From Smithella sp. SCADC (GTDB taxonomy: Bacteria; Desulfobacterota; Syntrophia; Syntrophales; Smithellaceae), in assembly GCA_000747625.2 (NCBI GenBank), contig JQDQ01000241.1, positions 1-48,178 of the forward strand: a stretch of DNA of 48,178 bases, given 5' to 3'. Both the position numbers and the translations under genes were made by a program. The notes beneath the pieces were generated by a model. It searched no databases. It was not told where the DNA came from and worked only from the letters and a program-made list of their open reading frames with translations. Each line of letters opens with the position of its first letter. The first letter of the stretch is position 1. This document shows positions 1-48,178 of this stretch, piece after piece.

Positions 1-182
1 TAGTCTGCAATATATCTGTCGACTCTATCTTGAAGTTTCTCTTCGAACTCTGGTTCAGAAAGTAGCTCATTTATTAAATCTTCTGTGAAGAAACTACGAG
101 TAGAAACGTCAATTGTTTTTTGTAAGGGGAAAGGTATTATTTCGCCTAATGAAGTTTGTCTTTTTCTGACTGTTGAAAGCAT
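1..182 (-). CDS. Unrecognised protein, N-terminal 60 codons only (cut by the window edge)
   Basis: An ATG on the minus strand at 182 opens a frame with no stop down to base 1, giving 60 residues that begin MLSTVRKRQTSLGEI and end in the acidic stretch EPEFEEKLQDRVDRYIAD. It overlaps the 3' end of the upstream gene by 37 bases in another frame, an arrangement typical of translationally coupled partners, so the two are probably one operon. The visible part is hydrophilic with no membrane segment or signal peptide. I do not recognise the family, and the gene continues beyond the window, so no function is offered. Confidence 0.5.
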   Translation of the reverse strand, partial: MLSTVRKRQTSLGEIIPFPLQKTIDVSTRSFFTEDLINELLSEPEFEEKLQDRVDRYIAD

Positions 183-934
183 TTAAAGAAATCCTCCAGA
201 TTTAATATTTCCCCAAGTGAATTGTATTTATTAATACTTTCATCGAGAATTGAATTTGCATCTTCGAATGGGGATTTATTAGATTCTTTATTTTTATTAT
301 TTATGTCAATTTTTATACCGATACCTGATTCCGATATAGGAATACTTTTTGTGTCAATGGCGACAAATCCAACGTTATTTTGGGGTGGTGATGAGGGGAT
401 TTGAATATTTTTAATCTCGTAACCCGAAATAATGTAGTTTGTATAAAAATTTTTTTCCATAAAACCGAAAAGTAGTTGAAAGGATGCTAGGTCTCGTTCT
501 TTTCGTTGAATATTAATAAGACGATCAAATATTGGTTCAATAACTTTAATGCCGGAAATATTTTCTTCATTATACGGAAATTGGATGTCAGAAATAACGC
601 CAAGTGATTTGTAGTTTAAATCTTCGATTCGTAGGATTTTTAGAATTGATTCAATTCTTGATTTAAAAAATTTTACGCAGGACTCGTAATTGTTCATTAT
701 ATGTTGAAGTGGTGTAGTCGTAATTTCAAGTCGATCCAAACTTATAGTAAGAATCGTATCTGCGCTCTTGATTAATGCCCTCGGCGTAGGCGGGGCAGCC
801 ATACGGGGTGTGTTCAGTATAGAGAGCTTTCCATTTAATGCTTTTTGTAGTTCTTTCAACTGCTGGCCAAGTGAAAAAACTATCTGTTGATCAAGTTCAA
901 ACTCTATGATGATCTGAAACGAATTAACTTGCAT
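146..934 (-). CDS. Hypothetical protein, 262 aa
   Basis: This is an intact 262-residue frame starting at ATG 934. The protein is AT-rich in codon use (many Ile, Asn and Lys), soluble, with no signal peptide, membrane segment or catalytic motif I can name. It has an N-terminal alternating beta-like stretch, a central helical part around residues 85-110, and a Ser/Lys/Asn-rich low-complexity linker near residues 205-225. Its last 37 bases overlap the start of the next leftward gene. The composition differs from the aro and mnmE genes further right, which suggests an accessory or recently acquired pair. Coding status is well supported by length; function is unknown. Confidence 0.6.
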   Translation of the reverse strand: MQVNSFQIIIEFELDQQIVFSLGQQLKELQKALNGKLSILNTPRMAAPPTPRALIKSADTILTISLDRLEITTTPLQHIMNNYESCVKFFKSRIESILKILRIEDLNYKSLGVISDIQFPYNEENISGIKVIEPIFDRLINIQRKERDLASFQLLFGFMEKNFYTNYIISGYEIKNIQIPSSPPQNNVGFVAIDTKSIPISESGIGIKIDINNKNKESNKSPFEDANSILDESINKYNSLGEILNLEDFFKCFQQSEKDKLH

Positions 935-1161
935 ATTTATTTAACGGAATATCCTTCACCTTTTTTTATTAATTAACATTAATTATATTAAAAATCTACC
1001 ATATTAATGAGCTTGAATCAAAACAACATTTTCAAGAAATATTACTAAAAATATTTCGGGAAAATTAGGGACAACACCCTATTTTTTTTAACTTTCTTCC
1101 ATATTCGGAAACAAGAATGACAACTTTTGGGGTTGTTCACAATATTCGCTTCGCCATTATT

Positions 1162-1285
1162 ATACCATTTCGATTTCAAAGGATAACGAGGCGGCAAGGA
1201 GAAGGCTCCACAGGCGTATATTAAAATACGTTGAGGAAGCCGACGACGAAGCCAACAAAGTTAGCCAAAGAAAGCGGAATGGTAT
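1162..1285. repeat. Long stem-bounded intergenic element (possible ncRNA or non-autonomous repeat)
   Basis: The 359-bp gap between the unrecognised pair and the response regulator has no convincing gene. Its right half is a 124-base segment closed by a 16-bp stem: ATACCATTTCGATTTC at 1162-1177 pairs with GAAAGCGGAATGGTAT at 1270-1285, with one G-U pair and one mismatch. The enclosed sequence is richer in GC than its surroundings and contains a smaller hairpin around CGTAT..ATACG (1214-1231). It lies 8 bases after the stop of the regulator gene, so on the minus strand it forms that transcript's 3' end. It could be a terminator-like 3' structure, a small RNA or a MITE-like repeat. Confidence 0.45.
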
Positions 1286-1293
1286 TGGAGCCC

Positions 1294-2676
1294 CTACTCG
1301 CGCTCAAAGGTGATCCCATACTTTTCAAGTTTCCTCTCCAACGTCGGCCTGGAAACTCCCAATAGATCGCAAATTTCACCTTTGTTTTTATCCGTCTCTT
1401 TAATAACTTTTCTGATGTAGCGCTCTTCCACTTCATCGAGGGTTAAAAATTTGCCCGGCTCCGACGGTTTAAATAAATCAGTTGTCACATCACCCGGAAG
1501 TTTGGATTGATCATCTTTGCCCAACTCGGGAAAGTCACTGACTCCCAGAACCTGCCCTTTGGCCACAACACAGGCGCGCACCAGCAGATTTTCCAGTTCC
1601 CGGACATTGCCCGGCCAGTTATAATTCATGAATATTTCCATCACCTCGCCGGAGACTCCGATAATTTTCTTGTGCAGATCCAGATTAATTTTGGCCAGCA
1701 GGTAATCAATCAGTTGCGGAATATCCTGACGGCGCGCGCGCAGCGGCGGCAGAGTAATGGACACGATATTCAGGCGATAATACAAATCATCTCTAAATTT
1801 TCCTTCATTAACCAGAGTCTTTAAATCTTTATTGGTCGCGGCTATGATCCGGGCGTTGACTTTGACTTTATCTTTTCCTCCCACTCTGTCGAATTCCATT
1901 TCCTGTAAAACACGCAGGAGCTTCGCCTGCAGGTTGACGGACATTTCACTTATTTCATCGAGGAAAACAGAACCGTATCGTGCCAGCTCAAATTTGCCCA
2001 GTTTTCGGGCGATAGCGCCGGTAAAAGATCCTTTTTCATGGCCGAACAATTCCGATTCCAGCAGGGTTTCTACAATGGCGGAACAGTTTACCGCGATAAA
2101 AGGTTCGTCGGGTGATGTATTGCTATGAATGACTTTGGCAATCAATTCTTTGCCTGTTCCGCTTTCTCCCTGAATCAGGACGGTGGTGCGGCTTTGCGAT
2201 ACCGTGCCGATGGTTTTAAAAATATCCCGCATTTCATTGCCGGTGCCGATGATATCCCCGACGCGGAAACTTCGGGATGGCTCCATCAAAAGTCCGTCAA
2301 TCTTTTTTTCCATCTCCAGGGATTTCAGGGCTTTTTTGATCGCCAGATCCAGTTCATCAACATTGACCGGTTTGTGAATGTAATCGAAAGCGCCGCTCTT
2401 CATCGCGTTAATGGTCGTTTCCATGTCGTGAAAAGCGGTTATCATGATGACCTTGACGTTTTCATTTTCTTCCTTGAGATCTTCCAGAACGGTGAATCCG
2501 TCAATGTCCGGCAGGCGGATATCCAGAATGACGACATCCGGTTGTTCCTGCACATATTTATTCAAGCCTTCAGTACCGGTCAGCGCGGTACGGACTTTAT
2601 AACCTTCTTCGGTAAGATACAGATCAAGTGTCTCCGCAATGGAAGCGTCATCATCAATAACAAGAATACTCGGCAT
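1294..2676 (-). CDS. Sigma-54-dependent response regulator, NtrC/AtoC family
   Basis: The protein has 460 residues in the classic three-part layout. The receiver domain (about 1-120) has the acidic pocket D8-D10, phosphoacceptor D52, T80 and K102. The AAA+ sigma-54 activator domain (about 140-370) has Walker A GESGTGKE at 170-177, the sigma-54 contact loop as GSFTGA at 216-221 (a common GAFTGA variant) and Walker B VFLDEI near 237-242. A Fis-type helix-turn-helix lies at about 430-455 (KGEICDLLGVSRPTLERKL). It should bind upstream sites and drive open-complex formation at -24/-12 promoters. Its ribosome site TAAGG overlaps the kinase stop codon, so the two are coupled. A -24/-12 promoter beyond the other end of this operon is a likely target. 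Confidence 0.95.
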   Translation of the reverse strand: MPSILVIDDDASIAETLDLYLTEEGYKVRTALTGTEGLNKYVQEQPDVVILDIRLPDIDGFTVLEDLKEENENVKVIMITAFHDMETTINAMKSGAFDYIHKPVNVDELDLAIKKALKSLEMEKKIDGLLMEPSRSFRVGDIIGTGNEMRDIFKTIGTVSQSRTTVLIQGESGTGKELIAKVIHSNTSPDEPFIAVNCSAIVETLLESELFGHEKGSFTGAIARKLGKFELARYGSVFLDEISEMSVNLQAKLLRVLQEMEFDRVGGKDKVKVNARIIAATNKDLKTLVNEGKFRDDLYYRLNIVSITLPPLRARRQDIPQLIDYLLAKINLDLHKKIIGVSGEVMEIFMNYNWPGNVRELENLLVRACVVAKGQVLGVSDFPELGKDDQSKLPGDVTTDLFKPSEPGKFLTLDEVEERYIRKVIKETDKNKGEICDLLGVSRPTLERKLEKYGITFERE

Positions 2677-2687
2677 ACTATATTACC

Positions 2688-5291
2688 TTATTCATTACTT
2701 GTAACGAGTGAATGGGCACTCTCGGTTCCCAAAGGCAAAATGACAAGCACCTTCGTTCCTTCATTTTTCTTACTGGATATATCAACAGTTCCCTGATGAA
2801 TATCAATTATTTTCTTTACCAGAGAAAGTCCCAAACCGGTACCATAATTTTTACGCGTAAAGAAAGGATTAAATATATGCGGCATATCCTCCGCATCAAT
2901 TCCACTTCCGTTATCTTTAATTTCCACAGCCACCGACTGACGAGTTTCATCAAAATAGTGCAACGAAACTATGATTTTGCCGTGTTCCTTCGATGCTTCC
3001 ACCGCATTACGTATAATATTCAGGAACGCGTCAGCCATCATATGCGCGTCAACTGTCACAAGAGGAATATCATTGTACTCTGTCTGTATCTCAATCTTCT
3101 TATCTGTGATTCCTTTTTCCGACAAAGCTATTGCCTGTTCCAGAATCTTCGACAATGCTATAGGGCTTTTTTTCGGTTCCACCGGTTTGGCAAATGCTAA
3201 AATATTATTGACCAGCATCTCCAGATGTTCCACTTCTTTTTCCGCGATCTTAAATCTCTTCAAATCATTCCCTTCAGGGCTCATGCGCTTGGCCAGTATC
3301 TGCAGGCTCATTTTTATAGAAGAAAGCGGATTGCGTATCTCATGGGCTATGCCCGCCGATAACTGTCCCAAAGCTGACAGTTTTTGACTTTCATAAAGCT
3401 CCTTCTCCAGATTTTTAAATTCGGTTATATCACGTTGCACCAATATGAAATGATTGATCCCTGTAACAGGAGAAGTTGTAATCAGAAGATTATGCTTGCG
3501 ACCGTCTTTACCCGTTGCTTCAATTTCATAGGAGTCATAAATACCTTTTTTTGCATCTTGCCATTTGGACAAAACGATTTCTTCGTATCCGGGGGTAACA
3601 AAATCTATAAAATATTTTCCCTTGAAATCACGGGTTTGGGTACCTCCTTTCTTTAGACCACTGCTCATATAGTTAATGATGCCGTTTTCATCGATTTCAT
3701 AAATTTTATCCGGCAAACTATTTATTATCGACTGCAAATAGTTGTAAAGTTCTTCAATTTGCCTACGCAGTTCAATGTTTTCTACCAATTCGTTTTGTAA
3801 TGTTTCCGCATATTCGTTTAGGCTTCTGGTCATCTCTTTTTCGCGCGAAATATCCTGCAGCGTTTCGATTGCAGCTATGATTTCCCCTTTTTCATCATAA
3901 ATAGGAGCCGCTAAAAAATACAAAAAACGACTTCGGCCACCAAGATTTTCAAAGTAATCGATTACTTCATAAGCACCCAACACATTGTCCGATTTTTTTA
4001 TTTGCTTAACTCCATAATATTTACTTAAATCCTCTCTTTCATTGTCTATTGCTAAATCCGCAATAACAGGTCTTTTTGTTGGATAAAACGGTTTGTATTG
4101 ATTATTGGTACCAAGCATATCTTCAGCTGAATAACCGGTAAGTTCAGTACAGGCTCGATTCCATAAAATTACCTTATGTGCATTGTTAATGACAAAGCTG
4201 GGAATAGGTGAACCTTCTATAATTCCTTCCATGATTTTCTTTTCCCGCAGCAGTTTTTCCTGCCAATCCTCCCGTTCGCGGAGCCTCTTCTTCCCTTCCT
4301 TGACGCGCAGTCTCTTGCCTTCTTTGTAGGCAAAAGATATACCGGCAACAATAACCACCAGAATCAGCAGTAATGAAATAAAAAGCGTATAAACAAAGGT
4401 TTTGCGGACGGGCGAAATTACCTGACTGTACGGAGTTATAACACAAAGAATCCATTTCTTATCTCCAGCCTGCAACGGATGAAAAGCGACCACGCTGCGT
4501 TGCTGTTTTTTATCACTCTGGCGAACTATAGCTTCAAAGTAATCACCATTGTCAGATGAAAGATCGACAGGTGTTCCTTTATCGTTACTCAAAAGATCCT
4601 GTATGTTTTTCCCGATAAATGCCGGATCGTTATGAACAATTATCTGCTGTTTTTCATCTACCAGCCATACTTCTCCCATTTCATTGTATCTGGCTTGTTT
4701 TTCATATTTATCGACAACCGCCGTCAAAGAAAAAGAAGCTATCCATGCCCCGGCAAAATTACCGTCCTGACCCTGCAGAGGAGACCCGATTATCAGATAT
4801 CTGTCTTTCAGACCGGCCACATTCCACTGCTCCGTTATAGCCAGACCAAGGTAAGATTTCTGTTGATTTCGGATAATTTTAAAGTGATCGGATAAATTCA
4901 CCAACACAGGAATATTAGGCGGATAAATATCATTTACCCTGCCCGCTGCATCAAAAAAAACAATTGCATTAAGAGTATTTCCCCAGCCGGCAGACAGTAT
5001 TTTGTAATAATGATCCATTTCTGCGGAAGGTTTTTGCAGATCAGGTTTGAAGTTCGAAAATAAAGCGATGTTTTTTTCAACCTGCAGGAAAACATCGGTC
5101 ATTCTTGTTGCAGTATTTTTTACATGGGCAAATTGCTGGTGGCTGAAGAGCTCTACCATTTCTTTCTCACGGGCGCTGTTCACTGTTAACGCCAGAAGTA
5201 GAATCAGGATAATTACCGCGGCGCTCGCAAACAGGATGCGGGCTTCCAAGACCTTATGGATTAGATTATTGATCCTGCCGAAAAAAGTCAC
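2688..5291 (-). CDS. Membrane sensor histidine kinase (Cache-PAS-PAS-HisKA-HATPase)
   Basis: The protein has 867 residues with a GTG start. A membrane helix (about 18-38), an extracytoplasmic double-Cache-type sensor (about 45-290), a second helix (about 303-325), two PAS domains (about 355-480 and 520-640) and a kinase core follow in order. The phosphoacceptor is H650 in AGIAHEIRNP. The ATPase shows the N box (NIIRNAVEA, N762), the G1 box (DNGSGI, D793) and G2 box (GTGLGLS, 817-823). It should sense a small extracytoplasmic ligand and phosphorylate the adjacent NtrC-type regulator, 11 bases downstream. The GTG overlaps the TGA of the upstream small membrane protein (GTGA), indicating coupled translation. 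The ligand cannot be read from the sequence. Confidence 0.93.
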   Translation of the reverse strand: MTFFGRINNLIHKVLEARILFASAAVIILILLLALTVNSAREKEMVELFSHQQFAHVKNTATRMTDVFLQVEKNIALFSNFKPDLQKPSAEMDHYYKILSAGWGNTLNAIVFFDAAGRVNDIYPPNIPVLVNLSDHFKIIRNQQKSYLGLAITEQWNVAGLKDRYLIIGSPLQGQDGNFAGAWIASFSLTAVVDKYEKQARYNEMGEVWLVDEKQQIIVHNDPAFIGKNIQDLLSNDKGTPVDLSSDNGDYFEAIVRQSDKKQQRSVVAFHPLQAGDKKWILCVITPYSQVISPVRKTFVYTLFISLLLILVVIVAGISFAYKEGKRLRVKEGKKRLREREDWQEKLLREKKIMEGIIEGSPIPSFVINNAHKVILWNRACTELTGYSAEDMLGTNNQYKPFYPTKRPVIADLAIDNEREDLSKYYGVKQIKKSDNVLGAYEVIDYFENLGGRSRFLYFLAAPIYDEKGEIIAAIETLQDISREKEMTRSLNEYAETLQNELVENIELRRQIEELYNYLQSIINSLPDKIYEIDENGIINYMSSGLKKGGTQTRDFKGKYFIDFVTPGYEEIVLSKWQDAKKGIYDSYEIEATGKDGRKHNLLITTSPVTGINHFILVQRDITEFKNLEKELYESQKLSALGQLSAGIAHEIRNPLSSIKMSLQILAKRMSPEGNDLKRFKIAEKEVEHLEMLVNNILAFAKPVEPKKSPIALSKILEQAIALSEKGITDKKIEIQTEYNDIPLVTVDAHMMADAFLNIIRNAVEASKEHGKIIVSLHYFDETRQSVAVEIKDNGSGIDAEDMPHIFNPFFTRKNYGTGLGLSLVKKIIDIHQGTVDISSKKNEGTKVLVILPLGTESAHSLVTSNE

Positions 5292-5470
5292 CTATCTTCA
5301 TTGTCCTTTTTATCTTCTTTGTGAGAAAGCCTGATGCCTATCAGGACATAAACCAGAATTGCCGCTGTAAGTGAAATTAGAAGTTTTGCCAAACCGCTTT
5401 CAATTTTCAAAATGTGAGAACAAATTAGCCATACGATGGGATAAGTAACTGCCGTTAAAAGCTCCTGCAT
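5288..5470 (-). CDS. Small two-helix membrane protein coupled to the histidine kinase
   Basis: This is a 60-residue frame with two hydrophobic segments (roughly residues 4-20 and 29-46) and a charged tail ending KEDKKDNEDR. An ATG also exists at 5476, but the sequence reads AAAGG-ATGATC-ATG, so only the second ATG (5470) is six bases from the Shine-Dalgarno, and I chose that start. The stop overlaps the kinase GTG start by four bases. It is first in the operon with the kinase and regulator, so it may be an accessory membrane component of the sensor or part of the same energetic module as the c-subunit homologue. I do not recognise the family. Confidence 0.6.
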   Translation of the reverse strand: MQELLTAVTYPIVWLICSHILKIESGLAKLLISLTAAILVYVLIGIRLSHKEDKKDNEDR

Positions 5471-5765
5471 GATCATCCTTTAATGTAAAAAGTGGTCTTT
5501 TATTTAATTTTATACTAACGGCCTTGGTAAAAAATTTCAATAGAAATATAAGAAGCAAATTCAATGACTGCTGATAAATCAACAGTAAGAATCAAACTGA
5601 TTAAACAAATGTCTGCATATAAAGATCATTATCAGCAAATATATTTTAATGTTTTATAATAATTTATTTAACAAAATATTAAATCCATTTCTAAAATATT
5701 CTGGTTTCCCGTTTATAAAAAACACTCACGAATATTTTTTTTTGAATTTTTTCCATCTCTTTTGT

Positions 5766-5783
5766 ATTGTGAATTGAAACAAT
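5766..5783. promoter_or_regulatory. Candidate enhancer dyad for the NtrC-type regulator
   Basis: The dyad ATTGT-N8-ACAAT lies about 85 bases upstream of the -24 element, inside the 514-bp AT-rich space between the divergent operons. Position and symmetry fit an activator binding site for a sigma-54 regulator, but AT-rich DNA produces short dyads by chance, so this is a weak call. Apart from it, the -24/-12 motif and long A/T runs, I see nothing else in 5477-5990. Confidence 0.25.
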
Positions 5784-5867
5784 CTCAATAGATTAGATTA
5801 ATATTTTCCCCACAGCCATACTTTCAAAAATATATCACATTGAAATATTTTATTTATGTTAAAAACA

Positions 5868-5883
5868 TGGCATAAGTTATGCA
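5868..5883 (+). promoter_or_regulatory. Sigma-54 (-24/-12) promoter for the c-subunit homologue
   Basis: The sequence TGGCATAAGTTATGCA matches the -24/-12 consensus TGGCAC-N5-TTGCA, with the invariant GG and GC exactly ten bases apart (GG at 5869-5870, GC at 5881-5882). Transcription would start near 5895, about 95 bases before the ATG at 5991. The nearest regulator gene, 1294-2676, encodes an NtrC-family sigma-54 activator, which makes functional linkage likely. Confidence 0.65.
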
Positions 5884-5990
5884 TGCTTTTTAACCAACTA
5901 AAGTTTAAATTATTTCTCTTTCCCATGAATAATTATTTATGTTATGAAAGCACGAAATAATAAACAATTTATTATGAAAGGAGATAAACA

Positions 5991-6365
5991 ATGTTACACA
6001 AATTAGGTAGAGGAATTTTAACAGTAATAACAACAGTCGCGGCTCTGCTTGTATCAAGCCCGTTCGTTTTTGCATCAGAGGCTATTCCTGCAACTGATTC
6101 CAACTCTAAAGCCTTGTTTACTTTGGCAGCAATGCTTGGCGCTGGTTTAGTAATGGGAGTAGGAGCTATCGGTGCGGCTCTTGGTATCGGATCGATCGGT
6201 AATGCTGCATGTAATGCCGTTGGAAGAAACCCTGGCGTTCAGGGCAAAATCATGATAACCATGCTGGTTGGTATGGCCATGGCTGAATCCATCGCTATTT
6301 ATTGCTTGGTTATAGCTCTTATACTTCTGTATGCTAACCCTTACATGCGTTATTTTTTGGGTTAA
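5991..6365 (+). CDS. atpE: F0 ATP synthase subunit c homologue, solitary, with signal peptide
   Basis: The protein has 124 residues: a signal-peptide-like leader (about 1-28, VFA then SEA), then a two-helix c-subunit hairpin. Helix 1 is glycine-rich (GAIGAALGIGSIG, about 58-70). The polar loop is RNPGVQGK, and helix 2 carries the ion-binding E99 in MAMAESIAIY and ends ILLYANP. E99-S100 resembles Na+ type rings, but the helix-1 Gln needed for Na+ is replaced by a non-polar residue, so proton binding is more likely. A strong AAAGGAG precedes the ATG. No atpB, atpF or F1 genes are present; its neighbours are a Cache sensor and, further on, an AtpZ-like protein and YidC. It may be the housekeeping c subunit in a split operon or a specialised paralogue. 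Confidence 0.85.
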   Translation: MLHKLGRGILTVITTVAALLVSSPFVFASEAIPATDSNSKALFTLAAMLGAGLVMGVGAIGAALGIGSIGNAACNAVGRNPGVQGKIMITMLVGMAMAESIAIYCLVIALILLYANPYMRYFLG

Positions 6366-6411
6366 TGAAAAAAATTTTAACACAAAATAACAAAGGTTAG
6401 GGGGAAAAGTA

Positions 6412-7719
6412 ATGTCAAAAACTAATAAAGATAAGCGGTCTTTTAGTATTGGAAGCGTGTTCTTCCTGCTTATCGTAATCCCCTTATCATTAATGGCTTT
6501 CTTAATTGCCAACGGCATGTTTAAGCTGGGGGTTACTGTAAAAGAGAGGACTGTTAACGTTCTCGATAATAAATCCCAGGAAGATATGAAGGCAAGAGCC
6601 GTCAATACGGCAAACGAAATTGCTAAGTTCCTGGCGGAATGCAAAAAAGATTTACAAATTGCAACAATTATTCCATCAACGGAATCTGTCTACAAACAGT
6701 TTGTCGCTGAAAATAAAAAACTGCTCTGGGTAAAACGTGACGGTAAAGTGCAGCAGGTATTGATCCCTCTGTACAAAGAAATGGCTCTGATTGACAGAAG
6801 CGGCACCGAACAAATTAAAATCGTTGACGGTCAGGCAGTGCCGGCGAACAAGAGGGTAAATGTCAGTAATCCGGCCAATACAACATATAAATCTGAAGAT
6901 TATTTCGCTAAAACAAAAAATCTAAACAAAGGTGAAATTTATGTTTCCCCGATAACAGGTTTTTATGTGGATAAGGCAGCGTTTGAAAAAGGAAAAAGAT
7001 TTGAAGGAGTTATCCGTTTTGCGACACCGATATTTAATCAAAATGGTTTCGCAGGCATGATTGTACTTTCTCTGGACTATCGTCATCTGGCCGCGTTTAC
7101 CGATCAACTTGTTCCTACGCAGGCGGAAAGGGTATTTGAAACAGACCCTTCCACCGGTAACTACGCTTACATGGTAGACAATCGCGGTTATATTGTTTCT
7201 CATCCGGCTGATTATCATATTGTCGGACTAAAACCCGATGGAACCACTGTGCCAACACTTTCATCTCAAAATGCAGCAGAACTGGCCAAAAAAGGCGCGG
7301 AAGCGTTAAATATGTTCCAACTTGGTTTTATGGATCCAAACATGTTCAATATTGCCAAGGAAGCTGCAACGGGGAAATCAGGAATATTAATGTACAAATT
7401 TGGTGGAATTACGAAGTTTGTAGCTTACGCGCCAATCAAGTTTTATGCATCCAATCTTCCCGATCCAGCCGGCTTTGGATGGGTAGGACTAGGATTGGAT
7501 GTTGAGAAATATAACTATGAAGCGATGAAAGTATCCAAGGAAATTGAAAAGGAAACTAAAGCATGGACGGCGACGGTCATCTTTATTCTAATCGCTTCTA
7601 TGATTATTTTGTTTTTCATTATGTTGCTTTTGGTTCGTGGAATCAGCCGTTCGTTAGAGGCGAAGATTCCCGAAGGATCCGAAGTCGGTGCCTTCGACGA
7701 CAACGATGATGACAAATAA
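6412..7719 (+). CDS. Cache-domain membrane sensor protein lacking an output domain
   Basis: The protein has 435 residues. An N-terminal helix (about 12-33) and a second helix (about 387-410) enclose a large double-Cache-type extracytoplasmic domain, with typical stretches YFAKTKNLNKGEIYVSPI and NRGYIVSHPADY. After the second helix only about 25 acidic residues remain (ending FDDNDDDK): no HAMP, kinase, methyl-accepting or cyclase domain. The layout mirrors the input half of the histidine kinase at 2688-5291. It follows the c-subunit homologue by 46 bases with a GGGGGA ribosome site, and a strong terminator closes the pair, so both are probably transcribed from the sigma-54 promoter. It may act as a ligand-binding partner of another membrane protein. 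Function is inferred only. Confidence 0.8.
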   Translation: MSKTNKDKRSFSIGSVFFLLIVIPLSLMAFLIANGMFKLGVTVKERTVNVLDNKSQEDMKARAVNTANEIAKFLAECKKDLQIATIIPSTESVYKQFVAENKKLLWVKRDGKVQQVLIPLYKEMALIDRSGTEQIKIVDGQAVPANKRVNVSNPANTTYKSEDYFAKTKNLNKGEIYVSPITGFYVDKAAFEKGKRFEGVIRFATPIFNQNGFAGMIVLSLDYRHLAAFTDQLVPTQAERVFETDPSTGNYAYMVDNRGYIVSHPADYHIVGLKPDGTTVPTLSSQNAAELAKKGAEALNMFQLGFMDPNMFNIAKEAATGKSGILMYKFGGITKFVAYAPIKFYASNLPDPAGFGWVGLGLDVEKYNYEAMKVSKEIEKETKAWTATVIFILIASMIILFFIMLLLVRGISRSLEAKIPEGSEVGAFDDNDDDK

Positions 7720-7744
7720 TTAATTTTAAATTAATGAATCAACT

Positions 7745-7777
7745 AAAAAGGCCGAATTTCGATTCGGCCTTTTTTTT
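7745..7777 (+). terminator. Rho-independent terminator after the c-subunit/Cache pair
   Basis: The 13-bp arms AAAAAGGCCGAAT and ATTCGGCCTTTTT enclose a TTCG tetraloop and are followed by a T run to 7777. It starts 25 bases after the Cache gene stop and ends the transcript begun at 5895. Confidence 0.93.
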
Positions 7778-7814
7778 CAAAAAAATTAAAATGGCTTTTA
7801 ATCAAATACAATAT

Positions 7815-7861
7815 ATAATAATTCATATACAAACTATGATAGTTTGTATATGAATTATTAT
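7815..7861. repeat. Perfect 47-base palindrome
   Basis: Arms of 23 bases around a central G (7838) are exactly complementary: the left arm begins ATAATAATTCATATAC and the right arm ends GTATATGAATTATTAT. It lies between the terminator and the ribosome site of the 64-residue membrane protein. It has no G/C core or T-tract of a usual terminator. It may be an operator, an extruding cruciform or a decayed insertion element end. Confidence 0.8.
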
Positions 7862-7888
7862 TTTACTTCAAAGAATAAGGAGGACGAA

Positions 7889-8083
7889 ATGAACTATTTG
7901 CCGCATCTGATCGCGTTAGTTATAGGCTGCATCGTTCTTTGGACAATAAAAAGAAAATATAAAAAAATACGCAACCGCGAATTGATCATCGTATTCATTC
8001 TTTTCGTTATATTAATCGCCCTCTTTACAGAACTGGGAATGGCCCTGATAAAAAGATTTATAAGCTTTATCCAGGTAGAGTAA
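7889..8083 (+). CDS. Small two-helix membrane protein, 64 aa
   Basis: I chose the ATG at 7889 because AAGGAGG lies five bases upstream; an earlier in-frame ATG at 7844 would lie inside the palindrome. The protein has one helix at about 4-20, a very basic loop (KRKYKKIRNRE, about 21-31), a second helix at about 32-53 and a short amphipathic tail. The basic loop predicts both termini outside the cytoplasm. It sits between the c-subunit/Cache pair and the AtpZ-like gene, so a role in F0 assembly or membrane energetics is conceivable. The family is not recognised. Confidence 0.6.
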   Translation: MNYLPHLIALVIGCIVLWTIKRKYKKIRNRELIIVFILFVILIALFTELGMALIKRFISFIQVE

Positions 8084-8161
8084 ATAACGCCTGTGTAGTA
8101 ACCGCTGGCCAGGTATAAAAAGTTTGTTAAACGCGTTTTCATGTTCATATTTTGATGTGGC

Positions 8162-8425
8162 TTGAGTGAAATGAAGGGTTATCAGATAGGAAGAAAACCA
8201 AAGGAAAACCTGGATAAATTCAACAAACTAAGTGGAATTTTGGTGTTATCGGCCTGGGGATTGGCCATGGTCTTATCTTCCTTCCTTTTCTTATTCATCG
8301 GTTATCTTGTAGATGAAATCCTGGGAACCACGCCTAATTTTATGTTGTGTTCTTTCTTTCTGGCTATCGGGTTATGTATGTGGAGGATTTATAAGGACGC
8401 CAAAGACAAAGGCAAGAAACTGTAA
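8162..8425 (+). CDS. atpZ: AtpZ/AtpI-like F0 accessory protein
   Basis: The 87-residue protein has a short cationic N-terminus and two membrane helices (about 27-49 and 57-77) separated by a DEILGTTPN turn, with a basic tail KDAKDKGKKL. That layout, including the G(Y/F)-hVDE turn, matches the AtpZ/AtpI family, which in other bacteria precedes the F0 genes and assists c-ring assembly or Mg2+/Ca2+ handling. The frame opens at TTG 8162; the ATG at 8171 is an equally possible start and neither has a strong ribosome site. It normally sits next to atpB and atpE; here only a c-subunit homologue is nearby. It converges on the RNase P RNA gene. Confidence 0.7.
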   Translation: MSEMKGYQIGRKPKENLDKFNKLSGILVLSAWGLAMVLSSFLFLFIGYLVDEILGTTPNFMLCSFFLAIGLCMWRIYKDAKDKGKKL

Positions 8426-8474
8426 CACATAATAAAAATTATGACTAAATATTTTCACATATAATAAAAGGCAC

Positions 8475-8846
8475 GGGAGAAGATCATAAGCCGAGTCCTG
8501 TCCCACGATTAGGTTACCCTGCGCGTGGTGATGATCATTCATCTGGGACGTGAGTTGCCTCACGCCTCTAGCGACACTACCCGAGAACATCGGGCGGGCC
8601 GCCCTTAACGTTCTCCTATTTGGTCTTGCTCCGGATGGGGTTTACCATGCCTTTCCTGTCGCCAGGAAAGCGGTGAGCTCTTACCTCGCCTTTTCACCCT
8701 TACCTGGCGTAAACGCCTGGCGGTATATTTTCTGTGGCACTTTCCTTAGGGTCGCCCCCAGTCGCCGTTAGCGACCATCCTGCCCTGTGGAGCTCGGACT
8801 TTCCTCCAGCAGATAAATTCTGCCAGCGATCATCTGATCTTCTCCG
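8475..8846 (-). ncRNA. rnpB: RNase P RNA (bacterial class A)
   Basis: Read on the minus strand, the conserved signatures appear in order: GAGGAAAGTCCGAGCTCC and CAGGGCAGGATGGT near the 5' end, CCACAGAAA, GGTAAGGGTGAAAAGG, the tRNA-CCA-binding region GGTAAACCCC followed by GGAGCAAGACCAAATAG, and ACAGGACTCGGCTTAT near the 3' end. P1 closes the molecule: GGAGAAGATCA at the 5' end pairs exactly with TGATCTTCTCC at 8476-8486. The length of about 370 nt is normal for type A. Open frames overlapping it on either strand are spurious. It is divergent from rpmH-rnpA, whose second gene encodes the RNase P protein. Confidence 0.97.
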
Positions 8847-8856
8847 GCCTTTTTTA

Positions 8857-8885
8857 AGTTTACACTTGATTGATCTTTCTTTCAA
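8857..8885 (-). promoter_or_regulatory. Sigma-70-type promoter of rnpB
   Basis: On the minus strand TTGAAA and TAAACT are separated by 17 bases. The predicted start lies near 8850, only a few bases before the P1 helix of the RNase P RNA. Confidence 0.6.
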
Positions 8886-8911
8886 GACATGTTTATAATA
8901 CCAATTTAATC

Positions 8912-8940
8912 TTGACAAATAAATACTACTATGATTTAAA
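8912..8940 (+). promoter_or_regulatory. Sigma-70-type promoter of rpmH-rnpA
   Basis: A perfect TTGACA (8912-8917) is followed after 17 bases by TTTAAA (8935-8940). The start would be near 8947, about 24 bases before the rpmH ATG. The -35 regions of the two divergent promoters lie about 27 bases apart. Confidence 0.6.
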
Positions 8941-8970
8941 AACTAGTTCATCACTTTTAGAGGATAAACC

Positions 8971-9108
8971 ATGAAAAAGACATTAACTAACAAAACAAAT
9001 ACCAAAAGAAAGAGGACGCACGGTTTTCTCGTTCGTATGGCCTCAAAATCCGGAAGGCAAGTTTTAAGCCGCAGAAGAGCTAAAGGAAGAAAACGTTTAG
9101 CCGTATAA
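8971..9108 (+). CDS. rpmH: Ribosomal protein bL34
   Basis: The 45-residue, extremely basic protein [18 protein letters not shown].. ending [12 protein letters not shown] has the bL34 signature KR.RTHGFL.RM....GR..L..RR.KGR..L. The ATG has AGAGGA at the right distance. It is the first gene of the rpmH-rnpA-yidD-yidC-jag-mnmE cluster, which in many bacteria flanks dnaA and oriC; here rnpB, not dnaA, lies upstream. It is a component of the large ribosomal subunit. Confidence 0.97.
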
Positions 9109-9151
9109 AAAATTCAGGGCCTTGGTACCTTAATGATTGCCGTCGGTATGC

Positions 9152-9499
9152 ATGAAAGAACAATCTTACCGGAAATTGGAAAGGATTACTAATCATAGCA
9201 GATATAGAACTATTTACCAAGAGGGGGTGTGGAGAAGTTCTCAACACTTTACAGCCATAACATGCAGTAATTCTCAAGGGGTTAGAAGGCTGGGACTTAC
9301 CGTAACCAAAAAAGCGGGAAACGCCGTAAGAAGAAACAGAATCAAACGATTGATCAAAGAATATTTCCGCCTCAATAAAAGTTTGTTTCCCGCCGGATAC
9401 GATGTCGTCATCATGGTTAGAAGAAATATGCCCCCCCTGACTTATCCCGAAGCATGCAAAGAATTGACTGAACTATTCACACAGAAAACTAATATATAA
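9152..9499 (+). CDS. rnpA: RNase P protein component
   Basis: The RnpA family motif RLGLTVTKKAGNAVRRNRIKR (with the RNR box) is followed by the expected P.GYDVVIMVR strand. From ATG 9152 the protein is 115 residues and begins MKEQSYRKLERIT, aligning with the usual RnpA N-terminus; the TTG at 9137 would add five residues without a better ribosome site. It binds the RNase P RNA and helps 5' maturation of tRNA precursors. Its RNA partner, rnpB, is the divergent neighbour. It is co-transcribed with rpmH and followed by yidD after 3 bases. Confidence 0.93.
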   Translation: MKEQSYRKLERITNHSRYRTIYQEGVWRSSQHFTAITCSNSQGVRRLGLTVTKKAGNAVRRNRIKRLIKEYFRLNKSLFPAGYDVVIMVRRNMPPLTYPEACKELTELFTQKTNI

Positions 9500-9502
9500 T
9501 TT

Positions 9503-9730
9503 ATGCTCAAGACAATTTCGTTAAAATTTCTTATTACCATAATTCGTTTGTACCAAATCTGCGTATCACCTTTCTTTTTTGCTCCATGCTGCCGATTCTA
9601 TCCGTCATGTTCCGAATATACCATCTCGGCAATTAAACTGCATGGACCGGCAAAAGGAACGTACATGGGCATAAAAAGAATTCTTCGTTGCCACCCCCTG
9701 CACCCCGGCGGTTATGATCCCGCCAAATAA
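9503..9730 (+). CDS. yidD: Membrane protein insertion efficiency factor YidD
   Basis: The 75-residue protein carries the full YidD signature: an N-terminal amphipathic/hydrophobic helix, [11 protein letters not shown] (about 29-39), a HGPAKG block and [15 protein letters not shown] at the C-terminus (about 59-73). Members are inner-membrane peripheral proteins that assist YidC-dependent insertion. It starts 3 bases after rnpA and ends 20 bases before yidC, the conserved order in bacteria. Confidence 0.95.
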
Positions 9731-9750
9731 ATTGAAAGTGGAGGTTATTA

Positions 9751-11448
9751 ATGGATAAAAGGACAATTCTGGCCATAGTCCTGTCACTTGCCGTACTTTT
9801 GATATATCAGTTATTTTTTATCAAACCACCGGTACAAAAACAGGCAACTCCGGCTCAAGAATCAAAACAAATCAGCAAGGATACAGCTGTAAAAACACCT
9901 GACACCATGACAATGGCAACAGCGTCAAAGCCTGCAATCCAACAGACAGTCGCTAAAAAAGAAGCTGCGCCAAAAGATATCAAGGTAGAAACTGAAAATT
10001 ACACGGCGATATTTTCCACCAGGGGCGCGGCCGTTAAATCGTTTCAGCTCAAAGGATATAAGAAAGAATGTACAAAATGTACTGATGATATTTATCCTGC
10101 AATTAAGAATTCCATAACCGGCACGAAGCAACCGGCCAAGGCAAAAAGCAACGAACCGATAGAACTAGTAGCACTTAACGAATCTATGCCTTATCCGCTG
10201 GCAATTACTTTTCCCGAATCGTCCCCTGAGATTAATGCTGATTCGGTATACGACGTTAATGTAACCAGCCTGGATATGAAAAATTCCAAAGAAAAAAACA
10301 GTTTGGTTTTTTCACGTACCTTTAACGGGCTAAAGATAGAAAAGATTTTTACTTTTAATCCGGATAATTATTCAATCGCACTGGACGTAAAAATTTCCAA
10401 CCTGACTAATTTACCGGTAACCGAAACACCTCATTTAAACTGGTATGAGTATGCGGACCCAAAACAAGAAAAAGACCGCTATAGTAATGAAGGACCTGTC
10501 GCCTATGTCTCCAAGTCCATCAAGCGTAAGAAAGTTTCGGATATCTCGACGGATACAAGTCTTGGCCCTGATGTTTCCTGGGGTGGATTTGAGAATAAAT
10601 ATTTTATGGCGGCAGTTATACCGCAAGACCCGTCACTGACCAGTATCAATATTTCCAAAGACAAAAATAACATGGTCTCTGTGGAAATTAAAGGAGCCAA
10701 GAGTATTATCCCTCCGAACCAGTCGGATTCTTTGAAATATTCCTTGTTTATTGGTCCCAAGGATTACACTCTTCTCAAGAAACAGGGTATATCCTTAGAA
10801 GAAGCTGTTGAGTTTGATTCATTTATACCGGGACTAAAATGGCTTTCCATCGGCTTACTGATTTTCATCAAATTTTTATATCAGTATGTCAGTAATTACG
10901 GTGTTGCCATTATCATACTGACAATTCTGATCAAACTTATCTTCTGGCCGCTGGGTAACATAAGTTACAAATCTATGAAGGAAATGCAAAAACTTCAGCC
11001 AAAACTAGTTGAGTTAAAAGAGAAATATAAAAATGATCAGGCTAAACTCGGCCAGGAAACCATGGCTCTATACAAGGCGCATAAAGTCAACCCTCTTAGC
11101 GGCTGCCTGCCAATGTTAATTCAGATTCCGGTGTTTATCGGCCTGTACAATACACTCCTTTATGCCATTGAACTGCGCCACTCACCATTGTTCTGGTGGA
11201 TTCAGGATTTATCGGCCAAAGATCCTTATTACATTACACCGATTATCATGGGCGCAACGCAATTTATTCAACAGAAAATGACACCAACTACGGGTGATCC
11301 CATGATGGCAAAAATGATGTTGATTATGCCTATTGTGTTCACCTTTATATTTTTAAATTTTCCGTCAGGATTGGTTATTTACTGGTTATTAAATAATGTT
11401 TTAAGCATCGGACAGCAAATTTATATTAATAAAAAATTCGCTGATTGA
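9751..11448 (+). CDS. yidC: Membrane protein insertase YidC/OxaI
   Basis: The 565-residue protein has the Gram-negative YidC layout: an N-terminal helix (MDKRTILAIVLSLAVLLIYQ, residues 1-20), a Pro/Lys/Thr-rich linker, the large periplasmic P1 domain (about 70-350) and the five-helix insertase core (about 360-560). The core contains the SYKSMKEMQKLQPKL hairpin, GCLPMLIQIPVFIGLY and a basic C-tail. YidC inserts small membrane proteins, including F0 subunit c, into the inner membrane, which is notable because a c-subunit homologue lies 3.4 kb upstream. A ribosome site GGAGG precedes the ATG. Confidence 0.97.
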   Translation: MDKRTILAIVLSLAVLLIYQLFFIKPPVQKQATPAQESKQISKDTAVKTPDTMTMATASKPAIQQTVAKKEAAPKDIKVETENYTAIFSTRGAAVKSFQLKGYKKECTKCTDDIYPAIKNSITGTKQPAKAKSNEPIELVALNESMPYPLAITFPESSPEINADSVYDVNVTSLDMKNSKEKNSLVFSRTFNGLKIEKIFTFNPDNYSIALDVKISNLTNLPVTETPHLNWYEYADPKQEKDRYSNEGPVAYVSKSIKRKKVSDISTDTSLGPDVSWGGFENKYFMAAVIPQDPSLTSINISKDKNNMVSVEIKGAKSIIPPNQSDSLKYSLFIGPKDYTLLKKQGISLEEAVEFDSFIPGLKWLSIGLLIFIKFLYQYVSNYGVAIIILTILIKLIFWPLGNISYKSMKEMQKLQPKLVELKEKYKNDQAKLGQETMALYKAHKVNPLSGCLPMLIQIPVFIGLYNTLLYAIELRHSPLFWWIQDLSAKDPYYITPIIMGATQFIQQKMTPTTGDPMMAKMMLIMPIVFTFIFLNFPSGLVIYWLLNNVLSIGQQIYINKKFAD

Positions 11449-11470
11449 TATATTGATAAGAGGTTTGAAG

Positions 11471-12322
11471 ATGGATTCCAAAACGTTAGAAATAGAAGAA
11501 AAATCAATTGATGAGGCTATAGAAAAAGCCTGTCGCGAATTTGGCGTACCGCGGGAAAAATTAAATATTGAAATTATTTCAGAAGAAAGCGGAGGCTTCC
11601 TGGGTATGTTTTCCAAAAAAGCCAGGATAAGAGCTTCGCTGCTTTCTCTGAATATCGATTTTTCTTTCACGGATCATCCGGAAGTCAAAAATGAGTTTAA
11701 AATAGAACCTCGGGTGAAGCCTGAAAAAGAGGTTATAACTGAAAAAGAAATTATACCTGAAAAAAAGATTATGACGGACAAACCGAAAAAGCAGGCAGAG
11801 CCTGCCGTCATTTATGATTCTACTGCCAGCGCTATACTCGCATCACAAGCAAAGGATTTACTGGAAGGCATTTTGCAGAGGATACCATTGGAATGCCAGG
11901 TAACTGTTAATGAAACGGCGGAAAAAATAATTCTCAACATTGAAGGTGATAACAGCGGGTTGCTCATAGGCAAACGCGGCCAGAATATTGATGCTCTTCA
12001 ATATATATTGAACAAAGCCATCAATAAACTTCATACTGACCATAAAATGATCATGATCGATTCCGGAGAATACCGGAAGAGAAGAGAGGAATTTCTGCTT
12101 GGTTTGGCGGAAAGAATCAGGGAAAAAGTAAAAAAGACCATGAAGCCTGTATCGATCGGCCATATGAATGCTCATGACCGGCGCCTCATCCACATGGTAT
12201 TGCAAGAAGATGAGTCGCTGATTACACAAAGCCGCGGCGAGGGCAAATTTAGAAAAATTGTTATTCTTCCTGCAAGAACAGGCAATACCAGGCACGTCAG
12301 AGAAAAAAAATCACGGGTATGA
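11471..12322 (+). CDS. jag: RNA-binding protein KhpB/Jag (Jag_N-KH-R3H)
   Basis: From ATG 11471 (AGAGG seven bases upstream; a TTG at 11453 is the other choice) the protein has 283 residues. The N-terminal Jag_N domain (about 1-55) has GGFLGMFSKKARI. A Lys/Glu-rich linker with repeated EKEI/EKKI units follows, then a type II KH domain with LLIGKRGQNIDALQYIL (GKRGQ loop) and an R3H domain (DRRLIHMVLQ.., SRGEGKFRKIVI). In other bacteria the protein binds many RNAs and links cell-envelope growth to translation. It lies between yidC and mnmE as usual. Confidence 0.94.
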   Translation: MDSKTLEIEEKSIDEAIEKACREFGVPREKLNIEIISEESGGFLGMFSKKARIRASLLSLNIDFSFTDHPEVKNEFKIEPRVKPEKEVITEKEIIPEKKIMTDKPKKQAEPAVIYDSTASAILASQAKDLLEGILQRIPLECQVTVNETAEKIILNIEGDNSGLLIGKRGQNIDALQYILNKAINKLHTDHKMIMIDSGEYRKRREEFLLGLAERIREKVKKTMKPVSIGHMNAHDRRLIHMVLQEDESLITQSRGEGKFRKIVILPARTGNTRHVREKKSRV

Positions 12323-12429
12323 ACCCGAAGCAAGCATTGGAAAAAGATTCCGCGGTAAGCTACGGAATATTATACCCGGTTTATACGGGATAATTTGACG
12401 ATCACAACATAAAGGGGAAGTGTTCTACT

Positions 12430-13809
12430 GTGCTCCGCCAGGATACCATAGCAGCCCTTGCGACTCCTTTCGGTTTGTCCGGTGTGGGAATAATCCGGAT
12501 CAGCGGACCGGAAGCTCTCGAAATCGCCAGTCTCATCTTTCATCCTTCTAATGGAATCTGTCCGTGGAAATCCCATCATTTATACCACGGCGATATAGTC
12601 TCTGCCGATAGCAAAACTATTCTCGACGAAGTCTTAATCTCTTATATGCGCAAGCCCCACTCTTTCACGGGAGAAGATGTTATAGAAATAAACTGCCACG
12701 GCAATCCAATCATTATCCAGTCCATTCTCTCACAACTGCAGGAACTGGGATGCCGCCTGGCTCGCCACGGAGAGTTCTCCCAGCGCGCCTTCTTCAACAA
12801 TCGCCTTGATTTATCACAGGCGGAAGCGCTCTCGGCAATGATTTGCGCCAAATCGGCAAAAGCTTATGCCATGGGACTTTCCCAGTTAAAAGGATCGCTT
12901 TCCAAAGAAATAGAAGACCTGCGCCTTCTTTTGATTGACGCGCTGGCTTTGCTGGAAGCGGCCATCGATTTTACCGAAGATACATCCGGAGAAATAATCA
13001 CGGGAACACATCCGCAAATTAATCAGGCATTAGAAAGGATGCAATCGCTTCTTTCGTCATACAGTTCGGCAAGAGCGTACGCCGAAGGTGTTAACGTTAT
13101 AATCACCGGCAAACCAAATGTGGGAAAATCAAGCCTGCTCAATTCCCTGACCGGCAGGAAAAAAGCTATTGTTACCGATATTCCGGGAACAACACGCGAC
13201 TTGATCACGGATACAATCAACATCAACGGCGTTCCGGTTCATTTAATTGATACCGCAGGAATAAGAGAGCCGCAAAACGCGATAGAAAAAGAAGGAATAT
13301 CTCTTGTCTGGGAAAGTTTAGCTAACGCTGACGTTGTCATTGTAATGCTGGATATAAGCAAACCGCTGACAGACGAAGATAAAATTATTATTGATAAAAA
13401 TAAATCGGGAAATATTATCGTCGCAATTAATAAGATTGATTTGCCGCGGAAATGGGAAGAAAATATTATTAAAGAACTATTTTCGCAGGAAACAAAAATT
13501 CTGAAAATCTCAGCAAAGTTAGGCAATGGATTGGAAGAATTGAAAAACACAATTACGGATTTATCTGTCAGCAGCGAAGATGTAAATGCCGGCAGTGTGA
13601 TGATTACCAACCTGCGTCATAAACAGGCAATAGAAAAAGCCTTCAAAAACATTCAAAACGCGAAGGAAAGCATCGCCCATGGCATGTCTGCTGAATTCGC
13701 CGCTTTCGACTTGCGTGAAGCTCTGGATAGTCTGGATGAAATAACCGGAAAAAAAATAAATGATGAAATACTGGACAAAATTTTTTCCAGCTTCTGCATA
13801 GGCAAATGA
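12430..13809 (+). CDS. mnmE: tRNA modification GTPase MnmE
   Basis: The 459-residue protein starts at GTG 12430 with a GGGGAAG site upstream. The N-terminal tetrahydrofolate-binding domain (DTIAALATPFGLSGVGIIRISG), a helical domain and an inserted G domain are clear: G1 GKPNVGKS (227-234), G2 IPGTTRD (251-257), G3 DTAG (274-277), G4 NKID. The C-terminal CIGK, with the catalytic Cys456, is intact. With MnmG it installs the cmnm5 group on U34 of several tRNAs. It ends the rpmH cluster; mnmG, often next, is not here. Confidence 0.97.
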   Translation: MLRQDTIAALATPFGLSGVGIIRISGPEALEIASLIFHPSNGICPWKSHHLYHGDIVSADSKTILDEVLISYMRKPHSFTGEDVIEINCHGNPIIIQSILSQLQELGCRLARHGEFSQRAFFNNRLDLSQAEALSAMICAKSAKAYAMGLSQLKGSLSKEIEDLRLLLIDALALLEAAIDFTEDTSGEIITGTHPQINQALERMQSLLSSYSSARAYAEGVNVIITGKPNVGKSSLLNSLTGRKKAIVTDIPGTTRDLITDTININGVPVHLIDTAGIREPQNAIEKEGISLVWESLANADVVIVMLDISKPLTDEDKIIIDKNKSGNIIVAINKIDLPRKWEENIIKELFSQETKILKISAKLGNGLEELKNTITDLSVSSEDVNAGSVMITNLRHKQAIEKAFKNIQNAKESIAHGMSAEFAAFDLREALDSLDEITGKKINDEILDKIFSSFCIGK

Positions 13810-13828
13810 TACTATTAAAAGTTATAAA

Positions 13829-14107
13829 GTGATCAGTCAGAAAAACGACACGGATAGTGTCAATGTTAAGATTAACGCTTGCGTGGACCCTTTCAGCGCC
13901 AGAGAAGCTGTTTACCGGTTAGGATTAAATAATTCTATTGCTGTTTTTATTTCGGCACGCAAACCCGGCGGCAACGGCAATGAATTTGAAGAAACAAATC
14001 TTCTTCCGAAACGCTTATCGATATCCTCTCCGAACAAAACTATAATTGCAAAGTATCGTCTGGGTTTCGGAAGTCGAAGAAAAACAGATGGGCGATTTCA
14101 CAGTTAG
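13829..14107 (+). CDS. Uncertain small ORF, possible gene remnant
   Basis: A 92-codon frame begins at GTG 13829 but is open without a stop from inside the end of mnmE, and has no clear ribosome site. Residues about 14-50 (KINACVDPFSAREAVYRLGL...) look protein-like, while the basic tail SRRKTDGRFHS does not. A second short plus-strand frame ends at about 14327. Together they could be a degraded gene. I do not recognise either, and the rest of 14108-14387 shows only a weak GGTGGCT/AGCCACC dyad. Confidence 0.3.
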   Translation: MISQKNDTDSVNVKINACVDPFSAREAVYRLGLNNSIAVFISARKPGGNGNEFEETNLLPKRLSISSPNKTIIAKYRLGFGSRRKTDGRFHS

Positions 14108-14387
14108 TTATAATGACTCTTGAACAAAGGTTGGTGGCTAGTGTTGGAAGTGTTTATTGCTCACCATTCACCAGCCACCTTCCGTTAGCTACTATTTGCC
14201 CGCGACCATTTTCCTTAATGAAGGAACCATAGATTGTGCGTTTTCCCTGCTGGTGGATATTACCTTAAAATACGGGATATACCATCCGGCGTTTACAAAA
14301 TTGGATAACTGAAAATCAAGCAATTATTTAAATTGTAAAAGCACTTATCCGGATTAACCAAAGCGATTTTAATAGCTTATACTGGTA

Positions 14388-15134
14388 TTATTTTATCTCC
14401 AAGCCTTCAACAAACGCCAGGACATTTTTGCCTAAAACACTGTGGTTATAGCCGCCTTCCAGGATACCAAAACAACCGCCGTTGTTGCGTTTTGCCGTTT
14501 CTCTTACCAGTTTTCCCATATATTTATAGTCTTCGGTTTTTAACAGACCACCCCAATCGGCCTCATGATTATCAAAACCGGCAGATACGGCAACCAGATC
14601 GGCATCAGTTTCAGCAAGAGCATCCTGCACATTTTTTAAATATTCATTGCGATTGGATGAGGCAGGATTATAGATTGTCACATATCCCTTATTCCCGAGA
14701 ATATTGACATTGCCGTCCCCGAAATGCAGATCGAAATCCAGGATAAAAGCCTTTTTGATTTTACTTTCACTTCTTAGTTTCTCCAGCGCTATAGCCATAT
14801 TATTGAAATAGCAAAAACCCCAGGCGCTACCCGCTGAAGCATGATGCCCGGGAGGACGGATGAGCGCAAAACAGGGTTCTGTCAAACCAATTTGCGCCGC
14901 TTTAATTGCGCCTCCTGCCGCAAGTGCGGCAATATCATATACACCTTCCCGTTCGACCGACCTGACGTGATCGGGAGTATGTATTTTAAGAATATCTTCT
15001 TTTGTTGCTGTAGATGGTTCAACAAAAGTTACCTTACCGCGCAGGGCCATTTCCACAGCTTGAATTCTTCCGGAAGCGGAAGCAGGATCGGAAGAGTACA
15101 CTTCGTTATAATCTTCGTGATAAACAACCTTCAT
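14388..15134 (-). CDS. Histone-deacetylase-fold amidohydrolase
   Basis: The 248-residue protein has the arginase/deacetylase fold signatures: RPPGHHA with H97-H98, WGFCYFNN (105-112), the zinc ligands D135 and H137 in LDFDLHFGDG and D188 in SAGFD, and EGGYN with Y229. Bacterial members are acetoin-utilisation proteins, acetylpolyamine amidohydrolases or lysine deacylases; the substrate cannot be told from sequence. It is shorter than the usual 310-370 residues because the first loops are trimmed. It lies 12 bases downstream of the NRDE gene, with which it is probably co-transcribed, and near a sirtuin of unrelated mechanism. Confidence 0.9.
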   Translation of the reverse strand: MKVVYHEDYNEVYSSDPASASGRIQAVEMALRGKVTFVEPSTATKEDILKIHTPDHVRSVEREGVYDIAALAAGGAIKAAQIGLTEPCFALIRPPGHHASAGSAWGFCYFNNMAIALEKLRSESKIKKAFILDFDLHFGDGNVNILGNKGYVTIYNPASSNRNEYLKNVQDALAETDADLVAVSAGFDNHEADWGGLLKTEDYKYMGKLVRETAKRNNGGCFGILEGGYNHSVLGKNVLAFVEGLEIK

Positions 15135-15146
15135 ACAATCCTCCTT

Positions 15147-15917
15147 TTATTTTTTCTCCAAAACGAAAGAAAAACTGCTTTCGATCCAGGGCTCCTTTTG
15201 TCTATCAAAAACTTTCTCCACAAACCGGCCACGCCTGTTTTTTCCGATAAGTAAAATCGTGGAAGAACGGGTCCCGTAATCAGGACTTTTAATAAACATG
15301 GAAGATAATATCCGCTCCCATTCCAGACCAACACCTGTCGAGGGTAGCTTGCTGTCCGGTGGAATGTGGCGATCAGCCAGCACAGCAAATAATGCTGCTT
15401 CTAATTGAGTTCCTTTTTGATCCAGTGTAGATTTCAAAAGACGTTTCCCCCGGGACACTTTCGGCCAGGGTGTATCAAGGTTATGGTTGCTTAAACCATA
15501 GATCCCGGGTTTCAGCTTTTGTTTTTCTCCGTGATTGGACAAAACGAAAAAATCGTTATCATCACCAATAAGCAAATTAAAACCGTTGTACTTATCCGCC
15601 TGCGAGGAAACTTCTTCCAGATACCCACCGGCGCTTTGTTTACCAATAAGGTAGCGGCTGACCAGTCTGCCGCGCGACGGAGCATTGCTTTTAAAAGCTG
15701 ACGGATCCCGATAATTAGTAACGGCAGCTAACTTTCCTTCTTTGGTAACACCCAACCAGGTACCGCCCTCTTTTAAGTCTCGTCCGGCAAGCATATTCTG
15801 TTGATCTTCCCAAAAGTCCGCGGGAAGCGACGGCCGTTCATAAAACTCATCGCGGTTAGCCGCAAGAATTAACCGGTATGATGGATGAACTTTATAAGCA
15901 AATAATATAAGGCACAT
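15147..15917 (-). CDS. NRDE-family (TANGO2-like) protein
   Basis: The 256-residue protein begins MCLILFAYKVHP, so Cys2 could become an N-terminal nucleophile after Met removal. The eponymous NRDE box is at 21-24 (AANRDEFYERPS), followed by GGTWLGVTKEGKLAAVTNYR, both diagnostic for the NRDE/TANGO2 family with an Ntn-hydrolase-like fold. In eukaryotes TANGO2 relatives are linked to haem and lipid handling; the bacterial role is poorly known. It precedes the HDAC-fold gene with 12 bases between. Confidence 0.9.
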   Translation of the reverse strand: MCLILFAYKVHPSYRLILAANRDEFYERPSLPADFWEDQQNMLAGRDLKEGGTWLGVTKEGKLAAVTNYRDPSAFKSNAPSRGRLVSRYLIGKQSAGGYLEEVSSQADKYNGFNLLIGDDNDFFVLSNHGEKQKLKPGIYGLSNHNLDTPWPKVSRGKRLLKSTLDQKGTQLEAALFAVLADRHIPPDSKLPSTGVGLEWERILSSMFIKSPDYGTRSSTILLIGKNRRGRFVEKVFDRQKEPWIESSFSFVLEKK

Positions 15918-15938
15918 TTACATTCCTTATTCCTTGTT

Positions 15939-16055
15939 CCCCTATTTTCTAAAGGAGGGTTAGGGTGGATTTTTTAAAAATAAAATCCCCCTAAATCCCC
16001 CTTTAGGAAAGGGGGACATCAAAAACAATGAACTACCCCGCCGCAAGTAGCGGGG
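15939..16055. repeat. Two foldback repeat units between the NRDE and sirtuin genes
   Basis: Unit one is a long imperfect hairpin: CTAAAGGAGGGTTAGGGTGG pairs with CCCCCTAAATCCCCCTTTAG across an A/T loop (about 15939-16014). Unit two is CCCCGC (16036-16041) with GCGGGG (16050-16055). Both look like dispersed intergenic repeats rather than gene parts. They also lie just after the end of the leftward aromatic operon and may act as transcript-end structures. Confidence 0.6.
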
Positions 16056-16128
16056 CATCTTCTTGGGTTATAATTTATTCTTCGTCGCATGCAACGGGAA
16101 TATAACACATAGAGATTAAAACTGACCT

Positions 16129-16899
16129 CTAACCTCTGATCAATGATTTTAGTTTTTCCATGATCTTTGTCATTGTATCCCCTGCCGGAGCGTTTATAAA
16201 AACATCGGCGATATCATCATGCCCCGTGCTTCCCATATTAATGATAACAATTTTCGCACCGGATTGTTTGGCGTAGATAGGCATATACGCGGCCGGATAG
16301 ACAACCAGTGAAGACCCTATCACCATTAATAAGTCACATTGCTCTGATTCTCTCTCGGCTATCCTTAACGTATCCTGCGGAAGCATTTCGCCAAAGAAGA
16401 CGACGCCCGGCTTCAGAATACCTTTGCATTTTTCACATACAGGAAAATGATCGGGCGATGGATGCTTTTGTCTCATCAGTTCCAAATCATAACGTTCACC
16501 GCAATCGAGACATACCAGCCATTCCATATTGCCGTGCAGTTCGTGAACTTTTTTCGGATTATTTCCCGCCTTCTGGTGCAGATTATCAATATTCTGCGTA
16601 ATGATGGAACTTAGTTTGTTCATTTTTTCCAGTTCGGCTATTGCCAAATGAGCCCTATTGGGCTGGGCATTATTCATCAATCCACCTTCCACAAGGTAGT
16701 ACCAGACTTTTGTGCGTGTCTCACCGGATCTTAAAAACTTATCAATCGTAAAATCTTCGGGATCAACTTTAGTCCAGAGGCCGTCCGGGCCGCGGAAATC
16801 CGGTATGCCTGATTCCGTACTGATGCCAGCGCCGGTAAAAACTACCAACTTTTGCGATGCCGCAATCATTTGAGCGACTTTATTTATCTTTGCTTCCAT
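16129..16899 (-). CDS. Sir2-type NAD-dependent protein deacylase
   Basis: The 256-residue sirtuin has GAGISTESGIPDFRG (NAD binding, 23-37), TQNIDNLHQKAG (101-112), the catalytic H122 in HGNMEW, and a Cys4 zinc site C130-x2-C133 and C155-x2-C158. It removes acyl groups from lysines with NAD+ cleavage. The Ala and Ile residues at the usual Tyr/Arg acyl-pocket positions of SIRT5-like enzymes are not obvious, so acyl preference is open. Its start lies 20 bases inside tyrA, making it the last gene of the aromatic operon, an unusual partner. Another deacetylase, of the zinc class, is 1 kb away. Confidence 0.95.
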   Translation of the reverse strand: MEAKINKVAQMIAASQKLVVFTGAGISTESGIPDFRGPDGLWTKVDPEDFTIDKFLRSGETRTKVWYYLVEGGLMNNAQPNRAHLAIAELEKMNKLSSIITQNIDNLHQKAGNNPKKVHELHGNMEWLVCLDCGERYDLELMRQKHPSPDHFPVCEKCKGILKPGVVFFGEMLPQDTLRIAERESEQCDLLMVIGSSLVVYPAAYMPIYAKQSGAKIVIINMGSTGHDDIADVFINAPAGDTMTKIMEKLKSLIRG

Positions 16900-17668
16900 A
16901 TAATTTTTCTGCCGTTTTTTTGATTGCTTTTTTAGTTTCAGTTTTATTGCCGGATTTAATTTTTGATCGGATATCTTTCAGCGCTTTTTCGTAGATATCC
17001 AGCATTTTACCGGTTTGCGGATTTCCCGTTATTATATCAAGGTACAGTTCAGGACTTTCCACGAAAACTTTTCTGATGATGTCCAGCTTGGTCCGGAAAA
17101 TAGGTGTGGAAAATTTGTTTATATCCGCAAGGGTAACATTCGTTCGGGCAAGTGCCATTCCCAGAGTAATGGTGTTAAAATGATTGAGCGCTTGAATAAC
17201 AGCCATCATTTTATCGTGTTTTTCGGGAGTTGCTTCCCATACAGCCAGTTTATTTTTTTTAAATACAGCTTTGAGCCAGTTCAACCACTTTTTCCCGCGT
17301 GCCGGACACAAAATAACATTCTGACCGGAGGAATCTTTCACTTGAGGTCCGAAAAGAGGATGACAACCGATAACCTCAGCCTTCGAATCAGACAACATCA
17401 TTTTAACCGGTTCTTTTTTCAGTGAAGTTAAATCCATCAGAAGCATATTTTTGTTTAACATCGGGCCGACTTTTTTGATTATATCGGCAGTGGCGGAAAT
17501 AGGCACGGCCACTACTATCACCTCAGAAAGTTTGGCCAAATCGCTTATTCCTAGCTTGGTTTTTCTGCCGCAAACATAGACGGTGTAACCTTCTTTTTTG
17601 AGCAAGCCGGCAAACCATTTTCCCATGCCGTTGGTGCCACCGATTATCCCCACTTTAATATTTTTCAT
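16880..17668 (-). CDS. tyrA: Prephenate dehydrogenase (TyrA), monofunctional
   Basis: The 262-residue protein opens with the Rossmann motif VGIIGGTNGMGKWF (GxxGxxG at 10-15), then VIVVAVPISATADII and the GCHPLFGPQV block typical of TyrA. It oxidises prephenate (or arogenate) to the tyrosine precursor with NAD(P)+. There is no chorismate mutase or ACT domain, consistent with the mutase residing in PheA in the same operon. The GGTNGMG form is more common in archaeal-like TyrA. It overlaps aroC by 4 bases upstream and the sirtuin by 20 downstream. Confidence 0.9.
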   Translation of the reverse strand: MKNIKVGIIGGTNGMGKWFAGLLKKEGYTVYVCGRKTKLGISDLAKLSEVIVVAVPISATADIIKKVGPMLNKNMLLMDLTSLKKEPVKMMLSDSKAEVIGCHPLFGPQVKDSSGQNVILCPARGKKWLNWLKAVFKKNKLAVWEATPEKHDKMMAVIQALNHFNTITLGMALARTNVTLADINKFSTPIFRTKLDIIRKVFVESPELYLDIITGNPQTGKMLDIYEKALKDIRSKIKSGNKTETKKAIKKTAEKLYGSKDK

Positions 17669-18741
17669 TCGCTTATCGCTTTCTGCCTTAGTAAATGATC
17701 CGCCAGAACAATGTTCACCATCGCTTCACAAACCGGCACAATCCTGGGCAAAACGCAAATATCATGTCTTCCCTGAATTTCGATTATTATTTCTTTTCCT
17801 CTGCAATCTATAGTGTGTTGCGGTTTCGCTATTGAAGGAATCGGTTTACAATAAGCCCTCAGCACAATTTTTTCGCCATTTGTTATGCCCGCGAGTATAC
17901 CTCCCGCATGATTTGTTTTAAATCCTTTTTTATCCATCTGATCATTCACCTCAGAACCAATCTTGCCGGCGACTTCCATGCCATCGCCAATTTCCACCGC
18001 TTTCACCGAACCGATGCTCATCAGAGCTTTGGCCAAATCTGCGTCCACCTTATCAAAAACCGGTTCACCAAGGCCTGCTGGACAGCCACTGGCGACAATT
18101 TCCACTACTCCGCCCAGCGAATCCCCTTTTTTACGGACTACCGCAATCTTTTTTTCCATTGCCGCTGCAGCCTGTGCATCCGGGCAGAAAAGAGAATTTT
18201 CCAGCACAGATTTTCTTAAATTTTTATCTGACGGCATTCTATTGCGATCAATTACAATTGAACCAATAGCATGTGTGTAGGCAATAACATCAATCCCTGA
18301 CCTGGCGATTATCTTCGCGGCAATTGCTCCCGCAGCGACGCGGGCAGCCGTTTCTCTGCCGGAGGCGCGTCCGCCACCCTTCCAATCTCGTATTCCATAT
18401 TTCTGCAAATAGGTAAAGTCTCCCTGACCCGGACGGAACACATCTTTTAATTCATCGTAAGAAGACGATTTTGCGTCAACGTTTCTAATGATTAACGAAA
18501 CAGGGGTGCCTGTTGTTTTGCCCTCGAAAACACCGGAGAGAATTTCAACCTTGTCACCCTCTTTCCTTGTCGTGGAGGAAACCGAGTTGGAAGGCTTTCT
18601 TCTATCCAGTGCCTGCTGAATATCGGATTCATTCAAAGACAGCCCCGCCGGACAGCCATCCACAACTGCTCCCAGCGCCGGCCCATGCGATTCTCCCCAG
18701 GTGGTTACGCGAAAAATACTGCCTATGGTATTACCGGACAT
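17665..18741 (-). CDS. aroC: Chorismate synthase
   Basis: The 358-residue protein shows the family signatures in order: WGESHGPALGAVVDGCPAG (residues 11-29, with the catalytic His), DRRKPSNSVSSTTRKEGD, the FRPGQGDFTYLQKYG block, and GGGRASGRETAARVAAGAIA. It converts EPSP to chorismate using reduced FMN. It restarts the operon after a 269-base gap that follows aroK, and overlaps tyrA by 4 bases. Length is normal for the family. Confidence 0.97.
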   Translation of the reverse strand: MSGNTIGSIFRVTTWGESHGPALGAVVDGCPAGLSLNESDIQQALDRRKPSNSVSSTTRKEGDKVEILSGVFEGKTTGTPVSLIIRNVDAKSSSYDELKDVFRPGQGDFTYLQKYGIRDWKGGGRASGRETAARVAAGAIAAKIIARSGIDVIAYTHAIGSIVIDRNRMPSDKNLRKSVLENSLFCPDAQAAAAMEKKIAVVRKKGDSLGGVVEIVASGCPAGLGEPVFDKVDADLAKALMSIGSVKAVEIGDGMEVAGKIGSEVNDQMDKKGFKTNHAGGILAGITNGEKIVLRAYCKPIPSIAKPQHTIDCRGKEIIIEIQGRHDICVLPRIVPVCEAMVNIVLADHLLRQKAISE

Positions 18742-19010
18742 AAATCAATCCTTTATATCAACTTAATTTTGATGCCTTTGTAAAACGTTCCCCAACCTAT
18801 CGTTATGTGCGTGTCCCCCGCCGGCGGGGGATTAAGGGGGTGGAATAGAAACGTATTACTGGTTTTTAAACCCGTTAAAGCGCAGCTAAAGCTACGCACT
18901 ACATGCTTATCTTCATCCACCTCCGTCACTTCGTGACACCTCCGCCAGCGGAGGATATGAAATGACGCTTTTTCCCATTGTAACGCAGTCTCATCGCGGG
19001 AATGACAGAA
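18742..19010. repeat. Mosaic of short intergenic repeats inside the aromatic operon
   Basis: This 269-bp gap between aroK and aroC holds no gene. It contains the perfect palindrome CCCCCGCCGGCGGGGG (18815-18830), a CGCAGCTAAAGCTACGCAC unit, GTCACTTCGTGAC, and CCTCCGCCAGCGGAGG, all typical of dispersed foldback repeats. Every other junction in this operon is an overlap or very short, so the gap looks like an insertion of repeats into a once continuous unit. It could terminate or process the transcript. Confidence 0.6.
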
Positions 19011-19556
19011 TTAATCATTATTAATCCTATCTAAATTTCCCGATTTACGCAAATACTGATAAATTTCTTCAGCAACTTGTACAGTTTTTTTGCCTCTTGT
19101 ATCCACAATATAATCAGCGGCTCCTTCATATAAAGGAAGCCTTTGCTTCATGACCTCGGCAGTTTCCTCAGCAATATTTCCAGTTGTAAACTGCGGTCTT
19201 ATGGCCTTGCTCTGCGCATCTTTGTTGAGCCGGTCGATAATATCCCGCACAGGAGCATTAAGCCAGATTATTACACCTGTCTGCTTTAAAAGATTTACAT
19301 TCTCCCGGTCCAGAACTACTCCACCACCCGTAGCAATAATAGCCGATTTTTTTTTCGTCAGAGTTTTAATCGTCTCTTTTTCTTTGATACGAAAATAATC
19401 CCAGCCGTGGAGCGCAACAATGTCTCTAATCGGCATCGCCATTTTCTTTTCCACCAGTAAATCGGTATCACAAAAAGCAATCTTCAGCTTAGTGGAAAGA
19501 ATTTTGCCTACTGTGGATTTTCCTGTTGCCCGGTAACCGATTAAGACAACATTCAT
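19011..19556 (-). CDS. aroK: Shikimate kinase
   Basis: The 181-residue protein has Walker A GYRATGKSTVG (residues 7-17), the shikimate-binding DTD (31-33) and F.R..E segment, and the IATGGGVVL motif. It phosphorylates shikimate at the 3-hydroxyl with ATP. It overlaps aroA by 4 bases, which fits the pathway order kinase then EPSP synthase. Length and motifs are standard. Confidence 0.96.
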   Translation of the reverse strand: MNVVLIGYRATGKSTVGKILSTKLKIAFCDTDLLVEKKMAMPIRDIVALHGWDYFRIKEKETIKTLTKKKSAIIATGGGVVLDRENVNLLKQTGVIIWLNAPVRDIIDRLNKDAQSKAIRPQFTTGNIAEETAEVMKQRLPLYEGAADYIVDTRGKKTVQVAEEIYQYLRKSGNLDRINND

Positions 19557-20809
19557 ATTTTTCTCAATTCCTCCCAGAAAGTGGGAAACGATTTATCAAC
19601 ACATTTTTTATCGCTGATTTCGATGCCGCCGGCGACAAGACCGGCAATGGCAAAGCTCATGGCCATACGATGGTCGTTATAGGTTTCAATTTTTGCCGGT
19701 CGCATTTTTCCGCCCTGAATCACAAGTCCATCCGGCATTTCCCTTGCTTCAATACCTGTACGGTTCAATTCGGCAACCAGAGCTGCCAGACGGTTGCTTT
19801 CTTTTATTCTCAAATGCGCCACATTGCTGATAACCGTTCGGCCTTTACGGAAGGCGGCCAGCACGGCCAAAGTAGGCACCATATCCGGCATATCGTTCAG
19901 GTCGAAAGTAAAATCACCTTCCGCCAGATTATTGCCGGATACTTCTACCCAACTTTCTTCTGATTTTACCTTGCAGCCCAGTTCTTCCAAAACACTTAGC
20001 AAGTGCATATCTCCCTGCTTGCTTTGCCGGTTGATCCCCGTAACTCTGATTGTTTTTCTTAAAAGCATCGCAGTCAGAAAAAAATAGGAAGCGCTGGAAG
20101 CATCTCCTTCCACGATATATCTGCGTCCCTGATAAATTTCGCCGGCCGTGACATTATATTCATACTTTCCTGTCCGGGTAATCTCAGCGCCGAAATCTTT
20201 CATCACGGCAATAGTCAGATCTATGTAAGGAGTGGAAACAACGCCTCCCTGCAAAGTTAAATTCATGCCTTTTTTCGTGTAGGGCGCGCAAAGAAGCAGC
20301 GCCGAGACGTATTGTGAGCTTTCAATATCCTGAAGGATTATCTTTCCTCCATTCAGGCCGTTGGCATTTATTTGAACCGGCGGGCAATTTTCCCGGGTAA
20401 GTATATCAACACCCATTTCTTTTAACGCATCCGCCAGAGCGCCTACCGGTCTTTCACAAAGCCGCTTTTCACCGGTCAAAACGTATTTGCCGCTGCCCAG
20501 ACAGACCAATGCCGTAAGAAATCGCAACGCGGTGCCGTTATTTCCCAAAAATAATTCTTTACCTGTGTTTATTATTTTACCCGCTGTACCGGAAATATTA
20601 AAACCGTCCTCCCTGGACACAATTTGCGCACCCAATGTTTGCAATCCTTCAATCAGATATGTTGTGTCCCGGGAAACAAGAGCATTGCTGATGAAAGAAT
20701 TATTCTGCGCCAAAGCGGCAGCCACCAGCGCCCGCTGGGTCAGGCTTTTGGAGCCTGGAACATGAACGGTTGCAGATACTTCTTCAAAACGAACATCGTT
20801 ATTCTTCAA
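19553..20809 (-). CDS. aroA: 3-phosphoshikimate 1-carboxyvinyltransferase (EPSP synthase)
   Basis: The 418-residue protein has HVPGSKSLTQRALVAAALA (PEP/S3P-binding Lys and Ser-Lys-Ser), LGNNGTALRFL (the loop with the conserved Gly and Arg), GDASSASYF, RIKESNRL and DHRMAMSFA, and a C-terminal KCVDKSFPTF with the expected KS.P.F. It transfers enolpyruvyl from PEP to shikimate-3-phosphate. The N-N-G-T version of the usual N-A-G-T loop is a visible substitution. It overlaps aroDE by 11 bases and aroK by 4. Confidence 0.96.
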   Translation of the reverse strand: MKNNDVRFEEVSATVHVPGSKSLTQRALVAAALAQNNSFISNALVSRDTTYLIEGLQTLGAQIVSREDGFNISGTAGKIINTGKELFLGNNGTALRFLTALVCLGSGKYVLTGEKRLCERPVGALADALKEMGVDILTRENCPPVQINANGLNGGKIILQDIESSQYVSALLLCAPYTKKGMNLTLQGGVVSTPYIDLTIAVMKDFGAEITRTGKYEYNVTAGEIYQGRRYIVEGDASSASYFFLTAMLLRKTIRVTGINRQSKQGDMHLLSVLEELGCKVKSEESWVEVSGNNLAEGDFTFDLNDMPDMVPTLAVLAAFRKGRTVISNVAHLRIKESNRLAALVAELNRTGIEAREMPDGLVIQGGKMRPAKIETYNDHRMAMSFAIAGLVAGGIEISDKKCVDKSFPTFWEELRKI

Positions 20810-22370
20810 TTTGATTCAACCTCTCCGATATTATTTTTTTCATCAATGCTCGCGGCGGTTCTTTGCCCGTCCATAGGCTTAATTGCCCGGCTCCCTGGTT
20901 TACAAACATGTCCAAACCGGAAATAATACCACACCCTTGCTTTTGCGCATCCTTAAGTAATTTTGTCTTTATCGGATTGTAGATAACATCCACTACATAT
21001 TTATAATTACCCGGAATGGCGGCTTTCACCGGCGATTTATCCTTAGGATACATGCCTACAGGGGTTGTGTTGATCAGGCAGTCCGCTTTGATTTTGCCTA
21101 TTTCAGCAAGGGAATAAAACGGGCAGTTCAATTTACGGGAAAGAATTTCTCCCTTTTTCAACGTGCGATTAACAATCATCGGGAATCCGCCTTCTTTTAT
21201 TATTCCATAAGCTGCCGCCCGCGCTGTTCCGCCCGCGCCAATAATTACAAAAGTCTTATTTTTAATCGGCATTGCTTCCCGGATTGTAACAACAAGGCCC
21301 AACCAGTCGGTATTGTAACCGGTCAGGCGACCGTGATGATTGATAATTGTGTTCACAGCTCCGATTTTCAGCGCGTCATCGTCAACATCATCCAGGTATT
21401 CCATAACCGCAACCTTAAACGGAATGGTAACGCTGGCACCGCAGATATTCATTGCCCTCATACCCTGTATCGCGCCCCTTAAATCATGAACGCAAAAAGC
21501 GCTGTAGGTTCCTTCAATACCCATTTTTTTCAAAGCCGCATTATGCATCAATGGCGAAAGGCTTTGCCCCACAGGGTTACCCAGTAAAATATAATTCTGA
21601 GGTTGAGGTCTTTGCATAGATAAAACAGGCGCCTCAGGCACAGTTCGACTACTTTTTAATAACTCATTAATTCGTTTCATCTCGCCAACGGTAAACTGTC
21701 CCGGGGCGGAATGCCCTCCCTTTTCCACCGCTGCGAAACTCAAATAACTGCCCATCAAGGGCGCGGCAATTCTGCTGATGCCGCCTTTATCTCCCATGCA
21801 CAAAGAAATTATTTTTTGAGAACGCTCTTTTGCGTAAGAAATTAAACTCAGCGTTATCAGATTATCTTCAACAGTTCTCGCAGTCGTGACCATTTTCACA
21901 ATGGCCGGTTTAAACTTCGCGCATTGATGAAATATCTTTTTTAATTCTGTCAGCGCCGGAGTCTCCTTAAGATTATGGTAAGAAATAATGATTTTTGTTT
22001 TTCCCCCGTGTTTTGCGCAAAAAGCCTGAAGTTCTTTAATTACCGCTTGTCCTTCCGCTAGTTCAATATCCACAAAATCAGCACCCAGAACGATTGCTTC
22101 TTTGAGCAGTGCTATTTTTTCTTCTGTATTCCTCGCCGTACTTTTAGCAAGCACGGTCCTTCCGGCAGGAGCGGCTTCTTCTTTTTTCCTGCAAGTAACA
22201 ATTATTTTAATCGAATCGGAATCGCTGCGGGCGGCAGAAATAAATTCTTCAAGGCTTCCGCCATTGATCAAATCCATTCTCAGTTCGATAAAATCGGCAA
22301 ACTGACAACTTCTTTCAATACTATGCAAAGCTTCTTTTTTTGTTCTGGCTGTAATGGGAACACAAATCAT
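20799..22370 (-). CDS. aroDE: Fused 3-dehydroquinate dehydratase (type I) / shikimate dehydrogenase
   Basis: This 523-residue bifunctional protein has an N-terminal type I dehydroquinase (about 1-225) with ELRMDLI, the His region IISYHNLKETP, and the Schiff-base Lys in PAIVKMVTTA. The C-terminal shikimate dehydrogenase (about 258-520) has GNPVGQSLSPLMHNAAL, VTIPFK, NTDWLG and the NADP loop GAGGTARAAA. The fusion performs two consecutive steps, dehydroquinate to dehydroshikimate to shikimate. The same domain order occurs in plants and scattered bacteria. It overlaps pheA by 4 and aroA by 11 bases. Confidence 0.95.
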   Translation of the reverse strand: MICVPITARTKKEALHSIERSCQFADFIELRMDLINGGSLEEFISAARSDSDSIKIIVTCRKKEEAAPAGRTVLAKSTARNTEEKIALLKEAIVLGADFVDIELAEGQAVIKELQAFCAKHGGKTKIIISYHNLKETPALTELKKIFHQCAKFKPAIVKMVTTARTVEDNLITLSLISYAKERSQKIISLCMGDKGGISRIAAPLMGSYLSFAAVEKGGHSAPGQFTVGEMKRINELLKSSRTVPEAPVLSMQRPQPQNYILLGNPVGQSLSPLMHNAALKKMGIEGTYSAFCVHDLRGAIQGMRAMNICGASVTIPFKVAVMEYLDDVDDDALKIGAVNTIINHHGRLTGYNTDWLGLVVTIREAMPIKNKTFVIIGAGGTARAAAYGIIKEGGFPMIVNRTLKKGEILSRKLNCPFYSLAEIGKIKADCLINTTPVGMYPKDKSPVKAAIPGNYKYVVDVIYNPIKTKLLKDAQKQGCGIISGLDMFVNQGAGQLSLWTGKEPPRALMKKIISERLNQIEE

Positions 22371-23443
22371 AATATGCCTTCCATTTTCGGATAAGATCCC
22401 AATATCTTGAGAAAAGTTGTTTTCCCCTTCAATTCTTCCAGGCAGCTGTTCACCTGCTTATCTGTTATGTGACCGATAATGTCCACGAAGAAGCTGTATT
22501 CCCACAATTTCTCTTTTACAGGGTGCGATTCTATTTTTGCCAGATTAATTCTTCGCCGGGCAAAAGAAGACAGTGCCCGATGAAGAGAACCCGGTGAATG
22601 CGGTGTGGCAAAAATCAAAGAGGTCTTATCATTGCCTGTAGCGGCATTTTCTCCTCTACCTATAACCAAAAATCGTGTCGTGTTGGAAGAATTATCTTCA
22701 ATGCCTTCAGCAAGTATATTCAATCTGTAAATATGGGCGGCAAGCAAACTGCCGATGGCCGCTTCATTCTTTTTCCCCCGCACCATCTGAACCGCTGCGG
22801 TTGTACTTTCTGTTTCACCCAGTATACAATTGGGCAAATTGGTTTTCAGCCATATCTGACATTGTGCTAATGGCTGAGGATGAGAATAAATTTTTTTGAT
22901 GTCTTTCATACTTTCGGCCGAAGAAATAAGACACTGGCTGATCCGTAAAAAAATTTCCGCTCTGATTTTCAGTGATGTTGTAATTAGATGGTCAAGCGTA
23001 ATATTCACCGATCCTTCCAGAGAATTTTCCACCGGGACAACACCCCAATCCACAGAACCTTTTTCGACTTCATCGAATACACGATCAATTCTAGGCTGGG
23101 GGAAATACTGGCTGGACTCACCAAAATTTAAACGCGCCGCCTGATGTGTAAAAGAAGCTTCGGCTCCAAAAAAAGCAACCGTCGTCGGTTTTTGCAGACT
23201 GCGCGATGCGGAAATAATTTCACGAAAAATCGATGTTACCGCCTCACCCGGCAGTGGACCGGAATTTAATTCCTGCAAATATCTGTTAACCTTTGCTTCC
23301 TGCGCAGGGTCATATACGTCAATACCGCCTTGACCTTTAACCTTACCGATCTGGACGGATATTTGCGCCCGTTCATTCAACAAACGGATTATTTCCCGAT
23401 CTTTTTCTTTCATGTTTTCCCTTAACGTTTTCAGCAGTCTCAT
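22367..23443 (-). CDS. pheA: Chorismate mutase / prephenate dehydratase (P-protein)
   Basis: The 358-residue protein comprises an AroQ-type chorismate mutase (about 1-88; R..IIRLLNERAQISVQIGKVK), a prephenate dehydratase (about 92-270; FFGAEASFTHQAA, GVVPVENSLEGSV, NTTRFLVIG with the TRF motif) and a C-terminal ACT domain (KTSLIFATPHSPGSLHRAL.., with ESHP in place of the usual ESRP). It makes phenylpyruvate, and the ACT domain should give Phe feedback inhibition. It overlaps aroB and aroDE by 4 bases each. Confidence 0.95.
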   Translation of the reverse strand: MRLLKTLRENMKEKDREIIRLLNERAQISVQIGKVKGQGGIDVYDPAQEAKVNRYLQELNSGPLPGEAVTSIFREIISASRSLQKPTTVAFFGAEASFTHQAARLNFGESSQYFPQPRIDRVFDEVEKGSVDWGVVPVENSLEGSVNITLDHLITTSLKIRAEIFLRISQCLISSAESMKDIKKIYSHPQPLAQCQIWLKTNLPNCILGETESTTAAVQMVRGKKNEAAIGSLLAAHIYRLNILAEGIEDNSSNTTRFLVIGRGENAATGNDKTSLIFATPHSPGSLHRALSSFARRRINLAKIESHPVKEKLWEYSFFVDIIGHITDKQVNSCLEELKGKTTFLKILGSYPKMEGIL

Positions 23444-24534
23444 TCTTTCATCTCCTCAATCACTGCGGTAATCATTTCCGGTTTAATACTTCCAATAATA
23501 AAAGGCATTCCTATTTTCTTTAACAAAACAAAACGCACCATGTCACCTTTTTTCTTTTTATCCATTCGCAGAGCAGCGATAATATTATCAGCAGAAAAAG
23601 TCTCCGGTATTTTCCAGTGCAAACCCGCGTCGCGGATAAGCGCTTCGATGCGTTTAGCTTCATTGCTTTCCAGGTAGCCCATTTTTTCGGAAAGACGCGC
23701 CGCCGCGATCATCCCTAAAGCAACGCCTTCGCCATGCGTTATTGTATATTGGGACATTGTTTCCAGAGCGTGTCCCAATGTGTGGCCAAAATTAAGAATA
23801 TGCCGCAGACCTTGATCTTTTTCATCAATTTCGACAATTGATTTTTTAATGCGGCAACATGCTTCCACTATATTCAGCACAATTTTCGGATCTTTTGATT
23901 TTATCGCTTCCATGTTGTTTTCCATAGTATGAAACATTTTTTCATCATCAATAATGCCGTATTTGATAATTTCCGAAAGCCCGTTATTAAATTCTTTTTC
24001 CGGCAGCGTTTCTAAAAAGCTCAAATCCGTAAAAACAGCGCATGGTTGATAAAATGTTCCCAGCAGATTTTTCCCGTGGGGAAGATCAACGGCTGTTTTT
24101 CCACCTATACTGCTGTCCACTTGTGCAACCAGCGTTGTGGGAATCTGAAGATAAGGCACGGAACGCATAAAAACAGAGGCAATAAAACCGGTAACGTCGC
24201 CAACAACTCCACCGCCCAAAGCAATTAGAAGAGTCTCACGATCAGCTCCTGATTTTAGTAATTTCCCTGCGATATCCAGCACCGTACTGATATTCTTGGA
24301 AGCTTCGCCTGCGGGGAATTCGATTAAATTTACATTTAATCCGACATCTTCTAAACCGGCAAGGAACTTTTTACCGTAAAGACTGCCGACACAATCGTCA
24401 GTAATCACCACATAACGCTCCGCTTTATGGTTTTTGGCAATAATCAGCGCCATTCTGTCGATTATATCTTTACCGATACGAATTTCATAAGATGATCGAG
24501 TTTTCTTATCGAGATTAACTTTTATTGTTCGCAT
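23440..24534 (-). CDS. aroB: 3-dehydroquinate synthase
   Basis: The 364-residue protein carries LIALGGGVVGDVTGFIAS (NAD-binding), RSVPYLQIPTTLVAQVDSS, IGGKTAVDLPHGKNLLG and the zinc-site segment HILNFGHTLGHALE with a following HGEGVALGM. It converts DAHP to dehydroquinate with NAD+ and a divalent metal. GGAG lies seven bases before the ATG. It sits 17 bases after aroF and overlaps pheA by 4. Confidence 0.97.
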   Translation of the reverse strand: MRTIKVNLDKKTRSSYEIRIGKDIIDRMALIIAKNHKAERYVVITDDCVGSLYGKKFLAGLEDVGLNVNLIEFPAGEASKNISTVLDIAGKLLKSGADRETLLIALGGGVVGDVTGFIASVFMRSVPYLQIPTTLVAQVDSSIGGKTAVDLPHGKNLLGTFYQPCAVFTDLSFLETLPEKEFNNGLSEIIKYGIIDDEKMFHTMENNMEAIKSKDPKIVLNIVEACCRIKKSIVEIDEKDQGLRHILNFGHTLGHALETMSQYTITHGEGVALGMIAAARLSEKMGYLESNEAKRIEALIRDAGLHWKIPETFSADNIIAALRMDKKKKGDMVRFVLLKKIGMPFIIGSIKPEMITAVIEEMKE

Positions 24535-24551
24535 ATATTTACTCCGTTATT

Positions 24552-25562
24552 TTAATGTTTCATTACCGCGGCAATCGCTCTTAATTCATCCATTAGTTGA
24601 TAAAACTTTTCCGGTTTCAATGACTGCGCTCCATCGGATACGGCTTTTTCCGGTTCCGGGTGAACTTCCACAATAAGACCATCGGCGCCAACAGCAACCG
24701 CGGCACGGGACAGGGGAATTACATATTCCCAATGACCGGCAGCATGGCTGGGATCGACAATAACCGGTAAATGCGTTAAATTTTTTAACACCGGAACAGC
24801 GCTTAGATCAAGAGTGTTTCTCGTGGCCGTTTCAAACGTTCTAATGCCGCGTTCGCAAAGAACCACATGAGGATTACCCGACGAAAGGATATATTCCGCC
24901 GACATCAGCAGCTCTTCGATGGTGGTCATCATGCCTCTTTTTAAAAGTACCGGCTTTTTCGAACGGCCGACTTCTTTGAGCAGGGCAAAATTCTGGACAT
25001 TACGCGCACCGATTTGCAGCATGTCGGCATAAGATTCCACAAGATCAACATCAGCGGGATTGACCACTTCCGTGACCGTCGGTAGATTTGTGCGCACGCT
25101 AACCTGATTTAATACCTTTAAGCCTTCTTTCTCCATACCCTGGAAGCTGTATGGAGAAGTGCGCGGTTTGAAGGCGCCGCCTCTAAGAATCTGGGCGCCG
25201 CCTTTTTTGGCAATATAGGCGCTTTCTAATAATTGCTCTTCGCTCTCAATGGCACAGGGGCCGGCTATTACAACGAAGTCCGGACCGCCGATTTTAATTG
25301 AACCTACCGAAACCACAGTATTGCCTTCGTGCGATTCGCGACTCGCCAGCTTGTACGGTTTTAAAATCGGCATGGTTTTTTCTACCCCCGGTAAAGACTC
25401 CGCGTACTTAAGGATCCCTTTATCACGATTGTCACCGACTACCCCGATAATTGTCCGTTCAACACCGATTGAAGGATGCGCTTTATATCCTACAGATTCA
25501 ATCCAGCGAAGCACATCTTCAATTTGCTTTTCTGTAGCCTGACTTTTCATTACAATGATCAT
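24552..25562 (-). CDS. aroF: DAHP synthase, type I-beta with N-terminal ferredoxin-like domain
   Basis: The 336-residue protein has an N-terminal ACT-like/ferredoxin-like regulatory domain (about 1-70, [18 protein letters not shown]) followed by the (beta/alpha)8 catalytic domain: [55 protein letters not shown] and [10 protein letters not shown]. It condenses PEP with erythrose-4-phosphate, the committing step of the pathway. The N-terminal domain in homologues of this layout confers Tyr/Phe feedback. The ATG is preceded by AGGAGGGGG. It is the first enzyme of the operon and lies directly behind the attenuator. Confidence 0.97.
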
Positions 25563-25582
25563 TCTTTCCCCCTCCTGAAATT

Positions 25583-25613
25583 AAAAAAGGCCAGGGCTTT
25601 TGCTGCCATGGCC
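25583..25613 (-). terminator. Second attenuator hairpin before aroF
   Basis: On the minus strand GGCCATGGC (25605-25613) pairs with GCCCTGGCC (25589-25597), one mismatch, loop of seven, followed by a run of six T. It ends about 20 bases before the aroF ATG, so it can block entry into the operon. Its 5' arm shares the CCATGG core with both arms of the upstream hairpin, allowing alternative pairing. Confidence 0.7.
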
Positions 25614-25658
25614 TAAAAAAAGAAAAGCCATGGGAGCTCTTTCGATCTGCCCATGGCT
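25614..25658 (-). terminator. First attenuator hairpin after the leader peptide
   Basis: On the minus strand AGCCATGGG (25650-25658) pairs with CCCATGGCT (25626-25634) over a 15-base loop and is followed by TTTTCTTTTTTT. It starts about 19 bases after the leader stop codon. Because the CCATGG core recurs in the next hairpin, arm 2 can also pair with the 5' arm of the second hairpin, giving the mutually exclusive structures expected for ribosome-controlled attenuation. Confidence 0.8.
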
Positions 25659-25676
25659 GTTTTGGTTTATTTTAAC

Positions 25677-25775
25677 CTAACAAGTCATCCTTAGCGACGG
25701 ACAGACCGATGCAAAATAGGTATAAAACCAATAATAATAAGCATTGTTGTTTGCAGTCAGTTTTCTGTCCATCAT
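25677..25775 (-). CDS. Aromatic-rich leader peptide of the aro operon (attenuator)
   Basis: This is a 32-codon frame from ATG 25775 to TAG, with GAGG eleven bases upstream. Residues 13-21 read YYYWFYTYF: five Tyr, two Phe and one Trp among nine. It lies between a sigma-70-like promoter and two terminator-type hairpins directly in front of aroF. This is the classic arrangement of trp/phe-type leader peptides, in which a ribosome stalled for lack of the charged tRNA lets RNA polymerase pass. Mixed Tyr/Trp/Phe codons fit an operon that feeds all three amino acids. The peptide is too short for ordinary gene finders. The interpretation is inference from a clear pattern. Confidence 0.88.
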   Translation of the reverse strand: MMDRKLTANNNAYYYWFYTYFASVCPSLRMTC

Positions 25776-25801
25776 GAAAAACTTATCCTCTATTTGGTGG
25801 T

Positions 25802-25830
25802 CATATACTCAAACTGAAGATATTTGTCAA
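25802..25830 (-). promoter_or_regulatory. Sigma-70-type promoter of the aro leader
   Basis: On the minus strand a perfect TTGACA (25825-25830) and TATATG (25802-25807) are 17 bases apart. The start would be near 25795, about 20 bases before the leader-peptide ATG. It is the only good promoter in the 389-bp space between aroF and the plus-strand gene at 25952. Confidence 0.75.
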
Positions 25831-25951
25831 GAGAAAACTTAAGCAGTGTTAATTTATTCCTTTGGCAACTAAACAAAATGTTCTATTCCCTTCTGCATAG
25901 CTGAATCCTGCAACCGTTTGACATTTATTAAAAAATAAGAGAAGAATCCTT

Positions 25952-26923
25952 ATGCGCAAAAGTAAGACAAAGGCAACGACAACTACCCAATCACTAAATA
26001 ACGCGATTAATCATCAGAACAATCGGTTCTCAATAATGTCTTCTTTCTTTGCCTTCTCGGAGAAATTGGCTTCTTCCAGTTATCTAAAGTGGACATTGAT
26101 GATGCTTCTGCCAGTCCTGATTCTGCTGAGATATCCTGTAGACCGGTTAGATTACGACTTATGGTGGCAAATGACGCTCGGTAAATATTATCTTTCTCAC
26201 CACACTCTCATTATAGACCATTCAATATTTTCCTGGACACCTGCCGATCCGACCTGGGTTTATAACAAATGGTTCGGCGCCGGTCTCGACAGTTTCGTAC
26301 CGGCCAGGGAAGTATCTTTTTTGAAAAAATATCGGTTGGAAGGCCCTATCTTTAACGACTATGTTATCGGCGGCTATCTGATATGGGATCTCTATCCCGA
26401 TTACAAAATTTTTATTGATCCTCGTTTTATGCCTTTTAGTAAACAGGTTGCTGCCGATTACTGGGCATTTACCGGCAATCCTGTAACCAGTGAAACTCTG
26501 CAACGTTTTAATAAAAAGTATCCTTTCAAAATCGCAATAATCCATTACCGGGAACTTCCCTTAATTTTCGATTTTCTGAGAGCCGGAGGCGAATGGCGGC
26601 TTTTATATTTTGAACAAAATGCCGCAATACTGATTCATAAATCACTGCTTTCCACCATTCCGCCGGAAATCAGTTCCGTTGATCTTGGTCCATCGCGCTT
26701 CCAGAAAGTCAGAAATCCAGAGGTTCTTCTTAACGTGTTCACCTTGTACGTTAATCTGGACCCGAATGCCGGAAGAGTCATCTACGATATCTATAAAAAG
26801 AATATCAGTGATTGTTACAAACTAAAAAAAGATCACCTGCAAACAATGGAAGATGATATTCGGCAGAAAGAACATGAGCTTCAATTCATGATCAACGGGC
26901 AAACATTACCTGCTAACCGCTAG
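25952..26923 (+). pseudogene. Internally deleted paralogue of the large membrane protein at 46280
   Basis: The frame encodes 323 residues. Residues 1 to about 117 (one helix near 57-73, then LDYDLWWQMTLGKYY and HSIFSWTPADPTWVYN) match residues 1-105 of the protein at 46280, and the rest (KWFGAGLDSFVP.. to the end) matches that protein from residue 418 on. The middle 312 residues, which hold most transmembrane helices, are missing in frame. By eye the shared parts are about three quarters identical at DNA level, so the deletion followed an old duplication. The start has a GAGAAG site. It may still be expressed as a small anchored domain, but it is best regarded as a deletion derivative. Confidence 0.8.
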
Positions 26924-27042
26924 AACAAGAAACCGGCTTACCTTAAGTTAAAAGAAATACCGGATTCGAAACAAGTTTTCATGAATTTAAAAATGGATTT
27001 TCTACCAATATCAGCGGGGTGACAAACCGGTTAAAAAGACAA

Positions 27043-27077
27043 GCTGCCCTCAACTACAAAACATGGTTGAGGGCAGC
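27043..27077. terminator. Bidirectional hairpin between convergent genes
   Basis: GCTGCCCTCAAC and GTTGAGGGCAGC form a perfect 12-bp stem over an 11-base loop. On the minus strand it is followed by CTTGTCTTTTT, so it best serves the FadL-like gene ending at 27108. The deleted paralogue converges on it from the left. Confidence 0.75.
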
Positions 27078-27107
27078 CATTAAAGCAATGTATAAATAGT
27101 TTTTATA

Positions 27108-29072
27108 CTAATCACTGTTTTCTATATAATAGGATTGTCCTTCGACTCGAAAATTGTCTACAGCCGTCGGCGATGGTGAATCTACTGTAACATTTTCGGT
27201 AGTTCTTAAATTGGCGTTCGTTGAAGCCGATCGTTTGAAAGGATTCAACATATCCATCCCCTTAGATAGAGCAGTGGTAACGACATCCAACGGCATAGTC
27301 GCCTTTACAGATCCTATGTAGGCGGCTGTTTCCTGCTCGTAATTCAGCCCTGCATAAGGGTTCATAATTCCACTGCCGAGAACATTGGAGTTCATATTGC
27401 TACTGGTGTTATTAGTGATTTTGTAAGATTTATTAACCAGATAAGCTACAGCAAGATCGATATCTATATCCCTCAACATTTTGATTCCCAGGCCCGATCC
27501 TTTGATCCCTAACCCGGCTCCATAATTATCCAACGTGGGAAGAGGATAGAAGCCATCGTAAGTTATATCAGGAATAGAGGAAGTCCGCTTCTCATATCCG
27601 GCACGAAGCGTAAGCCAGTCCAGCGCCTGATATTCCGCACCGACTCCCCAGTTCCAGGTATCTTCCCAGTGACGTTCCAGAAGCAGAATATTGTCACCGC
27701 CATTATAACCCATATACTTGGCTAATTGGAGGAGCTGGATTTTCTGATCAAAAACGAAAGAGTCTTGTTTAAAGGACGACCAGTTTGCCCAGTGCAGATC
27801 GGCAAGAAGAGATAACCTTTTGATCGGCTTGAGCTTGATTCCCCAATTGACAATTTGTGGCAGTTCTCTATCTAACGTAACTGTTCCGGTCTGTTCGGCA
27901 GCACGTTGATAGGGCAAATCAAGCGCCATAGATACGATCTGCATCAAAGCAGATTTTCCGCACCATTCAACCATATTCTGCCATTGATCACTGTATGTAA
28001 GCTGATATTTCCCGCTCATGTGCGTTTTAATAGCGCTTTGGTAAGATATTCCAAAGGAAAGCCAGTCAAAGGGTCCCCAGAGAACGCCTAAATTAAATGA
28101 TGGAGAAAAATCATCAGAAAGATTCATAGATAAATTTCCTATCGAATCATATGGACCTAGTCCGCCACCGAACAAAGGCATGGGAATCGTAAGGTCAAAA
28201 AGCGGATTTTCCATACCCTGGGTTGCATCTCCCAGGGTTTTTGTCAGATTCACTATGGCATTGGGCGCCCTTACATCTGTGCAGGCACCTATCGCTGATG
28301 CCCCTAGTCCCAAGGAAGCACCTACAGAGAGAGTCTTGTTTACCTGATAACTTACACTCGGAGAAGCATAAGTAAGGTGCTGCCAATACGAATACTGTCC
28401 ATCCTTCCTTGCCGGATCGGACTTATCTCCATTATTCTGTCCGATGCCAAAGGGAGCATAAACGCTGTAAGCAAACGTCCATTTTGAACCTGGATTTCGA
28501 TGCGAAAGACCGAATATGGGGGTTGCAAGAAAATCCACGATAGTGTCCAGAAACGGAATGTTCATTTTACCGGAAGTATTACTTCCTTCGGTGCCGCTCC
28601 AGGAATTACCGCTTAAACGATTGGGACCATTCCGTGTTCCCCATAATGGATCTTCTATCAAGTTGCCTTTAAGATCATGAAAACCTTCAAAGTTAGGATC
28701 CTTGGTTACCCGTACAGTCTTGTCGATGATCGGCAGGACAGCTCCCAAACTGATATAATTGCCGTCACCCAAAAGCGCCAGCCCCGCCGGATTATAGTGA
28801 ATCGACATGATGCCGGGAGGATCCGCTGTAACATTGTTGGCAAGTGAAATGGCCCTGGTATCAATGGCCAGTTGTTCATTAAAATCTGCTTCTGCTATCG
28901 GTGGATTGAGAAATTGGCTTGCAGCCATTACCATGCATATGACAAAGCAAAGCAATATCCGCAAATGGGATAACCCCGGCAAATTAAATCTTTTCACACG
29001 AAAACAGAGAAATCCTGATAACGGCAGAGGGGCAATAAACATTTTTAATTCTAGAATCTTTTTCATTATCAT
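27108..29072 (-). CDS. OmpP1/FadL-family outer membrane transport protein
   Basis: The 654-residue protein contains the FadL N-terminal hatch signature: SLANNVTADPPGIMSIHYNPAGLALLGD just after the likely signal sequence, then alternating amphipathic beta strands ending in the aromatic-rich C-terminus YYIENSD. Such barrels import hydrophobic compounds such as fatty acids. The hydrophobic signal core (LRILLCFVICMVMAA) sits unusually far from the first Met (about residues 37-52), so a later start is possible. At 654 residues it is longer than E. coli FadL (about 420 mature). It precedes nothing on its strand and is followed by the hairpin at 27043. Confidence 0.85.
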   Translation of the reverse strand: MIMKKILELKMFIAPLPLSGFLCFRVKRFNLPGLSHLRILLCFVICMVMAASQFLNPPIAEADFNEQLAIDTRAISLANNVTADPPGIMSIHYNPAGLALLGDGNYISLGAVLPIIDKTVRVTKDPNFEGFHDLKGNLIEDPLWGTRNGPNRLSGNSWSGTEGSNTSGKMNIPFLDTIVDFLATPIFGLSHRNPGSKWTFAYSVYAPFGIGQNNGDKSDPARKDGQYSYWQHLTYASPSVSYQVNKTLSVGASLGLGASAIGACTDVRAPNAIVNLTKTLGDATQGMENPLFDLTIPMPLFGGGLGPYDSIGNLSMNLSDDFSPSFNLGVLWGPFDWLSFGISYQSAIKTHMSGKYQLTYSDQWQNMVEWCGKSALMQIVSMALDLPYQRAAEQTGTVTLDRELPQIVNWGIKLKPIKRLSLLADLHWANWSSFKQDSFVFDQKIQLLQLAKYMGYNGGDNILLLERHWEDTWNWGVGAEYQALDWLTLRAGYEKRTSSIPDITYDGFYPLPTLDNYGAGLGIKGSGLGIKMLRDIDIDLAVAYLVNKSYKITNNTSSNMNSNVLGSGIMNPYAGLNYEQETAAYIGSVKATMPLDVVTTALSKGMDMLNPFKRSASTNANLRTTENVTVDSPSPTAVDNFRVEGQSYYIENSD

Positions 29073-29140
29073 TGCTCCCGCATTGTTTGATTATAAGAAA
29101 ATTTATTTTAAATACACCTTTCTCATATTGAAAAAGATTT

Positions 29141-30349
29141 TTAAAATTCAAACGGCACCCTGATAGCAAAGGCAAAGTCAGGATCGTTGATGGTCAATCC
29201 AATACCGAGAGTAAAATATACAGATCTCGTGGGGGTCACCCGCCACCCGGTTCCGACGTTAAATGAAGAAGATACGTAACTGCCACTTTCAATAACTCCA
29301 GCATTGCTAAAAGTATATTTACTGCCGAAAGCGTAACTGAACTGAGTGCTTAAGTTCAGTGATGCCTGATAAGAAAGCGCGTAACCAAAACCCAGGGCAA
29401 AGCCGATAGAACTGCCTGGTTCAACTTTGATCAGGTTGTTTGAAGTTCCCCTTACCTGAGACAGGCCGCTTACCGGAAGACCATAGCTGTAACTCAAGTT
29501 GCCGAAGGCAACAAGTGGATCCAAAGTCTTACTTAAAGAAACTCCACCGCTAAATGAATAGTACCCATTTCCTGTAGACAACGAATTACTCGGATCGATT
29601 TCGTAGGGACTGGTTCCTGTGGGGAACGTAACCCCGGCACTCAATATCGTTGTGGGATATATTCCTCCGGCCTTAATCGGCTGCCATTGAACACCCAAGG
29701 AGATATCACCAAAATCTGTCGCTTCCTGGCTGGAAGATGTGCCTACCTTGTTGTATTTGTAAGCAAAGGGGACGTTCGCGCTGACGGTGAGGTTGTTAAG
29801 TATTGCGTATTCTGTATCAATGATATTGGTGAGATTGTGATTACTTCTTTGTTCAACCTTGTCAGTAATGACATCACCGGAATAGTATGAGTAACCAAAT
29901 GTGTATCCAAGCCCGATGGTCCCCTTTTTCAAGAGTGTATATTGGCGACTAACGGCAGAAAGAATATCCTCTACAGATTTACTTTTTTCTTCCTCCGGAA
30001 CTTCCAGTCGCTTGCGAGCTTCACTTTCATCCCGCATTCTTTGGACTTCTCGCTTCAGCTCTTGTACTTCCTGCTGAAGGCTTTGAGGCGAATCATCTTG
30101 CTTCGGTTTTTTTACTTCCGGCTGAACACTTTGAGGTAAGACTTCTTGTTTCGGTTCTTTTGCTTTCTTCTGAAGGTTTTCAGGAGATACATCGTCAAGG
30201 GCAGCGTCTGCGTCTTCCGCACTTATTTTATTTAAAGCAAGCTGCATTCCTTTAATGGGAATCTGTCCCATAGCGGGAACGGTCACAAATAATGTACACG
30301 TAAAAAATACAACAGACAACAAATTAATAAATATTTTACTATTCATCAT
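29141..30349 (-). CDS. Outer membrane beta-barrel protein with a coiled-coil/repeat N-terminal domain
   Basis: I place the start at ATG 30349 or 30346, because CAGGAGA lies immediately upstream; the frame itself is open back to 30412. The protein has a signal peptide (MMNSKIFINLLSVVFFTCTL.. AMGQ), a periplasmic Glu/Lys/Gln-rich region with about three 16-residue repeats (KEPKQEVLPQS, KKPKQDDSPQS, QELKREVQ) and a predicted coiled coil. A barrel of about 260 residues follows, rich in GLGYTFGYSYYSG-type strands and ending in ..IRVPFEF with a terminal Phe, the usual outer-membrane insertion signal. The family resembles generic transporter or porin-like barrels. Its substrate is unknown. Confidence 0.75.
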   Translation of the reverse strand: MMNSKIFINLLSVVFFTCTLFVTVPAMGQIPIKGMQLALNKISAEDADAALDDVSPENLQKKAKEPKQEVLPQSVQPEVKKPKQDDSPQSLQQEVQELKREVQRMRDESEARKRLEVPEEEKSKSVEDILSAVSRQYTLLKKGTIGLGYTFGYSYYSGDVITDKVEQRSNHNLTNIIDTEYAILNNLTVSANVPFAYKYNKVGTSSSQEATDFGDISLGVQWQPIKAGGIYPTTILSAGVTFPTGTSPYEIDPSNSLSTGNGYYSFSGGVSLSKTLDPLVAFGNLSYSYGLPVSGLSQVRGTSNNLIKVEPGSSIGFALGFGYALSYQASLNLSTQFSYAFGSKYTFSNAGVIESGSYVSSSFNVGTGWRVTPTRSVYFTLGIGLTINDPDFAFAIRVPFEF

Positions 30350-30483
30350 TCTCCTGTTGAAATATTCACGGGTTTTGTCGTTCCCATTATATTGCAATAA
30401 TCCGTATAACACCCTTCAATACATAAGCTATGGCATTGTGCCGGAAATGTGACGTGGCAACTATATTTTTTTAAATGTTTGTA

Positions 30484-30512
30484 ACCCTATATAAGCTTTT
30501 TACCCTTGTCAA
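30484..30512 (-). promoter_or_regulatory. Candidate promoter of the coiled-coil barrel gene
   Basis: On the minus strand TTGACA (30507-30512) is perfect, but the -10 is poor: TATAGG at 15 bases or TAGGGT at 17. It lies about 135 bases before the chosen start. I see nothing else of note in 30350-30633. Confidence 0.35.
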
Positions 30513-30633
30513 GGGAAAAACAGTATTCTATCAAGGTTCACAGAAAATGTTTTTTCGGTATGTTACATACTTTATTATCTGATTGCACTATCCGGTTTTT
30601 GGAATAGATATAAATTACAATTATTAAATTAAT

Positions 30634-31800
30634 TCAATCGATTTTCTTTCCGATTAAATCAATAATTGTAATTTCCGGCTGCGCCAGAATACGCACCGGT
30701 GGCCCCCAAGTTCCGGCACCTCTGGTAACATAAAGTGATTTGTTTTTTCCCAACTGGTAATATCCACAGTTTTTGGAGAAATACAAGCGCGTTATTAACG
30801 TAAAAGGAAAAATTTGGCCACAATGTGTATGTCCGGAAAGCTGTAAGTTGAAGTTTTCATTATTATTGACAAATGGCTGATGTTTCAACAATAAAATAAA
30901 ACCGTTACTTTGTATTGCCGGCGATAAATGGGCTAAACGAGGATTATCTCTTATTATGCCCAGTTTTCTGCCGGTCACATCATCCATGCCGATAATATTT
31001 ATTCCAGCTACTTGCCTGGTTTCATCACGTAAAATTTCAAATCCCGCATTTTTAGTAAACTCCAACGAATGTTCGATCCCGGCATAATATTCATGATTGC
31101 CGGCAACTGCATATTTACCGTACCGAGTTCTAATTTGAGCAAGTTGCCTGGCTTGCGGCATCACATTGTCCAGTTCGCCATCCAACAAGTCTCCCGTGGA
31201 AACCAAAATATCGGGATTAGCTGATTTCACGCAATCGATTATCTTCTGTAGACGTTTATCCCGGACAATTAGTCCAATGTGCACGTCGGATATTTGGACG
31301 ATTCGGATTTTACCATTATTGAGCAATGATTGTTCTGTCTGAATTTCCATTTTGTTTACCCGGACTCTTTGGGCATCAAAAAATCCATAAACAACGAAAA
31401 TAAAGGAAACAAATATGGATAAACCAAAGACAATATTTCTAACAGGAGCGCTTCCCGCGCTTTTGAAAAAAAACTTACATATATATCTGAGTAAATTAAA
31501 GGCGATGTCCAGAAAGAAAAATAAAAAAACAAAAGCCATCCAGAGATAACCGACATAGGCAATTGACCGCGCCAATGTTTCCAAATGACAACTTTCCGCC
31601 AGCCGTATAATCACAGGAGCCAGAACCATCAAAACGAGCAAAACTATGACCATAATTTGCACTTTACCGGAAAGATGCAAAACGTTTCTCGTCCGGGAAA
31701 AGGCATAAAAATTAAGCCCCCCGTAAAGAACAATAAAAATCAAAAGAAAAATAATCATTGATGATTCCAATAAGTGCCAAATTGCGTAAAAACTTGACAA
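30634..31800 (-). CDS. Membrane-anchored metallophosphoesterase (calcineurin-like)
   Basis: The 388-residue protein has four to five N-terminal helices (about 14-32, 48-66, 82-106, 122-142). A calcineurin-like phosphoesterase domain follows, with all metal boxes: DVH (172-174), GDLLDG (203-208), GNHEYY (234-239) and, near residue 332, SGHTHCGQ. It belongs to the YkuE/YaeI-like group of membrane phosphoesterases, some of which act on lipid-linked phosphates. Substrate unknown. It is transcribed away from the tRNA gene and stands alone. Confidence 0.9.
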   Translation of the reverse strand: MSSFYAIWHLLESSMIIFLLIFIVLYGGLNFYAFSRTRNVLHLSGKVQIMVIVLLVLMVLAPVIIRLAESCHLETLARSIAYVGYLWMAFVFLFFFLDIAFNLLRYICKFFFKSAGSAPVRNIVFGLSIFVSFIFVVYGFFDAQRVRVNKMEIQTEQSLLNNGKIRIVQISDVHIGLIVRDKRLQKIIDCVKSANPDILVSTGDLLDGELDNVMPQARQLAQIRTRYGKYAVAGNHEYYAGIEHSLEFTKNAGFEILRDETRQVAGINIIGMDDVTGRKLGIIRDNPRLAHLSPAIQSNGFILLLKHQPFVNNNENFNLQLSGHTHCGQIFPFTLITRLYFSKNCGYYQLGKNKSLYVTRGAGTWGPPVRILAQPEITIIDLIGKKID

Positions 31801-31822
31801 GGAATAACCCTTAAGATAAATA
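31794..31822 (+). promoter_or_regulatory. Promoter of the tRNA-Thr gene
   Basis: TTGACA (31794-31799) and TAAATA (31817-31822) are 17 bases apart and about 34 bases before the tRNA. The -35 lies over the start of the divergent metallophosphoesterase gene. Confidence 0.6.
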
Positions 31823-31855
31823 TCACAACTCTTGTTTAGATATTGATAAATGGAT

Positions 31856-31931
<76 letters not shown>

Positions 31932-32158
31932 GTAAAATTAAGTATTTAAACAAATTGTCCGAATATTTATTTTCCCAAGTGCTACCCTGTATGCTTATGA
32001 ATATAATGCATTGCGGTGCTCTTCTTTTTTTATTGTGTTCACCAACTAACCCTTAAATCTAACACCATAAATTAACAATTACCGTTTGAAAAGGTCAATC
32101 TATTGTAGAATTGCTGGATGCTTTGCTACAGGAAGTAAGACATTTTAGACAAGTATAC

Positions 32159-32530
32159 TTAGACCGGATTAAGACTTTTACACTCTTTTTTCCACGAGAT
32201 GTAATCTGCAAGTTTCTTGATTGCTTCGCTGGGGGTGTTGACGAATTCCACGCCCGCTTCATAATACCTATCCTCAAAGATGATTTTTATCCACTTTACT
32301 TTTCCGAAGGCGGTTATCTTTTGTTGCAAGTCCTTTAATGTGAAATCCATCTTGAGGATGGTATCAATAGGCAAAACAATAGTGGCCCTAATTCTAGCTC
32401 CGGACACAGAGATATCCTTGCTGTGGCTATATAAGATTTCTTCTTTAGGAAGATTATCTTTTCCGGAAACGACAGATATGACGATCTCATTAACATCTTT
32501 CAGTCGTTCCGTTTTCCTTTCTTCTTTCAT
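32159..32530 (-). CDS. PilZ-domain protein
   Basis: The 123-residue protein is a single PilZ domain. An N-terminal RxxxR-type motif (R5..R9, ERKTERL) is followed by DISVSG at 39-44, the (D/N)xSxxG c-di-GMP contact, then alternating strands GKVKWIKIIFEDRYYEAGVEFV. Such proteins bind c-di-GMP and relay it to partner proteins. No output domain is attached. The MITE-like element starts 26 bases before the start codon and may supply or disrupt its promoter. Confidence 0.85.
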   Translation of the reverse strand: MKEERKTERLKDVNEIVISVVSGKDNLPKEEILYSHSKDISVSGARIRATIVLPIDTILKMDFTLKDLQQKITAFGKVKWIKIIFEDRYYEAGVEFVNTPSEAIKKLADYISWKKECKSLNPV

Positions 32531-32555
32531 AACGATCTATTCCTTTTAATTTACT

Positions 32556-32686
32556 CTAGTACCTACTTGCAGAAAAACGATGTCATCTCGAAGGAACGGA
32601 GTGACTGAGAAATCTGCGAGATCACTAAATAGATTTCTCCCTGCGGTCGAAATGACAAATCACGAACTTCTGCAAGTAGGTACTAG
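32556..32686. mobile_element. MITE-like foldback element with 19-bp terminal inverted repeats
   Basis: CTAGTACCTACTTGCAGAA at 32556-32574 is repeated exactly in inverted form at 32668-32686. The interior is itself a foldback: TGTCATCTCGA with TCGAAATGACA, and GAGAAATCT with AGATTTCTC. It is 131 bp long with no coding capacity. Size and structure suit a non-autonomous miniature element. I see no clear target-site duplication. The remainder of 32531-32943 holds nothing recognisable. Confidence 0.8.
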
Positions 32687-32943
32687 GATGTTCGTTTTTC
32701 ATACTTTACGTCAAACCCTGCTTATTCATACTATAAGAAACGCATTCTTAAATGTCAATTAAATCTTGGCGACAAAATGTGAGGTGCGAATTGTGTTTAT
32801 TTCCGATTGAAATTCAACTCCAATAAAATAGTCTGAAAATCATTTAATAAATATAAAAAGTCTGCGAAAAATATATTTTAATCTTTCGAGAGAGCGAGTC
32901 GCAACCAGAACATTAAATATGATCCCGGGACGAATATAAAATT

Positions 32944-34323
32944 TTAAAAATGCCAGAATAAACAACCATGTAAATTTCTGTTTAGTAATACCTTCAGTTT
33001 CTTTCTCAAAAATGCCGGCACAGCAGGAAGAACTTTCAGAATGAAATAATATTCATCGTGAAAATCATGGGATACCGGAGAGGTTTCAAAATAACTGTGA
33101 GGATTACGGCCATGATTTATTAAATCAATTTTTTCAGCATTTAAAATATTATGTTCAAAACCCTTCTCAATAATTTCGGTTTGAGGATGATAGGACATCC
33201 AGTAGGGCTCGATAATATCAGGCATGTTTTCGATAAAGAATAGTCTGGCCTCCTCGTAGTGCTCTATAGTATCGCCGGGCAATCCGACAATGTAATCAGC
33301 AAAAGAGACAATTTTATGCTTTTTCAGAATCTGAAGGGCTTTCATTATATTGGTGTTTGTTTCGTTACGTTTTAAATATTTTTTACGGTATTCTTCATTA
33401 ATATTTTGAATTCCAAAATCCACCCATTGGCAACCGGCATCTTTCAGTTGTATTGCTGTATCTTCGTCAAACAAATTAACGTGTATGTAACATTTAAAGG
33501 GAATCGCTATTTCTTTTTTGTATGCCTCCAGAAAATCTTTCAGCCATTTTTTATCAAAAATAAAAATGTCATCCCAAAATTCAATCATCCTGATTTTGTA
33601 TTTTTCTTTATAGGAGCGCAATTCCTCCATTACATGTTTAACGCTTCTTCGTCTGATGTAATTTGATTTCTCTTCGGGAATATCTCTAAAAAAATGATTG
33701 AAACAATAAGAACAATTGTAGGGACATCCTCTGGAAGTCATTGTCAGGTAATATGATTTTAAAGGGAATATTTCTTTCCAGATTTCATTGTCAAAATGAG
33801 GGAGTGAATCAAGGTCTTGAATAAAACCGATCTGCCTGCCTTTAATAATGGTGTTATTTTTGGATCGATACCATGTGTTTACTATCGGCTCGGATGAATC
33901 TCCTTTTTCAATATGTCTGATAATTTCGGGGAAAGCAATCTCCCCTTCGCCGATGACTACATAATCTATGAAATCATTGGCGATAACTACTTCCGGAACA
34001 GAAGAAACATGTATGCCGCCAAAAACTATTTTCGCCTGCGGGCAAATCTTCTTAAAGTTTTCAGCATAGTGTAATGCTCGCTGATAATCAAATGTTACCA
34101 CGGAAAACGCGATCAGATCAGGCTGATATGCCTTAAGCTGTTTAAATATTTCTTTATCGTTGCTAAAAAATCTTGCCAGCCTTTTGAATTCTCTGGTGAG
34201 GCCGTCTTTAAACAAAGTAGGGGTATGCAATAATTTTACAGAGTGTCCTTCTTTCTTGGCGATGGCTGATAATATTGATATTGCCAGAGATTCATAGGCA
34301 ATAGAGGCAAAAGCTATTTTCAT
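32944..34323 (-). CDS. B12-binding domain radical SAM protein
   Basis: From ATG 34323 (a TTG at 34338 would add five residues) the protein begins MKIAFASIAYESLAISIL, the usual opening of this family. A cobalamin-binding Rossmann-type domain (about 1-140, with VFGGIHVSSVPE and YVVIGEGEIAFPEI) precedes the radical SAM core, with the cluster motif CPYNCSYC (C205, C209, C212 in the longer numbering). Members include methyltransferases and ring-rearranging enzymes for lipids, cofactors and glycans. The cobalamin-binding DxHxxG motif is not present, so base-off binding is doubtful. The substrate is unknown. It is divergent from the glycan operon starting at 34796. Confidence 0.9.
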   Translation of the reverse strand: MKIAFASIAYESLAISILSAIAKKEGHSVKLLHTPTLFKDGLTREFKRLARFFSNDKEIFKQLKAYQPDLIAFSVVTFDYQRALHYAENFKKICPQAKIVFGGIHVSSVPEVVIANDFIDYVVIGEGEIAFPEIIRHIEKGDSSEPIVNTWYRSKNNTIIKGRQIGFIQDLDSLPHFDNEIWKEIFPLKSYYLTMTSRGCPYNCSYCFNHFFRDIPEEKSNYIRRRSVKHVMEELRSYKEKYKIRMIEFWDDIFIFDKKWLKDFLEAYKKEIAIPFKCYIHVNLFDEDTAIQLKDAGCQWVDFGIQNINEEYRKKYLKRNETNTNIMKALQILKKHKIVSFADYIVGLPGDTIEHYEEARLFFIENMPDIIEPYWMSYHPQTEIIEKGFEHNILNAEKIDLINHGRNPHSYFETSPVSHDFHDEYYFILKVLPAVPAFLRKKLKVLLNRNLHGCLFWHF

Positions 34324-34795
34324 ATAATTTGAATACAAATAATTTGACAGCGAGTACTTTAAACTGTTTTGTTATTTAGAACTAAAATTTTTGTTTAATC
34401 TTTGTTTCTTAAATCTTCGATAAAATCATGGTCTTCAAGGTTTTGAAGTATAAGGAGTATGATTTTGAGTGTCAAGGAATATAAACTATTTTATAGAACA
34501 CTTTAGATTGAGGCCATGTAAATTTAACGGCATAATTGCTTAAGATTTCATTGCCATTAACGGTTTGAGGAATTATTTTAAAAAAACGTAAACTTCTAAT
34601 TCTTGTCTGGAAAAAACAGAAAAAATGTTGAAATCTATGATTAATTATGCAAATACTTTCAACAACTTTTATTTATTATTGTCAGTTACTTCTTTGTTGC
34701 TGGATTGAGGATAAAGAAAAATTGCATTTGACAGTCAGTTACACGAATGTCCCTGAATACACACGGAAAGGATAGACAGCTCATTGAGTGGATGT
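34324..34795. other. AT-rich divergent promoter region of the glycan operon
   Basis: About 470 bases separate the radical SAM gene from the glycosyltransferase. I see no gene. Two exact direct repeats GTCAGTTAC lie at 34681-34689 and 34734-34742, 53 bases apart (about five helical turns). TTGACA at 34728-34733 abuts the second, without a good -10 at normal spacing. The layout would suit an activator or repressor pair, but this is weak. Confidence 0.4.
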
Positions 34796-35734
34796 ATGAG
34801 AGATAAAGTCGAACTAAGTGTCGTTATCCCCGTGTATCAAGCTGAGGCATGTCTTCAAGAACTTTATAAACGCCTTACCGAATCGCTGCGTAGAATTGGC
34901 CATGATTATGAAATCATCCTTGTGGAAGATTGCAGCAGAGATAATTCGTGGGACATTATAGAAGCAATATGCAATAGTGATTCTAAAGTTAAGGGAATAA
35001 AACTCAGCCGGAATTTCGGACAGCACTTTGCCATTACTGCTGGGCTCAATTATGTAAAAGGAGAATGGACAATAGTGATGGATTGTGATTTGCAGGATCG
35101 TCCTGACGAAATACCGAATCTTTACAAAAAAGCCCAGGAAGGTCGGGATATTGTATATGCAAGAAGAGTTGAGCGACAGGATAAATTATTCAAACGTCTT
35201 TCTTCTAAGGTTTTTCATTTAATTTACGATTATTTGAGTGGATTAAAAACTGATCCGAATATCGCCAATTTTGGTATTTATCACCATAAAGTAATATGTG
35301 AATACAATCGAATGAAAGAAGTTGCTCGTTCTTTTCCTTCGTTGGTTAACTATTTAGGTTTTAAAACCTGTGTCATTGATGTCCGTCATTCCGAACGTTT
35401 CGAGGGGAAAAGCTCTTATTCGTTAAATAAGTTAATAAAATTGAGCACTGATGTAATTTTGTCAAACAGCAACAAACCTCTTAAACTTACCGTTAAGTTA
35501 GGTTTTTTCATTTCCCTGTTATCTTTTTTGTTAGCTTTGTACAACGTTTTTGCCCGTTTTGCAGGAATTATTAAATTGGAGGGATTTACAACAACCATTT
35601 TTTCCATTTGGTTCGTTGGAGGATTGATATTGCTTGTATTGGGTATCGTTGGTCTATACATTAGTAAGATATTCGATCAAGTAAAAGAAAGACAACTGTT
35701 TATAATTTCAAATGAAATTAATGTTGAAAAATGA
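34796..35734 (+). CDS. Family 2 glycosyltransferase, polyprenyl-phosphate type (DPM1/ArnC-like)
   Basis: The GT-A domain (about 1-220) begins LSVVIPVYQAE and has the nucleotide-sugar/metal site DCDLQD at 96-101 and the DPM-type RxxR region. Two C-terminal helices (about 230-255 and 268-290) anchor it. Homologues load a sugar from a nucleotide donor onto undecaprenyl phosphate for transfer outside the cytoplasm. ATG 34796 gives the usual N-terminus; TTG 34784 is four codons earlier. It overlaps the GNAT gene by 4 bases and is the first gene of the operon. The downstream flippase-like protein and the sugar genes fit lipid-linked glycan synthesis. Confidence 0.9.
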   Translation: MRDKVELSVVIPVYQAEACLQELYKRLTESLRRIGHDYEIILVEDCSRDNSWDIIEAICNSDSKVKGIKLSRNFGQHFAITAGLNYVKGEWTIVMDCDLQDRPDEIPNLYKKAQEGRDIVYARRVERQDKLFKRLSSKVFHLIYDYLSGLKTDPNIANFGIYHHKVICEYNRMKEVARSFPSLVNYLGFKTCVIDVRHSERFEGKSSYSLNKLIKLSTDVILSNSNKPLKLTVKLGFFISLLSFLLALYNVFARFAGIIKLEGFTTTIFSIWFVGGLILLVLGIVGLYISKIFDQVKERQLFIISNEINVEK

Positions 35735-36459
35735 AAATTACGGATGCCTATTGGGAAAAAAGAAACCTCGGAATAACCTGCACAGAAATAATCATAGAAA
35801 ATGGGGATCAACTATCTCATTTAGAAGAGATTAATGATGTTCTGGAATGCGTGGAATATGTGGTTGTAAAAGTTCCATCTGCCAGATTTGAAATGAATAA
35901 TTATTTGACTCAAAAAAGATTTGTATTTATTGAAGGAAGTATTAACTTATATTTAGATCTGAAAGACGCGGTACTGACAACCTTGCAACAAAGGTTGAAT
36001 GGTGTTGTTACTTATGCTGAAATGGATGAGGTTGATCTAAGTCAGCTCTATTATGAAATTGAGCGGGGAATGTTTAAATCAGACCGAATATTGTTAGATG
36101 ACTTCTTTACGGAAAAACAAGCAGCGGCACGTTACATAAACTGGATAAAAGATGAGTTAGCTAAATCAACTCAAGCTTATAAAATGGTGTATAAAGACGA
36201 CCCTATAGGATTCTTTACATTTAGAGAAGTAGAGAAAAATATTTTTTACCCTTTTTTAGCGGGAATGTATAAAAAGTATGCAAGTTCGGGACTTGGATTT
36301 GAAACCGTACGCAAACCAATAGAAGAGGCAATAAAGCGTGGTGGACATACAATCCATACCTATATTTCGACCAACAATACGGCAGTATTTCGGGTTCATA
36401 TTCAACAAGGGTTTTCTGTACACGAAATGCAATACGTATTTGTCAAACACAATAAATAA
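35731..36459 (+). CDS. GNAT-family N-acyltransferase (WecD-like layout)
   Basis: The 242-residue protein has an N-terminal half resembling WecD-like dTDP-fucosamine acetyltransferases (AYWEKRNLGITCTEI at the start). The C-terminal GNAT core (about 145-242) has DPIGFFTFREVEKN, YASSGLGFETVRKPIEEA, the acyl-CoA loop, and IHTYISTNNTAVFRVHIQQGF. It probably acylates an amino sugar. Followed at once by an acyl carrier protein gene, its donor could be an acyl-ACP rather than acetyl-CoA. The 4-amino-sugar aminotransferase at 45023 could supply the acceptor. Overlaps the glycosyltransferase by 4 bases. Confidence 0.8.
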   Translation: MKITDAYWEKRNLGITCTEIIIENGDQLSHLEEINDVLECVEYVVVKVPSARFEMNNYLTQKRFVFIEGSINLYLDLKDAVLTTLQQRLNGVVTYAEMDEVDLSQLYYEIERGMFKSDRILLDDFFTEKQAAARYINWIKDELAKSTQAYKMVYKDDPIGFFTFREVEKNIFYPFLAGMYKKYASSGLGFETVRKPIEEAIKRGGHTIHTYISTNNTAVFRVHIQQGFSVHEMQYVFVKHNK

Positions 36460-36469
36460 TTATAACAGA

Positions 36470-36706
36470 ATGAGTAATTTAATAAAATACAACGAGGCGT
36501 TTATTAATAGTTTTCAAATTACTGAGGATCAACTGGCAAACCTAACGTATCAGTCAGTGCAAGGTTGGGACTCGGTGGGACACATGGCCCTCATTGCAGC
36601 GTTGGAAGAAAGTTTTGATATCATGATGGATACTGATGATATTGTAGATTTTTCATCTTATGAAAAGGGTAAAGCAATTTTAAAGAAGTACAATGTTACC
36701 ATTTAA
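36470..36706 (+). CDS. Acyl carrier protein
   Basis: The 78-residue acidic protein carries the 4'-phosphopantetheine attachment motif in GWDSVGHM with S35. I chose ATG 36470, ten bases after the GNAT stop, because the longer frame from 36338 would run through the GNAT gene. It has the size and helix pattern of stand-alone carriers in glycan or natural-product operons, and is not the housekeeping AcpP (which has the ELGADSLD motif). The last 14 bases overlap the SDR start. It probably holds an acyl group made or used by the ligase, SDR and LuxC/LuxE proteins. Confidence 0.88.
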   Translation: MSNLIKYNEAFINSFQITEDQLANLTYQSVQGWDSVGHMALIAALEESFDIMMDTDDIVDFSSYEKGKAILKKYNVTI

Positions 36707-37445
36707 GTTATTGCAAAATAAAACAGTCCTTATAACAGGCAGCAATCGTGGTATTGGAAAGGTTGCTGTTGAAGTATTTGCAATGAACGGGGCATCTGTT
36801 TGGGCTTGCGCACGGAAAGAAACACCAGAAATTGAATATTTTTTAAACAATATAGCCGCTAAATATGGTGTAAACGTCAGGAAGCTGTATTTTGACTTGA
36901 CAAATGAAATTGAAATAAGGGAATCGCTTAAAACGCTTGTTACCGAAAAATGTAAAATAGATGTTCTGGTAAATAATGCCGGTATTGCTCATGGTGGTTT
37001 TTTACAAATGACTCCTATAAGCAAAATTAAAGAAGTATTTGAAATTAACTTTTTCTCTCAACTCTTGATTATTCAATACGTTTCTAAATTAATGATGAAA
37101 CAAAAAAGCGGCAGCATTGTTAATATGGCATCAATTGTCGGTTTAGATGGTTATCCTGGATACACGGCCTATGGATCGAGTAAAGCAGCATTGATATATG
37201 CGACAAAAACTTTAGCCAGAGAACTTGCTCCATATAATGTTAGAATAAATGCCATTGCTCCAGGATTGACAGAAACAGATATGGCAATGCAAATGGAGGG
37301 AAAAGCAAAAGACAAAATGGTGAACGATAGTGCAATGAAGCGATTAGCAAAACCAGAAGAAATTGCCAATATGGCTCTATTCCTAGCCTCTGACTTGTCA
37401 TCGTTCGTCAATGGACAGGTGATGAGGGTCGACGGCGGAATGTAA
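36693..37445 (+). CDS. Short-chain dehydrogenase/reductase (FabG-like)
   Basis: The 250-residue protein has the NAD(P) motif TGSNRGIG (15-22), NNAG (94-97), and the catalytic S147, Y160 and K164 (YxxxK). It has the length of FabG and ends in a typical DGGM tail. Position directly behind the acyl carrier protein suggests that it reduces a 3-oxoacyl-ACP or a keto group on a sugar/acyl product. Which one cannot be told. It overlaps the ACP gene by 14 bases and is followed by the transketolase genes after 13. Confidence 0.9.
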   Translation: MLPFKLLQNKTVLITGSNRGIGKVAVEVFAMNGASVWACARKETPEIEYFLNNIAAKYGVNVRKLYFDLTNEIEIRESLKTLVTEKCKIDVLVNNAGIAHGGFLQMTPISKIKEVFEINFFSQLLIIQYVSKLMMKQKSGSIVNMASIVGLDGYPGYTAYGSSKAALIYATKTLARELAPYNVRINAIAPGLTETDMAMQMEGKAKDKMVNDSAMKRLAKPEEIANMALFLASDLSSFVNGQVMRVDGGM

Positions 37446-37458
37446 CCTGGATTCAGAC

Positions 37459-38274
37459 ATGAATAAAAAAAAAGAATTACAGATTAATTCGCTTGCTGCA
37501 AAGCTGCGTAACAAATCATTAGAAATGGCTTTCAAAGCCGGAAAACATGGTGCACATCTGGGAGGTGGACTATCCTTGGTTGAAGTGTTTGCTACTTTAT
37601 ATGGTGGAGTTATTTCTATTGATGCAAATAATCCAACTGAAGAAAACCATGATCGAGTTATTGTTAGCAAAGGACATTGTGTACTTTCTTACTTTTCAGT
37701 TTTGAATGAATTTGGGTTTTTGAACGATGAAGAATTAGCCAGCTTTGAAACAAACGGATCCATGTTGCATGGTCATTCCACGCGCGATGTGAAAAGAGGT
37801 ATCGAGTTTTCTGGCGGGAGTTTAGGTTTAGGGTTAAGTTATGCTATTGGCGTTGCTTTAGCCGGCAAATTAAACAATCGTTCATACCGGGTATATGCCA
37901 TCATAGGCGATGGTGAATGTAATGAAGGTATTATATGGGAAGCATTTATGTCGGCTGCGCATTTTAATCTTGATAATTTGACAGTGATTATCGATCATAA
38001 CAAACTTCAGTACGACGGAGATGTTACAAAAATCATGAATATGGGAAATCTAAAAGCTAAATTAAACGCTTTTGGGTTTTACACAATAGAAGTGGATGGT
38101 CATAACATTTGCCAACTAATTGAAGCATTCCAAAATAGAATTTCTGGTAAACCCCATGCAATAGTAGCTCATACGGTGAAAGGCAAAGGCGTATCATTTA
38201 TGGAAAATAAGAAAGAATGGCATCACGCTGTTCTTTCCAGCGAGCAGTTCAATCTTGCAATTTCAGAACAGTAA
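37459..38274 (+). CDS. Transketolase, N-terminal (TPP-binding) subunit
   Basis: The 271-residue protein is the N-terminal half of a split transketolase: KGHCVLSYFS (71-80) with the conserved His, HGHSTRD, and the TPP motif GDGECNEG (150-157) ending in N181 (DHNKLQ). A whole transketolase is about 660 residues; here the pyrimidine and pyrophosphate domains are on separate genes, as in many archaea and some bacterial operons. Location inside a glycan operon suggests a specialised two-carbon transfer, not the pentose phosphate pathway. Confidence 0.93.
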   Translation: MNKKKELQINSLAAKLRNKSLEMAFKAGKHGAHLGGGLSLVEVFATLYGGVISIDANNPTEENHDRVIVSKGHCVLSYFSVLNEFGFLNDEELASFETNGSMLHGHSTRDVKRGIEFSGGSLGLGLSYAIGVALAGKLNNRSYRVYAIIGDGECNEGIIWEAFMSAAHFNLDNLTVIIDHNKLQYDGDVTKIMNMGNLKAKLNAFGFYTIEVDGHNICQLIEAFQNRISGKPHAIVAHTVKGKGVSFMENKKEWHHAVLSSEQFNLAISEQ

Positions 38275-38296
38275 ATTAAAAACAATAGGGAGTATT

Positions 38297-39301
38297 TTGC
38301 TTACATTCAATTCAACAAACTTTAGAATATGGTCAAAACTTGGGCAACGAGGTTCCTTTTTCGGTATTGCAGTTTTTGAAGTTGTTGAACAGTTTCATAA
38401 TGTTATGATTCTAACTGCCGATCTGGCTTATCTTTCGGGATTAGAAAGATTTATAAACAAACACCCCGACAAATTCTTGAACATTGGTATAGCTGAGCAA
38501 AACATGCTTGGCATAAGTAGTGGATTAGCCCAAGAAGGGAAGATAGTATTTGCAACTACTTATGCATCATTTATATGTATGCGCAGTTGTGAACAATTGC
38601 GCCACTACCTGGGTTACATGAAAAGTAATGTAAAAATTGTTGGCACAGGTGCCGGGTTGGTAATGACATTTTCGGGTAATACTCATTATGCCATAGAAGA
38701 CTTAGCTATTGTCAGAGCAATCCCTAACATAACCATTTTGTCTCCAGCCGATGCCACCGAGGCTGTCAAAGTAGCATTGGCAGCAGCGGAATTCAATGGA
38801 CCGATTTACATTCGTTTGACTGGTGGATTGAATAATCCGATCGTATATAAAGAAGATTATAACTTTGAAATAGGCAAAGCAATAACTATTACCACCGAAG
38901 GTGATATTACTATTTTTGCCACTGGAACAATGGTTCATAATTCGTTGGAAGCAGCAAAAATCCTTAAAGAAAAAGGAATGCAAGCACGTGTTGTAAACAT
39001 ACATACAATTAAACCTATTGATACAGACAGCATCGATTATGCAAATGAATGCTCGAAATTGCTGGTTTCCATAGAAGAACACAGTACAATAGGCGGTCTA
39101 GGTGGCACAATAGCAGAGTTTCTTAGTTCTCAGCCTAATCATACACCCCTGTTACGACTTGGTATTGCCGATCAATTCCGTCATGCTGGTGATTATAATT
39201 ATTTGCTGGAGCAAAATAGATTGTTGCCTGAGCAAATTGCCCAAGATATTGAAAAGAAGTATGTCACTCTAAATAATAGAGAACCCGGCACATTATGTTG
39301 A
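38297..39301 (+). CDS. Transketolase, C-terminal subunit
   Basis: This is the partner of the preceding gene. It contains the catalytic Glu in NIGIAEQNMLGISSGLA and the SPADATEAVKVAL segment, and a full C-terminal domain (VNIHTIKPIDTDSI, EEHSTIGGLGG). The frame is open from TTG 38255, which overlaps the previous gene by 20 bases; TTG 38297 has GGGAG four bases upstream and removes the overlap, so I prefer it. The two subunits should form an alpha2beta2 TPP enzyme that transfers a glycolaldehyde unit to an aldehyde acceptor. The LuxC-like reductase in the same operon makes aldehydes. Confidence 0.9.
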   Translation: MLTFNSTNFRIWSKLGQRGSFFGIAVFEVVEQFHNVMILTADLAYLSGLERFINKHPDKFLNIGIAEQNMLGISSGLAQEGKIVFATTYASFICMRSCEQLRHYLGYMKSNVKIVGTGAGLVMTFSGNTHYAIEDLAIVRAIPNITILSPADATEAVKVALAAAEFNGPIYIRLTGGLNNPIVYKEDYNFEIGKAITITTEGDITIFATGTMVHNSLEAAKILKEKGMQARVVNIHTIKPIDTDSIDYANECSKLLVSIEEHSTIGGLGGTIAEFLSSQPNHTPLLRLGIADQFRHAGDYNYLLEQNRLLPEQIAQDIEKKYVTLNNREPGTLC

Positions 39302-40695
39302 TCAACAATTTCCTTTCTCCCAAAGATTCTATAGCCGCAATAACTTACGAAGGCGAACGCGTTAGTTATAACGATTTAGTTTCTTTTGCCTCGACCTTGT
39401 ACAATAAAATTAATCACCGGTGTTTAATTTTTTGTATGTGTCAAAACTCCATCGACTCTCTTGGCGGATATGTTTCTTTTTTAACAAATAAAGTGGTGCC
39501 ATTACTGCTTGATGCGTCAATGGATATTACCCTGTTACGAGACTTAATAAACCTATATAAACCGGAATATCTTTGGATCCAAACAAGTAGGACATGGGAA
39601 TTTCCCGATGAAGAAATTGTATTTGCTTCAAAACAATATAGTTTGATCAAACTACATTTCAATACGGGTTTTCAAATATTCGACGACCTGGCTCTACTAC
39701 TCACGACATCGGGCAGTACGGGAAGCCGTAAGGTAGTGCGCTTGAGTTATGACAACATACTGTCAAATGCGCAATCAATTGCACAGTATTTGTCTATAAC
39801 TGCTGATGAGCGTCCAATTACCTCCTTGCCAATGAATTACTCATTTGGTTTGTCGATTATTAACAGTCATTTACTACAGGGTGCGACATTACTCCTAACT
39901 TCTGGGTCTATCATGCAAAAGGAGTTTTGGAATTTACTTAAAACAGAAAAAGCAACGTCCCTGTCAGGTGTTCCTTATACGTACGAAATTTTAAAAAAGC
40001 TCCGTTTTCTCAGAATGGATTTGCCGTTCTTGACGACCATGACACAAGCCGGCGGTAAGCTCGATATTGATCTTAACAGGGAGTTTACGGAATATTGTCA
40101 ATCCGCCAATAAACGTTTTTTTGTCATGTATGGTCAAACAGAAGCTACCGCACGAATGAGTTATTTGCCTTGCGAACAAGCTCTGTTAAAATTGGGCAGT
40201 ATTGGCACAGCAATCCCTGGTGGAGAGTTTAGCCTGATAGATGAAAACGGTGCACCCATAACCGAATGTGACACGGTCGGCGAGTTAGTTTATCGAGGCA
40301 GAAATGTTTCACTGGGGTATGCCGAGTGTGGAGACGATCTGTGTAAAGGAGATGAAAATGCCGGTGTTTTGCTGACCGGTGATTTGGCAAAAAAAGACAG
40401 CGACAACTATTACTATATTGTAGGACGGAAAAAACGTTTCATCAAACTGTTTGGCAATAGAGTAAATCTTGATGACACAGAACGATTGCTTAAGGCTTTA
40501 GTTTTCGAATGTGCTTGTACGGGATCGGATGACAGAATGCTTGTTTACATCACCGAATCGGGCCTTGCGGATGAAGCAAGAAAATTCATCTCTATGAAAA
40601 CGGGAATAAATCAAAGCGCGTTTGTGGTAAAACAAATCGATTCCATACCTAGAAATTCATCAGGAAAAATAATTTATTCAAAACTGGATATTTAA
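39295..40695 (+). CDS. AMP-dependent acyl ligase (ANL superfamily)
   Basis: The 466-residue protein has the P-loop LLLTTSGSTGSRKVVRLS (about 135-152), YGQTEATARMSYLP (the A5 motif with YGQTE), the GRxxR-type hinge GRKKRFIKLFGNRV, and the catalytic Lys near the end (GKIIYSKLDI). It lacks about 50 residues compared with typical acyl-CoA synthetases. It should adenylate a carboxylic acid and pass it to CoA or, given its neighbours, to the acyl carrier protein. It overlaps the transketolase gene by 7 bases and precedes the LuxE-like gene by 2. Confidence 0.9.
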   Translation: MLINNFLSPKDSIAAITYEGERVSYNDLVSFASTLYNKINHRCLIFCMCQNSIDSLGGYVSFLTNKVVPLLLDASMDITLLRDLINLYKPEYLWIQTSRTWEFPDEEIVFASKQYSLIKLHFNTGFQIFDDLALLLTTSGSTGSRKVVRLSYDNILSNAQSIAQYLSITADERPITSLPMNYSFGLSIINSHLLQGATLLLTSGSIMQKEFWNLLKTEKATSLSGVPYTYEILKKLRFLRMDLPFLTTMTQAGGKLDIDLNREFTEYCQSANKRFFVMYGQTEATARMSYLPCEQALLKLGSIGTAIPGGEFSLIDENGAPITECDTVGELVYRGRNVSLGYAECGDDLCKGDENAGVLLTGDLAKKDSDNYYYIVGRKKRFIKLFGNRVNLDDTERLLKALVFECACTGSDDRMLVYITESGLADEARKFISMKTGINQSAFVVKQIDSIPRNSSGKIIYSKLDI

Positions 40696-40697
40696 AA

Positions 40698-41777
40698 ATG
40701 GAGATATCAGAAATTCTGGACATACCACCATATTCTTTGAATAAAGTCGATAAAGAACAGATTTTAAGTCCTTACCTGACGAACTTGTCGCGTCATCATT
40801 ACAAGCATTGCACTCCTTTCAGGAAAATGATGGATAGCGTTGGCTTTGATACGCAAAAAGAATATCATTATGCTGATTTACCTTTTCTTCCAGTTCGTTT
40901 ATTCAAGATGTTTGATTTATACAGCGTTCCGCAAAACGAGATTATAAAAACAATGATCTCATCAGGAACTTCGGGACAGGCTGTTTCCCGTATTTTTCTT
41001 GACCGGGATACTTCGGCAGCACAAACTAAAACGCTCACCCAAATTGTATCGTCATTTATAGGTACACAACGATTGCCGATGATGATTATTGATAGCGAGA
41101 GCATTATCAAAGACCGGAATCTGTTTTCGGCTCGTGGCGCGGGAATATTAGGATTTTCGATATTCGGTTCAAAACGAATGTATGCTTTGAATGAGCAAAT
41201 GCAATTGAACATTGAACAACTTCAGGGTTTTACCGAACAATACAAAGAAAAAAGAATTTTCATGTTCGGTTTTACGTTCATGATTTACCAGCATTTCTAT
41301 AAAGAATTGGCCCGGAGTAGTATAAAGCTTGATTTATCGAATGCCGTTTTGATTCATGGCGGAGGTTGGAAGAAATTGATATCCGAAGCTGTAACCCCTG
41401 ATGTTTTCAGAAAGAAATTAAACGATGTTTGCAGATTGAATCAGGTTCACGATTACTATGGTATGGTGGAACAAACTGGAACTATTTACATGGAATGTGA
41501 ATATGGACACCTGCATGCTCCTGCTTTTTCGGACGTTATTATTCGTCGAGCTCATGATTTTTCGATAGCCGATGCAGGCGAAAAAGGCATTATTCAAGTG
41601 CTTTCGGTATTGCCTAAGAGCTATCCGGGACATTCGCTTCTAACCGAAGACGCAGGCGTTCTGCTGGGTGAAGACAACTGCGCCTGCGGACGATTGGGTA
41701 AATACTTTAAAATTGCAGGACGACTTAAGAATGCAGAAATAAGAGGCTGTGGCGATACATATGCGGAAAAGTTTTGA
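40698..41777 (+). CDS. LuxE-like acyl-protein synthetase
   Basis: The 359-residue protein has the family's ISSGTSGQ motif (87-94), the central FMFGFTFMIYQHFYKE block and a C-terminal HDYYGMVEQTGTIYMECEYGH segment. In luminous bacteria LuxE activates a fatty acid with ATP and passes the acyl group to LuxC. Here it lies between a second ATP-dependent ligase and a LuxC-like gene. The C-terminus (DTYAEKF) is complete. No luciferase genes are near. It overlaps the LuxC-like gene by 17 or 29 bases depending on that gene's start. Confidence 0.88.
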   Translation: MEISEILDIPPYSLNKVDKEQILSPYLTNLSRHHYKHCTPFRKMMDSVGFDTQKEYHYADLPFLPVRLFKMFDLYSVPQNEIIKTMISSGTSGQAVSRIFLDRDTSAAQTKTLTQIVSSFIGTQRLPMMIIDSESIIKDRNLFSARGAGILGFSIFGSKRMYALNEQMQLNIEQLQGFTEQYKEKRIFMFGFTFMIYQHFYKELARSSIKLDLSNAVLIHGGGWKKLISEAVTPDVFRKKLNDVCRLNQVHDYYGMVEQTGTIYMECEYGHLHAPAFSDVIIRRAHDFSIADAGEKGIIQVLSVLPKSYPGHSLLTEDAGVLLGEDNCACGRLGKYFKIAGRLKNAEIRGCGDTYAEKF

Positions 41778-42981
41778 TGACATAATATTATTATTTCCCA
41801 ACACAATATGTATTGAGGAACTAGAAAAAATACCGGCAACCCAACCATTTTCCAATGATGTCGTTGAATTTTTAAATGCTCTGTCTCAAGAACTCAGCAA
41901 AGATCCCAAAATTCGGAATTATCCCGATGTGGCAACCTTTGCTTTCTTTTGCCGCAAAGCTAATATTCTGCAAATAAAAAAACGATATGTTAGTGAAGAA
42001 ACCATTCGGTTGGGACGCGGCATTGTATTTCATGTTACGCCATCAAACGTGCCGGTCAATTTCGCATACTCGCTGTTGTGTGGCATCCTGTCGGGCAATG
42101 TAAATATAGTCAGAGTTCCGTCAAAAGATTTTGAACAGGTCACTATAATCTGCAATGCCATTACTAGGATTGCCAGCAATACTGTTTACCAAAATTGTGC
42201 CAACCGAATAGTCATAGTGAAATATGACAGAAACAGTTCGGCAACCTCATTATTTTCTTCATTTTGTGATGTCCGTGTTATTTGGGGAGGTGATGAAACG
42301 ATTGCACAAATCAGAAAAAGCAGCATTCCCGCCCGATCTTTTGATGTAACATTCGCCGATCGTTATTCGCTATGCATAATAAATGCTGATCAATACATTA
42401 AGGAACAAAATCATGAAGCCGTAGCTTTAGGATTTTACAATGACACGTATTTATTTGATCAAAACGCATGTACCTCGCCACATTTAGTAGTCTGGCTGGG
42501 TACAAAAGAAATTGTTTATAAGGCAAAAAAAGTTTTTTGGAATAAATTACATAATATTGTAAAACAAAAATATGGCCCTATACAACCAATTATCGTAGTT
42601 GATAAACTTACGGCTCTTTATAATCAAGCTGTAAACTCTGACGGTGTTCATAAAACCACCTCTAACGACAATCTTTTGTGGCTTGTTGATATTGATATAT
42701 TATCTCCTCAAATAGAAGACTTTCGCTGTTCGAGTGGATATTTTTCGGAATATCATGCGAACTCGTTATTGGAAGTAGCTACCATAATCAATCGTAAATA
42801 TCAAACTTTGGCTTATTATGGTTTCAATAAAATGGAACTATCAAATTTTGTTAAAAACAACAACCTGCCTGGAATTGACCGAATCGTCCCCATTGGAAGA
42901 ACAACAGATTTTTCTGTTATCTGGGATGGTTTTGATTTAATCAGAACATTGACTAGGTGTTGCAACATAATTGCGAAATAA
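41761..42981 (+). CDS. LuxC-like acyl-CoA/acyl-protein reductase
   Basis: From ATG 41761 (a GTG at 41749 would add four residues and lies only two bases after an AGAGG) the protein has 406 residues. It shows GRGIVFHVTPSNVPVNFAYSL, the NADPH-region LSGNVNIVRVPSKDFEQV, and the catalytic Cys in FDQNACTSPHLVVW (C241 in the 410-residue numbering). It reduces an enzyme-bound acyl group to an aldehyde with NADPH. With the adjacent LuxE-like protein it should form a fatty acid reductase. The resulting aldehyde might be the acceptor of the split transketolase, which is inference. Confidence 0.9.
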   Translation: MRKSFDDIILLFPNTICIEELEKIPATQPFSNDVVEFLNALSQELSKDPKIRNYPDVATFAFFCRKANILQIKKRYVSEETIRLGRGIVFHVTPSNVPVNFAYSLLCGILSGNVNIVRVPSKDFEQVTIICNAITRIASNTVYQNCANRIVIVKYDRNSSATSLFSSFCDVRVIWGGDETIAQIRKSSIPARSFDVTFADRYSLCIINADQYIKEQNHEAVALGFYNDTYLFDQNACTSPHLVVWLGTKEIVYKAKKVFWNKLHNIVKQKYGPIQPIIVVDKLTALYNQAVNSDGVHKTTSNDNLLWLVDIDILSPQIEDFRCSSGYFSEYHANSLLEVATIINRKYQTLAYYGFNKMELSNFVKNNNLPGIDRIVPIGRTTDFSVIWDGFDLIRTLTRCCNIIAK

Positions 42982-43019
42982 ATAAGCAAGTCAAGGAAAG
43001 TTGGAAAAAAGGTTTGATT

Positions 43020-43997
43020 GTGAGAAGTTCTCGTCTTATGAAACATCTTTCGCAGAAGATCAAGTATAAAAAACTTTTAAGCATGACCGTAAGTGCAGTC
43101 ATCTTTTTCCTTTGTGCATATTATGTCATCAACAATTTTCAGTGGAGTGCTGTTTTTCAACTTCTGAAACAGGTGGATTTAAAATTGTTTTTGGGAGCGA
43201 GCGCAGGAACGATAATATTTTATTGGTTGATTCGAACCATGCGCTGGTCTGTTCTTTTGAAGGCTGCTGGCATTCATGTCGATTTTTACCGTCTGTATCT
43301 GGTAGGAGTTATATCAATGGCCTTTGCCATTGTTACACCTTTTCAGTCCGGTGAGGCCGTAAAGGTCGAATTGTTGAAAAAGATTGGCGCCTTGGACAGA
43401 ATTCCCGGTTACGGTATATTTATGACGGAGAGGATTCTCGATTTAATTATCGTTTTGCTGATGGCATTAATCTGTTTGTTATTCGGTGTTGTAAAATATC
43501 TGGACAGGTGGACAATGTTTGCCGCAGTAGCGCTGATTTTGATTTGTATTACTGTTTTTTTTCTGATAATCCGGCGTACATCACCGGGCAACGCCGTGGG
43601 ACGTTTTTTTCAACCATTTAATCAATGCGTGAAAAACGGTAGGGTTCTGACAATAGTGGTTTCCCTGACAATCGTGAGTTGGCTTATTATTATTCTCGGT
43701 TGGTACGCTAGTTTGCGCAGTATTGCCATTTTAATTAATTTTCCGGAAATGGTCGCACTGACTACCATTACCACCTTGATCAGCATTTTGAGTTTGATCC
43801 CCGGCGCTCTTGGCATAAGTGAGGTCAGTATTTCCTCTTTTCTTGTTTATTTCCAGCAGGATATTCCTCTTGCTCAGACGGGTGCTTTGATAATTAGGCT
43901 TTATGGTGTTATGGCTTTAATCTTAGGATTTATTCACCTTCTCCCATTTTGGAAGTTGATCCGTGCCGGGAAACAAATGCCTGCTAACGTTGATTGA
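43020..43997 (+). CDS. Flippase-like membrane protein (YbhN / LPG-synthase transmembrane family)
   Basis: A GTG at 43020 has AAGG seven bases upstream and lies clear of the previous stop, so I prefer it to the GTG at 42957. The protein has about eight helices (the first near LLSMTVSAVIFFLCAYYVI), and family motifs such as FQSGEAVKVELLKKIG, ILDLIIVLLMA, and the LSLIPGALGISEVSISSFL segment. The family is proposed to move lipid-linked sugars or lysyl-lipids across the membrane. As the last gene of the operon with a polyprenyl-phosphate glycosyltransferase, it is a plausible flippase for the product. Function is inferred from family and context. Confidence 0.82.
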   Translation: MRSSRLMKHLSQKIKYKKLLSMTVSAVIFFLCAYYVINNFQWSAVFQLLKQVDLKLFLGASAGTIIFYWLIRTMRWSVLLKAAGIHVDFYRLYLVGVISMAFAIVTPFQSGEAVKVELLKKIGALDRIPGYGIFMTERILDLIIVLLMALICLLFGVVKYLDRWTMFAAVALILICITVFFLIIRRTSPGNAVGRFFQPFNQCVKNGRVLTIVVSLTIVSWLIIILGWYASLRSIAILINFPEMVALTTITTLISILSLIPGALGISEVSISSFLVYFQQDIPLAQTGALIIRLYGVMALILGFIHLLPFWKLIRAGKQMPANVD

Positions 43998-44024
43998 TAA
44001 AATGTATAGAATATGAAACTCACA

Positions 44025-44115
44025 TGACGGAGTTCCGTCACAAAGGGGGATGAAAATGTTGTCCAAGAAGAAGGACCACCATAAATCAATAAGTTACGAG
44101 CGCATTTTCAGATGA
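44025..44115 (+). other. Hairpin plus 21-codon micro-ORF before the methyltransferase
   Basis: The 143-base gap between the flippase-like gene and the methyltransferase holds the dyad TGACGGA-GT-TCCGTCA (44025-44040) and a short frame, 44050-44115, beginning MKMLSKKKDHHKSISYERIF directly behind AAAGGGGG. It is basic and too short for a confident call. It could be a leader, a remnant gene end or chance. Confidence 0.3.
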
Positions 44116-44141
44116 AATTTTGTTAATAATGAGGTTTATTG

Positions 44142-45017
44142 ATGAAGGTATGCCCCGGTTGTAACAGTGAATTGCTTAATGATTCATCATGCGGATGTTG
44201 TGGCTTTACCGCGAAAATGATTGATGGATTCTTAGCATTTGCTCCTGGACTTGCCACGAATAACGATAATTTTGACGCTACCGCTCACGCAAGGTTATTT
44301 CAACAGGAAAGCAACTGTTTTTGGTTTCCGGAACGAAACAAATTAATAATCTGGGCAATGAATAAATATTTTCCCAACACGGAATCGTTGTTGGAGATAG
44401 GCTGTGGAACGGGTTATGTTCTTAGCGGATTGTCTTCAGCCTTTCCCGAAAAGAAGTATACCGGAGCCGATATATTTACAAGCGGTCTTAACTTTGCAGC
44501 CTCAAGAGTGCCGCAGGCAAATTTTATACAAATGGATGCGCGCCACATCCCCTTCAATAATGAATTCGATGTAGTTGGTGCCTTCGATATGATCGAGCAT
44601 GTAGAAGAAGATGAGCAGGTGCTAAGCCAGATGTATAAGGCTGTGCGGCATGGAGGGGGAATAATCGCCACCGTACCCCAGCATAAGTGGTTATGGAGTG
44701 CGGTAGATGATTACGGATTTCATAAAAGAAGATATACCCGCGCTATGTTTGGCGAAAAAATAACAAAGAGTGGATTTGAAGTTGTTAAGATCACATCATT
44801 CATGAGCTTTTTGTTACCGATTATTGTCTTACGGAGGGGGCGTTACCTGTTTTACTCAAAGGAAACAATAGAAGAAACTACCAAGGAAGAGATAAAGATC
44901 AATCCTGTTTTGAATTATTTATTTAGCTTAATATGTATGGTTGAGACGCGAATGATTAAAGCGGGAGTTCCTTTTCCCGCCGGTGGTTCGCTATTATGTA
45001 TAGCAAAGAAAAGGTAG
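44142..45017 (+). CDS. Class I SAM methyltransferase with N-terminal zinc ribbon
   Basis: I chose ATG 44142 because GAGG lies seven bases upstream (TTG 44139 is the other option). The protein starts MKVCPGCNSELL.. with paired Cys (C4, C7, C17, C20), a small zinc-ribbon. The Rossmann methyltransferase follows, with motif I LLEIGCGTGYVLS (84-96), GADIFTSGL and FDVVGAFDMIEHVEEDE. Its C-terminal helical tail ends PFPAGGSLLCIAKKR. Such proteins are common beside glycan genes and often methylate sugars or lipid carriers. The substrate is unknown. The aminotransferase starts 5 bases after its stop. Confidence 0.88.
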   Translation: MKVCPGCNSELLNDSSCGCCGFTAKMIDGFLAFAPGLATNNDNFDATAHARLFQQESNCFWFPERNKLIIWAMNKYFPNTESLLEIGCGTGYVLSGLSSAFPEKKYTGADIFTSGLNFAASRVPQANFIQMDARHIPFNNEFDVVGAFDMIEHVEEDEQVLSQMYKAVRHGGGIIATVPQHKWLWSAVDDYGFHKRRYTRAMFGEKITKSGFEVVKITSFMSFLLPIIVLRRGRYLFYSKETIEETTKEEIKINPVLNYLFSLICMVETRMIKAGVPFPAGGSLLCIAKKR

Positions 45018-45022
45018 GATAT

Positions 45023-46174
45023 ATGAAGAATAAAATAAAGATTCCCTTCAATAAGCCATTTATTGCCGGCAAAGAACTCTTCTACATTGCCCAGGCAGTT
45101 ATTGAAAATCACCATACCGCCGGTGATGGTCCCTTCACGAAAAAATGCCAGGCATGGCTGGAGGAACACCTGGGATGCCGTAAAGTGTTACTGACACATT
45201 CCTGCACGGCGGCTTTGGAAATGGCGGCAATTTTGGCGAATATACAGCCCGGTGATGAAATTATCATGCCTTCATATACATTTGTTTCAACGGCCAACGC
45301 TTTTGCGTTACGGGGAGGAGTGCCGGTGTTTATAGATATTCGCCCCGACACTCTTAACATCAATGAAAATCTAATTGAAAAAGCCATCACGCCTCACACT
45401 AAAGCCATCCTGCCGGTTCATTACGCCGGTGTCTCCTGTGAAATGGATGCTATCATGGATATAGCAATGAGACATAATCTTTTTGTGATTGAAGATGCCG
45501 CGCAAGGAATCATGTCCACATACAAAGGAAATCAACTGGGAACAATTGGACATTTCGGTGCTTGTTCATTTCATGAAACGAAAAACATCATTTCGGGAGA
45601 GGGTGGAGCGCTGCTTATTAATGACGACAAATTTATTGAGCGAGCCGAAATTATACGCGAAAAAGGGACCAATCGTAGTCAATTTTTCCGCGGACAAGTA
45701 GACAAATACACATGGGTTGATATCGGATCTTCATATCTTCCCAGTGATATTATCGCCGCATTTCTCTATGCCCAGATGGAAAACGCCGATCAGATTATAG
45801 CCAAACGGAATTTGATTTATGATCTTTATATGAAAGGCTTGCAGCCACTGGCTGATAAAGGCTGCCTCCAACTTCCGTTCATTCTTGATGATTGTTGCAG
45901 CAATGGTCACATGTTCTATATCATAACCCGATCTTTGGAAGAAAGAACAAAACTTACTGAGTTCTTAAAGGAACGCGGTATTATGGCTGTGTTTCATTAC
46001 GTACCCCTCCACAGTTCCCCTGCGGGAAAGTTGTATGGCCGGGCGTATGGAACTTTAGATGTTACCAAGAGAGTAAGCGACTGCCTATTGCGCCTGCCAC
46101 TTTACTATGAAATGACGAACAACGACGTACATTCTGTAACGAAGTCTATCAAGGAGTTTTATGAACATTCCTGA
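45023..46174 (+). CDS. Sugar aminotransferase, DegT/DnrJ/EryC1/StrS family (WecE-like)
   Basis: From ATG 45023 (AGGTAGG upstream) the protein has 383 residues and begins MKNKIKIPFNKPFI, the typical WecE opening. PLP residues are clear: D158 in EDAAQG, catalytic K187 in SFHETKNIISGEGGAL, and THSCTAALEMA near 58-68. WecE converts dTDP-4-keto-6-deoxyglucose to dTDP-4-amino-4,6-dideoxygalactose. The WecD-like GNAT at 35731 could acylate the new amino group. No rmlA/rmlB genes are in the window, so the substrate must come from elsewhere. The longer frame start at 44996 overlaps the methyltransferase and is less likely. Confidence 0.92.
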   Translation: MKNKIKIPFNKPFIAGKELFYIAQAVIENHHTAGDGPFTKKCQAWLEEHLGCRKVLLTHSCTAALEMAAILANIQPGDEIIMPSYTFVSTANAFALRGGVPVFIDIRPDTLNINENLIEKAITPHTKAILPVHYAGVSCEMDAIMDIAMRHNLFVIEDAAQGIMSTYKGNQLGTIGHFGACSFHETKNIISGEGGALLINDDKFIERAEIIREKGTNRSQFFRGQVDKYTWVDIGSSYLPSDIIAAFLYAQMENADQIIAKRNLIYDLYMKGLQPLADKGCLQLPFILDDCCSNGHMFYIITRSLEERTKLTEFLKERGIMAVFHYVPLHSSPAGKLYGRAYGTLDVTKRVSDCLLRLPLYYEMTNNDVHSVTKSIKEFYEHS

Positions 46175-46279
46175 GTGGAACCAATCTGATATGATAGTGT
46201 ATATTTAATCGCCAGATTAATAATGACAAATCCGGCAGCACTTTGATATTTATTCATTAATAAAAAAGGGATGATGCTA

Positions 46280-48178
46280 ATGAGCGAAAGTAAAGAAGAC
46301 GCAGACATAACCATTCAATCAGTCACTGACCAAATTAATACTCAGAATAATCGTCCATCAATGTTACCTACTTTCTCCGCCTTTTCTGAAAAACTAGCTT
46401 CTTTCCGTTATCTGAAATGGATAATAATAATACTCCTGCCTGTCTTAATTCTGCTGAGAAATCCCGTGGAACAATTAGATACCGACCTATGGTGGCAAAT
46501 GGCGCTTGGTAAATATTATATTACTCACCATACCCTTATCGCGGATCATTCGATCTTTTCCTGGACACCGACAGACCCGACCTGGATTTATAACACTTGC
46601 CTGGGAAGTATCGTTTTTTATCTGGGTTACAGCCTCATGGGAGGGTTTGGCTTATGGATCATTCAGTGGCTCATATTCATTGGCGTTTTTGTTTCATTTT
46701 ATCTTTTTCTCCGCCTGATTGGTCAGAGACTCGATATAACAAGCGTTACCATCATTGCCGCGATTGGTATGGTCTGTTCCCTCGCCTGCAGCATGTACAA
46801 GCCCGAATTATTTTCAGCCCTTTTGTTTTGCTGGACGGTATTTATCTTTTTTTATGTCAAGTTGACCCGCCAAACACTTACTTTTTATATTTATCCCTTT
46901 CTTTTTGCCCTCTGGGTCAATTTACACGGCGCCTTCATCTTTGGACTCATCTTTCTAGTTCTAGTCTTTACAGGTGAACTTTTAAACAGAATTTTCTTTT
47001 CCAAAGAATCATTTACCACCAAAGATTTGACCCATCTGGGAATCGTGTGTGTTCTTTCTTTTGCCGCCACTGTGCTGAATCCTTATGGCATTGATTATCT
47101 GTTGAGCACATATAATGGACTGACTTCCGATGCTTATATGAGCCTAATCAACAAATATATCCTGGCCTATTTGAGTCTATGGGCATACTTGAAGGATATC
47201 AATGTTTCCTCTTTCAGATTGGGACAAACTGCCTGGATCATGACCATAATGATGTTTTTTTGGGGCTGCCTTTTCCTCTATGAATTAATCAAAAAGAGAT
47301 CCTGCGATTTTGCATTGCTTTTCGTCAATGTCGCCTTATACTGGAAAGGCATGGAAACAAGCCGGGCATCTTACTTCTTTCCTCTCGCCTTTTTTTTCTC
47401 ATTCTTTTACCTGCTTCATCGGTTAAAATTAAAAAACGTTCTCGGCAAGGCAACCATCCTATCGTTGCTTGTTTTCTTTTTCTTTTTTGCAAGCACCTCT
47501 TATTTAACTGTCAGATACGGTGCTGGAAGCAAATGGTTCGGCATGGGCATTGATAGCTTTGTCCCTGTAAAGGAAGTGGCTTTCCTGAAAAAATATCATC
47601 CGGAAGGACCGATCTTTAATGATTATGTTATCGGCGGTTACCTGATGTGGGATCTCTATCCTGACTACAAGGTTTTTATAGATCCCCGTTGCAGCCCATT
47701 CAGGAAACAGACGTTCCCCGACTACATGGCCTTTACCAACGTCCGTGTAACCGGCAAAGATATTCAGCGTTTCAGAGAAAAGTATCCGTTCAAGATTGCG
47801 ATACTCCATTATCGGCAACTCATTTTGATCTATGATTTCCTGCAAGCGGGAGGAGAGTGGAGACTTTTGTACTTTGGCCAGAACGCTGCTATCCTGATGC
47901 ATAAATCATTACTTCCCACCATCTCGCCGGAAATGGGCTCTGTTGATCTTAGTCCTGTACGCTTCAGGAAGGTTACAAATCCACAAGTTCTTCTTAATAT
48001 TTTTCATTTTTATATTAATGTGAACCCTAACGCCGCTCGATTTATCTACGATATCTATAAAATTAACGTCAGCGATTATTACAAATTTAAAAAAGAGCAC
48101 CTGCAAGGAATGGATCTTGCGATTCGGTTGAAGGAGAGTGAAGCTAAAGCCAGGAAAAAAGGTTCTACGTTAGTGACT
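46280..48178 (+). CDS. Large multi-pass membrane protein with C-terminal soluble domain (runs off the window)
   Basis: An open frame of 633 codons runs to the last base without a stop. ATG 46280 has GGG nine bases upstream; two upstream in-frame ATGs (46271, 46274) sit directly on the ribosome site. The N-terminal region holds an initial helix and the motif LDTDLWWQMALGKYY..HSIFSWTPTDPTWIYN, found in large glycosyltransferase-like membrane proteins. Roughly nine to ten helices follow (about 110-415), then a soluble domain with EGPIFNDYVIGGYLMWDLYPDYKVFIDPR. I do not recognise a specific activity; a lipid-linked-sugar transferase is one possibility. It is the intact version of the deleted paralogue at 25952. 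Confidence 0.88.
   Translation, partial: MSESKEDADITIQSVTDQINTQNNRPSMLPTFSAFSEKLASFRYLKWIIIILLPVLILLRNPVEQLDTDLWWQMALGKYYITHHTLIADHSIFSWTPTDPTWIYNTCLGSIVFYLGYSLMGGFGLWIIQWLIFIGVFVSFYLFLRLIGQRLDITSVTIIAAIGMVCSLACSMYKPELFSALLFCWTVFIFFYVKLTRQTLTFYIYPFLFALWVNLHGAFIFGLIFLVLVFTGELLNRIFFSKESFTTKDLTHLGIVCVLSFAATVLNPYGIDYLLSTYNGLTSDAYMSLINKYILAYLSLWAYLKDINVSSFRLGQTAWIMTIMMFFWGCLFLYELIKKRSCDFALLFVNVALYWKGMETSRASYFFPLAFFFSFFYLLHRLKLKNVLGKATILSLLVFFFFFASTSYLTVRYGAGSKWFGMGIDSFVPVKEVAFLKKYHPEGPIFNDYVIGGYLMWDLYPDYKVFIDPRCSPFRKQTFPDYMAFTNVRVTGKDIQRFREKYPFKIAILHYRQLILIYDFLQAGGEWRLLYFGQNAAILMHKSLLPTISPEMGSVDLSPVRFRKVTNPQVLLNIFHFYINVNPNAARFIYDIYKINVSDYYKFKKEHLQGMDLAIRLKESEAKARKKGSTLVT

Follow-up and report, generated by a model that had tools for sequence, protein, structure and literature searches.

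Genes for a carrier protein, a ligase and relatives of the bioluminescence enzymes LuxE and LuxC recur in bacterial glycan loci. Group II flagella glycosylation islands of Aeromonas bring together an acyl carrier protein (ACP), a 3-oxoacyl-ACP reductase, an AMP-ligase, LuxE and LuxC (available text of PMC7874193), and one kind of flagellin glycosylation island in Enterobacteriaceae holds LuxE, LuxC, Acp, FabG and CaiC, with a possible liposugar as product (available text of PMC4875605). In Vibrio cholerae O1 the tetronate genes rfbKLMNO/wbeKLMNO correspond to VC0248-VC0252, and a carrier protein and a ligase handle 2,4-dihydroxybutanoic acid, which ends on a 4-amino sugar (available sections of PMC12208996 and PMC3441752). 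That sugar is perosamine, whereas Fuc4N is proposed below. We take rfbN to be LuxC/LuxE-like and presume that an alcohol dehydrogenase stands where our locus has a short-chain reductase (SDR); we know of no transketolase among these tetronate genes.

In this study we focus on a gene cluster of Smithella sp. SCADC, found in a contig of 48,178 nucleotides that was analysed whole (the window), in which such a cassette is joined by a split transketolase. Judged by gene names alone, the window and the Aeromonas islands have the enzyme set in common; the islands differ in their pseudaminic acid context, and the word transketolase occurs 0 times in the main text of PMC7874193. The Enterobacteriaceae islands likewise have the same set, with transketolase unmentioned in the available text of PMC4875605. 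The likeness to V. cholerae O1, drawn from the available text of the papers and not from sequences, lies in the carrier protein, the ligase and the destination of the acid on a 4-amino sugar.

The Smithella cluster and its acyl cassette

A preliminary description had placed ten genes head to tail with short gaps between 34796 and 43997, and all ten were found there on one strand, overlapping or at most 29 bases apart given the chosen starts. The boundary at 43997 had to be given up, as a methyltransferase, a WecE-type aminotransferase and an open multi-transmembrane ORF continue the cluster on the same strand (34796-48178). Pfam agrees with the family names given earlier for nine of the ten genes, eight of them above the curated cut-off.

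All genes lie on the + strand. The first encodes a GT2 glycosyltransferase (34796..35734; PF00535, 108.6 bits) resembling ArnC and PgfS, with PgfS (203.7 bits) and an ArnC-type model (195.6 bits) as top NCBIfam matches, each under its own cut-off. It is followed by a WecD-like GNAT (35731..36459), for which the name rests on sub-threshold matches: 46.4 bits for the WecD equivalog PRK10975 (cut-off 219) and 21.3 bits for Acetyltransf_3 in Pfam (curated cut-off 25.4). The ACP (36470..36706; motif WDSVGHM) has no Pfam or NCBIfam match, and its name held through alignment with five cassette ACPs, W-D-S-V-x-H-M with its Ser being invariant in all six sequences. Next come a FabG-like SDR (36693..37445; PF13561, 204.7 bits) and the two chains of the split transketolase: TktN, which binds TPP (37459..38274; PF00456, 120.7 bits), and TktC (38297..39301; PF02779 and PF02780), whose TTG start after AGGG was picked by comparison with homologues. 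An AMP-forming acid ligase with TSGSTG and SSGK motifs (39295..40695; PF00501, 123.1 bits) precedes the LuxE-like acyl-protein synthetase (40698..41777; PF04443, 193.1 bits; E 4.4e-12 against the LuxE structure 7xc6_E), the LuxC-like acyl reductase (41749..42981, with a true start perhaps at the ATG at 41761; PF05893, 104.2 bits) and a flippase-like membrane protein (42957..43997, the real start possibly farther downstream; PF03706, 116.3 bits; TIGR00374, 77.6 bits).

Beyond these lie the class I methyltransferase (44139..45017; PF13649, 61.3 bits), which is perhaps a sugar-side enzyme because in several Smithella loci its gene comes after that of the flippase, and the WecE-type dTDP-4-amino-4,6-dideoxygalactose transaminase (44996..46174), which passes the curated equivalog cut-off of PRK11706 (622.5 vs 375 bits). 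The last ORF (46271..48178; 636 aa) runs off the contig end and has no Pfam or NCBIfam match; as a guess, it is perhaps a GT-C-like transferase. In several Smithella loci WecE is followed by an ORF of between 420 aa (cut short) and 660 aa, a candidate counterpart of the 636-aa ORF. Compared with the enterobacterial common antigen (ECA) pathway, in which WecE and WecD serve Fuc4N and Fuc4NAc, the window has a WecE at equivalog level and a WecD-like GNAT, but the latter scores far under the WecD cut-off and stands beside an ACP cassette. On sequence grounds, the aminotransferase points to Fuc4N.

The ACP, AMP-ligase, LuxE, LuxC and a reductase, here the SDR, make up the gene set of a tetronate-type cassette, although the extra transketolase speaks for an acid longer than 2,4-dihydroxybutyryl. 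As this has already been described, the ACP-SDR-ligase-LuxE-LuxC part is not new, and the earlier statement that no described pathway has the combination survives for the transketolase only, which was found with such a cassette in no paper of the open-licence literature searched on that point. Bioluminescence LuxE and LuxC are long-chain specific. The window shares both protein families with LuxCDE, down to their Cys residues: Cys241 of LuxC is invariant in 7/7 aligned sequences, and Cys351 of LuxE, invariant in 6/6, pairs with a Cys of the solved LuxE 7xc6. The proteins nevertheless score far under the long-chain equivalog cut-offs of NCBIfam (LuxE 63.9 vs 550 bits, LuxC 48.3 vs 750 bits), and no gene typed between 34796 and 46174 has a luciferase match in Pfam, in agreement with the earlier view that this is not bioluminescence. 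A small hydroxy acid looks likelier as substrate than a fatty one.

Split transketolase and exchange of the proposed lengthening module

The best PDB matches of TktN and TktC are 6yak, the N chain of a split transketolase, and 6yaj, respectively. This Carboxydothermus enzyme has the two-chain build and the TPP and catalytic residues in common with the window. Across cassette sequences Glu411 (46/46) and His473 (44/46) are kept in TktC, and Asn185, His26 and His261 (each 46/46) and Asp155 (38/46) in TktN, so that the catalytic residues of the transketolase, like the LuxC Cys, are in place, as the preliminary description required; Asn in place of the TPP-loop Asp155 in eight of 46 TktN counts against our reading. 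The substrate pocket is altered. Whereas 6yaj has the usual ATHxGLxxGEDGxSHQ, cassette TktC lacks its His and Asp: His461 is kept in 0/46, Asp469 in 0/46 and Arg520 in 1/46, and a larger realignment gave 0/47, 0/47 and 3/47, with gaps near Arg520 making that last count unsure. We take these to be the phosphate and alpha-hydroxyl recognition residues of ordinary transketolases. By alignment, cassette TktC departs from the recognition residues expected of sugar-phosphate transketolase (EC 2.2.1.1).

Candidate cassette TktC fall into one clade in 47 of 48 cases. The first control set (n=30) included two cassette rows (L114, L115), later moved out, and the Desulfobacterota set (n=29) included one (L170), moved for the tests. 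Judged by score, cassette-type TktC occurs in only the window and one other of 395 genomes (G568), which has a Lux cassette. Loss of His461 and Asp469 is not unique to the clade, 28 Treponemataceae split transketolases keeping them in 11 and 14 cases, and against our reading also stands one Desulfobacterota sequence (L193) without His461, Asp469 and Arg520. The absent phosphate residues would also bind the usual phosphorylated donors, a further point against it.

At least 539 LuxE relatives were confirmed, and locus counts refer to the best 80 of these, which include many gut Bacteroidota and Lachnospiraceae. The proposed lengthening module in these 80 loci is a split transketolase in 41, a thiamine enzyme plus NeuB in 10, NeuB in 4, a thiamine enzyme in 1 and none in 24, the last being an upper bound since in several of these the contig is short or truncated (e.g. 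L017, L036, L050, L083). One transketolase locus (L063) was later dropped, leaving 40/80; 5.3 kb separate its Tkt pair from LuxC, and the pair falls outside the cassette clade and is the one retaining Arg520 in the first alignment. No locus among the 80 has both a complete Tkt pair and another module kind (Fisher p 3.8e-6, or 6.1e-6 without L063, both nominal as the loci are related), although one (L092) has a thiamine enzyme plus a 115-aa TktC match, which counts against clean exclusivity. The NeuB counted have 53-64% identity (100% in L078, the query's own contig); matches of 30-39% (L026, L028, L035, L089, L094) were taken as sugar nonulosonate synthases and left uncounted, and under a laxer threshold exclusivity would fail because L026, L028 and L089 are transketolase loci. 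The module label is scattered over the LuxE tree (28 changes for transketolase vs 28.7 shuffled; at least 10 forced). In a second Smithella the cluster recurs, but FabZ-thiamine enzyme-NeuB stand where the window has SDR-TktN-TktC; the sugar side is kept (WecE 85% identity) and the GNAT is the most diverged, at 32%.

Conserved synteny, on which the earlier reading depended, was found across genomes: of 45 Tkt pairs, 43 have ACP, ligase, LuxE and LuxC on the same strand no more than 3 kb away, and 32 adjoin an SDR. A Marinilabiliales contig (L019) has the order GNAT-ACP-SDR-TktN-TktC-ligase-LuxE-LuxC-GT2-MT-DegT, with identities of 56% (GNAT), 64% (ACP), 64% (SDR), 63% (TktN), 70% (TktC), 62% (ligase), 66% (LuxE), 56% (LuxC), 62% (GT2), 28% (methyltransferase, MT) and 54% (DegT); as this gene set is shared with another phylum, the cluster order is more than chance. 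The new part is the addition of the transketolase to the cassette and its exchange for NeuB and thiamine modules. The preliminary description had overlooked this exchange, together with the Fuc4N-type aminotransferase and the altered pocket.

Proposed pathway and competing explanations

We consider it somewhat probable that the cluster supplies a glycan with Fuc4N bearing an unusual N-acyl group, through a LuxE/LuxC aldehyde lengthened by the transketolase. The starting acid would be small and probably dicarboxylic; LuxE would activate one of its carboxylates, which LuxC would then reduce to give a semialdehyde. This aldehyde would bear neither phosphate nor alpha-hydroxyl, and the dedicated split transketolase may extend it by a two-carbon ketol; the SDR would then reduce the new ketone, and the AMP-ligase would load the remaining carboxylate on the ACP. 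The WecD-like GNAT could shift the acyl group to the 4-amino group of WecE-made dTDP-Fuc4N, after which GT2 would join the sugar to polyprenyl phosphate and the lipid-linked sugar would be turned over by the flippase. Lengthening would be an exchangeable module: its absence would leave a tetronate-type C4 acid, the transketolase would turn a C4 starter, if that is what is used, into a C6 polyhydroxy acid, and NeuB with or without the YerE-like thiamine enzyme other skeletons. More tentatively, lengthening is perhaps repeated in some loci: L087 carries SDR-TktN-TktC twice and LuxE-LuxC twice, and L058 and L090 have two Tkt pairs each. We favour this pathway because of the module exchange, the Smithella swap, the linkage of Tkt pairs to the cassette, the TktC clade and residues, the reverse search, WecE, and what is published on the cassette without lengthening, namely 2,4-dihydroxybutanoic acid on a carrier and a 102 Da unit on Aeromonas AH-3 flagellin that equals dihydroxybutyryl in mass. 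The earlier route from acid through ACP, aldehyde and ketol to glycan is borne out in its enzyme families and catalytic residues, while its substrates, acceptor and product are ones that we infer.

A different acceptor would make the transketolase a sugar-branching enzyme, adding a two-carbon hydroxyacetyl group to a keto sugar while LuxE, LuxC and ACP separately make an acyl group. Split-gene transketolases have been proposed for such branching in miharamycin and amipurimycin biosynthesis, without in vitro proof (available text of PMC12247030). A sugar aminotransferase inside the cluster fits this, and YerE-like enzymes, kin of the alternative thiamine enzyme, branch sugars. NeuB, for which the transketolase is exchanged, adds PEP to aldehydes, however; the transketolase travels with ACP, ligase, LuxE and LuxC (43/45 pairs) while just 23 of 41 transketolase loci among the best 80 have a DegT match, and WecE here uses up the keto group of the sugar. 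Where the genes occur speaks for an aldehyde made by LuxC rather than a keto sugar as acceptor, and we hold branching to be improbable.

We give about the same low weight to a luxCDE-like idea in which the acyl group leaves the ACP, LuxE activates it anew and LuxC turns its former thioester carbon into the aldehyde; the product would then reach the sugar by another link than an ACP-borne amide. This idea draws on a thioesterase (21) or MBL-fold protein (9) in LuxD-like position in 30 of the best 80 loci; the ACP-bound carboxyl could then be the reduced one, against the dicarboxylate idea. The clusters of the window and L014 nevertheless have no thioesterase-type gene, many related loci have GNAT or hexapeptide acyltransferase matches, and the V. 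cholerae O1 analogue, as far as its available text goes, loads the finished acid. More improbable still is a long-chain dihydroxyketone, formed from reduced fatty acyl groups and turned by a PLP enzyme into a sphingoid-like amino diol that is then glycosylated. In its favour, an aldehyde plus ketol plus amination would give the sphinganine head group, and it would suit the chain-length preference of bioluminescence LuxE/LuxC; yet the aminotransferase is WecE by its curated cut-off, LuxE and LuxC score far under the long-chain models, as given above, and the closest pathway for which an acid is named employs a C4 hydroxy acid (V. cholerae O1, available text).

Flagellin glycans and meaning of the proposed pathway

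The glycan of Treponema denticola is said, from work by Kurniyati in 2017, to have a 2-methoxy-4,5,6-trihydroxyhexanoyl group on a pseudaminic-type sugar. The mass computed for this glycan, 450.185, fits the 450.2 Da glycan on T. denticola flagellins (available text of PMC9481697). A C4 hydroxy-semialdehyde with transketolase ketol, reduction and O-methylation would give this acyl group. By score, cassette-type TktC occurs in only two of 274 Treponemataceae genomes (G142 and G246), a set that may or may not include T. denticola, which if anything tells against our reading, and none of the split transketolases of genome G127 lies beside Lux genes. Aeromonas AH-3 flagellin bears an unidentified 102 Da unit, equal to the computed dihydroxybutyryl mass of 102.03.

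If true, the proposed pathway would help to interpret a widespread cassette (at least 539 LuxE relatives) and account for unusual acyl substituents of flagellins and capsules; it also makes testable that the 102 Da unit of Aeromonas AH-3 is dihydroxybutyryl. The transketolase product on a C4 hydroxy starter would be tetrahydroxyhexanoyl (C6H10O5, ~162.05 Da), which would pass for hexose in mass spectra. Transketolases for phosphate-free aldehydes are a goal of enzyme engineering, and the pathway would supply natural ones. Tentatively, and with less confidence than in the pathway itself, we suggest that glycans may have a further carbon-chain route beside fatty-acid and polyketide synthesis, in which a LuxE/LuxC aldehyde and an interchangeable carboligase would yield combinatorial polyhydroxy N-acyl groups.

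Composition and distribution of the cassette

The preliminary description proposed a tightly packed run of ten genes, and window ORFs and family matches confirm it: GT2, GNAT, ACP, SDR, TktN and TktC (the two halves of a split transketolase, TK), AMP-ligase, LuxE, LuxC and a flippase-like gene are real and lie closely spaced on one strand. Three further genes belong to the cluster (34796-48178, + strand): one for a methyltransferase, one for a DegT-family aminotransferase and, truncated at the contig end, a multi-TM ORF of 636 aa; the window is an entire contig of a 3.19 Mb genome. The aminotransferase passes the NCBI WecE cut-off (622.5 vs 375 bits), and is therefore the enzyme for dTDP-4-amino-4,6-dideoxygalactose (Fuc4N). 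Elsewhere, an aromatic amino acid gene run (14388-25562, - strand) extends from DAHP synthase to prephenate dehydrogenase, contains a type I dehydroquinase-shikimate dehydrogenase fusion and adjoins SIR2, TANGO2 and histone-deacetylase-family genes.

The concern that LuxC or the transketolase might be dead finds no echo in the alignments, where both keep catalytic residues: LuxC Cys241 is invariant in 7/7 aligned LuxCs, and Glu411 (E. coli TktA numbering and reference throughout) in all 46 cassette TktC aligned. LuxE Cys351, invariant in 6/6, matches the C-terminal cysteine of the solved LuxE 7xc6, the ACP serine is likewise invariant (6/6), and the ligase, SDR and aminotransferase translations carry their usual motifs. 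Another LuxC-family match is weak (26 bits; G000:C244:14049-14525), has one internal TGA and is perhaps an aldehyde-dehydrogenase relative.

Scanning named GTDB contigs with a LuxE profile yielded at least 539 confirmed relatives, of which the best 80 were retained for locus counts; these come from Bacteroidota, Bacillota, Spirochaetota, Pseudomonadota, Synergistota, Planctomycetota, Melainabacteria and Thermodesulfobacteriota. Gene orders that recur often are ACP-SDR-TktN-TktC-ligase-LuxE-LuxC and SDR-TktN-TktC-ACP-ligase-LuxE-LuxC. With a Rhizobium plasmid added to these best 80 of at least 539, the 81 loci hold 45 Tkt pairs. An SDR adjoins 32 of these pairs, and 43 have ACP, ligase, LuxE or LuxC within 3 kb on their own strand. 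That plasmid (Rhizobium anhuiense, L013:5188-17371) carries TktN, TktC, ACP, ligase, DegT, LuxE, LuxC, SDR, FabZ and GMC oxidoreductase genes near a TonB-dependent siderophore receptor. In four loci (L087:1-7195, L060:2113-12248, L090:865-9776 and L058), the Tkt pair, the LuxE-LuxC pair or both occur twice, which looks like repetition of modules. Five Treponema loci (L106-L110) show ACP-(MBL-fold)-LuxE, in most cases accompanied by LuxC; L106 also contains a gene typed as acetyl-CoA hydrolase/transferase family. Ligase and TK were not found in these five. In another Treponema locus (L113:2860-12363), LuxE and LuxC are fused into one 827-aa protein and occur together with a NeuB-like gene, ACP, AMP-ligase and iron alcohol dehydrogenase, a layout like that of the V. 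cholerae tetronate genes. The cassette is patchily distributed within Smithella: of 59 relatives, one (genome G003) has a strong LuxE match, two others match only at ~1e-4, and a LuxC fragment (99%) at the end of a contig shows that genome G006 carries the cassette too.

The transketolase of the cassette

The nearest PDB relatives of TktN and TktC are the two chains of a split TK. In the 46 cassette TktC, His473 is kept in 44, His461 and Asp469 in none, and Arg520 in one, the row of locus L063; realignment with more rows gives arginine at 520 in 3/47, with gap placement there unsure. Among ordinary split TKs from the same phylum as the window (n=28), His461 is kept in 27, Arg520 in 27 and Asp469 in 15, one (L193) being without all three; split TKs of Treponemataceae (n=28) keep them in 11, 20 and 14, respectively. 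Loss of a single residue is not unique to the cassette; in the sequences compared, uniform loss is. Of 48 candidate TktC from cassettes, 47 group in a single clade (SH-aLRT 98), the outlier being L063 according to the tree's warnings. A search of 395 Desulfobacterota genomes set just two apart by TktC score, the window (539 bits) and genome G568 (447 bits), with the next at 343; G568 holds ACP, ligase, GNAT, LuxE, LuxC, SDR, TktN and TktC together. In five ordinary split-TK loci, Lux genes were absent from the 11-14 kb examined. Cassette TktN has Asn for the TPP-loop Asp155 (GNG for GDG) in 8/46, e.g. in L041.

The residues lost serve in phosphate binding and, for Asp469, in contact with the alpha-hydroxyl. 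Their loss would suit an acceptor such as a semialdehyde with a CH2 beside the aldehyde; the same residues also hold phosphorylated donors, so their loss points to no particular donor.

Known chemistry and the proposed pathway

The V. cholerae O1 tetronate genes are VC0248-VC0252 (PMC3441752), and the five-gene base (ACP, reductase, ligase, LuxE, LuxC) is already described for Aeromonas Group II islands (PMC7874193). Published masses of A. piscicola AH-3 flagellin include a pseudaminic derivative of 376.14 Da and an unknown 102 Da unit. Dihydroxybutyryl computes to 102.03 Da, and replacing one acetyl of a pseudaminic residue by it gives 376.15 Da. The agreement is a calculation from published masses and does not establish a structure; other compositions might match as well. 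These masses suit the view that the cassette, when it has no lengthening module, yields a C4 acid. In the open-licence literature, we found no paper on point that links transketolase to LuxE/LuxC, to ACP, to O-antigen or to glycosylation of flagellin.

For the window, LuxE and LuxC would convert an acid to a semialdehyde, to which, as acceptor, the transketolase would add two carbons from its donor; with the flow in this direction, the SDR would reduce the product, and ligase, ACP and GNAT would transfer the resulting acid to dTDP-Fuc4N, possibly for passage to a lipid carrier. A thioesterase-type gene occurs in 30 of the best 80 of at least 539 loci (21 alpha/beta-hydrolase, 9 MBL-fold) and is absent from the window cluster. 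It resembles LuxD in role and ties LuxE/LuxC to the ACP; alternatively, the carboxyl held by the ACP could be the one that is reduced. The gene, of ~235 aa, often lies between ligase and LuxE and is also present at L111:9163-9876 and L200:3517-4230; thioesterase PF00975 and MBL-fold are unrelated families, perhaps with one role.

Exchange of the putative lengthening module, and the WecE locus

This module was typed at 50% identity for NeuB and 45% for the thiamine enzyme. Among the best 80 of at least 539 loci, 41 have the split TK, ten the thiamine enzyme with NeuB (FabZ in eight of these), four NeuB with SDR, one the thiamine enzyme, and 24 none of these. The TK count becomes 40/80 once L063, whose Tkt pair is a bystander, is dropped. 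At these thresholds, no locus of the 80 combines a full Tkt pair with NeuB or the thiamine enzyme (Fisher p 3.8e-6, or 6.1e-6 without L063, both nominal since the loci are related); one locus (L092) has the thiamine enzyme plus a 115-aa TktC match. On the LuxE tree, a quick tree with 38/82 weak inner branches, rows group loosely by phylum and the module label is scattered as though shuffled. The TK label changes 28 times (28.7 on average after shuffling), and starred branches force at least 10 of these changes; the thiamine enzyme-NeuB label changes nine times, at least six of them forced. Three well-supported pairs carry unlike modules (L028/L031, L032/L053, L075/L076).

The exchange is also seen in a second Smithella, whose locus (L014) is the window's cluster with FabZ-thiamine enzyme-NeuB in place of SDR-TktN-TktC. 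Sequence identity between the two clusters is highest on the sugar side and declines towards the acyl side: WecE 85%, methyltransferase 75%, flippase 66%, LuxE 60%, ligase and LuxC 57%, ACP 48%, GT2 46% and GNAT 32%. The NeuB aligns over its full length with the sialic acid synthase 1xuu, and the product expected of such an enzyme from PEP and an aldehyde is of the 4-hydroxy-2-oxo acid kind. NeuB and thiamine enzyme genes are adjacent in 9/10 loci, L035 being the exception. The closest PDB match of the L014 thiamine enzyme is 8rph (371.5 bits; next 245.4), identified in PMC12188165 as JanthE, a YerE-like carboligase; the YerE-like ErwE uses 4-hydroxy-2-oxo acids as donors (PMC12247030).

At E 1e-120, the WecE gene is present in 14/16 same-genus genomes and 0/19 other relatives. 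We surveyed 13 WecE loci, with genes typed in four of these, and the middle of the locus is variable among them. In G007 (L158), the Lux cassette is replaced by ATP-grasp, oxidoreductase, FkbM methyltransferase and class-II DAHP synthase genes; G008 (L162) has an FkbM methyltransferase, an SDR match and ORFs sized as the ATP-grasp and DAHP synthase of G007. In the cassette's place, G005 (L163) has a methyltransferase, an aldehyde dehydrogenase and an ATP-grasp, and G016 (L164) a plain GNAT. A B12-binding radical SAM gene (32944-34338, - strand) adjoins the window's cluster; next to the WecE locus, G007 and G008 carry relatives at 96% and 83%, together with two further genes of this kind. We read these loci as one polymorphic N-acylation locus acting on Fuc4N, several alleles of which supply their own carbon-joining enzyme.
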